This document shows, piece by piece, positions 1 to 46,433 of a DNA stretch of 46,433 nucleotides. How positions within the stretch are numbered: the first letter of the stretch is position 1; each line of letters begins with the position of its first letter. A program made the position numbers and the translations under genes. Origin of the DNA: Histomonas meleagridis. Taxonomy: Eukaryota > Parabasalia > Tritrichomonadida > Dientamoebidae. The notes beneath the pieces are model-generated. The model did not search any database. It was not told where the DNA came from and worked only from the letters and a program-made list of their open reading frames with translations. The stretch is from positions 1 through 46,433 of the forward strand of contig WSYJ01000003.1 in assembly GCA_020186115.1 (NCBI GenBank), in the 5' to 3' direction.

Positions 1-3000
1 GTGTGTGGTATTTGTGTGTGTGGTACTTGTGTGTGTGGTACTTGTGTGTGTGGTACTTGTGTGTGTGGTACTTGTGTGTGTGGTACTTGTGTGTGAGGTA
101 CTTGTGTGTGTGGTACTTGTGTGTGTGGTACTTGTGTGTGTGGTACTTGTGTGTGTGGTACTTGTGTGTGTGGTACTTGTGTGTGTGGTACTTGTGTGTG
201 TGGTACTTGTGTGTGTGGTACTTGTGTGTGTGGGACTTGTGTGTGTGGTACTTGTGTGTGTGGGTACTTGTGTGTGTGGTACTTGTGTGTGTGGTACTTG
301 TGTGTGTGGTACTTGTGTGTGTGGTACTTGTGTGTGTGGTACTTGTGTGTGTGGTACCCAGTGTGTGGCACTTGTGTGTGTGGCAACTTTGTGTGTGGTA
401 CTTGTGTGTGTGGTACTTGTGTGTGTGTGGTTCTTGTGTGGGTGGTACCTGTGTGTGTGGTACTTGTGTGTGTGGTACCCTCGTGTGTGTGGCACTTGTG
501 TGTGTGGCAATTTGTGTGTGTGGTACCCTGTGTGTGTGGTACTTGTGTGTGTGGTACTTGTGTGTGTGGTACTTGTGTGTGTGGTACTTGTGTGTGTGGT
601 ACTTGTGTGTGTGTGGTACTTTGTGTGTGTGGCCCTTGTGTGTGTGGTACTTGTGTGTGTGGTACTTGTGTGTGTGGTACTTGTGTGTGTGGTACTTGTG
701 TGTGTGGTACTTGTGTGTGTGGTACTTGTGTGTGTGGTACTTGTGTGTGTGGTACTTGTGTGTGTGGTCCTTGTGTGTGTGGTACTTGTGTGTGTGGTAC
801 TTGTGTGTGTGGTACTTGTGTGTGTGGTACTTGTGTGTGTGGTACTTGTGTGTGTGGTACTTGTGTGTGTGGTACTTGTGTGTGTGGTACTTGTGTGTGT
901 GGTACTTGTGTGTGTGGTACTTGTGTGTGTGGTACTCATGTGTGTGTGGTACTTGTGTGTGTGTGGTACTTGTGTGTGTGTGGTACTCAGTGTGTGGTAC
1001 CTTGTGTGTGTGGTACCCTCAGTGTGTGTGGTACCTTTGTGTGTGTGGTACTTGTGTGTGTGGTACTTTGTGTGTGTGGTACTTGTGTGTGTGGTACCTG
1101 TGTGTGTGGTACTTGTGTGTGTGGTACCCTGTGTGTGTGGTACTCTGTGTGTGTGGTACTTGTGTGTGTGGTACTCTGTGTGTGTGGTACTCTGTGTGTG
1201 TGGTACTCTGTGTGTGTGGTACTTGTGTGTGTGGTACTTGTGTGTGTGGTACTCTGTGTGTGTGGCACTCTGTGTGTGTGGTACTTTGTGTGTGTGGTAC
1301 TTTGTGTGTGTGGTACTTTGTGTGTGTGGTACTTGTGTGTGTGGTGGCACTTGTGTGTGTGGTACTTGTGTGTGTGGTACCTTTGTGTGTGTGGTACTCT
1401 GTGTGTGTGGTACTTTGTGTGTGTGGTACTTTGTGTGTGTGGTACTTGTGTGTGTGGTACCTGTGTGTGTGTGTGGCACCTGTGTGTGTGGTACCCCATG
1501 TGTGTGGTACTTGTGTGTGTGGTACCTTGTGTGTGTGGCAAATTTGTGTGTGTGGTACCTGTGTGTGTGGTACTCAGTGTGTGGTACCCTGTGTGTGTGG
1601 TACTTGTGTGTGTGGTACCTGTGTGTGTGTGGTACTTGTGTGTGTGTGGTACTTGTGTGTGTGGTACTTGTGTGTGTGGTACTTGTGTGTGTGGTACTTG
1701 TGTGTGTGGTACTTGTGTGTGTGGTACCTTTGTGTGTGGTACTTGTGTGTGTGGTACTTGTGGGTGTGGTACTTTTGTGTGTGGTACCTTTGTGTGTGTG
1801 GTACTCTGTGTGTGGTGCCCTTGTGTGTGTGGTACTTGTGTGTGTGGTACTTGTGTGTGTGGTACTTGTGTGTGTGGTACTTGTGTGTGTGGTACTTGTG
1901 TGTGTGGTACTTGTGTGTGTGGTACTTGTGTGTGTGGTACTTGTGTGTGTGGTACTTGTGTGTGTGTGGCACTTGTGTGTGTGGTACTTGTGTGTGTGGT
2001 ACTTGTGTGTGTGGTACTTGTGTGTGTGGTACTTGTGTGTGTGGTACTTGTGTGTGTGGTACTTGTGTGTGTGGTACTTGTGTGTGTGGTACTTGTGTGT
2101 GTGGTACGTGTGTGTGTGGTACTTGTGTGTGTGGTACTTGTGTGTGTGGTACTTGTGTGTGTGGTACTTGTGTGTGTGTGGTACTTGTGTGTGTGGTACT
2201 TGTGTGTGTGGTACTTGTGTGTGTGGTACTTGTGTGTGTGGTACTTGTGTGTGTGGTACTTGTGTGTGTGGTACTTGTGTGTGTGGTACTTGTGTGTGTG
2301 GTACTTGTGTGTGTGTGGTACTTGTGTGTGTGTGGTACTTGTGTGTGTGGTAGGTGTGTGTGTGGTACTTGTGTGTGTGGTACTTGTGTGTGTGGTACTT
2401 GTGTGTGTGGTACTTGTGTGTGTGGTACTTGTGTGTGTGGTACTTGTGTGTGTGGTACTTGTGTGTGTGGTACTTGTGTGTGTGTGGTATTTGTGTGTGT
2501 GGGGCTCTTGTGTGTGTGGTACTTGTGTGTGTGGTGTTTGTGTGTGTGTGGTACTTGTGTGTGTGGTACTTGTGTGTGTGGTACTTGTGTGTGTGGTACT
2601 TGTGTGTGTGGTACTTGTGTGTGTGGTACTTGTGTGTGTGGTACTTGTGTGTGTGGTACTTGTGTGTGTGGTACTTGTGTGTGTGGTACTTGTGTGTGTG
2701 TGGCACGTGTGTGTGTGGTACGTGTGTGTGTGGCACGTGTGTGTGTGGCACTTGTGTGTGTGGTACTTGTGTGTGTGGTACTTGTGTGTGTGGTACTTGT
2801 GTGTGTGGTACTTGTGTGTGTGGTACTTGTGTGTGTGGTACTTGTGTGTGTGGTACTTGTGTGTGTGGTACTTGTGTGTGTGTGGTACTTGTGTGTGTGG
2901 TACTTGTGTGTGTGGTACTTGTGTGTGTGGTACTCGTGTGTGTGTGTGGTACTTGTGTGTGTGGTACTTGTGTGTGTGGTACTCGTGTGTGTGGTACCTG

Positions 3001-6000
3001 TGTGTGTGGTACCTGTGTGTGTGGTACTTTGTGTGTGTGGTACTTGTGTGTGTGGTACTTGTGTGTGTGTGGTACCTGTGTGTGTGGTACTTGTGTGTGT
3101 GGTACTTGTGTGTGTGGTACTTGTGTGTGTGGTACTTGTGTGTGTGGTACTTGTGTGTGTGGTACTTGTGTGTGTGGTACTTGTGTGTGTGGTACTTGTG
3201 TGTGTGGTACTTGTGTGTGTGGTGCCTGTGTGTGTGGTACTTGTGTGTGTGGTACTTGTGTGTGTGGTACTTGTGTGTGTGGTACTTGTGTGTGTGGTAC
3301 TTGTGTGTGTGTGGTACTTGTGTGTGTGGTACTTGTGTGTGTGGTACCTTTGTGTGTGTGGTACCTGTGTGTGTGTGGTACCTTTGTGTGTGTGGCACTC
3401 TGTGTGTGTGGTACTTTGTGTGTGTGGTACTTGTGTGTGTGGTACTTGTGTGTGTGTGGTACTTGTGTGTGTGGTACTTGTGTGTGTGGTATGTGTGTGG
3501 TACTTGTGTGTGTGGTACTTGTGTGTGTGGTACTTGTGTGTGTGGTACTTGTGTGTGTGGTACTTGTGTGTGTGTGGTACTTGTGTGTGTGGTACCTGTG
3601 TGTGTGGTACTTGTGTGTGTGGTACTTGTGTGTGTGGTACTTGTGTGTGTGGTACTTGTGTGTGTGGTACTTGTGTGTGTGGTACTTGTGTGTGTGGTAC
3701 TTGTGTGTGTGGTACTTGTTGTGTGTGGTACTTGTGTGTGTGGTACTTGTGTGTGGGGGGCTTGTGTGTGTGGTACTTGTGTGTGTGGTACTTGTGTGTG
3801 TGGTACTTGTGTGTGTGGTACTTGTGTGTGTGGTACTTGTGTGTGTGGTACTTGTGTGTGTGGTACTTGTGTGTGTGGTACTTGTGTGTGTGGTACTTGG
3901 GTGTGTGGTGCTTGTGTGTGTGGTACTTGTGTGTGTGGTACTTGTGTGTGTGGTACTTGTGTGTGTGGTACTTGTGTGTGTGGTACTTGTGTGTGTGGTA
4001 CTTGTGTGTGTGGTACTTGTGTGTGTGGTACTTGTGTGTGTGGCACTTGTGTGTGTGGTACCTGTGTGTGTGGCACTTGTGTGTGTGGTACTTGTGTGTG
4101 TGGTACTTGTGTGTGTGGTACTTGTGTGTGTGGTACTTGTGTGTGTGGTACTTGTGTGTGTGGTACCTGTGTGTGTGGCACCTGTGTGTGTGGCACTTGT
4201 GTGTGTGGTACTTGTGTGTGTGGTACTTGTGTGTGTGGTACTTGTGTGTGTGGTACTTGTGTGTGTGGGGCTGTGTGTGTGGGGCTCTTGTGTGTGTGGT
4301 ACTTGTGTGTGTGGTACTTGTGTGTGTGGTACTTGTGTGTGTGTGTGTGTGGTACTTGTGTGTGTGGTACTTGTGTGTGTGGTACTTGTGTGTGTGGTAC
4401 TTGTGTGTGTGGTACTTGTGTGTGTGGTACTTGTGTGTGTGTGGTACGTGTGTGTGTGTGGTGCGTGTGTGTGTGTGGTACTTGTGTGTGTGGTACTTGT
4501 GTGTGTGGTACTTGTGTGTGGTACTTGTGTGTGTGGTACTTGTGTGTGTGGTACTTGTGTGTGTGGTACTTGTGTGTGTGGTACTTGTGTGTGTGGTACT
4601 TGTGTGTGTGTGGTACTTGTGTGTGTGGTACTTGTGTGTGTGGTACTTGTGTGTGTGGTACTTGTGTACTTGTGTGTGTGGTACTTGTGTGTGTGGTACT
4701 TGTGTGTGTGGTACTTGTGTGTGTGGTACTTGTGTGTGTGGTACTTGTGTGTGTGGTACTTGTGTGTGTGGTACGTGTGTGTGTGGTACGTGTGTGTGTG
4801 GTACTTGTGTGTGTGTGGTACTTGTGTGTGTGGTACTTGTGTGTGTGGTACTTGTGTGTGTGGTACTTGTGTGTGTGGTACTTGTGTGTGTGGTACCTGT
4901 GTGTGTGGGACTTGTGTGTGTGGGACTTGTGTGTGTGGTACTTGTGTGTGTGGTACTTGTGTGTGTGGGGTCTTTGTGTGTGTGGTACTTGTGTGTGTGG
5001 TACTTGTGTGTGTGGTACTTGTGTGTGTGGTACTTGTGTGTGTGTGTGTGTGTGTGGTACTTGTGTGTGTGGTATTTGTGTGTGTGGTACTTGTGTGTGT
5101 GGTACTTGTGTGTGTGGTACTTGTGTGTGTGTGGTACTTGTGTGTGTGGTACTTGTGTGTGTGGTACTTGTGTGTGTGGTACTTGTGTGTGTGGTACTTG
5201 TGTGTGTGGTACCTGTGTGTGTGTGGTACTTGTGTGTGTGGTACTTGTGTGTGTGGTGTGCTTGTGTGTGTGGTACTTGTGTGTGTGGTACTTGTGTCTT
5301 GTGTGTGTGGTACTTGTGTGTGTGGTACTTGTGTGTGTGGTACTTGTGTGTGTGGTACTTGTGTGTGTGGTACTTGTGTGTGTGGTACTTGTGTGTGTGG
5401 TACTTGTGTGTGTGGTACCTGTGTGTGTGGTACCTGTGTGTGTGGTACTTGTGTGTGTGGTACTTGTGTGTGTGGTACTTGTGTGTGTGGTACTTGTGTG
5501 TGTGGTACTTGTGTGTGTGGTACTTGTGTGTGTGGTCCTTGTGTGTGTGGTACTTGTGTGTGTGGTACTTGTGTGTGTGGTACTTGTGTGTGTGGTACTT
5601 GTGTGTGTGGTACTTGTGTGTGTGGTACTTGTGTGTGTGGTACTTGTGTGTGTGGTACTTGTGTGTGTGGTACTTGTGTGTGTGGCACTTGTGTGTGTGG
5701 TACTTGTGTGTGTGGTACTTGTGTGTGTGGTACTTGTGTGTGTGGTACTTGTGTGTGTGGTACTTGTGTGTGTGGTACTTGTGTGTGTGGTACTTGTGTG
5801 TGTGGTACTTGTGTGTGTGCTACTTGTGTGTGTGGTACTTGTGTGTGTGGTACTTGTGTGTGTGGTACTTGTGTGTGTGGTACTTGTGTGTGTGGTACTT
5901 GTGTGTGTGGTACTTGTGTGTGTGGTACTTGTGTGTGTGGTACTTGTGTGTGTGGTACTTGTGTGTGTGGTACTGTGTGTGTGTGGTGCTTGTGTGTGTG

Positions 6001-9000
6001 GTTTTTGTGTGTGTGTGGTACTTGTGTGTGTGGTACTTGTGTGTGTGGTGTTTGTGTGTGTGTGGTACTTGTGTGTGTGGTACTTGTGTGTGTGGTACTT
6101 GTGTGTGTGGTACTTGTGTGTGTGGTCCTTGTGTGTGTGGTACTTGTGTGTGTGGTCCTTGTGTGTGTGGTACTTGTGTGTGTGGTACTTGTGTGTGTGG
6201 TACTTGTGTGTGTGGTACTTGTGTGTGTGGTACTTGTGTGTGTGGTACTTGTGTGTGTGGTACTTGTGTGTGTGGTACTTGTGTGTGTGGTACTTGTGTG
6301 TGTGGTACTCGTGTGTGTGGTACCTGTGTGTGTGGTACTCTGTGTGTGTGGTACTTGTGTGTGTGGTACTTGTGTGTGTGGTACTTGTGTGTGTGGTACT
6401 TGTGTGTGTGGTACTTGTGTGTGTGGTACCTGTGTGTGTGGTACTTGTGTGTGTGGTACCTGTGTGTGTGGTACTTGTGTGTGTGGTACTTGTGTGTGTG
6501 GTACTTGTGTGTGTGGTACTTGTGTGTGTGGTACTTGTGTGTGTGGTACTTGTGTGTGTGGTACTTGTGTGTGTGGTACTTGTGTGTGTGGTACTTGTGT
6601 GTGTGGTCCTTGTGTGTGTGGTACTTGTGTGTGTGGTACTTGTGTGTGTGGTACTTGTGTGTGTGGTACTTGTGTGTGTGGTACTTGTGTGTGTGGTACT
6701 TGTGTGTGTGGTACTTGTGTGTGTGGTACTTGTGTGTGTGGTACTTGTGTGTGTGGTACTTGTGTGTGTGGTACTTGTGTGTGTGGTACTTGTGTGTGTG
6801 TGGTACTTGTGTGTGTGGTACTTGTGTGTGTGGTACTTGTGTGTGTGGTACTTGTGTGTGTGGTACTTGTGTGTGTGGTACTTGTGTGTGTGGTCTTTGT
6901 GTGTGTGGTCTTTGTGTGTGTGGTACTTGTGTGTGTGGTACTTGTGTGTGTGGTACTTGTGTGTGTGGTACTTGTGTGTGTGGTACTTGTGTGTGTGGTA
7001 CTTGTGTGTGTGGTACTTGTGTGTGTGGTACTTGTGTGTGTGGTACTTGTGTGTGTGGTACTTGTGTGTGTGGTACCTGTGTGTGTGGTACTTTGTGTGT
7101 GTGGTACTTGTGTGTGTGGTACTTGTGTGTGTGGTACTTGTGTGTGTGGTACTTGTGTGTGGTACTTGTGTGTGTGGTACTTGTGTGTGTGGTACTTGTG
7201 TGTGTGGTACTTGTGTGTGTGGTACTTGTGTGTGTGGTACTTGTGTGTGTGGTACTTGTGTGTGTGGTACTTGTGTGTGTGGTCTTGTGTGTGTGTGGTA
7301 CTTGTGTGTGTGGTACTTGTGTGTGTGGTACTTGTGTGTGTGGTACTTGTGTGTGTGGTACTTGTGTGTGTGGTACTTGTGTGTGTGGTACCTGTGTGTG
7401 TGGTACTTGTGTGTGTGGTACTTGTGTGTGTGTGGTACTTGTGTGTGTGGTACTTGTGTGTGTGGTACTTGTGTGTGTGGTACTTGTGTGTGTGGTACTT
7501 GTGTGTGTGGTACTTGTGTGTGTGGTACTTGTGTGTGTGTGGTACTTGTGTGTGTGGTACTTGTGTGTGTGGTACTTGTGTGTGTGGTACTTGTGTGTGT
7601 GGTACTTGTGTGTGTGGTACTTGTGTGTGTGGTACTTGTGTGTGTGGTACTTGTGTGTGTGTGGTACTTGTGTGTGTGGTACTTGTGTGTGTGGTACTTG
7701 TGTGTGTGGTACTTGTGTGTGTGGTACTTGTGTGTGTGGTACTTGTGTGTGTGGTACTTGTGTGTGTGGTACTTGTGTGTGTGGTACTTGTGTGTGTGGT
7801 ACTTGTGTGTGTGGTACTTGTGTGTGTGGTACTTGTGTGTGTGGTACTTGTGTGTGTGGTACTTGTGTGTGTGGTACTTGTGTGTGTGGTACTTGTGTGT
7901 GTGGTGTTTGTGTGTGTGTGGTACTTGTGTGTGTGGTACTTGTGTGTGTGGTACTTGTGTGTGTGGTACTTGTGTGTGTGGTACTTGTGTGTGTGGTACT
8001 TGTGTGTGTGGTACTTGTGTGTGTGGTACTTGTGTGTGTGGTACTTGTGTGTGTGGTACTTGTGTGTGTGGTACTTGTGTGTGTGGTACTTGTGTGTGTG
8101 GTACTTGTGTGTGTGTGGTACTTGTGTGTGTGGTACTTGTGTGTGTGGTACTTGTGTGTGTGGTACTTGTGTGTGTGGTACTTGTGTGTGTGGTACTTGT
8201 GTGTGTGGTACTTGTGTGTGTGGTACTTGTGTGTGTGGTACTTGTGTGTGTGTGGTACTTGTGTGTGTGGTACTTGTGTGTGTGGTACTTGTGTGTGTGG
8301 TACTTGTGTGTGTGTGGTACTTGTGTGTGTGGTACTTGTGTGTGTGGTACTTGTGTGTGTGGTACTTGTGTGTGTGGTACTTGTGTGTGTGGTACTTGTG
8401 TGTGTGGTACTTGTGTGTGTGGTACTTGTGTGTGTGTGGTACTTGTGTGTGTGGTACTTGTGTGTGTGGTACTTGTGTGTGTGGTACTTGTGTGTGTGTG
8501 GTACTTGTGTGTGTGGTACTTGTGTGTGTGGTACTTGTGTGTGTGGTACTTGTGTGTGTGGTACTTGTGTGTGTGGTACTTGTGTGTGTGGTCCTTGTGT
8601 GTGTGGTACTTGTGTGTGTGGTACTTGTGTGTGTGGTACTTGTGTGTGTGGTACTTGTGTGTGTGGTACTTGTGTGTGTGGTACTTGTGTGTGTGGTACT
8701 TGTGTGTGTGGTACTTGTGTGTGTGGTACTTGTGTGTGTGGTACTTGTGTGTGTGGTACTTGTGTGTGTGGTACTTGTGTGTGTGGTACTTGTGTGTGTG
8801 GTACTTGTGTGTGTGGTACTTGTGTGTGTGGTACTTGTGTGTGTGGTACTTGTGTGTGTGGTACTTGTGTGTGTGGTACTTGTGTGTGTGGTACTTGTGT
8901 GTGTGGTACTTGTGTGTGTGGTACTTGTGTGTGTGGTACCTGTGTGTGTGGTACTTGTGTGTGTGGTACTCGTGTGTGGTACTTGTGTGTGTGGTACTTG

Positions 9001-9865
9001 TGTGTGTGGTACTTGTGTGTGTGGTACTTGTGTGTGTGGTACTTGTGTGTGTGGTACTTGTGTGTGTGGTACTTGTGTGTGTGGTACTTGTGTGTGGGGG
9101 ACTTGTGTGTGTGGTACTTGTGTGTGTGGTACTTGTGTGTGTGGTACTTGTGTGTGTGGTACTTGTGTGTGTGGTACTTGTGTGTGTGGTACTTGTGTGT
9201 GTGGTACTTGTGTGTGTGGTACTTGTGTGTGTGTGGTACTTGTGTGTGTGGTACATGTGTGTGTGTGGTACTTGTGTGTGTGTGGTACTTGTGTGTGTGG
9301 TACTTGTGTGTGTGGTACTTGTGTGTGTGGGTGGTACTTGTGTGTGTGGTACTTGTGTGTGTGGTACTTGTGTGTGTGGTACTTGTGTGTGTGGGTGGTA
9401 CGTGTGTGTGTGTGGTACTTGTGTGTGTGGTACTTGTGTGTGTGGTACTTGTGTGTGTGGTACTTGTGTGTGTGGTACTTGTGTGTGTGGTACTTGTGTG
9501 TGTGGTACTTGTGTGTGTGGTACTTGTGTGTGTGGTACTTGTGTGTGTGGTACTTGTGTGTGTGGTACTTGTGTGTGTGGTACTTGTGTGTGTGGTACTT
9601 GTGTGTGTGGTACTTGTGTGTGTGGTACTTGTGTGTGTGGTACTTGTGTGTGTGGTACTTGTGTGTGTGGTACGTGTGTGTGTGTGTGGTACTGTGCGCG
9701 TGTGTGTGGTACTTGTGTGTGTGGTACTTGTGTGTGTGGTACTTGTGTGTGTGGTACTTGTGTGTGTGGTACTTGTGTGTGTGTGTGTGGTACTTGTGTG
9801 TGTGGTACTTGTGTGTGTGGTACTTGTGTGTGTGGTACTTGTGTGTGTGGTACTTGTGTGTGGGT
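1..9865 (+). repeat. GT-rich 15-bp satellite array, about 650 copies
   Basis: Head-to-tail copies of GGTACTTGTGTGTGT fill this stretch and continue past the left edge of the window. Most variants change the length of the GT run (17-bp units) or the bases after GGTAC (CTG, CTTTG, CCTG). About 300-1850 and 3000-3500 are the most varied; 5300-9700 is nearly uniform. The unit is divisible by three and has no stop in most frames, so very long open frames appear on both strands as a by-product. The GT tracts alternate purine and pyrimidine and could adopt Z-DNA. The G-rich strand points away from the left end, opposite to a telomere at that end. Confidence 0.97.
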
Positions 9866-9885
9866 GGTGCTTGTGTGTGGGTGGG

Positions 9886-10460
9886 TGGTACTTGTGGTGG
9901 TAGGTGGTACTTGTGGTGGTAGGTGGTACTTGTGGTGGTAGGTGGTACTTGTGGTGGTGGGTGGTACTTGTGGTGGTAGGTGGTACTTGTGGTGGTAGGT
10001 GGTACTTGTGGTGGTAGGTGGTACTTGTGGTGGTAGGTGGTACTTGTGGTGGTAGGTGGTACTTGTGGTGGTAGGTGGTACTTGTGGTGGTAGGTGGTAC
10101 TTGTGGTGGTACTTGTGTGGGTGGTACTTGTGGTGGTAGGTGGTACTTGTGGTGGTAGGTGGTACTTGTGGTGGTAGGTGGTACTTGTGGTGGTAGGTGG
10201 TACTTGTGGTGGTAGGTGGTACTTGTGGTGGTAGGTGTTACTTGTGGTGGTAGGTGTTACTTGTGGTGGTAGGTGGTACTTGTGGTGGTAGGTGGTACTT
10301 GTGGTGGTAGGTGTTACTTGTGGTGGTAGGTGGTACTTGTGGTGGTAGGTGTTACTTGTGGTGGTAGGTGTTACTTGTGGTGGTAGGTGTTACTTGTGGT
10401 GGTAGGTGGTACTTGTGGTGGTAGGTGTTACTTGTGGTGGTAGGTGTTACTTGTGGTGGT
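9886..10460 (+). repeat. 19-bp GT-rich satellite block
   Basis: About 30 copies of GGTACTTGTGGTGGTAGGT follow the 15-bp array after a short transition (9866-9885). The first half keeps the GGTACTTGTG core of the 15-mer and adds a GGTGGTAGG segment. From about 10236 onward a GTTACTTG variant becomes common, and this variant is the one found in the 61-bp units that follow. The repeated GG doublets could support two-layer G-quadruplexes, which the 15-mer could not. Confidence 0.95.
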
Positions 10461-10712
10461 AGGAACATGTGTCTGTGTGTTACTTGTGTGGGGGGGGAGT
10501 GTGGGTGTTACATGTGGTGGTAGGAACATGTGTCTGTGTGTTACTTGTGTGGGGGGGGAGTGTGGGTGTTACATGTGGTGGTAGGAACATGTGTCTGTGT
10601 GTTACTTGTGTGGGGGGGGGAGTGTGGGTGTTACATGTGGTGGTAGGAACATGTGTCTGTGTGTTACTTGTGTGGGGGGGGGGTGTGGGTGTTACATGTG
10701 GTTGTTGGGTGG
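10461..10712 (+). repeat. 61-bp satellite units, four copies
   Basis: Four copies begin with AGGAACATGTGTCTGTG at 10461, 10522, 10583 and 10645. The period is 61 bp, with one 62-bp copy caused by an extra G. Each contains the GTTACTTGTG core of the 19-bp variant, a run of 8-10 G, and a GGGTGTTACATGTGG segment. This looks like a longer unit built from the neighbouring short repeats. Confidence 0.93.
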
Positions 10713-10860
10713 GGAATATTGTGTGTGTGTGTGGGGGGGGGGGAGTGTGTGGGTGGGTGGTAGGTGTGTGTGTGGGTGGTACGTGTGGTAGTGGTGGGTG
10801 TGGGTGGTAGGTGTGGGTGGGGAGGAGTGTGGTGGTAGTGGGAGGTGTGGGTATGGTGGG
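10713..10860 (+). repeat. Degenerate G-rich edge of the satellite
   Basis: Irregular GGTGGTAGGTGTGGGT-like sequence with an 11-G run near 10733-10743. It has no clean period and ends abruptly at AT-rich DNA near 10860. It is probably the decayed edge of the array. Confidence 0.8.
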
Positions 10861-10885
10861 TATGTGTTTTATGTTGCTAATTCGC

Positions 10886-10918
10886 GATATTTTTTTCGCC
10901 CTGGGCAAAAAAAATATC
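10886..10918. repeat. 33-bp near-perfect palindrome at the satellite border
   Basis: GATAT, a T run, CGCCCTGGGCA, an A run and ATATC form an inverted repeat centred on CCCTGGG, with one mismatched pair. It starts about 25 bases after the G-rich satellite stops and could extrude a cruciform. It may be the end of a small element or a fragile site at the junction. Confidence 0.7.
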
Positions 10919-11480
10919 CCAAAATCATTTGAGATTTCTGGAAACAAAAAATGTGGTGTGTAAAAAAACCTTAATAGTATCTGACGAATATTTTTTTCAA
11001 TAAAAAGTTTAAATATCATATATGTATATAACACTAGATATGTAATATTTTAAAACATTGTTTTATTATGTTCCAATATATTATATATTAAGATAATTTG
11101 AATTTTTTTTGATATTTGATTCAATAGTTTATGTAACTTTTGAGTGTAAAATGATCGACTTCTTTCAAATACATCTGTTAATATTAATAAAAAAATATGT
11201 TATAATTCCTTTAATTTTGATTACTATAATTTCAAGTATTGATGTAATTTTGAAATTATGGGTTGGTCTTAAAATTTTTGAGTTGCCAAATCCAAAATTT
11301 ATAATAATAAAATGATTAAATTTGCTAATTTTTTAGTGCCATTATTGACTTAAACATACTAATTTTGGTATGACTATCATATGTTATTCATTTTAAGTAA
11401 ATTAATTAGTATAATAATTTGAGTGTTACAGGTAATTCGTTGGGTGGTAAGATGGCAAATTTCAATATCATTCAATTACC

Positions 11481-11620
11481 CCGTATCGTTGCCCAAAAAG
11501 GTTATATTCAGAAAATCATGTACGATATGGGTAAAACCGCTTTTAAGTTGGGCTATCGTTACCCAAGGTTGTTCAATTCAGAAAATCATGTCCGATACGG
11601 AAAAAACGGATTTTAGGTTA
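11481..11620 (+). repeat. Two-copy 70-bp tandem repeat
   Basis: The string ATTCAGAAAATCATGT occurs at 11506 and again at 11576, with related flanks (TATCGTTGCCCAA and TATCGTTACCCAA). The copies are clearly diverged. No protein is supported. Confidence 0.6.
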
Positions 11621-12920
11621 TTGTTGCAAAAATCATTGGTTATTACGGTTTGTACTGGGGATCTCTTCCCAAAAAAAATTTAGAAATGGCTCGGGAACTC
11701 GGGAAAATCATTTTAGCCTATAAAAAAATATAAAAAATTGAATTTTCTGGTAATTTTTCATCGCATCTTCAGGAACAAGTAACCCAAAATGTATAAACCT
11801 TTTAATTTCTCCCAAACCATATAATGAGTGAAAAACGTTAAATATTCCATTTTCACGACTTTTGGGGAATCGGGAAAATTTTAGTAAAGTTCTGAATTTC
11901 CCCAGAAAAATTTAAATGAATTCCCTGAGAAAAAAATAAAGATCAAATTACATAGATTTAATCCAAACTCGGTACGTTTAAAACAGGGAAGTTTGTTGTG
12001 GTGTAGGAAACACGTTTAACAGCAAAAGTGACTTCGTTTTTTTTTCGGGAACATTCAATTTAAAAAATTCCAGGGAAGAAAAATTAAACTTCGGGAGGGA
12101 AAATTTCCGATTAGTGATTTTCCGGAAGAGATCCCTAGTTTATACGCAGATTAAAATAAAAAGTGAATTTATTCAAACAGTAAAATTTTGGTGAGGAAAA
12201 GTGAAATGAGATGACTTCATTTTTTATATAAAAAAATTGAATTCGGCTTTACCCATTGGGTTGGGGTGGGTTTTCATTATCCCTGTAGAATTGGGAAAAA
12301 TTAGCATCATTAGCATGAGAAAATCAAAATATTATTTCGTCATTGATGAATTAATACCAACAAGAGATAATGGTATAATGCTCTCTTATCTTGCTTTTAA
12401 TGTCTTTGAACTAGATTGATTTATTTATTAATTCATTTAATTTTTCACAAGCTAATGTTAAATTTATCAACTCCCAAAAAACCTGCCCTATATTTAGGGT
12501 TTCTTCTTTTACCATATTTTCTATTCCCTCCCATAAAGAAGATGTATATAATAATATGAAGATCATTTCAAAATAAAAATCTGTATCCTAAAGTCATCAA
12601 CTTCAAAAATTTATCTATTTTAATGAAGAACCCCAAGGATATCAAAATTTTGCATAAAATTCATGTATCATTTTTTTGAAAGATTTTTATTTTATTACTA
12701 CTAAAAAATTTTGTTTTTAAGGAAAATAATTTTTTTTACTCATCAAATAATGATTTAAAATCATGTGTTTTATATTCATTTCTTTAAATGTCTTTGTACA
12801 GATCTTATTTAAGTTGACCAATTTTTTGACGTTTTTTTTATATATAAAGAGAAACGAAAATTTATATCTTGTTAATAACAAAATTATTTTTGATTTATTT
12901 ATTTACCTTTGTTTCCTGAA

Positions 12921-13464
12921 TTATTTCATCTTATGAATTTGTTCAACAAGCCAATCTAATCCCTCATACAATCCATCTCCTGTTGTTGCACATGTTCCTT
13001 GAACATGCCATGGACGATTTGTGTTTGTGTTAAGTTTTAATCTATTTCCTAATTCCATTGACTTAACTGCATTTGGAAGATCTTGTTTGTTAGTATAAAC
13101 AAGTAAAACGGAATTACGTAATTCATCTTCTTCCAGAAGTCTATGTAAAACATCACGTGCTTCATCAATTCTTCCGATATCATTAGAATCAACAACAAAA
13201 ATAACTCCTTATGATGTGGAAATAATGTCTCCAAAGTGGTCGAATTCGGTCTTGACCTCCAACATCCCATACATTCATGTTAAGTCCTTTGTATTCAAAT
13301 GTTTCAACATTAAAGCCAATTGTTGGAATTGTTGTTACTCGTTCTCCAAGTTTAAGTTTATATAAAACTGTGGTTTTTCCTGCTGCATCAAGTCCTAACA
13401 TTAAAATCCTTGTTTCTTTATTCTTGAACCATTTGTTATATATATCACTAAAAAATAAACCCAT
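12921..13464 (-). pseudogene. ARF-family small GTPase, one frameshift
   Basis: ARF GTPases recruit vesicle coats and lipid-modifying enzymes to Golgi and endosomal membranes in their GTP-bound, N-myristoylated form. The first frame starts [12 protein letters not shown], with the Gly2 needed for myristoylation. It then shows the P-loop GLDAAGKT (about residues 24-31), switch [10 protein letters not shown] and switch [14 protein letters not shown]. After HYF near 13208 the frame breaks. The next frame carries [10 protein letters not shown], the guanine-specificity motif NKQD and [17 protein letters not shown], ending at the stop at 12921. ARFs normally have four residues between HYF and the GVIFVV-type strand; here there are 10 bases instead of 12. 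This is either a two-base deletion or a sequencing error. With that repaired, the length (about 180 residues) is normal and every GTPase motif is present. Confidence 0.9.
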
Positions 13465-13469
13465 TGTAT

Positions 13470-13475
13470 AAATGA
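13470..13475 (-). promoter_or_regulatory. Trichomonad initiator (Inr) of the ARF gene
   Basis: On the minus strand, TCATTT lies just upstream of the ARF ATG and matches the TCAYTW initiator. With transcription starting at the A of TCA, the 5' leader would be about nine bases, typical of trichomonad mRNAs. It fixes the ATG at 13464. Confidence 0.6.
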
Positions 13476-14167
13476 TGTGACTGAATGCTTGATCAACACA
13501 TTTCTACAACTTTCCATCTGACCAGAATCGAAATTTAACGATACAAAAATTTAAACGTTCTGTTTCACATCACTTTCCCCTCTTAAATTTACATTTGAAT
13601 TCATGTGGAAATTGATTTTCTTTAATATTTTCTCTGATCGTTCCAGAAGTAAATATTTTGGCTGATAATACAACACTTTCTTCAATTTTTGTTTCTTTTT
13701 ACGAAAAAGAATAGAATATCACTGTTACTATTACACAAATAACAATAATCGCAATTGAAACACAAATAAGAAATCAGATTAAAAACTGATGTATTAAATT
13801 ATAATCACTTTATTCATAAAAAAATTCGTATATGTATAGATTCCATTCGAATTAGAAATTGTATTCAACACAAATGAATTATAAAATGCAACTGTTTGTG
13901 ATAATGATATTGCATATGTGAACTAGATAAATATCTGTTTTATGATTTACTTATTAGTGCCTCAAATAAAAATAATAAATAAAGTACGAGTTGCCTCCAA
14001 ATGTAGGCTTTCAAACATTTTACTTACATGATGAAAAACATACTAATAATAAAATTCACATTGATTTAACAAAGATTTTTAAGTTGTTCAGGAATTTCAT
14101 TGGAATGAACGATTCGATTTGAATTCGATGGTTTATTTCCTATGTGTTTAGGATTGACACAAAAGTG
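13476..14167. other. Divergent intergenic region between ARF and ankyrin genes
   Basis: About 690 bp of AT-rich DNA separate two divergently transcribed genes that each have an Inr at their border. I see no ORF of note, RNA gene or repeat. It presumably contains the upstream control elements of both. Confidence 0.5.
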
Positions 14168-14173
14168 TCATTT
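14168..14173 (+). promoter_or_regulatory. Trichomonad initiator (Inr) of the ankyrin gene
   Basis: TCATTT lies seven bases (A to ATG) before the ATG at 14177. It supports that ATG over the in-frame ATG at 14144, which lies upstream of the inferred transcription start. Confidence 0.55.
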
Positions 14174-14176
14174 CAT

Positions 14177-15451
14177 ATGGAATTTCAAGCAAAAAGCCAA
14201 ATTCATGGGAACGAATGGGAAACATTACAATATATTAAGAATTTAATATTCAATTTAAACAAAGAAAATATCATTCAATCTTCAAAATTAATTATAAGTA
14301 AATTTGATGATATTTATCCATTATCTTTTAATTTAATTATTGTTAGGATTACATATGCAATTACTCTCATACGAATGAAAGATATTGATTTATATTTGGA
14401 TTTTCTTAAAGAAATAAAAAAACTAGAAATGAACATTCATCAAGAAATTGATATTTTTGATATATATGGACATTTTCTTGTTAGTAAAAGTACACAAGAA
14501 TCATATTATCTTCTTTCCAAAATGATTGAAGATAATTTACTTGATAAAAAAATCATTAAAAATATAAAACACTCGATTGCTTCTCAAGGATATTTTGTGC
14601 AATACATGCCAAATGAAACAATTAAAGAATTGGGGGATTATAAATTTACTGAATATATTCAAAAAAATTATGAAGAACTTTCAAAGAATGATTGGGAACT
14701 TCATAAGAAATTAATTAAAGAAGGAGCTAATCCAAATGAAATTGCAAAAATAATTCGAAATGATGAAATCGAAAAACTTCAAGAAATATCATCACAAAAT
14801 AATTTTGATTTTGATCAAACAATTGAACCATCACTTTATGAAAGATATTCATTTGTTAATAAAAAGAATGTTAGATTAATTGATTATGCAGCATTTTTTT
14901 CATCAGTTAAATGTTTTAAATATTTACTTATGAATGGTTCAAATGTATTAAACACGGGTAAATATGCAGTTGCAGGTGGAAATATTGAAATCATTCATTT
15001 ATGTGAACAAAATCATTCATCATTTGATAAAGCATCTGAAACAGCAATTAAATTTTATCAAAATGATATCTTTAAATATATTTATGATAATAAATTAGAA
15101 AAAATACAATCAAAGCCAAAAACGCCTAAAGTCACACATTATTTGATAGATCTTTGTATTCAAAAAGATAATTATGATATTTTAGCATTTTTGGAAGAAA
15201 AAGGAATTGATATTAATGCATGTAATATAAATGAATCAGCAATAAATGGAAATTTATATCTTGTTAAATGTTTCCTTCAAAATAATCAAATTCCAAAAAA
15301 TATTTTGCCATTTGCTTCAGAATCAGGAAATGTTGAACTTGTGAAATATATTTTAGATAAAGAAGGAATTGATATTAATGCAAAAAATATTCATTTGAAT
15401 AATTTGGAATATGTTTTAATAATTTGGAACAGCACTTCATATAGCAGTTAG
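14177..15451 (+). CDS. DUF3447-type ankyrin-repeat protein with an eroded 3' end
   Basis: A 424-aa frame beginning MEFQAKSQIHGNEWETLQ. The first half is helical and resembles the N-terminal region of the large trichomonad DUF3447/ankyrin family. Ankyrin-like repeats follow, including IDYAAFFSSVKCFKYLLMNG, CEQNHSSFDKASETAIKFYQ and ASESGNVELVKYILDKEG. Such proteins act as protein-binding scaffolds; the partner is unknown. The last residues come from a 20-bp minisatellite insertion, which shifts the frame just before the next ankyrin module (starting about 15426) and causes the stop at 15449-15451. Further ankyrin modules continue downstream without an open frame, so the protein is probably a shortened form. 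The start was chosen from the initiator at 14168. A paralogue in ruins lies at 18403-19260 on the other strand. Confidence 0.75.
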   Translation: MEFQAKSQIHGNEWETLQYIKNLIFNLNKENIIQSSKLIISKFDDIYPLSFNLIIVRITYAITLIRMKDIDLYLDFLKEIKKLEMNIHQEIDIFDIYGHFLVSKSTQESYYLLSKMIEDNLLDKKIIKNIKHSIASQGYFVQYMPNETIKELGDYKFTEYIQKNYEELSKNDWELHKKLIKEGANPNEIAKIIRNDEIEKLQEISSQNNFDFDQTIEPSLYERYSFVNKKNVRLIDYAAFFSSVKCFKYLLMNGSNVLNTGKYAVAGGNIEIIHLCEQNHSSFDKASETAIKFYQNDIFKYIYDNKLEKIQSKPKTPKVTHYLIDLCIQKDNYDILAFLEEKGIDINACNINESAINGNLYLVKCFLQNNQIPKNILPFASESGNVELVKYILDKEGIDINAKNIHLNNLEYVLIIWNSTSYSS

Positions 15452-16275
15452 AAATAATAATATAGAAATAGTAAAATTACTTTTAGATAAAGGAATTGAT
15501 ATTAATGCAAAAAATATTCATTTGAATAATTTTATATATGTTTTAATAATTTGTAATATGTTTTAATAATTTGGAATATGTTTTAATAATTTTATATATG
15601 TTTTAATAATTTGTAATATGTTTTAATAATTTGGAATATGTTTTAATAATTTGGAATATGTTTTAATCATTTGAAATATGTTTTAATAATTTTATATATG
15701 CTTTAATAATTTGGAATATGTTTTAATAATTTTATATATGTTTTAATAATTTGAAACAGCACTTCATATAGCAGTTAGAAATAATAATATAGAAATAGTA
15801 AAATTACTTTTAGATAAAGGAATTGATGTTAATGCAAAAAATATTCATTTGAATAATTTGTAATATGTTTTAATAATTTGGAATATGTTTTAATAATTTG
15901 GAATATGTTTTAATAATTTGGAATATGTTTTAATAATTTATAATATGTTTTAATAATTTGGAATATGTTTTAATCATTTGAAATATGTTTTAATAATTTT
16001 ATATATGCTTTAATAATTTGGAATATGTTTTAATAATTTTATATATAATTTTATATATGTTTTAATAATTTGAAACAGCACTTCATATAGCAGTTAGAAA
16101 TAATAATATAGAAATAGTAAAATTACTTTTAGATAAAGGAATTGATGTTAATGCAAAAAATATTCATTTGAATAATTTGTAATATGTTTTAATAATTTGG
16201 AATATGTTTTAATAATTTGAAACAGCACTTCATATTGCAGTTAGAAATAATAATATAGAAATAGTAAATTTACTT
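15426..16275 (+). repeat. Higher-order repeat: ankyrin modules alternating with a 20-bp minisatellite
   Basis: Four almost identical copies of an ankyrin-coding module of about 105 bp begin near 15426, 15752, 16072 and 16219. Each reads (G/E)TALHIAVRNNNIEIV in one frame; the last copy is cut short near 16275. Between them lie blocks of a unit close to AATATGTTTTAATAATTTGG, about 220, 210 and 40 bp long. The distance between the first three modules is 326 and 320 bp, so module plus minisatellite was copied together. The spacers contain stops and lack the GTAYGT start expected of a trichomonad intron, so I do not read them as introns. Confidence 0.85.
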
Positions 16276-16690
16276 CGGAACAAAAATTCTAATTGTATTC
16301 TTTTATGATTAGAATACATTTGATTATCTGAAGAAATATTAATAATTTGAAGACTTCCACATGAACTAAAAGTATGTGGTGATATTAATGTAACACTAGA
16401 ATTGTTATGTTATTCAAGGAATAACAATTGTTTCCAAGTTTTATTTAAATGTAACATTTTCCTATATTAGCAATCATATCTTGTATGCTCATTAATTTAT
16501 CTCATATTGAAGAAGATCTATTTGCTAAAGATTTTGAAGAAAACAATTTAATATGAAAATTTAATGTTATTATTATATTTGCTAATGATAATCATATTAT
16601 ATATAATAGAAGAAAACATATGATTTACCAAACAACAAAAAGGTTTATTAAAATAATAAATAAATTATTTTATTCTTAAAATATGTTTAT
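16276..16690. other. AT-rich intergenic DNA
   Basis: About 400 bp between the end of the ankyrin repeat array and the 3' end of the BspA-like gene, which converge here. I see no gene or clear repeat. Confidence 0.5.
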
Positions 16691-18103
16691 TTATATTTGA
16701 CTTATGAATTTTTCTTCTTTGAAATCGTCTGCAAATGGATCTTCTTCAATATTTGAATTATTAATACCAACTGAAAATGTATTATATATTTCATTAATTT
16801 TATTATTATTTTCATCTGAAACATTCATTTCTTCTTCATTTTGTTTTCGCTTCTTATTTTGATATTTAATCATAAAAATTTTTATTATCATTATAAATGC
16901 AATAATTATTACAATTACAATAACAATTATAATGATAATTAATGTATTATTATCAAAAGTGTTTATTATTATATCGATATAAGAAATATAAAAAAATTCG
17001 AATAATAAGTAAAATATTATAAATAATATATAAAATCGAAACAAATATATTTAGTTTCAGTTTCAATGAAAGTAATTGAATAAAATTTTAAGAAAGTATA
17101 ATGATAAACTGATAAAGTTTTTGTGTATGATAAAGAATAAGTTAAAGTATAAGTATTAACGAATGAAAAATTCATCGAAAATGTATTAACGAAAGTATTT
17201 AAATCAAAATTGCTTTTTGTTCTCGTAAATGTATTTAACTTAGTTAATGTATGAATTAGCATATGTATTTAAATTAGTGAATGTATCACTTTGTGTGAAT
17301 GTGCGTGTTGGCTGGTGACATTCGTCAAGTGTTGTTCCCTTAGTAACACTCATATTTCCAAATGTTTCATTTTGATATGTTTCTATTGTCATAACTGTTG
17401 TCGCATTTATATTAACAAATGCATCATTTTTTATTTCTGGTGAAATTACTCCATTAAAATGAATACATTGAAGTGATGTACAATTAACAAATGTTCATGA
17501 ATTAATATAATGACCATTTTCATCAATAAAAATTCTTTCTAAATTAATACAACTTGCAAAAGCATAATCCATAATAGAAGTGACTGAATTCGGAATTGTA
17601 AATGTTTTACTTTTCATATTCGGATAACTAATAATTTGTGTAATTTCTTTAGCATATAAAACGCCATCATTTTGATAATTCGAATATTCAAAATTTTTAT
17701 CTGAAACATTAATAATTTGAAGATTTGTACATTCTAAAAATGGATTTCCAATGGAAGTAACAGAAATTGGTATATAAATATTCGCAAGGTTTGTACATCC
17801 TCTGAATGCATCAGATCCAATACTTCGTACGCTTACATCTAAAGTTTTCGTTTCAAGTCTTGTACATTTAGAAAATGCATTACAACCAATGTTATTACAA
17901 CGAATTGTAATATTAATTAACAAAATACATTCATAAAATGCACCGTCTCCAATTGAACTCATTAATTTTTCTGGAAATTGCACATATTCTAGTTTTTTAA
18001 ATGATGCAAATGCTCCACTACCTATATTTTCAACTGACTCTCCAATTATTACTGTTATTAATAAAAACCATTCTCTAATTGCATTATTTTCAAGCTCCAA
18101 CAT
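16691..18103 (-). pseudogene. BspA-like LRR surface protein, broken
   Basis: The first part (18103-17495) is a run of LRR_5/BspA-type repeats with motifs such as IGSGAFASFKKLEYVQFPE, IGDGAFYEC, IGSDAFRGCTNL and TNLQIINVSD. An in-frame TGA at 17495-17497 interrupts it, and the same frame continues with TFVNCTSLQCIHF and SPEIKNDAFVN. A Ser/Thr/Asn-rich stalk with repeated NTF and SYT motifs follows after a frameshift near 17260. After another frameshift near 17040 comes a strongly hydrophobic segment of about 25 residues, a basic KKRKQNEEE stop-transfer stretch, and a cytoplasmic tail ending EEDPFADDFKEEK. This is the architecture of trichomonad BspA proteins, proposed to act in surface adhesion. 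One nonsense codon and two frameshifts make it a pseudogene. Confidence 0.8.
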
Positions 18104-18402
18104 TATTAATTATAATACATTGTATAAATTAAAGATATTCCAAAAAATTGAACATTTTATCAGTATGTAATTCGGTATTTTTGTTTATCCACCCTGTAAA
18201 AATTATATCTTCGGATCTACACATAATTCAGATACATGACAATGGATTAACCCCATGAAATAAAAAAGTAAATGATTGGAAATATTTACTTTTACATAAG
18301 AAATAATTCTCAAATCATATTAAAAAATGCGAAAAGGATTTTTATGATTCTTTAAAACATATAAAAATTTTAATTGAATGTTTATCTATGTTTACAAGAT
18401 GA
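18104..18402. other. AT-rich intergenic DNA
   Basis: About 300 bp between two minus-strand pseudogenes. No feature seen. Confidence 0.45.
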
Positions 18403-19260
18403 TTTTTTTGTTGAAATTTCATGAATTAATTCAGTTAATTCTGTGTGACCACTATTTGTTGTGCAATCATAAATGCTGTTTTAAATAATATAAATTTTTT
18501 CCGAAAATATTTTGAAATAAGAAATCAAATAAATTAATATGTTTAGAGTTGATATTAATTCCTTTTTGTTCGAGAAGTAATTTAAATACTTCTATATGTC
18601 CTTTTTCAGATGCAACCATAAGTGCTGTTTCGAATAATTTAAGGCATTACCAAATATTATTTTTGAATTAATTAATAACAAAATTAATATCAAATAAAAC
18701 ATATAAATATTTTTATTATTAATATTAATTCCTTTTTGCTCGAGAAGTAATTTTACTATTTCTGTATAACCTTTTTCAGATGCTTTAATAAGTGGTGTTT
18801 GAAATATTGTTCACACAAATGAATGATTTCAAAATTTCCACCTGCAACTGCATAATCACCTGTGTTACTTACATTTGCACCATTCATAAGTAAATATTTA
18901 AAACATTAAATTGATCCAAAATATGCAGCATAATCAATTAATGTTACATCTTCTTGATTAATATATGTGTATCTTTCATAAAGTGATCGCTCAATAGTTT
19001 GGTTAAAATCAAAATCATTTTGTGATGATATTTCTTGGAATTTTTCTATTTCATCATTTCGAATTATCTTCACAATTTTTGATGGTTAACTCCTTCTTCA
19101 ATTAACTTCTTATGAAGTTCCCAATCATTTTTTGAAAGTTCATCATAATTTTCTTTAATTTTATCTCCAAGTCTTGTATGTTCCAATAATTTATTAATAC
19201 TGATAATTCGGTTGAGGTTGGAATAACGATAGACTTGTTCATGATTTGATCGTTATTCAT
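18403..19260 (-). pseudogene. DUF3447-type ankyrin protein, heavily broken
   Basis: Read on the minus strand, fragments in several frames match the ankyrin protein at 14177-15451: YDELSKNDWELHKKLIEEG, then DEIEKFQEISSQNDFDF, ERSLYERYTYINQEDVTLI, then YLLMNGANVSNTGDYAVAGG, then repeats with EIVKLLLEQKGIN. Frameshifts and stops separate them, and the N-terminal third of the paralogue is absent. As in the first gene, the modules are parted by non-coding spacers that end exactly before the ETAL start of the next repeat. It is a dead paralogue; which copy is older cannot be told from one window. Confidence 0.8.
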
Positions 19261-19285
19261 TTAAAAATTTTTTTATTGTATTGCT

Positions 19286-19530
19286 TGAAAACCCAACGTA
19301 TTCACAGTGTAGTTGACTTTCACACCCAATATTTCAACAAAAAACTCTTCATTATCACTAGCCGTTACGCAATATCTTTTACAAAAAAATTCAAATTTCA
19401 CTGATTTTCATGAAAACATAGCGTATTCACAGTGTAGTTGACTTTCACACCCAATATTTCAACAAAAAACTCTTCATTATCACTAGCCGTTACGCAATAT
19501 ATTTTGCAAAAAAATTCAAATTTTTTCAAT
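19286..19530. repeat. 125-bp tandem duplication
   Basis: Two copies with a period of 125 bp (CGTATTCACAGTGTAGTTGA at 19297 and 19422) are nearly identical; they differ in a few bases such as CCCAA versus CATAG near the start. They lie directly downstream of the transposase 3' end and may be its subterminal region. Confidence 0.85.
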
Positions 19531-19813
19531 TTATTTTTGTTCTCTTAATTCAAATTCCAATCCGCAGTGCCTCCAAAAGTTTAAAACAATTTCCTTCGGA
19601 AATTTTTTGCAGAGCTGATAAAATGATTCTTCTTTTTTCTCTGAAGTTGTAGTATCCATTTTCTTTAATCTCGATCTTAGTACAGCAAAGAAAGAATTAT
19701 CGCACACTGATGCGAACTTTGCTCCTTGAGGTGGGAAATGAAAACATTTTACATTGTGCTGTTCAAGTTCATTTTGTATCTTTTGGTTAGTGTGACTTCT
19801 TAATCGGTCCATC
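19531..19813 (-). pseudogene. Tc1/mariner-superfamily DDE transposase, C-terminal part
   Basis: This is the C-terminal quarter of a transposase whose N-terminal part lies at 41523-42340; the Polinton separates them. It starts at the second catalytic Asp (VMDRLRSHTNQK), then has FHFPPQGAKFASVCDNSFF with the third acidic residue (Asp), and ends at ELREQK. The two Asp are separated by 35 residues (DD35D), fitting the IS630/Tc1/mariner superfamily. The reading frame is open, so this piece decayed little before or after the split. Confidence 0.85.
19808..19813. other. Left target-site duplication of the Polinton
   Basis: TCCATC here and at 41517-41522. The shared string is really GTCCATCAC (nine bases), because the TIR begins with a CA microsatellite, so the exact six bases are uncertain by a few positions. 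A six-base duplication is the norm for Maverick/Polinton integrases. Confidence 0.75.
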
Positions 19814-20129
19814 ACACACACACACAGCATATCTCCACTTCGTTTCTATGTGCACTTCGCTTCGCTCGGTGTGTTTGTCCAAAGGACCAGTTTACTATAA
19901 AAAAAAATACTTTCTTTTTAAATTATATATAAGTATATATATCTTAAAAAAAATAAAATCTAAAAAAAGTCTCAAAATGACCATTTGGTTCAAAAGTGAC
20001 CATTTCATCTGTGCATCTGTGCAAGATCTGGGAAGGTCAAAAATACTATTAAAATAGCTTGAATCATTGTAATAGTATGCTTTTACAAAAATATATATAT
20101 TTAGACTTTATGTATATAATGCTTTTACA
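19814..20129 (+). repeat. Left terminal inverted repeat of the Polinton
   Basis: Starts with a CA microsatellite, then AGCATATCTCCACTTCG, and runs to GCTTTTACA at 20129. It is the reverse complement of 41202-41516 with a single substitution (AGCATATC versus AGCACATC) and one or two CA units of length difference. Its outer 60 bases are GC-richer than the rest of the element. Confidence 0.95.
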
Positions 20130-20317
20130 CTAGCTGGTAAATCTTCATTATCATTATCATCATAATCATAATCATCATCATACATATCTTGCTTCCTTAA
20201 TCTAATATATACTGATTTTTTATCATCAAGATACGATATATAACATAATACTTTTAATGTATAATCTATTACATATATTGTTGCTAGTATACATAACCAT
20301 ATCGTCATAAAACTCAT
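20108..20317 (-). CDS. Small membrane protein of the Polinton
   Basis: A 69-aa frame. The N-terminal half is hydrophobic (MTIWLCILATIYVIDY), probably one membrane segment, and the C-terminal half is acidic (DMYDDDYDYDDNDNED). Its last codons lie inside the left TIR. I do not recognise the family. A small membrane protein next to the TIR could be a virion or host-membrane component, but this is a guess. Confidence 0.45.
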   Translation of the reverse strand: MSFMTIWLCILATIYVIDYTLKVLCYISYLDDKKSVYIRLRKQDMYDDDYDYDDNDNEDLPASVKALYT

Positions 20318-20407
20318 TCTTAATAAAAATAAAAAAAAGAATAGTTGGTTGATTTATTTATATGTTATTCCTGAAAATGATTTAACAAACTTTAAACTTA
20401 TATGTCT

Positions 20408-20911
20408 TTAATCTATAAATTCTATTACATCTGGGAAACTATATTTTAAGTTATATGTTTCACCGTCTTTCTTAACATATATTTTACTAACATAATCATA
20501 AGTATTACTCTTACAACAGAATGCATCAGTGTCTGCTTTTAATAATTCTACTTCATTAGTATCTGTTAATAGTTGTATTAATTTAATTAATTCATCTTCA
20601 TCAGCAATTATATATTTATTAACAATTAATGGATTATTTTCAATAATATCTAAGCATAAAACTAACGCTTGTATTAATAGATCTTTATTATGAATAATTT
20701 GCTGTAAATCGTTATTTAATTCATTAGCTGTTTCGACAGATCTATCTTGAATATTTTCATTATTCTTTTCGTTAATATCTGGATATTTAACAGTATAAGG
20801 ATTTACAACGACATTGACATTTTGATTCTGTTGAGGACTATTAATATTAGTATTAACTTTTGCTAGAAAACCTCTTGAGCACGATAATACATTAGATTAT
20901 GGAACTGACAT
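20408..20911 (-). pseudogene. Unknown Polinton protein, stop at codon 5
   Basis: A frame of 167 codons starting MSVP, then TAA at 20897-20899, then open to the stop at 20408. It includes NTNINSPQQNQNVNVVVNP, a helical stretch LLIQALVLCLDIIENNPLIV, and a C-terminal TYNLKYSFPDVIEFID. No in-frame ATG follows the stop, so as read it makes nothing. I do not recognise the family. It is divergent with 20951-21262 across 39 bp. Confidence 0.6.
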
Positions 20912-20950
20912 AATTTATATAATAAAAAATATATATTTTATAATATTAAA
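20912..20950. promoter_or_regulatory. 39-bp divergent intergenic region (putative two-way promoter)
   Basis: The ATGs of 20408-20911 (-) and 20951-21262 (+) are separated by 39 bases made only of A and T. Two more divergent gene pairs in the element have 40 and 38 bp. No TCAYTW initiator is visible, unlike the host genes in this window. Promoter function is inferred from position alone. Confidence 0.45.
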
Positions 20951-21262
20951 ATGGATATATTTGATTATATAAAAGAATTAAAACTTAAAAAAGTATTTAC
21001 ACTTAAACAAATACCATTTATAGAATTGATCAATTTTTATATAGAAGATTGTGTGATTTATAAATATGTGATAATTTCTGACAGGAATAATATCAAAAAA
21101 TGCAAGAAATTAGGATTGTATTCATTATATGATATACATAACAATATAAATATAAAAATAAAAGAACCATTAGCTAACACTTCTAAAGGACGTTTCATAC
21201 TTATGTTCGATCCTAACAAAAATGATATTACTATAGTTGATGGCGAAGATTACAAGATTTAA
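20951..21262 (+). CDS. 103-aa protein of unknown function
   Basis: An intact 103-aa frame, MDIFDYIKELKLKKVF, with a KCKKLGLYSLYDIHNNIN segment and an ASN-rich end. I do not recognise it. It is the only plus-strand gene in the left part besides the integrase gene, and converges on the major capsid gene with a 19-bp gap. Confidence 0.55.
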   Translation: MDIFDYIKELKLKKVFTLKQIPFIELINFYIEDCVIYKYVIISDRNNIKKCKKLGLYSLYDIHNNINIKIKEPLANTSKGRFILMFDPNKNDITIVDGEDYKI

Positions 21263-21281
21263 TTTAAATATTAATATATTT

Positions 21282-22924
21282 TTATTCTCCAGCGTTCGCA
21301 ATCACTTGTTCTACATATGCATTGGTTATTTCAATTTGTGGAGTTCCGGCCGGTTTCATTGCTCTTACTTTCAATATAGCATCTTCAAAATAAATACCTA
21401 CAGGAATAATAAAACTAATACTTTTAATGCCATCATTTTTATTTAATTTGTTACCAAATAATTCGACTTGAACTGTTTCAATAGTTGGAATACCGCCTTG
21501 AAAATCTTCTCCTTCGTCAAATGGTAATCCTATAAAGAAATTACTATTATCTTTACCATGCCATACTTTTGATGGAGTATTAACACCAGTATTATTAGTA
21601 TAAGTATTTAAATAATAATATGGTTGTACTGATGTTTTTATATCTTTATTATTAATAGAGCTTGATAAGCTACCATTTAAATTTAATGAGTCTAACATCA
21701 TATTAATATTCCTAGAATCATCGACAGTTTCATATGCTTCTCTAGGATATATCTTACCATCAATATTAAAACTATAACTAACTTGTGGGTTAATAAAACA
21801 CGTCCTAGAATATTGTGAAGTTCTAAATACTGTAAACAATGTATCACAGTGTTTTAATTCTATAGTAGCTGCTGTATTATATGATGTAGGACCTGTAGTA
21901 GTATTAGCACCTAATGGTTGTGTAAAATCTCTTACTGAACATACATGTATAGGGAATAACATTTGTACTTGAATATATTTAGCAGCTAATGCATTAAATA
22001 CCTCCATTTTTAACAAATATTCTGCTAATTTAATTTTAACTTATCTGTTACTTGAGTATTACATTTAAATGTTTGTGATATAGCAGCATATGTATATGTA
22101 TAATTAGGAGATGTACCACCTTGAGTTTCTTTAACGTTATCATTAACAGTTTCATTAATATTTCTGAAACCAAAATCTATTAAATAATCACCTTGTAATA
22201 TAGAATTCTTAAACGTAGTATAACTTCCAAACGTAGTATTATTTATAACAGGAGCTATAACTAAATTTTGATAAGAAGGCATTAATTTCATTGATAGTTT
22301 ACCTGCCCAATTAGGATGATATCTCATATTAAATAATAATAAGATATAAGATAAAGGTATACGTAAAGGAATTACTACTTTAATAGGTGTATCAGCTGTT
22401 ATTTTTGAAAGATCACAATATACACCTGGAACCATTGGATCATGATTTCTTATCTTATATATTGTAGCAAAACAATCATTTCCTGCTTTAGCTTCATTTG
22501 ATAAACTATTATATAACATAAACCATTCATATCTAGCATTATGAACATCTTGTATTTTGTCAGTATTACTATAAATCCTATATTGATCAATAGCGTCACA
22601 TGAACATTTATAATAACCAATATAATATTCTTTAAATAAACAATCAGTTTGATTAGGAACTGTTATAGTTATAGTTTGTTCTAAAGTAATATATGAATTA
22701 TCTAAACTAATAATTTTAGATCTATCAGTAGCTATATCAACATAAGTTGTATCATTTTCATTAATTTGACCAACATTTCAATAAGAAGTAGCTGTTGTAT
22801 ATTCATAATTTCCAGGTATAATCTCTGAAAGTTTTATCGCTTCATAAACAGCGTTATACCAATCTCCTAAATTGCCTGACATAGCATCTATAACATTTGG
22901 TTGTTGATTTTAAGGTGCAAACAT
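21282..22924 (-). pseudogene. Polinton major capsid protein (double jelly-roll), broken
   Basis: About 545 codons from MFAP to VIANAGE. The C-terminal half has the block typical of Polinton and virophage capsid proteins: RTCFINPQVSYSFNIDGK, then YPREAYETVDDSRNINM, then later ISFIIPVGIYFEDAILKV. The family forms hexons built of two jelly-roll folds per subunit. Defects: TAA at codon 5 (22910-22912), TGA at codon 49 (22778-22780, in SY*NVG where Trp is plausible), and a frameshift near 22020-22030. The frameshift looks like a five-base tandem duplication of AAATT, turning KLKLAEY into KLKLN*. The gene is 51 bp downstream of the coiled-coil gene on the same strand. The family assignment rests on motif recognition. 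Confidence 0.75.
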
Positions 22925-22975
22925 ATTATGATATTAAAAAAATATGAAAACATTAGTTAAAAAATGGATCTTCGA

Positions 22976-24696
22976 TTATAAAAATTCATCTTCATCTTCA
23001 AATGTTATAGCAATTGGTTGTTGTGGAGGTATTCTTCTATTAGCAATAGCTTTCAAATCATTATATAACTGAACTAATGAATCAGGTGGTATTTGACTTT
23101 TATGCATTCTAGTGTTAATCCTGCATATTTTTGATTTTCTAATATAAATTGATTAAATCTTTCATCTCCTATATAATTTATTAAAGCGTCAATATTATAT
23201 TCAAGTTGCATTTTTTGATTATTTTGTTCTACTACTTGTTGTGCAATATCTGATTGTAATTGTGTTGTTATAGCTAATTTTCTAGTCGGAGAGAAATTAC
23301 CACCAAACATTTGTTGTTGTATTTCCATTTGTGCTTGACTTTCTTGTGCATGTTTTGTGCTATCATTTATCGCTTTTATATCATCTGCTCTTCTTTGATT
23401 TTTTAATGCTTCTATTTTTGAATTAGCATTTTTCTGTATTTGTGCTCTGTGTTCATCAAAATTTATATATTCTAATTGGGCTTCTTGAGCTATTTTATCT
23501 TCTTCTGCTTTATCTTTTTCTTTTTTTTCTTTTGATTTCTTCTTGACTTTCTTCTGCTTGAACTTGTTTCTTAGCATTCTGTACAATGAATTTTTTATGT
23601 GTTGCACTGATCTCTGATTTAGGACTTATAGCAGTCTGTAGAGTATGTAATTTTTTAGATTCAATTTCTGCTACGACAGTATCTCTCTCTTGCTGAACTT
23701 CCATCTCACGTATTTTATCAAATCTGGCTTTTGCTCTAATACCTGGTTATTGTGCATCTCGTTCTGCCAATTCTTTTTGATAACTTGCTGTTATATCATT
23801 TATATATTTAGCATCTAATTGTTGATAGTCTTCAGGTTTTAACGTAATCATTCTTTTTAATTTTTCTTGCTCATACTGTTTTTTAGCTTCATTCTGGTTC
23901 TTTAATAATTCATTTTCATATCTGGCAATTTCTAACGCTTTTTGAACTTCTGCTCTTTTTTCATTAGCTTTAGTAAAATCAACTGAATTTAATACTTTTT
24001 GAAGAATTTCATTTTCTGAATTAACTTTATCAAGTTCTTTTTGTTAAGTAGATTTTAATCTATATTGCTCATTAGCTTCTATCTCATGTTGTCTATCTAT
24101 AGTTAACATTTTAGCTTGTGCTAATTGTGCTTGTATGATAGCATTTTCATCTTTTAATTTATCTAAGCCTCATTTTAATTGAGTCTTACGTAACTCTTGA
24201 AAAGTTTTTTGATATTGTTTATTCTCTTGCTCATATTTTTTATTATACTCTTGTAGTGTTTTCAGTTGTTCTTCAGCTGTTTTTCTTCTCTCTTCCTCTT
24301 CTTTATATTTAGCTTCTGCTTCTGCTGTTTGTTTTTTCAAATCTACCTCTTGTTTGGCTATATCTTTCTTACGTGCTAATTCTTGTTCTTTTGATCTCCT
24401 TTGATTATTTAACTCTTGTTGTTTAATATCATTATCTAATCTCATTCTATTAATACTATCTAAGTTTACATTAGGAAAAGTATGTGAAATAATAGGCATT
24501 TGACCAATATTATTTAACATTTGAGATCGAGCACCTCTACCCCCTTCAGGGGTAGACCTTGTGTTACCATATAAGGAAGCTTTATTATTAATACTGTTAT
24601 TATTAAAACTATTATTATTGTTAAGTTTAATAATCTTACGTCTAAAGTTTCTTTTTTAACGACTTTCTTATTCCTTTTAATATATTTCTTTGGCAT
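22976..24696 (-). pseudogene. Long coiled-coil protein of the Polinton, broken
   Basis: About 570 codons starting MPKKYIKRNKKVVKK. After a frameshift in an A run near 24645 comes a basic, Asn-rich linker with TRSTPEGGRGARS. Then follows a very long E/K/Q/R-rich coiled coil (LARKKDIAKQEVDLKKQTA, EQLKTLQEYNKKYEQENK), ending with PIAITFEDEDEFL. In-frame stops: TGA at 24170-24172, TAA at 24044-24046 and 23747-23749. Further frameshifts lie near 23520 and 23100, both in A-rich runs. The frame is otherwise continuous, so it is one gene. Function unknown; a structural or scaffolding role next to the capsid gene is plausible. Confidence 0.7.
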
Positions 24697-24723
24697 TATT
24701 TATGTAAAAATGAAATAAACAAC

Positions 24724-25409
24724 TTATTGTAGAGAAGCGATATAAGATCTCCATCCTCTTGGTTTATATCTATACATATAATCATTATTAACGTTATCAG
24801 ATATATTATTATTAACGTTATCAAATATATTATTATTAACGTAACAGATATATTATTACTATCAATCTCATTAATATTATTATCCCCTGCATTACCCCCT
24901 TCAGGGCTAGATCTTGTGTTATCAAGATCATTATATGCTTCATTTTCATCTACTTGTTCATATATATCATTTTTCATATTTTTATATTTACGTTTGAACT
25001 TCTTTTGTTTTGTTTTCAAACGTTCGATTTTAGAATTTAAATCAATAATATGTTGCATTAAGAATGGATCATTTGAAAGATATATTTTATTATTTGGTTT
25101 GTTTATATCCTTTGAATCATTATATTCATTAACAACATTATATGTCATATCACCTGTGTTCTTTTTAATTATTCTAGCATTACCGTTCTTAAAAAGCATA
25201 ACATCATAATATTTATTATCAATACCATTTTTTGCATTATTAATAATAATATCCTTTTCTTCTTTAGTTAATTTTTAAATAGGTTTCTTCTCAATGATTA
25301 TGTGTTGGTCGTTATTTTTAAGGTCATTATTTTAATTAACAACGTTATTAATCTCAAGTTCTGTCTCTGTCTCTGGTGTCAACTCAACCTCTGTGTCTTG
25401 TGTACTAAT
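24724..25409 (-). pseudogene. Asn/Glu-rich Polinton protein, start lost
   Basis: The frame begins ISTQDTEVELTPETETELE, where ATT at 25407-25409 sits where an ATG would be expected. TAA codons follow at 25332-25334 and 25275-25277, then a longer open part (MLFKNGNARIIKKN, a KIERLKTKQKKFKRKYKN helix, TRSSPEGGNAGDNN). After a frameshift near 24845 come repeats of NVNNNISD and the end YKPRGWRSYIASLQ. The TRSSPEGG motif resembles TRSTPEGG in the neighbouring coiled-coil protein. I do not recognise the family. Confidence 0.6.
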
Positions 25410-25442
25410 TTATATAAAAATAAAAATATATATTATATATTT

Positions 25443-25867
25443 TTACATCACTGCAAGTTTTGGTGATGAAATTGATTGTTGAAAAAATTCTTTATTAGAT
25501 AATTTATTATATATATTTTTACCAGCAGTTATGTAAGGTTGTGTTTTATCACTAATTACTTGAGCTTTATCTATAACTCTATCCGTTATCTGCTTGCCTC
25601 TGTCAACAGCGCCTTTAATCTTATCCTTTGATTTACCATCTGGAACCATATCTACTATTTGATCAATTTTATCTGTTATTTACTGTTTTTTACCTCTCTA
25701 ATAGTCTGTATTGTTTGAGGCATTTTACTAATCATTTCAATACCTTTTTTAACATATGGTGATACTTTTCCAATTATTCTCTTTACTGGTTGTGCTATCT
25801 TTTTAACTAATCTTCCTGCACCTTGGATAAATTTCCTAATTCCTCCAAATATATTGTATAGTCCCAT
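25443..25867 (-). pseudogene. Small basic amphipathic protein, internal capsid candidate
   Basis: About 141 codons starting MGLYNIFGGIRKFIQ. The first 55 residues form a strongly basic amphipathic helix set (GRLVKKIAQPVKRIIGKVSP, MISKMPQTIQTIREV). After a frameshift near 25680 the protein continues ITDKIDQIVDMVPDGK, KIKGAVDRGKQITDRVIDKA and ends SSPKLAVM. A short, basic, amphipathic N-terminus fits an internal membrane-active protein of icosahedral viruses with double jelly-roll capsids, but I see no diagnostic sequence match. The start at 25867 was chosen over an upstream ATG because the latter would overlap the integrase start. Confidence 0.55.
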
Positions 25868-25907
25868 TTTAATTATAGAAAAATAACTATTATATGTAAT
25901 AAAAAAT
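25868..25907. promoter_or_regulatory. 40-bp divergent intergenic region (putative two-way promoter)
   Basis: Lies between the ATG of the amphipathic protein (-) and that of the integrase (+). AT-only except for three bases. Inferred from position and from the equal spacing of two other divergent pairs. Confidence 0.45.
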
Positions 25908-27062
25908 ATGCAAACATCTATAAATGATACTATTGATGAGACGCATTTTAAAACATATAAGCATGTGAAAAAACATGTTAAAAACAAACATTTAAATGTT
26001 AAGAGCAAACAAATTAAAGGTGTTATAAAGAAACGTTTAATAGATAAATTTATAAAAAGAAAGGATATTAAACCATATATGATAAAAATATTAAGTAACA
26101 GACCTAATACTTGGTTTCATGATCTGTATGATAACACTACTGGTAGAAATCCACGTTATTGGCATATATTTATTGGAACTAATAATAGATATGTCGTAGT
26201 ATATCCTTCAAATAGTAAATCTGTCAAAGATATTAATTATACATTAAAACAATTTATCAATAAATATCATCCTGTAAAATTAACATCTGATGAAGAACCT
26301 GGTTTTTTAGATAAAAACAATGTAAAATTATTAACAGATAATAATGTTAGTATGCATATTATTTCAGATAAAAACCATAGTAGTTTAGGTATTATTGATA
26401 GATTTATAAGAACATTACGTGATATGAATACTCCAAACGAGAAATCTAAACATCAATCTCATGATGAAAAATATACTTATATAACACCAAAAAGGATGAA
26501 TAAATTTATAAACATATATAATAATAGTTATCATTCTGCAATAAAATGTTCTCCTAATGAAATGTTTAACAATAAAGATTTAGAAAAAGAGTATATATTT
26601 AAGAGTTTAAAACTAGCAGAAAAGCAACAAAGAATAAAAGATTTGATTATTCCAGTTGGTTCTTATTATGTTAGATATATACTACCACGTCATGATGGAA
26701 TACATAAGAAGAGATATCAAATAAGTAGAGAGATGTATAAAATTGATGATAGAAGAGGACACATGTATACACTTATAGCTAAAGATAGTTGTGTTATAAC
26801 TAAGCCTAGATATCAATTAATTGTAGTGAAGAATAATGATAAACATAAACCTAAATTTGCGAATACTATACCTAATAAGTGGAATGGATCTGTGGTAAGG
26901 ATATTATCATATGATAAAGCTAAAAATAAATATACTGTTTTGTTTAAAGTACCAGGAGATAAACCTTACAAAGACATTATACCAGTAAGCTATTTACGTG
27001 GAAATACTCCTCAAATAATGAGTGATATTGAGAAGGATTACTTTAAACAGAGTGATGAGTGA
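25908..27062 (+). CDS. Polinton integrase (retroviral-type, DD35D)
   Basis: An intact 384-aa frame. It would cut and join the element's ends into host DNA, producing the six-base duplication seen here. After a basic N-terminus comes the RNase-H-fold core: first Asp at residue 72 (TWFHDLYDN), second at 128 (KLTSDEEPGF), third acidic residue at 164 (HSSLGIIDRFIRTLRD), exactly 35 residues later. The third residue is Asp where most retroviral-type integrases have Glu. The C-terminal part (about 320-372) has a small beta-rich DNA- or chromatin-binding domain (NKWNGSVVRILSY, YTVLFKVPGDK). It is the best preserved enzyme in the element, with no stop or frameshift. Confidence 0.9.
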   Translation: MQTSINDTIDETHFKTYKHVKKHVKNKHLNVKSKQIKGVIKKRLIDKFIKRKDIKPYMIKILSNRPNTWFHDLYDNTTGRNPRYWHIFIGTNNRYVVVYPSNSKSVKDINYTLKQFINKYHPVKLTSDEEPGFLDKNNVKLLTDNNVSMHIISDKNHSSLGIIDRFIRTLRDMNTPNEKSKHQSHDEKYTYITPKRMNKFINIYNNSYHSAIKCSPNEMFNNKDLEKEYIFKSLKLAEKQQRIKDLIIPVGSYYVRYILPRHDGIHKKRYQISREMYKIDDRRGHMYTLIAKDSCVITKPRYQLIVVKNNDKHKPKFANTIPNKWNGSVVRILSYDKAKNKYTVLFKVPGDKPYKDIIPVSYLRGNTPQIMSDIEKDYFKQSDE

Positions 27063-27145
27063 GTGATGACTGAGTGATCATTCAATGATGAATGAGTCAA
27101 TATGTTATAAATTGATATATATGTGTTACAATGTAGCCTTTATTT

Positions 27146-27717
27146 TTAACAGTTAACTGTTACAAGGCCAACACCAGTAAAGAATATTGTAATCATCCGT
27201 TTTTTTGTATTGATACTTTGTCTCAACCTTGGTGTAACAGAATCTGGATTTGGTGCCCATTGAAAGGCATGATCATAATGCATATTAAACCGACTTTCAT
27301 CAACAGTAATAATATTGGCAAAATTGTTTGGTTCATCTGCTTTAAGTATCTTTAAAAGTTCTTCTGATTCTTGGACCCTTTTTAATTTTTGTTCATTAGT
27401 GAGTAAATGAGGAATCCATTTTTTTGAATATTTATTATAATTCATTTCTAATTAGTTTCTCTTAACAACAAATTTATCAACGTGGAAAGCTTTTGCCATT
27501 ACCTTGGTTGATGCATAAGGTTCATCATTGAAAAATTTAAAATTAATTCCTTAATATCGATTTTTGGCCTTCCACTCCTTGGGAGATCTTCGCCTGTGGT
27601 TCTACCATCCTTCCAGCTTTTAATCCAATATTTTATTTGGGTTTCAGAGTATGCTTCCTCCTTATACATTTCATCTAATTGCTTTTTGATTTTCCTGCAA
27701 CCTTGGCCTTGTAGCAT
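27146..27717 (-). pseudogene. Mariner transposase fragment
   Basis: The N-terminal helix-turn-helix region is present (CRKIKKQLDEMYKEEAYSET, IKYWIKSWKDGRT, GEDLPRSGRP). After a frameshift near 27535 come KFFNDEPYASTKVMAKAFHV and a TAA; then the linker WIPHLLTNEQKLKRV and the first catalytic Asp in NIITVDESRF. The second and third Asp are missing. It differs in sequence from the mariner inside PolB, so it is a separate, older insertion. Confidence 0.8.
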
Positions 27718-27941
27718 TTAAAAATGAATGATATACCTTTGCTCAATAGACATAATACCAATTATTTTAAACGTTCGAAAATTTAAACGTATATAACTTT
27801 TTACTGAATTTATATTTTTTAAAAATTTTTATATACTTAAATACACAAAAGTTTATACTTATATATAAATACCATTTTATGTTTTAATTCATTCTTAATA
27901 AAGAATTACAATAGTGGGTCGGGTACTTTTTCACCCCCCTG
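27146..27941 (-). mobile_element. Truncated mariner-like element
   Basis: The outer end at 27941 begins, on the minus strand, CAGGGGGGTGAAAAAGTACC and abuts a TA. No matching inverted repeat is found at the other end near 27100, where the sequence stops after the first third of the catalytic domain. The element was therefore truncated at its 3' end, or never had more inserted here. Confidence 0.65.
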
Positions 27942-27942
27942 T

Positions 27943-28005
27943 ATCTTGCACAGATGCACAGATAAAATGAAGCCTTTTGTACCAAAGCGCCTTTTTTGAA
28001 CTTTT
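27943..28005 (+). repeat. Internal degenerate copy of the TIR
   Basis: ATCTTGCACAGATGCACAGA matches 41304 onward in the right TIR (same orientation). The following about 35 bases are recognisably related but diverged (CCTTTTGTACCAAAGCGCC versus ACTTTTGAACCAAATGGTC). It lies between the dead mariner and the primase-helicase gene. Confidence 0.7.
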
Positions 28006-28063
28006 TTGGGGTTCTAAACTTTTTATGAAAAATAGATAAAAATAATATATATAATCATCTAAT

Positions 28064-30649
28064 TTATAGTTTAACTAGAATATCTTCTTCTTCTATTTCA
28101 TCTTCTTCACATTCCTTATCAAAATATAATTTATAATCAATAATATTATATAAATCAGGTATCTGTTCTCTTGATTTTAATGTATATATTCTGATTCTAT
28201 TTTTATTTACAGAAGTATAATCATATAATTCATTATGTTCATCAATAATTTTTTGGTATTGTCTTGAAGTTATTTGTTTAACATCACAAGTTGAATTTAA
28301 TTTCCTTGCTAAACCAGTTGACTTATATCCATCCACATGTATATCATCTAATGCGATACCATATTTAAACTTATAATAATTATCAACTATATATCTGTCA
28401 ACAGCATTCAGATCAAGGTATTGTCTTTCCAATTGTTCATTATATTGTGTATTAGTATCAGCATTAATCTCTCTAATTAATTTTTCAGGGTTAAAATCAC
28501 TAACATCTATTTGTGTTAACATGTAATGTAATAATAACTCCATATATTCCCTTACGTAAGTTCCTTGCTTAATAGGTTGTATTTGTTTACATAAATTATC
28601 AAAATATTCATCATCGCCACACCTACTATTATTGATTTAATAATAGATCAATTTTCTATCACCTTTCTCCTCTTGTACTGGATTTGGATAATTAGTAGTC
28701 ATTGAATACTTAGCCCAACTATCTATTTCTATTTGATCAACACCTTTAGTTTCTTGAACAGTCTTCTTTTGAGTTAACTTACTCTTAATCTTACCAAGAT
28801 ATTTGAACTTTTCAGTTGCTTCTGGAGGCTCATTAATATTAATAATTAAATATCTGCCTATTAATCCATTAAATTTACCAAATACTTTATCCAAATCATC
28901 AACGTTAGCTAATGCAAAGTTTCCTAACAATTCACAGAATACTCCTATAGAAAATGATTTACCAGATCCTTGAGCGCCATATATTATTGGCATAGTTCCA
29001 TTTTTAACAGTGATATTTTGAAATATATTACCCCACCATTTCATGAAATAATCAAATTTCTTCTCATTATTATTACAGACAATTGTTTTTATATGATTTA
29101 ATAATGGTTCTAATTGTGAAAAATCATTACTATCAGATTCATTATACTTAAATCCTTGAAAGATATTAATAATTCTTTCATCATAACCCTCATATAATTT
29201 AGCTTCATCATAATCAAAGTATTTAGAATATTTCATAACTACTTGAGCTAATGATATATTATTATTGTTATTAATAGGTTTATAATGTTCTAATTTTTTC
29301 ACTAATTTTTCATCATTAGTTTCTTTAATATACAATTGATCATTATGGATAGTCTTTAAAAACCATCTATCTTCAACAAATCCTACAACACCTCTCAAAT
29401 CATTTAATAATTTGGAAAAATCTTTGATATTATGACTTCTATTAATTATATCAAGAAAATTCCAATTACTGTAATTAATATTTATAGTAAAATCTATTGA
29501 ATCCTTACCATATTTTAACAAATATTCATTTCTAATATCACTATCTAAATGTTTAATTAATGAATAAAATCATTTATTATTATATTCTCTTTTATAATAT
29601 ATATTTAATATATCATCCACACTTTTCACTGGGTCATGCTGATGAACTCTAGTATCATACCATTTAATAAAGTGTTTTCTCAAGAAATCTTTACTGTATG
29701 GAGAATGATTATATAATGGAGCTAATGTTACCATATAAGTGTCATGATCAGGTGAGAAATTACTTAAAAATTCTTTCATTTCAACATTATCAAATTTAAT
29801 TAATTCATCATTAAATTCAATATCATCTATTTTGGTATTTCTTATTTCCTTATCATTTCTTTTAACAGCTCTTTCTTCTTTGACTCTCTCTTCCTTAGTT
29901 TTAATCGTTGGAAATACAGTCAACCACATATCTTTATTGATAATTGATTCATTACCACGTATTTGAACTATTTGAGTATCTGGAGTTAAATTATTTAATA
30001 TATACCCATGATTAGGTCTATTTTGTGGATCATTTTCTTTAAATATTTTATCAGATAATACATGTCTAAATACTTGTCTGCTATTTAATCTATAAACATT
30101 TGGATCACATAGCTTGTGAACTGTATATCTCCAGAAGCCTTTTTGTATAGTATATTTCATTATATTCATCAAATCTGTTGAAGATATAGATGTAGTATAA
30201 TATACAATATGCATTGAAAGATAATGGTTTTCATTTGGTATTAATCTATAACCATATTTTTCTATATCTTTATTATTACAATATCCACCAATAGAATAAT
30301 CGCCAAATACAGCTTTTAATGAATCTAACCAATCAATTACTTCATTATATTCTACTTCTGATGTGATGCTATCAAAATCAAAATATAAATGGACATATTC
30401 TTGTTTAATTATAAATTCATTGAATCCCTTAGAGAACTCATAATTGTTTATATCTTCAAATGTGATTTCATTAGGTACCCAATGATTTGAATAACCAAAC
30501 TTAAGCCCATATTTTATAGTATTGCTTTTATTATTTTTATTTACTATAAAAGAGTAAGGCGTAGAATCATCATTTTCATCATTTGATAAATCTGAAAGTT
30601 CATTAAGTACTTCTTCAAAAACATTACTTTCTTCGCGGTCAAAGCTCAT
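28064..30649 (-). pseudogene. Archaeo-eukaryotic primase fused to SF3 helicase, two stops
   Basis: One continuous frame of 862 codons broken only by TGA (29570-29572) and TAA (28637-28639). Primase core: DFD at about residues 91-93 (YVHLYFDFDSI), the SMH motif at 145-147 (YLSMHIVY) and the CDPNVYRL...RQVFRH motif at 181-196. Helicase: Walker A GAQGSGKS (about 558-565), a Walker-B-like RYLIININEPPE (about 600; Asn-Glu instead of Asp-Glu) and motif C YSMTTNYPNP. This is the primase-helicase layout of virophages, Polinton-like viruses and large DNA viruses, and would prime and unwind DNA for replication. Its ATG lies one base after the fibre B stop. Having it beside a protein-primed PolB in one element is unexpected. 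Confidence 0.85.
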
Positions 30650-30650
30650 C

Positions 30651-31934
30651 TTATTTTATACAAATTAAAAAAGTAAAATTGATACCCAAAAAGAACACAT
30701 TTCCTGTAATAAATACTAAACAACCTATTTCAAAATTATTAATATTATCAGTTTCATCTATAGGAGCATTATGTATAATAGTTTTATTTATTTGTCCACT
30801 TCCACTGCTTGATATTATTGCTACTCTATACTGAATATTAGAATAATGCCAAAATCCTAATTCATTTTGATAAGAAGCTATCCTCCAAGTATATGTTTCT
30901 GGTGCTTCTGTTGATTGATCATGATATACGAAATCTACAAATCTACCAGTTTTTAAAACAGCATTTTGATAAGGAACTATATCATTTGGTTCATGGGTAT
31001 GGGAACTAGGTGTAAAAGTTGATGGTCTCTTAGTAATATCATTATAACTATGAGTATGACCATTTACTGAGAAAAAACTTACATTAATATTATTAATAGA
31101 ATTACAATTTATATTACCATTATTTACATTAAAACTAATATTACCATTATTATTATTAAGTTTACCAAAATACATAGTATTACCAGAAGTTCTTATTCTC
31201 CAACTATAATCACTATCATCATTACTATCATGAAAATCAATGTACTGTCCAACTTCCATAACACCATCACTTTTAATAGTAGCTATACAAGGTATAGTGT
31301 TTAAATAATTTCCTGCTGAAGAACCGTTATTAATATAATAATTGTTAATTTTACCATTAATAGTAGTAATATCATTATTAAATTCTGTATGAATATGATT
31401 ATTTAAAGAAAAATTATCAACAGGTATATCATTAATATACTTTACTTCTAGATTACCATATATTTTTAAATCGTTATTAATGATATTATGAGTATGATAT
31501 ATTAGACAAAAGTTATCAACATCTATATTATTAATATAATTACAATTTATATTACCATTAACAGTTAAATTATTATTAAATTCTGTATGATTGCTTAGTG
31601 CAAAGTTATCAGTGTCAATATTATTAATAGTATTACATTGAATATTACCGTTAACAGTTAAATTATTATTTATTATTTCATGAGTATGATTTATTAATGA
31701 ATATTTATCATCGTGGTTATGTGTTATTAAAGAAATATTATCAGTGTCAATGCCATTAATGCTATTACAACTAATATTACCGTTTCTAAATATACTTACA
31801 TAATTACCATCACAAACTTTAAATTTCAAACAAGTATAAATGTTATCATCAGAACCTACGTAGTGTTCTATTACACTACAATCATCTCCATATGGTAATA
31901 CACCTATTTCCATTCTGATAGAATTACCTGTCAC
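30651..31934 (-). CDS. Fibre-like protein B with His-x-His repeats
   Basis: An intact frame of 420-427 residues. The first in-frame ATG is at 31911-31913; a GTG at 31932-31934 may be a mutated start. The N-terminal half repeats a unit of about 30 residues: NHTH, a short linker, NNNLTVNGNIQCN, then TINNIDTDNF. HNHDDKYSLINHTH also occurs. The middle has a GQYIDFHDSNDDSDYSWRIR block, and the C-terminal part RFVDFVYHDQST with a hydrophobic end. His-x-His-Asp-Asp-Arg-Tyr repeats and YIDFH blocks are typical of phage tail fibres, where the histidines bind metal in a trimeric shaft. I therefore infer a trimeric attachment or decoration fibre. It lies 26 bp after the related fibre A and 1 bp before the primase-helicase. 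Confidence 0.7.
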   Translation of the reverse strand: MTGNSIRMEIGVLPYGDDCSVIEHYVGSDDNIYTCLKFKVCDGNYVSIFRNGNISCNSINGIDTDNISLITHNHDDKYSLINHTHEIINNNLTVNGNIQCNTINNIDTDNFALSNHTEFNNNLTVNGNINCNYINNIDVDNFCLIYHTHNIINNDLKIYGNLEVKYINDIPVDNFSLNNHIHTEFNNDITTINGKINNYYINNGSSAGNYLNTIPCIATIKSDGVMEVGQYIDFHDSNDDSDYSWRIRTSGNTMYFGKLNNNNGNISFNVNNGNINCNSINNINVSFFSVNGHTHSYNDITKRPSTFTPSSHTHEPNDIVPYQNAVLKTGRFVDFVYHDQSTEAPETYTWRIASYQNELGFWHYSNIQYRVAIISSSGSGQINKTIIHNAPIDETDNINNFEIGCLVFITGNVFFLGINFTFLICIK

Positions 31935-31960
31935 TTAGATCTATAAATAAACAATCTTTT

Positions 31961-34494
31961 TTAAATATTTGTATCATCTGAATATTTACTACAATCAATA
32001 TTGATATTACGACTTGCTGTCAATATTCTATATGAGATATCATTACCTACTAATAAATCTTGTTCAATCTTAGTCCATTCACCATATTCATTATATGATA
32101 TTCCTGTTAAAGCCTTATTTATATTAGTTGAATTATCATTTGTTACATATTGACCATGGGTATGAGTTGTTAAAGAAAAGTTATTAGTATCAATACCATT
32201 AATAGTTGTACATTCTATATTACCATTTATTTTTAGATCTTGATTAATTGACGTATAAATTTCATAAATATCTTCTTCCTCGATAGTTTCGACATAATCT
32301 TTATTATAAGTAATACCTGTTAATTTATTGTTAATATTAAATATATCATTACTTATCACGGATAATTCATCTAAATCAATACCATTAATAGTAGAACATT
32401 CTATATTACCATTAACCTTTAAATCTTGATTTATATTAGTATATATTTCATAGATATCTTCCTCCTCCTCTTCTACATTAATAATAGTATCAATTAAATA
32501 CTTATGATATGTAATACCCGTATAATTATTTAAATCAGAGCTTATTAAGTAATTATCATGAGTATGATTAATAAATCTTTTATATATCTGACAGTCTACT
32601 AATGCCATACCTAATTCATTAGTTCTCTGTCCTTTAGAAACATCTTTATAATAATACTTCAAATTTTTAAAAATTACATTCATTTCAGGGAACAGATTTA
32701 TTAAATAATTATATTCATTAAAACTATTATCGATATTAGTGTCATCTGGGCCAACTAAATCATCTAAGTTCTCGTCAGTTGATATATCATATTCATCAAA
32801 AACAACGCTTCTTACAGTTGGTATAGGAATATAACCTCTTGCTCCAGTAAATACATTTTTCAATCTACTTATTAACGAAATTGCCCAGGAACTATTTTTG
32901 ATACTATTATATACTTTACTAGCTAGTTCAGCGAACTCTGCTAAAGACATAGCTACAGAAAAAGCATCTAATAAATATTCTAGCCAATTCTTTTTGTATC
33001 CTTCACCGTCTTCTCCAGGAGCTCTTGTCAATAGTTCTTGTATTTCATCATCATCTATAATCATTTGTTTTGTTAAATAGTATTCTGATGTTAATACTCC
33101 ATCAACATTAACTATACCATAAGTATGTCCACTATCTTCTAACATGATACTATTACCATTAGGGAAATTAATTAATATATTGTTTTCTGTAATACCATCT
33201 TCTGTAGTATTATTATAAGTTGATATATTAACACCATTCTCAAATAATATTACATCAGAAATAGTTAAAATACCATCTTCTATAACAGCTATATTATTAG
33301 TATCAATTTCATTAATTTTACCATTAACAATAAGATCTTGATTAATTAATGTGTATTTTTCATAAATATCCTCCCCCTCATTAGTTTCTAATAATTCTTC
33401 GTTATAATAAATACCAGTAGTATTGTAATGAGTATGATTATTTAAAGAAAAGTTGTTAACAGATATATTATTAACTGTATTACAAGTAACATCACCATTA
33501 ACTTTTAAATCTTGATTAATATTAGTATATATTTCATAGATATCTTCTTCCTCAGTAGTTTCTATATAATCCTTATTATAACTAATACCAGTTAATTTAT
33601 TATTAATATTATCTAAATTAGCACTTGTTAAATAATCACTATGTATATGATCTATTAATGAATATCTATCATCATGGTTATGTGTTGTTAAAGAAAAGTT
33701 GTTGACAGATATGTTATTAATACTATTTGCTGTTATATTACCATTATTACTAAAACTTATTGTAGACCCACCTTTTGCTTGAAAACTCAGTGTATCAGTT
33801 AAAGCTCTAATTATTCTCCAAGTATTATCTTTATTATAATCATTATTATTATGAAAATCAATATATCCTTCTACTTCCATAACACCATCACTTTTAATAG
33901 TAACTATACAAGGTATCGTTATTGTTGCATTAGAACCTCCACCTATACTGTTACCAATATAATATCCGTTATAACTACTTGCTACTAAAGAGCCGTTAAC
34001 AAGTAAATCGTTATCAATTTTTTTGTGTGAATGGTTTATTAATGAATATCTATCTCATGAGTATGGTTCTTCAAAGCAAGATCTTCTGTAGAATAGCCGT
34101 TAATAGTTTCTATCAATAAATTACTTATGCTAACATTATTATTTTCTTCATTAATTTTAACAAATTCTTTATATAAATCTAATACTTTATCAATATTACT
34201 AAACATTTGTTTTAAATAGACATTATTCATAATATTTGATTCTGTAATAATATCACTTACTAATATATCATTTATTAAAACAAGATTTTTAATGCTGTTA
34301 TCTAATAGATTAATTATTATACGATTTCTTCCATAAGTAAATATAAATGATTTATCTATACTATTCATTGTTAATGAACATATACCATTGCTAATAGTAT
34401 CTGCTGTTTTGCTATGATTAGAATATACAACACTATTTTTATTTAATAATGATTTTACTATATTTTCTAATCTTTCGTATTGTTGAAGTGTCAT
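31961..34494 (-). pseudogene. Fibre-like protein A with His-x-His repeats, one frameshift
   Basis: About 840 codons from MTLQQYERLENIVKSLLNK to SKYSDDTNI, with one base lost near 34050 between KNHTHE and the next frame (RYSLINHSHKK). Visible parts: an N-terminal helical region; GYIDFHNNNDYNKDNTWRI, closely matching the block in fibre B; five or more repeats of TGISYNKDYIET, EEEDIYEIYTNINQDLKVNG; HNHDDRYSLIDHIH and other His-x-His sites; and a helical insert (LLDAFSVAMSLAEFAELASK). It contains no nonsense codon in 840 codons, in contrast to its neighbours. The two fibre genes look like an old tandem duplication. An attachment or surface-fibre role is inferred from the phage-fibre resemblance. 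Confidence 0.7.
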
Positions 34495-34532
34495 TTTATT
34501 ATATAATAAATAAATATTTTTATTGTTAATAA
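34495..34532. promoter_or_regulatory. 38-bp divergent intergenic region (putative two-way promoter)
   Basis: Lies between the ATG of fibre A (-) and that of the 236-aa protein (+). Almost pure A and T. The third such spacer of 38-40 bp in the element. Confidence 0.45.
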
Positions 34533-35243
34533 ATGTTAACTGAAAGACAACTTAATTATCGCGTGTCTGAATTATCCATAGAAGAAAATTATACTAATTT
34601 AGATATAGAAGAATATGAAAGAGATTTAACTAATGTAAATAAAAATGTTGGTTATACATTTCGTTATCCACAACGTTGGTTAGAGTCTCCTAGTCAGAAT
34701 AAAGTAGTTGGAATAAGAAGACTCGATATAATACCTACTTCTCACGTAATTTCATTAAAATGTGTTATTAAAGATGGAACAGAAAACCCACCAGAAACTA
34801 TTGTTAATATTCAAATTATGTATCATAATACTTTATTGAAAATAATTACTTATTTAATCAATTCTCTTAATAATGCATTTACTAATGATCCCAGTTTTGA
34901 ATACATATATAAAGAAAAAGGAAAACTTATGATTAAATGTGATTATGAATTCAAATTTGTTGATCCTATTAATGGCGCATATGATACCAATATAGATAAT
35001 TTCTTAATATTATTAAATCAAGATACTACAAACGATAATTATAGTATATTAAATAATCTCTCTAATGGTAAATCCTTTACTAATGTATGGGATAGAGAAT
35101 ATTTAGAATTCCATGCTTCATTCAGTGATAGTAAAAGAAGATTCATTGGCATTAAGGGTGATTTTTATGAAAAACCAACTGTTATATATAATGCACCTTC
35201 TGACGGATCTACTTTTAATATAAAATTTACATCTGATGGATAG
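34533..35243 (+). CDS. Candidate minor capsid (penton-like) protein
   Basis: An intact 236-aa frame: MLTERQLNYRVSELS, then VGYTFRYPQRWLESP, VVGIRRLDIIPTSHVISLK, a beta-rich middle, and LEFHASFSDSKRRFIGIKG near the end. The predicted content is mostly beta strand, and its size suits a single jelly-roll minor capsid protein. I recognise the overall pattern from Polinton-type elements but cannot name the family securely. It is divergent with fibre A across 38 bp and convergent with PolB across 145 bp. It shows no stop or frameshift. Confidence 0.5.
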   Translation: MLTERQLNYRVSELSIEENYTNLDIEEYERDLTNVNKNVGYTFRYPQRWLESPSQNKVVGIRRLDIIPTSHVISLKCVIKDGTENPPETIVNIQIMYHNTLLKIITYLINSLNNAFTNDPSFEYIYKEKGKLMIKCDYEFKFVDPINGAYDTNIDNFLILLNQDTTNDNYSILNNLSNGKSFTNVWDREYLEFHASFSDSKRRFIGIKGDFYEKPTVIYNAPSDGSTFNIKFTSDG

Positions 35244-35388
35244 AATCCTATATATCCTATTTATTGTAGATTTATCATACAATTAGTATTCATGTATAAT
35301 TATAAGTAAACAATAGTATTAAAATGAACAAAAAAAATATAAGCGGCATCTAATGACAGCTGGTCTGAAGACCTTAATATTTTTATAA

Positions 35389-36057
35389 TTATTTAAATGT
35401 TTTTATAGGATCATTACTCTCTGAACATATATTTTTATATTTATTATTAACATGATATATATATTCATTATCAATATTTTTGGCAATCCAATTATCAGCT
35501 GATTTAATATATATTTCTATAAATATATGCTCTATCTTAAACTGACCTATTTTATCGCCAATATATCCTAAGTTTTGTAATTTGATATAATTATCTTCAG
35601 ATATCAATAAAGAATCAACTTTTGAATAATATACTTTAGATATTAAACTTTTAATATGATTCATTTTATCATTAAAATTATTTAATACTGATCTTGCAAA
35701 TTGTGGATAAGTAAAGTGTTCTCTATAAGGTTTTATTGTATATACATAGTTATCTTTATCATATTTAATGACATAAGGTGCAAATCTATCAATATATTTA
35801 TCAACATTAGTCTTTAACTTTTTATTAAAATTAGGTGGTTTTCTAATAGATGTTCCTCAACAAGTATTCATCATAAATTTTAATATAGTAGCCAATTTAT
35901 CATTACCAGACTTTTTAGCTTTCATTCTTAAGTTATATAATACTTCTATAAGTTGCTTTATTTTAGTATTTTCTCCTTTAAAAGCACCGTTATCATCTGG
36001 TTTACCTGTAGGTATTGATATTACAGATGACATATAAGCACCGTTTAAATCTATATA
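35389..36057 (-). pseudogene. Protein-primed DNA polymerase B, palm part
   Basis: The C-terminal third of the polymerase, cut off from its N-terminal part by a mariner. Motif A reads YIDLNGAYMSSV. Motif B is AKKSGNDKLATILKFMMN followed by TC and then TGA (35857-35859) where the Tyr of the NxxYG motif is expected. Motif C appears as YYSKVDSLLIS; the first Asp of the usual DTDS is replaced by Lys. The frame then runs open to the stop at 35389 (ESNDPIKTFK). It would extend DNA from a terminal protein primer. The nonsense codon and altered motif C mean it is inactive as read. Confidence 0.8.
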
Positions 36058-37334
36058 GGGTGGCCGATAAGTAACCGGAATTTCCCCCCACATAATATAT
36101 ATCAACAAAATAAATATATATATAAATAGCTTGTATAAATTATTTTTATTGTTATGAGTTTGAGAATTTAATTCCTTTAGATCATAGAGAAAAATCGAAA
36201 AACGGCCACTGTACGTTAAAAATTGTACGTTAAGCAGATCGAACAAAGGTACGTCATCATGTATCTTCTACGCAAAAACATGAGGATTCTTGATATAGTC
36301 AAGGAACTCAAAGATGTATATAGGGACGAAGCCCTCTCAAAAACCCAAGTGTATTTTTGGGTTAAAGAGATAAAGATGGGCAGAGAAGATTTAAATAATC
36401 TGCCTAAGGAAGGAAGACCGATAGACGAACAATTAATCGTCTCAATCCAGGATCATCTCAAAAAGGAGCCATTCTCCTCATCTCGTAAGATTGCACTTGA
36501 GTTACATGTATCACATGATACAATATTAAGGCATCTTACTCAAACATTGGGATATAAATGTATGAATCTTCGATGGGTTCCGCACTTTTTGACCCCCGAA
36601 CAAAAAAGTTGCAGAGTAAAATTGGCGAAGATTCTTATCCCAATTATTAAACAAGAAGAAGCAACAGGCTTCGAATTCTTATTAACAGGGGATGAGTCAT
36701 TGTTCATATATCGCTACCAATATAAAAGTAAGTGGGTAGTTGATGTAGATGATCTAGAAGAAAGGGTTGAAGAAACCAATTTTTCAAAAAAGACGATGTT
36801 TACAATTTTTGTCAATGGAAAGGGGGTACAATTAATCGACGTCAAACCAACACACGTTAAAATTGACGCCAATTATTTTATAAATTACATTTTAATGAAT
36901 ATCGAAGGTTCTGAACTTATGAAGAAATCAAGAAATATGAAACACAAGCTCCTGGTGCACTACGATAATGCACCCTGTCATTCGGCGAAGACCGTTAAGG
37001 AGCATCTCAGACATTCGGGCCTCATTATTCTGTCTCATCCCCCCATATTCACCCGATCTAGCTATATGCGATTTTGGCCTGTTCGGAAGTATGAAGAGCT
37101 CTCTGGCTGGAGAGGAATTTGAAACAGAAGTTGATCTAACAGAAGCCATTAAAAAATTTTTCGCCTCAAAAAGTGAAGATTTTTATAAATCTTTGCTTCT
37201 TGAATTAATACGTCGACCTGAAGCCCGTGTCGCTAATAATGGAAACTACATTCAATAAACAATAATTTTTTTATTTATATACTTTTTTTCGAAATTCAAC
37301 ACACATCAAAATTCCGGTTACTTATCGGCCACCC
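36058..37334 (+). mobile_element. Mariner transposon inserted in PolB
   Basis: A 1277-bp element with perfect 26-bp inverted ends at 36058-36083 and 37309-37334, beginning GGGTGGCCGATAAGTAACCG, and a TA at each border (36056-36057 and 37335-37336). It holds one transposase gene. Inserted between the exonuclease-side part and motif A of PolB, in the opposite direction. The perfect ends imply a young insertion. Confidence 0.95.
36259..37258 (+). pseudogene. Mariner transposase (DD34D), one-base frameshift
   Basis: Starts MYLLRKNMRILDIVKELK with a helix-turn-helix region, the linker WVPHFLTPEQKSCRV (about 107-121) and the catalytic triad: Asp145 (LLTGDES), Asp236 (VHYDNAPCHS) and a third Asp 34 residues on (SPDLAICDFGLFG). 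The frame breaks at a run of six C at about 37037-37042: one extra C separates LSHPP from YSPDLAICD. With one C fewer the protein is full length (about 333 residues) and all three Asp are present. The ATG at 36259 was chosen because the frame upstream has no ATG. This is either a sequencing error in a homopolymer or a recent inactivation. Confidence 0.9.
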
Positions 37335-38875
37335 TATATAATAATATTTCCCAGTTAAATGTATTTGTTGCCATATTATTTTTAGGAAATATACATTCAT
37401 TACGTATTTTATTAGCTATATTACCTGATAACTCATATACACCATCAAAACACCCATATTCATACATTATTTTCAACATTAAATCACTATATCTATAGTA
37501 TTTGACAACATCTATTTTATGGGGTAAATTTTTTAGTTATATTTATATCTATTAAATGTTGTAATTCATTTATTCTGTATTTTATTTTTTTATCATCATC
37601 TAATTCATAACCAAATAACTTTTTGCCGTGTTTCATTCTTTTGACGCATTTTGGTATATTCTTCTTATCAGGCACGGCTACTAGCCTGTAGCTGTTATAA
37701 GGTTTATTTACTGTTTTATAACTCCAGCATAATTTATTATAAGTATTAATATTTATAGGTTTTAATAAATTACATTGTTTTATAGTATCAATTAAATAAT
37801 ATATAGATATAGTTTTATCAGCATGTTCACCCGAAGGGTTCAAGCCAATAAATTGACGTTCTATAATCTTATTTTTACTATAATTTTTAATACTATCAAT
37901 TGATATATTAACATTTTCATTTAACATATAATGATTATCTATAATGATTAATTTTATAGTTCTATCAAATTCTTTTCCATAATCTCTGTGAGTAAAACCT
38001 TTATTAGCCATATATCTAATATTAATATGAATTTTTAATAAATTAGATATATCTTTTACTTGTTCTAATGGAACTGTTCTAGTATTTATAAATAATGATC
38101 TTAACATATTAATTTCATTATCTGTAAATAAATTACTTGCAATAAATGATTGTATCAAACAAGACTCATTGATATATTCATTGTTGACGTTGTTGAAAAT
38201 ACCATATTTTGTAAGATCTATATCAGTAGTATTAATATAAGGGAAGAATTCTGGATTAACTCTTCTACCGTTCTTTAAATCTCTGAATTCAGATTTCATG
38301 AATTTAATATTTTTGAAAGTGTCTAATGCCAAAGTATTACTGTCACCAATATTATCTTTTTCATTAATAATATCATATAAAAAGTTAACTGTATTCATAT
38401 TTCCATGATAGTAAGATATATTATTATCATCACTAATTACAGTCATTCTAATGTCTTTATTTATCTTAGCACCAACTGCCTTAATAGCATATATTAATGC
38501 ATATAATATATCTTCTTTATTACTAAGGTCTTTGTTGTAAGTAAAATCTTTTTGTAATAATAATTTCTTAATTAATTCTTTAGTAATATTATTAATGGAT
38601 TTATTCTGTTTTACAGGTTTCTCTACAGGTTCATCTTCAGATAATGCTATATTATAATAATCATTAAATGGATCACTATAATTGTATCCACTACGTTTAT
38701 TGTGTTTTATTTTATATTGTAATTGATTAACTGATAAACTAACATTTTCATTACTCATTTCATCATTTACCTTATATTCAGTTTTAGTATTAATATGTTG
38801 AAAATTGTCTGGTAGTGTATAACCATATTTATTAAACAATTCTATTACTTGTTTTGTTGTTAGCTTCTTTGGCAT
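37335..38875 (-). pseudogene. Protein-primed DNA polymerase B, N-terminal part
   Basis: A 452-aa frame from MPKKLTTKQVIELFNKYGY ends at TAA (37517-37519). After a frameshift, VVKYYRYSDLMLKIMYEYG and FDGVYELSGNIANKIRNE follow up to the mariner, matching the end of the exonuclease region and the stretch just before motif A. Exonuclease motifs I and II are not visible, so some 200 residues may have been deleted near 37515. Residues about 235-320 contain NESCLIQSF (Cys239) and KLIIIDNHYMLNE (His315), resembling an OTU-type cysteine protease fold fused to the polymerase. That reading is an inference. The start is 72 bp from the divergent gene at 38948. Confidence 0.75.
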
Positions 38876-38947
38876 TATATTTATTAAAAATAAAAAAAAA
38901 TAAATTTTATATAAAAAAATATATTTACAAAATAATATTTAACACAG

Positions 38948-39719
38948 ATGTTTTATATGGTTAAAATGTTTAATAAAATTATAGATTATACTATATCATC
39001 ATATGATTATGAACATTATAATAGAATTAATGTAAACCTACCTGGACCACCTACTCGAAAATCTAAAATGATAATAACATCATTAACAACTAAATGTTCT
39101 ATAGTCGTAATAGAAAAAGATGATTATATACAGATTAATGATACAAAATATACTTTTAATAAACAATATACTAATATTAATAGTGCATCATTTTTTACTA
39201 TTATTAAATGAATTAATAATTGATACAGGAATTACTACAGAAATCGATGAATGTGAAATAATAATATTTTCCAGTGACAATCAATTTACTATTAATAGTT
39301 GTAGTTATAATATATTACAATTATCAGGTTTATATGATCAAGTATTACCATTATCTGCTAGTTATAATAATGAAAATAATAAATATGAGATTTAAGCAGA
39401 ATCTGTTGGAAATTATCTTTCAACACCCATATTATATATAGTAAGTAATTTAGGAAATAGTAGTTATAGAAATTGAAAAAATAATCTAAATATATCTAAA
39501 ATTATATTACGACTAAATAATAGTTTTCGTGCTAATTATCCTATAATAGTTAATAATGCTGATTTTGCTGTAGAAATGAATACTAACGACTTATCACATT
39601 TAGAGTTAACACTTGTTGACGCTAATTTGCATGAGATACACTTATTAAACCCAATGTATATAACTATAAGTGTTAGTGGTGTGTCTGATGATGATGTTAT
39701 TGAAAATAATAATCAATAA
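38948..39719 (+). pseudogene. Candidate minor capsid protein, broken
   Basis: About 256 codons, starting MFYMVKMFNKIIDYTIS. One extra T in a T run near 39190-39195 breaks SASF/LLLLNELI. In-frame TAA at 39393-39395 and TGA at 39474-39476 follow. The end reads FRANYPIIVNNADFAVEMN and DLSHLELTLVDANLHEIHL, then MYITISV. A closing block with L-VD-N-x-I-L followed by a T-rich strand is seen in beta-rich capsid-associated proteins of Maverick-type elements. This is recognition of a pattern, not a secure family match. Confidence 0.5.
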
Positions 39720-39779
39720 TCTTGATACCCCCGAAGGCTAATACAATAAAGTTGTTTATTTTATTTTTATTTAAATATT

Positions 39780-40679
39780 ATGAGAAATTTAGATAATAAA
39801 TTTAAAGAGATAAATAATAATTTCAATAAAATAAGCAGAATGAATAAAGAAGTATTAGATAATGCTTTTATTAAACCCATACATGAAAAATATCCTTTAG
39901 CACAGAATGGAATATGTGCTTTTATAGCTCCAATGGGCAGTGGTAAGAGCTATACTTATTTAAAATTATCTGCTTATCAAAAAGTATTATTTAATGAACC
40001 TTTCTTTGAATTAATTGTTATATGTTCTACTAGTAGCAAGTTTGATGAGACAGTATATAACTTTAAAGTATTAATTTAAAAGAGTAAACTTGTTGCTATA
40101 AAAGATACTGATTTATTAGATTATCTAAATAAATATATGAGACGTGTTTTGAAATATAATTCTATTATAAAATATATCAACAGTAATTTTGAAGAAATCA
40201 ATGAAGAATTAGCAAGAATAATGAATGAACATCGACTTATTATGAATCAAGATAATAAAAAACTATTAAAATATATATCATTTGAATTATTTAAATATAA
40301 TTGGAAAACTTATTCTCACAGAATGTTATTAATATTAGATGATTTTGCTAACCATGTATTAATAAAGAATAAAGAAACGGATTTAATGAGGTTATTAAAG
40401 TAATTAAGACATTTTAATATTAATGTTATTATATGTGTTCAAACAGTAAAATCTATACCAAAAGATTTAAAAAAAACATTAAGTGATATAGTATTGTTTC
40501 CAGGTATCTCTAGAGATGATTTTTATGAACTTATTAAAGAATCTCCTGCCAGTTGTTATGATGTAGATAAATTATGGAAAAAATATAGTAAGATCAAAGA
40601 TCAACATAGTCGATTTAACATATGAATAGAAGCTAGAAGAATTACTATAACATTACCGACCTCCGAGTCTAATGAATAA
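39780..40679 (+). pseudogene. FtsK/HerA-type packaging ATPase, three stops
   Basis: One frame of 300 codons without frameshift. Walker A is APMGSGKSYTYLKL (about residues 49-62), and Walker B is RMLLILDDFANH. A later segment INVIICVQTVKSIPKDL carries the Gln sensor strand of this family. These ATPases pump DNA into capsids of double jelly-roll viruses, and every complete Polinton has one. In-frame stops: TAA at 40077-40079 and 40401-40403, TGA at 40623-40625. The order (minor capsid candidate, then ATPase, same strand, 60 bp apart) suggests joint expression. Confidence 0.85.
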
Positions 40680-40738
40680 ATTTAAAGACCATTATTTTTT
40701 TTTATATATAATTTAATTTTTTTATTTCTATAAAATAT

Positions 40739-41206
40739 ATGGAAGATTTTGTATATTATTTAAAAGGTGATTATAAAAATAAATATAATATGGTTAATTC
40801 TAAATATAATTATAATTTGTTGACAAAATTTGATAAAAAAGCATAAATAAATTATCAACAATATGTTATATTTGTTAATGTTAAATATTATGATGAAAAA
40901 TTGAATATAGTTAATTCTTTTAATATAAAATTTGTTAATGATGAAATGCCCTCATGTAGTATAAAAAAATTACATAATATAAATCCAAGTAAATTATATT
41001 ATAAATTTCTTGCTGCTAAAATTGATATTATTAAAAATATCCAGGAAAAATTATTATTAAAATATAATAAAATTAATGATAAAATTAATGATTTAAATAA
41101 ATATTTAGATAAGCATAATAAAAAGATAGCAAATCATAATAATCTGGAATATAATGAGTCTATTGTTAGTGATGACGTTGTAAAACATGTAAAATTTGAT
41201 ATGTAA
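40739..41206 (+). pseudogene. Unknown Lys/Asn-rich Polinton protein, one stop
   Basis: 155 codons starting MEDFVYYLKGDYKNKYN, with TAA at 40844-40846 and an otherwise open frame ending VVKHVKFDM just inside the right TIR. The second half is a basic coiled coil (KYNKINDKINDLNKYLDKH). I do not recognise it. Confidence 0.55.
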
Positions 41207-41516
41207 AAGCATTATATACATAAAGTCTAAATATATATATTTTTGTAAAAGCATACTATTACAATGATTCAAGCTATTTTAATAGTATTTTTGACCTTCC
41301 CAGATCTTGCACAGATGCACAGATGAAATGGTCACTTTTGAACCAAATGGTCATTTTGAGACTTTTTTTAGATTTTATTTTTTTTAAGATATATATACTT
41401 ATATATAATTTAAAAAGAAAGTATTTTTTTTTATAGTAAACTGGTCCTTTGGACAAACACACCGAGCGAAGCGAAGTGCACATAGAAACGAAGTGGAGAT
41501 GTGCTGTGTGTGTGTG
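41202..41516 (-). repeat. Right terminal inverted repeat of the Polinton
   Basis: Reverse complement of 19814-20129 with one substitution and a slightly shorter CA run. All A and T homopolymers inside match in length, which argues for recent copying or gene conversion. Confidence 0.95.
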
Positions 41517-41522
41517 TCCATC
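41517..41522. other. Right target-site duplication of the Polinton
   Basis: TCCATC, duplicating 19808-19813. Its reverse complement lies in the codons for Val-Met-Asp of the interrupted transposase. Confidence 0.75.
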
Positions 41523-42340
41523 ACAAGAACAGTTCCATCTGGGTGACCAAATTTTTGATCGAAAGAAGTTGACCACTGTTCCATCTACTCAAGCCCCATT
41601 CCAGAAACCTTTTTTTTCAGTACTATCTTGTTGCCATTTACTTTCTTTGTTAGTTGCGGGGTATGCCGAATAAAGTATGGGTTAATGGTTCCCGATGCAG
41701 AGATGGCAACAACACCTGTGTCTCTTCTGTGGTTTCCTTCTGAAACAACCCCAGAATCCATTGATTCTGGGTCAACATAGGTGCGGGAAGCTACGGAACC
41801 ATTCCATAGCCCAGTTTCATCCATCATGAAAATTCGTGATTCAAGAATATTATAGCTGTTAACATATCCGGTTACAGTTTCCCTGAACGTTTTCACTTCT
41901 TTTTCTAATGTTTCTCTCACCTCTTTTTGGTTGCGTTTTTGGGTCCTCCTACTTGGCCAACCATTGTTCTTCCAGAATGTGCTTATGAATCCATTAGATG
42001 CATTTGGAACTCTTCCTTCTGTTACTTCTTTGATTGCCTGACGAGTCCACTCAATTGACACTTCTAGATGTTGATTACGTCTTTCCTTTGCTAACATAAT
42101 GAGTCTTTCTTTTTCTTCTGGAGAGATTGAACACCCTCTTCGAGGATGCACTTGTCTTTGGGATTGTGCTCGAATGGACATATCTTCATGCATCCATCTG
42201 TACATGGTAGTTTTTGAAACGGGAGATGAAATGCCTAATTCGTCCCATGTCATTCCTTTTGAACGCGCTTCTGATATTTGGTTCTTGATTGATTCTTTCC
42301 CTTCAGACTTGATGAATGAAGCTTTGATGTGGAAATTCAT
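41523..42340 (-). pseudogene. Tc1/mariner-superfamily DDE transposase, N-terminal part
   Basis: Starts MNFHIKASFIKSEGKES at 42340, directly after an initiator. A helix-turn-helix (SKGMTWDELGISSPVSKTTM) is followed by a basic region and the first catalytic Asp at residue 174 (IFMMDETGLWNG). A TAG at 41585-41587 (codon 252, in MGLE*MEQW, probably once Trp) is in frame, and the protein runs on to FGHPDGTVLVMD, where the Polinton begins. The missing C-terminal part is at 19531-19813. Together they make about 370 residues. Confidence 0.85.
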
Positions 42341-42346
42341 TAATGA
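42341..42346 (-). promoter_or_regulatory. Trichomonad initiator (Inr) of the transposase gene
   Basis: TCATTA immediately before the ATG on the minus strand matches TCAYTW. It supports the start at 42340 and suggests that this transposon gene used host transcription signals. Confidence 0.5.
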
Positions 42347-42677
42347 ATATTGGCGCCAATGATAATTCAAATATTGAAATATCTTTCAAATTATTTCTTC
42401 AATATTTCAATGCTTTTTCTAAATAAACATTTGATTTTCTTCAGAAATATTCCAACCTAAAATGAAATGAACTTGAAGTTTAAGTGTAGTGAAAAAAGAG
42501 GTTTTGACAATCTAACCTATCGTGAACTATCAGTAAATATCTTTAAAAATCGATGTCATCACGTTTAAATATCATATGTGAATTAATGTGGAAATTGTTT
42601 TATTTTTTATAATTTTTCCTTAGTGGTTAATAAAATTCATTTTTTTTCTCTTATGTTTTTGTGCTAACAAGTAATGC

Positions 42678-42704
42678 CACTTTTTGAGCTTTGCTCAAAA
42701 AGTG
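42678..42704. repeat. Perfect 12-bp hairpin
   Basis: CACTTTTTGAGC, three T, then GCTCAAAAAGTG. The stem is perfect. It could be the tip of a small transposon or simply a palindrome; no function is shown. Confidence 0.7.
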
Positions 42705-43218
42705 TCTCCGCCATCTCACTAATATTTTTTTTTTACAAAATTATTATTGAGAAAATAAATTGATTTAATTTTAATATTAATTAATAATTTAATTCACATG
42801 ACAATTTGTATTAACTTCGAGAAAACAATAATTAAGAAAATATTATATTTAATTTAAAAAACATTAATATTTCAACTACAGATTACGACGCACAAAATCA
42901 AAAATAATGAAAACAGAATCATAGAAATGATTGAAGTTAATATCTAAAAAATAACTTAGATCAATATCCTATAAGCAGAAAGAAAAGGTTCGAATTTATA
43001 AATAATCAATTTTACTAATTTGTTTTCTTTATTTAAATTCTGAATATAATATTTCGATATAAAATTATATAGCTATTTTCATAATATATGTATTTATAAA
43101 TTTTAAAAAATATTGTTTATTAAAGAAGATATTTTTGCTTTATTTTGAGGTTCAATCACTTTTTATATAAAACGGTTAAACCCATTTCTTATTATCTTAT
43201 ATTTGAATCGATCTTTTT

Positions 43219-43412
43219 AAAACAACAATCAAAGAAACAGCCTTAAAACATTATAAATACACTTTTAAATAACTCAATGAATATATGTTATAGAACTAAA
43301 TTTATGCTTTAATTTGGTGTGCGGTTCATTTATCAAAGATGTTTTCATTATCAAAAAATTAATACTTTTTTAAAACATTGGCAATTCAGCTATTTCTTGT
43401 TTGAATATTTAT
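43219..43412 (+). repeat. 194-bp direct repeat, copy 1
   Basis: Identical over 194 bases to 45783-45976, same orientation. It begins AAAACAACAATCAAAGAAAC. The pair encloses a broken BspA-like gene and a 137-aa frame, 2.4 kb in all. Confidence 0.95.
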
Positions 43413-43804
43413 GATTTTATAGAAAATAAACAAAATATAAGGAGTTCTTTATGTACGAAATCAATTACATTGTATCTTTAATTTATAAAATAGTTTTTGA
43501 TTTTGAGATTAATGAATTCAAGTAAAGTTTATCCAATTTCATTCAAAAGCTAACATTTAATGTATTTACAATCGTAATTCAAAATTATTGATCAATGTGC
43601 AACAATATTTACCTTATTATATTTAAGTCAGTGATACAATTTAAACATCATAAAATTCAAAATTTCATATTTAAATAAACTAATTCAAAACATTTTAAAG
43701 TAAAAATGATATTATCATTAATATGATTTCATTTTATTTTATATGACAACACTTAATTTTTGTATAAGAATTAAATTTATAAATTTCATTATTACAAATT
43801 TTCT

Positions 43805-44998
43805 TCATAGCCAATTGTCTTCATCTTCTTTCACAATATCTTCAACTAAACTATTTACTTCTTCGATTTGCTTTGTACTTGATGTCGTCGTGTCATTAAA
43901 TTGTAACTTTGATTTCGATTTTTCTTTCTTATTATCACTTTTCACTAAAAATATAACAATTTCAACAATGATCAAAACAAATGCAAATTATCCCAAATAA
44001 TTCCAATCAAAGCATTCGTCGTAATTCCTTTTGGTGAATTTTCATTGGAAGTGTAAAACATTGTAAAGAAATTGGAATAATAATTATAATAAGTCGAATA
44101 TATAACAATCGTATAATTGTAATAAATAAATTCTGTTTCAATATATGAAAATGTCGAATTATTTATATATAATGAAAATGTTTTCGTTTTTGTTTCATAA
44201 ATAGTTAATGAATGTGTAATTGATAATGTAATTAACAATGTATGAAAATGTTATTGATAATGAAATATCTCTTTGAAGTGATGTTGTAAATGTATTCGAA
44301 TTAGAAAATGTATTCGATTGACTAAATGAATATAATGCTGAGATTGAAATTGAATCTGAATGTGCATATGAATTTGATCTTGTAAATGTATTCGATTGAC
44401 TAAATGAATGTGTTGGAATTGGATTGCAGGTTCCTTCTGCGTTTTCTTTGGCAACATCTAAATTTCCAAATTTACTTCCTTTATATGTTGGATATGTGAT
44501 AACACTTGTTGTAACATTATAAAATGCATTTTCATTAATTTCTGGTTCGGTGTCTCCATAATAATAAATGCATTGAAGTTGATAACAATTACCAAATGCT
44601 GAATCTCCAATTTCTCTGATTCCATATCCAAGTATTAATAATGTTAAATTAGAACATAATAAAATGCATAATTTCCATTTGTTGTAACTGAATTTGAAAT
44701 TGTAATGTTTTTGATTGTTGAACACATTGAAAATACTCCACCACCAATTTCTGTAACATTTTCTCCAAATATAATCGTTTCTAAACTTAAGCATGACGAA
44801 AACACATTACCTCCAATATTTGATACTGAGTTACCAAAATTAACTGAAACAACTGAATGCCATTCTGAAAATGAATTACTTGGAATTGAATAAATATTTT
44901 CACTAATAATTATAAATTTCGTTATATTTTTATATTGCGAAATATCATTAAATTCATTTGAATTTATGATTGTAAGTGTTGAAGTATTTTCATGAAAA
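43805..44998 (-). pseudogene. BspA-like LRR surface protein, broken
   Basis: From the 5' side: HENTSTLTIINSNEFND without an in-frame ATG, then LRR_5 repeats (VSNIGGNVFSSCLSLETI, VTEIGGGVFSMCS). A frameshift near 44660 follows, then IREIGDSAFGNCYQLQCIY and EPEINENAFYNV. The stalk is Ser/Thr/Asn-rich with repeated FSQSNTF and SNSNTFT units. After frameshifts near 44220 and 43990 comes a hydrophobic segment (AFVLIIVEIVIFLV) and a charged cytoplasmic tail ending EDEDNWL. Same architecture as the gene at 16691-18103 but a different tail. The lost start and at least three frameshifts mark it as a pseudogene. Confidence 0.78.
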
Positions 44999-45222
44999 AC
45001 ATAACAAAAATTAAAATATTTTCAATTTTTTCTTATCTTTTACTTTCAATGTATATTTGGTCGTTAATATTTTCTGAACTGAAGTTGTTTTTCTGATAAA
45101 ATTTGATATAAATAACCGGAAATGCAATTGAAAAAATGATGGTTAAATGAGGTAAAACATTCAAAATGTTTGGTCCTTCTTTGTTGTAGTCTCGCATCAT
45201 CAAAAATGTGAAAATTCACGTT

Positions 45223-45636
45223 TTATAGGATATACATCTTCATAAGATTTGTTATGTGTTTTATCAAATATACCATTTTTGACAAATATATCAATTTCAA
45301 GTATTTTTCCAAAATGTTTGAAAAATATGCTCTTGGAATTTTTTGTTTGTTATTAAAATCCTGATGTACAACTATTGTAGATTCATTATATGGTATCAAA
45401 TTTAAAAATAATTTGTTTATCAAAACTTTATAATTATTGTTAAATCTTTTATATTTTTTGTTCATAATTTCATTAATTGATACATCCTCATCACATTTGT
45501 AAGTCATACTTTTCTTGTTTTCGTGAATTTGTATTTTTAATTTTTCTTTTTGAATGATATAAGGTGTAATAAGCTTTGTATCGGTTATAAATCGTTTCAT
45601 CATGTTGAAAATGCTGAACAAAAGAAAAATTCTCAT
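45223..45636 (-). CDS. 137-aa protein of unknown function
   Basis: An open frame starting MRIFLLFSIFNMMKRFITD; the second or third Met is an equally good start. Basic, without clear domains; includes STIVVHQDFNNKQKIPRAYF. It may be a fragment of a larger gene. I do not recognise it and its reality is uncertain. Confidence 0.35.
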   Translation of the reverse strand: MRIFLLFSIFNMMKRFITDTKLITPYIIQKEKLKIQIHENKKSMTYKCDEDVSINEIMNKKYKRFNNNYKVLINKLFLNLIPYNESTIVVHQDFNNKQKIPRAYFSNILEKYLKLIYLSKMVYLIKHITNLMKMYIL

Positions 45637-45782
45637 TTTTCAGCTTGTAATATATGTATAGACCTTCACCAAATATACATCGGCTATCTCAAAAGTTTAA
45701 AATCTCACGGTTAAACGTTTAAAAACCTGTTGTTTTATTGTCGTTTTTCAAACCAATTTTGAAATATTTCTATCGATTTTAT

Positions 45783-45976
45783 AAAACAACAATCAAAGAA
45801 ACAGCCTTAAAACATTATAAATACACTTTTAAATAACTCAATGAATATATGTTATAGAACTAAATTTATGCTTTAATTTGGTGTGCGGTTCATTTATCAA
45901 AGATGTTTTCATTATCAAAAAATTAATACTTTTTTAAAACATTGGCAATTCAGCTATTTCTTGTTTGAATATTTAT
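45783..45976 (+). repeat. 194-bp direct repeat, copy 2
   Basis: Identical to 43219-43412. Flanking bases differ on both sides, so the repeat boundaries are sharp. Confidence 0.95.
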
Positions 45977-46214
45977 AATTAATAATTCTAAGTTTGAAAA
46001 TGCAATTTTTGAAATTTTGAAAATTTTGATGATTTTTGCTGTGAAGGAACCCATCAAAATTCGAATTTTTTTTAGATAGTTTATTTTCATATCGTCTGGC
46101 CAAATAGGGATTGAATTTCCACTGGTTTATGAAAAAGTGCGATATGATTTGAATAATGACATGTGATGTGAAATATTATCTGGTCGCACAGACTTAAACA
46201 AAATAATTTTTTAT

Positions 46215-46324
46215 TAGAATGACCGTTAATTTCTTCTTGATTGACCGTTAATTTTTTCTTCAAAATGACCGTTAATTTCAAATTTTAATTGACCGTTAAT
46301 TTTTTCTTCTGAATGACCGTTAAA
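46215..46324 (+). repeat. GACCGTTAAT minisatellite, five units
   Basis: GACCGTTAA occurs at 46221, 46243, 46267, 46291 and 46315, spaced 22, 24, 24 and 24 bases, with TTTTTCTTC-type filler between. A short frame across it on the minus strand is a by-product. Confidence 0.85.
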
Positions 46325-46433
46325 TAAGAAATATTTTTCAAATTAAAACAGAATATTTTAAATGATTTTTGGTGAAAATCATCTCAATAAAAAATACTCA
46401 AAATTTGATTTTAAAGAAGATTTTAAGCTTAAT

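What the first reader, a model, noticed from the sequence alone, without database searches (positions are those of the whole stretch)
30651..34494. Two phage-fibre-like genes in a eukaryotic Polinton
Both proteins carry repeated His-x-His motifs (HNHDDRYS, NHTH), NGNIxCNxINNI beta repeats and a YIDFH block, features of trimeric phage tail fibres. A pair of such genes inside a Maverick suggests a virion with attachment fibres, possibly specific for protist surfaces. I know of no standard Polinton gene of this kind, though I cannot check this.
Basis: partly seen in the sequence, partly recalled or inferred. Interest (0 to 1): 0.78.

Follow-up and report, generated by a model that had tools for sequence, protein, structure and literature searches.

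The report
Broken phage-like fibre gene in Maverick
A virus-like mobile element (a Maverick) in the genome of the poultry parasite Histomonas carries a damaged copy of one long gene for a phage-style attachment fibre, a kind of gene already reported in related elements but here with an unusual end domain.

Summary
The HxH fibre motifs are real, but the window holds one gene in three pieces, not two genes. The window is Histomonas meleagridis DNA. The gene lies in a 21.7-kb Maverick with 316-bp TIRs, a target-site duplication and a related empty site. At another locus one 1,551-aa frame covers all three pieces. Merging listed matches gives 40 loci of this class; 32 have the same divergent neighbour gene. 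Open frames show purifying selection (dN/dS median 0.20, 55 non-independent pairs; wrong frames 1.29 and 1.75). The repeats resemble phage tail proteins: a shorter relative hits 289 phage records, a reversed repeat region none; the window's own pieces give only weak phage matches. The one well-modelled part of a relative, its C-terminal domain, resembles capsid-associated chains of tailed viruses and the phi29 gp12 C-terminal fragment in fold. The window copy has lost most of that domain. Phage-like fibres in Polinton-like viruses, T. vaginalis included, are already published (PMC12220804). So this is a new variant of a known kind: conserved anchor, HxH shaft, exchangeable modules, conserved knob. 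Trimer formation and receptor are untested.

The parts
19815..41517 (.). whole Maverick/Polinton insertion (21.7 kb; left end uncertain by one or two bases), inside a DDE-transposase-like gene
   Evidence: TIRs; at C61 the two flanks lie next to each other, 87% and 86% identical
19814..20129 (+). left terminal inverted repeat
   Evidence: 316 nt, 100% complementary to 41202-41517
41202..41517 (-). right terminal inverted repeat
19809..19814 (.). target-site duplication, left copy CCATCA (a 7th base C also matches)
41518..41523 (.). target-site duplication, right copy
30651..34494 (-). one fibre gene, broken in this copy into three open pieces
   Evidence: one 1,551-aa frame at L009 carries all three pieces in order
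34039..34494 (-). fibre piece 1: N-terminal domain, probable capsid anchor (inference), plus first HxH
   Evidence: 84, 83, 61, 58 and 58% identical to P0001, P0004, P0005, P0010, P0024
31961..33880 (-). fibre piece 2: YIDFH module, HxH repeats, middle domain
   Evidence: 76% to residues 234-880 of P0001; 99 own-genome matches
32519..33271 (-). conserved middle domain within piece 2
   Evidence: 95% to P0001 440-690
30651..31934 (-). fibre piece 3: HxH shaft, second YIDFH module, truncated end
   Evidence: 65% to P0001 974-1426; phrog_5231 E 7.6e-6, phrog_14 minor tail protein 1.8e-4; PDB 9d93 tail collar fibre E 1.2e-3
30687..30797 (-). remnant (37 aa) of the C-terminal knob; the rest is missing
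34533..35243 (+). divergent neighbour gene, usually beside the fibre; identity unknown, possibly penton/minor capsid (inference)
   Evidence: 32 of 40 fibre loci, 21 of 25 neighbour hits over 550 bp; no significant Pfam or PDB match
28064..30649 (-). putative primase-helicase, split in this copy
   Evidence: DUF5906 E 1.3e-11 in 28637-29521; primase part by motif, recalled
25908..27062 (+). putative integrase
   Evidence: rve E 2.7e-4, below the curated cut-off; 86% and 85% copies at L027, L028
21282..22519 (-). putative major capsid protein, split in this copy; undamaged relative of 536 aa at L040
   Evidence: no Pfam match and only a chance-level PDB match, so the name rests on motif and size, recalled
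35857..36051 (-). part of a putative DNA polymerase B gene
   Evidence: DNA_pol_B_2 E 0.0072, below the curated cut-off
36052..37340 (+). mariner/Tc1-like element inside the putative polymerase gene
   Evidence: 32-nt perfect inverted repeats; transposase HTH and DDE matches, all below cut-off

Best explanation
The region is a decayed copy of one Maverick gene for a long virion attachment fibre. Shown: one gene; a conserved N-terminal domain; an HxH repeat shaft of phage-tail type; a variable stretch; a conserved C-terminal domain whose model resembles capsid-associated chains of tailed viruses and the phi29 gp12 C-terminal fragment; purifying selection; a usual place beside a divergent gene. 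Inferred: the protein trimerises, nucleated by the C-terminal knob, which acts as folding chaperone or tip; HxH motifs of three chains bind metal and lock the shaft; the N-terminal domain docks on the capsid vertex (perhaps on the neighbour gene's product); the variable modules bind the surface of the cell to be entered. A shorter fibre of the same build lies near a DNA polymerase B gene, probably in a second Maverick family of this genome. In this window copy the fibre and the putative capsid, primase-helicase and polymerase genes are all interrupted, so it is a relic (some breaks may be assembly errors).
Confidence: 0.74

Rival explanations
1. The protein is a capsid-decoration or vertex-cement protein: the C-terminal domain binds the capsid and the rest projects outward, with no receptor role.
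For: Nine of the knob's top 11 fold rows are from capsid entries, three of them with decorating or stabilising proteins in the title; it is one of the two most conserved parts.
Against: Long repetitive HxH shaft of tail-protein type; the N-terminal domain is as conserved as the knob; phi29 gp12, a tail spike (recalled; title), has a similar end domain.
Confidence: 0.12
2. Two separate fibre genes.
For: Two long open frames in this copy.
Against: One frame at L009; 20 single-protein relatives; fixed order of domains in 16 other loci.
Confidence: 0.03
3. A host gene (adhesin) or a domesticated copy rather than a virion part.
For: Many broken elements sit in the genome; no virion is known to me from this host.
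Against: 32 of 40 loci lie beside the same element gene; relatives on metagenome contigs of 19.7-20.9 kb, near element length.
Confidence: 0.05
4. Phage contamination of the assembly.
For: The H. meleagridis genome paper traced five genes to a phage contamination on a chimeric contig (PMC8529796, passage seen).
Against: 40 merged loci on many contigs; GC of fibre 0.243, element 0.253, flanks 0.244 and 0.260; TIRs, TSD and empty site.
Confidence: 0.01

Closest known systems
Phage-like fibre proteins of Polinton-like viruses (PMC12220804, section 13)
   Same: Long modular fibre-like proteins in protist elements; T. vaginalis ones carry phage tail repeats
   Different: Those have S74, PTR, collagen or laminin domains; none of these by Pfam here, and the end domain is of another fold. 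The paper excepts parabasalids from its wide finding of S74, which fits
Tripartite tail proteins of virophage DSLV2 (PMC12724248)
   Same: gp37-like fibres in a relative of Polintons, trimer and receptor binding
   Different: Three short genes (196, 205, 247 aa) forming a heterotrimer, against one long protein here
Phage tail fibre / minor tail proteins (phrog_28169, phrog_5231, phrog_988, phrog_14; 286 of 289 tblastn records are from actinobacterial hosts by name)
   Same: HxH repeats, often 11 residues apart
   Different: No shared N-terminal domain or knob sequence found
phi29 gp12 C-terminal fragment (3gqh, 3suc) and capsid-associated chains of tailed viruses (9kmg, 9kzj, 8qsy, 5wk1); 'gpD-like' is a recalled label
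   Different: 10-16% identity; self-cleavage not tested
H. meleagridis proteins named 'head-to-tail connector', 'tail fiber domain-containing' and 'minor tail protein' in NCBI (P0003, P0041, P0042, P0043)
   Same: The shorter fibre class, already bearing phage-type names
   Different: No link to Mavericks seen in the listing; their records were not opened

Membership tests
Maverick/Polinton element | long terminal inverted repeats | tested here: met
   316 nt, 100%
Maverick/Polinton element | 6-bp target-site duplication (PMC10045372, passage) | tested here: met
   CCATCA(C) once at the empty site C61, twice here; 6 or 7 bp cannot be told apart
Maverick/Polinton element | protein-primed DNA polymerase B | tested here: inconclusive
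   DNA_pol_B_2 E 0.0072 under the cut-off, gene interrupted; clear only near the short fibre at C17 (1.6e-23)
Maverick/Polinton element | retroviral-type integrase | tested here: inconclusive
   rve 21.6 bits, E 2.7e-4, curated cut-off 32.6 bits
Maverick/Polinton element | double jelly-roll major capsid protein | tested here: inconclusive
   536-aa relative without Pfam match and with one chance-level PDB match; fold not predicted
Maverick/Polinton element | capsid protease and packaging ATPase | not tested
   none
Phage tail fibre with HxH repeats | HxH repeats above chance | tested here: met
   12 in the window pieces against 1.05 expected; 21 against 1.84 in P0001
Phage tail fibre with HxH repeats | sequence match to phage tail families | tested here: met
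   relatives clear; window piece 3 weak, pieces 1 and 2 none
Phage tail fibre with HxH repeats | trimeric beta-helical shaft | not testable with these tools
   monomer models only, shaft pLDDT under 50
Polinton-like-virus fibre with S74 chaperone | Peptidase_S74 domain (PF13884) | tested here: not met
   no hit at E up to 1 in P0001-P0003
T. vaginalis-type fibre | collagen plus PTR (PF12789) repeats | tested here: not met
   no hit at E up to 1 in P0001-P0003
Decoration-protein-like / phi29 gp12 C-terminal domain | fold | tested here: met
Decoration-protein-like / phi29 gp12 C-terminal domain | sequence homology | tested here: inconclusive
   no PHROG below E 0.15, no Pfam
phi29 gp12 tail spike | self-cleavage of the C-terminal part (recalled) | not testable with these tools
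   needs the protein

The most novel reading that the evidence does not exclude
Parabasalid Mavericks have swapped the usual S74 chaperone for a decoration-protein-like knob, now shared by two Maverick families of one host, and use the phage-type shaft to bind gut bacteria that the trichomonad eats, so that virions enter by riding on prey (as proposed for virophage DSLV2).
Probability: 0.1. Interest if true: 0.75.

Novelty: new variant of a known kind. Interest (0 to 1): 0.45.

Why it matters
Whether trichomonad Mavericks still make infectious particles is open. A fibre gene kept under purifying selection in many copies argues that these lineages were passed on as virions that must attach to cells, and it gives a testable attachment protein. 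The end domain would also explain how such fibres fold without the S74 chaperone found in most other Polinton-like viruses.

Tried and rejected
Led nowhere: viral-contig scans with P0010 and P0005 (no relative); PDB profile searches with A2 and with the neighbour gene A3 (nothing); AF2 of P0024 (mean pLDDT 33, not used). Pfam matches of the fibre pieces and P0001-P0003 (best Lip_prot_lig_C 1.3e-4), all under their cut-offs, and the PDB globin-like match of piece 2 (E 2.2e-3) were taken as chance. Considered and rejected: two genes; contamination; host adhesin (see rivals). The P0003 row was counted on a gapped copy; one search replaces it. The reversed control is 150 residues, shorter than the forward query of 643.

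In print: searches of the open-access library listed no paper on a fibre in a Histomonas Maverick. The one paper with both 'Histomonas' and 'polinton' (PMC10045372, passages) has neither 'fiber' nor 'tail'. Subscription papers were not searched. Seen: PMC12220804 section 13 whole plus passages; PMC12724248 abstract and section 19; PMC10120064, PMC8529796, PMC10253068, PMC10045372 passages; others as listings. Recalled: phi29 gp12 self-assembly, T4 gp37 metal sites, 'gpD-like', BspA, primase, capsid and polymerase motifs.

Full report
Setting. The window is contig C3 of a 43.3-Mb assembly. A protein read from contig C17 of the same assembly (P0003) is identical to an NCBI protein of Histomonas meleagridis on a contig of the same length, so the host is H. 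meleagridis, a poultry parasite and parabasalid. Perfect 316-nt inverted repeats at 19814-20129 and 41202-41517 bound an element of 21.7 kb. At contig C61 the sequences of the two flanks lie next to each other (87% and 86% identical) with CCATCAC once, where the window has it on both sides of the element. This is a genuine insertion with a 6- or 7-bp target duplication; 6 bp is the Polinton length (PMC10045372, passage).

The observation. The minus strand from 34494 to 30651 holds three open pieces of 151, 639 and 427 aa. They contain 1, 5 and 6 HxH motifs, against shuffled means of 0.08, 0.25 and 0.72. The motif claim is right. The claim of two genes is not. At L009 one frame of 1,551 aa matches the pieces in order. 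In 16 other long-class loci read, the N-terminal domain (15 of 16), the middle domain (16 of 16) and the C-terminal knob (16 of 16) keep this order; several are in pieces, one knob piece at L020 is inverted, and of these 16, L009 is the only one with all three in one frame. Twenty metagenome relatives of 1,078-1,234 aa are single proteins. The window copy keeps only 37 aa of the knob. Its other genes are damaged too: the putative capsid and primase-helicase genes are split and the putative polymerase gene holds a mariner-like element. PMC10120064 (passage) warns that erroneous consensus sequence can make such genes look fragmented, so some breaks may be artefacts; the missing knob is a larger loss.

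The family in the genome. Piece 2 has 99 matches (a lower bound, 69 of 244 candidates scored). Merging 95 of these rows, without the four short-class ones, gives 40 loci. Of these, 32 have a gene like 34533-35243 on the opposite strand within 2.5 kb, and 21 of 25 hits of that gene over 550 bp have the fibre beside them (40 of 70 neighbour rows used). A shorter class of about 640 aa (P0002, P0003) occurs too. At C17 it lies about 7 kb from a DNA polymerase B gene (PF03175, E 1.6e-23), probably in another Maverick family; no terminal repeats were found in the two stretches searched there. Its knob is 47-58% identical to those of the long class.

Selection. Open frames taken as they stand give dN/dS 0.13-0.68, median 0.20, in 55 pairs. 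The pairs are not independent, and badly aligned columns were left out. In 28 pairs the true frame gives a median of 0.20 and the two wrong frames 1.29 and 1.75. The gene was kept working while the elements multiplied.

Phage likeness. The long protein P0001 matches phrog_28169 (E 5.3e-9); the short P0002 matches phrog_5231 (1e-10), phrog_988 tail (5e-8) and phrog_14 minor tail (2e-5). By tblastn P0002 hits 289 of 50,697 phage records, E down to 2e-16 among the 20 rows listed, 19 of them named tail or minor tail protein. A reversed 150-residue repeat region hits none. Against this, window piece 3 and P0001 hit no phage record at 1e-5. Piece 3 gives phrog_5231 (7.6e-6), phrog_14 (1.8e-4) and the tail collar fibre 9d93 (1.2e-3); pieces 1 and 2 give no PHROG match below 0.03. 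Exact 11-residue steps make up 9 of 20 HxH spacings in P0001 and 16 of 24 in P0030, a protein with tail-fibre PHROG matches.

Architecture. In 20 metagenome relatives the first 550 and last 109 residues are 0.95-1.00 conserved, the stretch between 0.65-0.80, with gaps. The N-terminal domain is 58-84% identical between window piece 1 and five relatives. Fixed ends with an exchangeable middle suit a virion anchor, a trimerising end and receptor-binding modules. The knob also occurs on P0168 (46%), whose front part looks like a coiled coil by eye, so it is a movable part.

How it likely works. Shown: one conserved, selected, modular gene with tail-type repeats and an end domain of phage-like fold. 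Inferred: three chains zip from the knob, HxH pairs hold metal, the N-terminus docks on the vertex and the variable modules touch the target. The neighbour gene could be the penton, but it matches nothing known.

What is known. PMC12220804 (section 13) describes phage-like fibres across Polinton-like viruses, excepts parabasalids from the wide presence of S74 and reports collagen plus phage tail repeats in 20 T. vaginalis elements. PMC12724248 describes gp37-like tails in a virophage. NCBI already gives the short Histomonas proteins phage tail names. New here, as far as the searches go, are the one-gene anatomy, the long and short classes, the decoration-protein-like knob and the selection evidence. 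Verdict: new variant of a known kind, interest 0.45.

Noticed in passing
window 1-10800: About 10 kb of a TTGTGTGTGTGGTAC-type satellite and a 19-bp relative, giving huge spurious open frames.
   Followed up: no
window 36052-37340: Mariner/Tc1-like element with 32-nt perfect inverted repeats inside the putative Maverick polymerase gene.
   Followed up: partly
window 41518-42370: The Maverick sits in a DDE-transposase-like gene; related copies at C99 and C61, the latter with an empty site.
   Followed up: yes
window 27927-28054: A 72% match to the inner part of the TIR inside the element; similar stretches also at C120, C88 and C81.
   Followed up: no
window 19814-20129 and 41202-41517: The TIRs are 100% identical although several genes are broken: a recent move of a defective copy, repeat correction, or assembly error.
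   Followed up: no
window 14144-16300 and 17495-18103: Ankyrin-type genes with 20-bp tandem repeats, and a BspA-like leucine-rich repeat ORF (names recalled).
   Followed up: no
C1, C24, C36, C42, C70, C86, C90, C92, C101: Many fibre loci lie within 35 kb of a contig end; subtelomeric sites or assembly breaks. Not tested statistically.
   Followed up: no
P0007, P0010, P0011, P0021, P0023, P0024: Six metagenome relatives lie on contigs of 19.7-20.9 kb, near the element's length: possible free genomes.
   Followed up: no
P0044: A fibre filed under a 'Bacilli bacterium' MAG: probably a mis-binned protist element.
   Followed up: no
P0161: A phospholipase-D protein fused to a fibre knob: probably a chimeric contig.
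   Followed up: no
L027 5704-6846: In C78 the integrase lies next to the neighbour gene, unlike the window: gene order differs between elements.
   Followed up: no
C97:24599-25211 and C97:47884-48496: Two fibre fragments with the same scores on opposite strands: a mirrored duplication.
   Followed up: no
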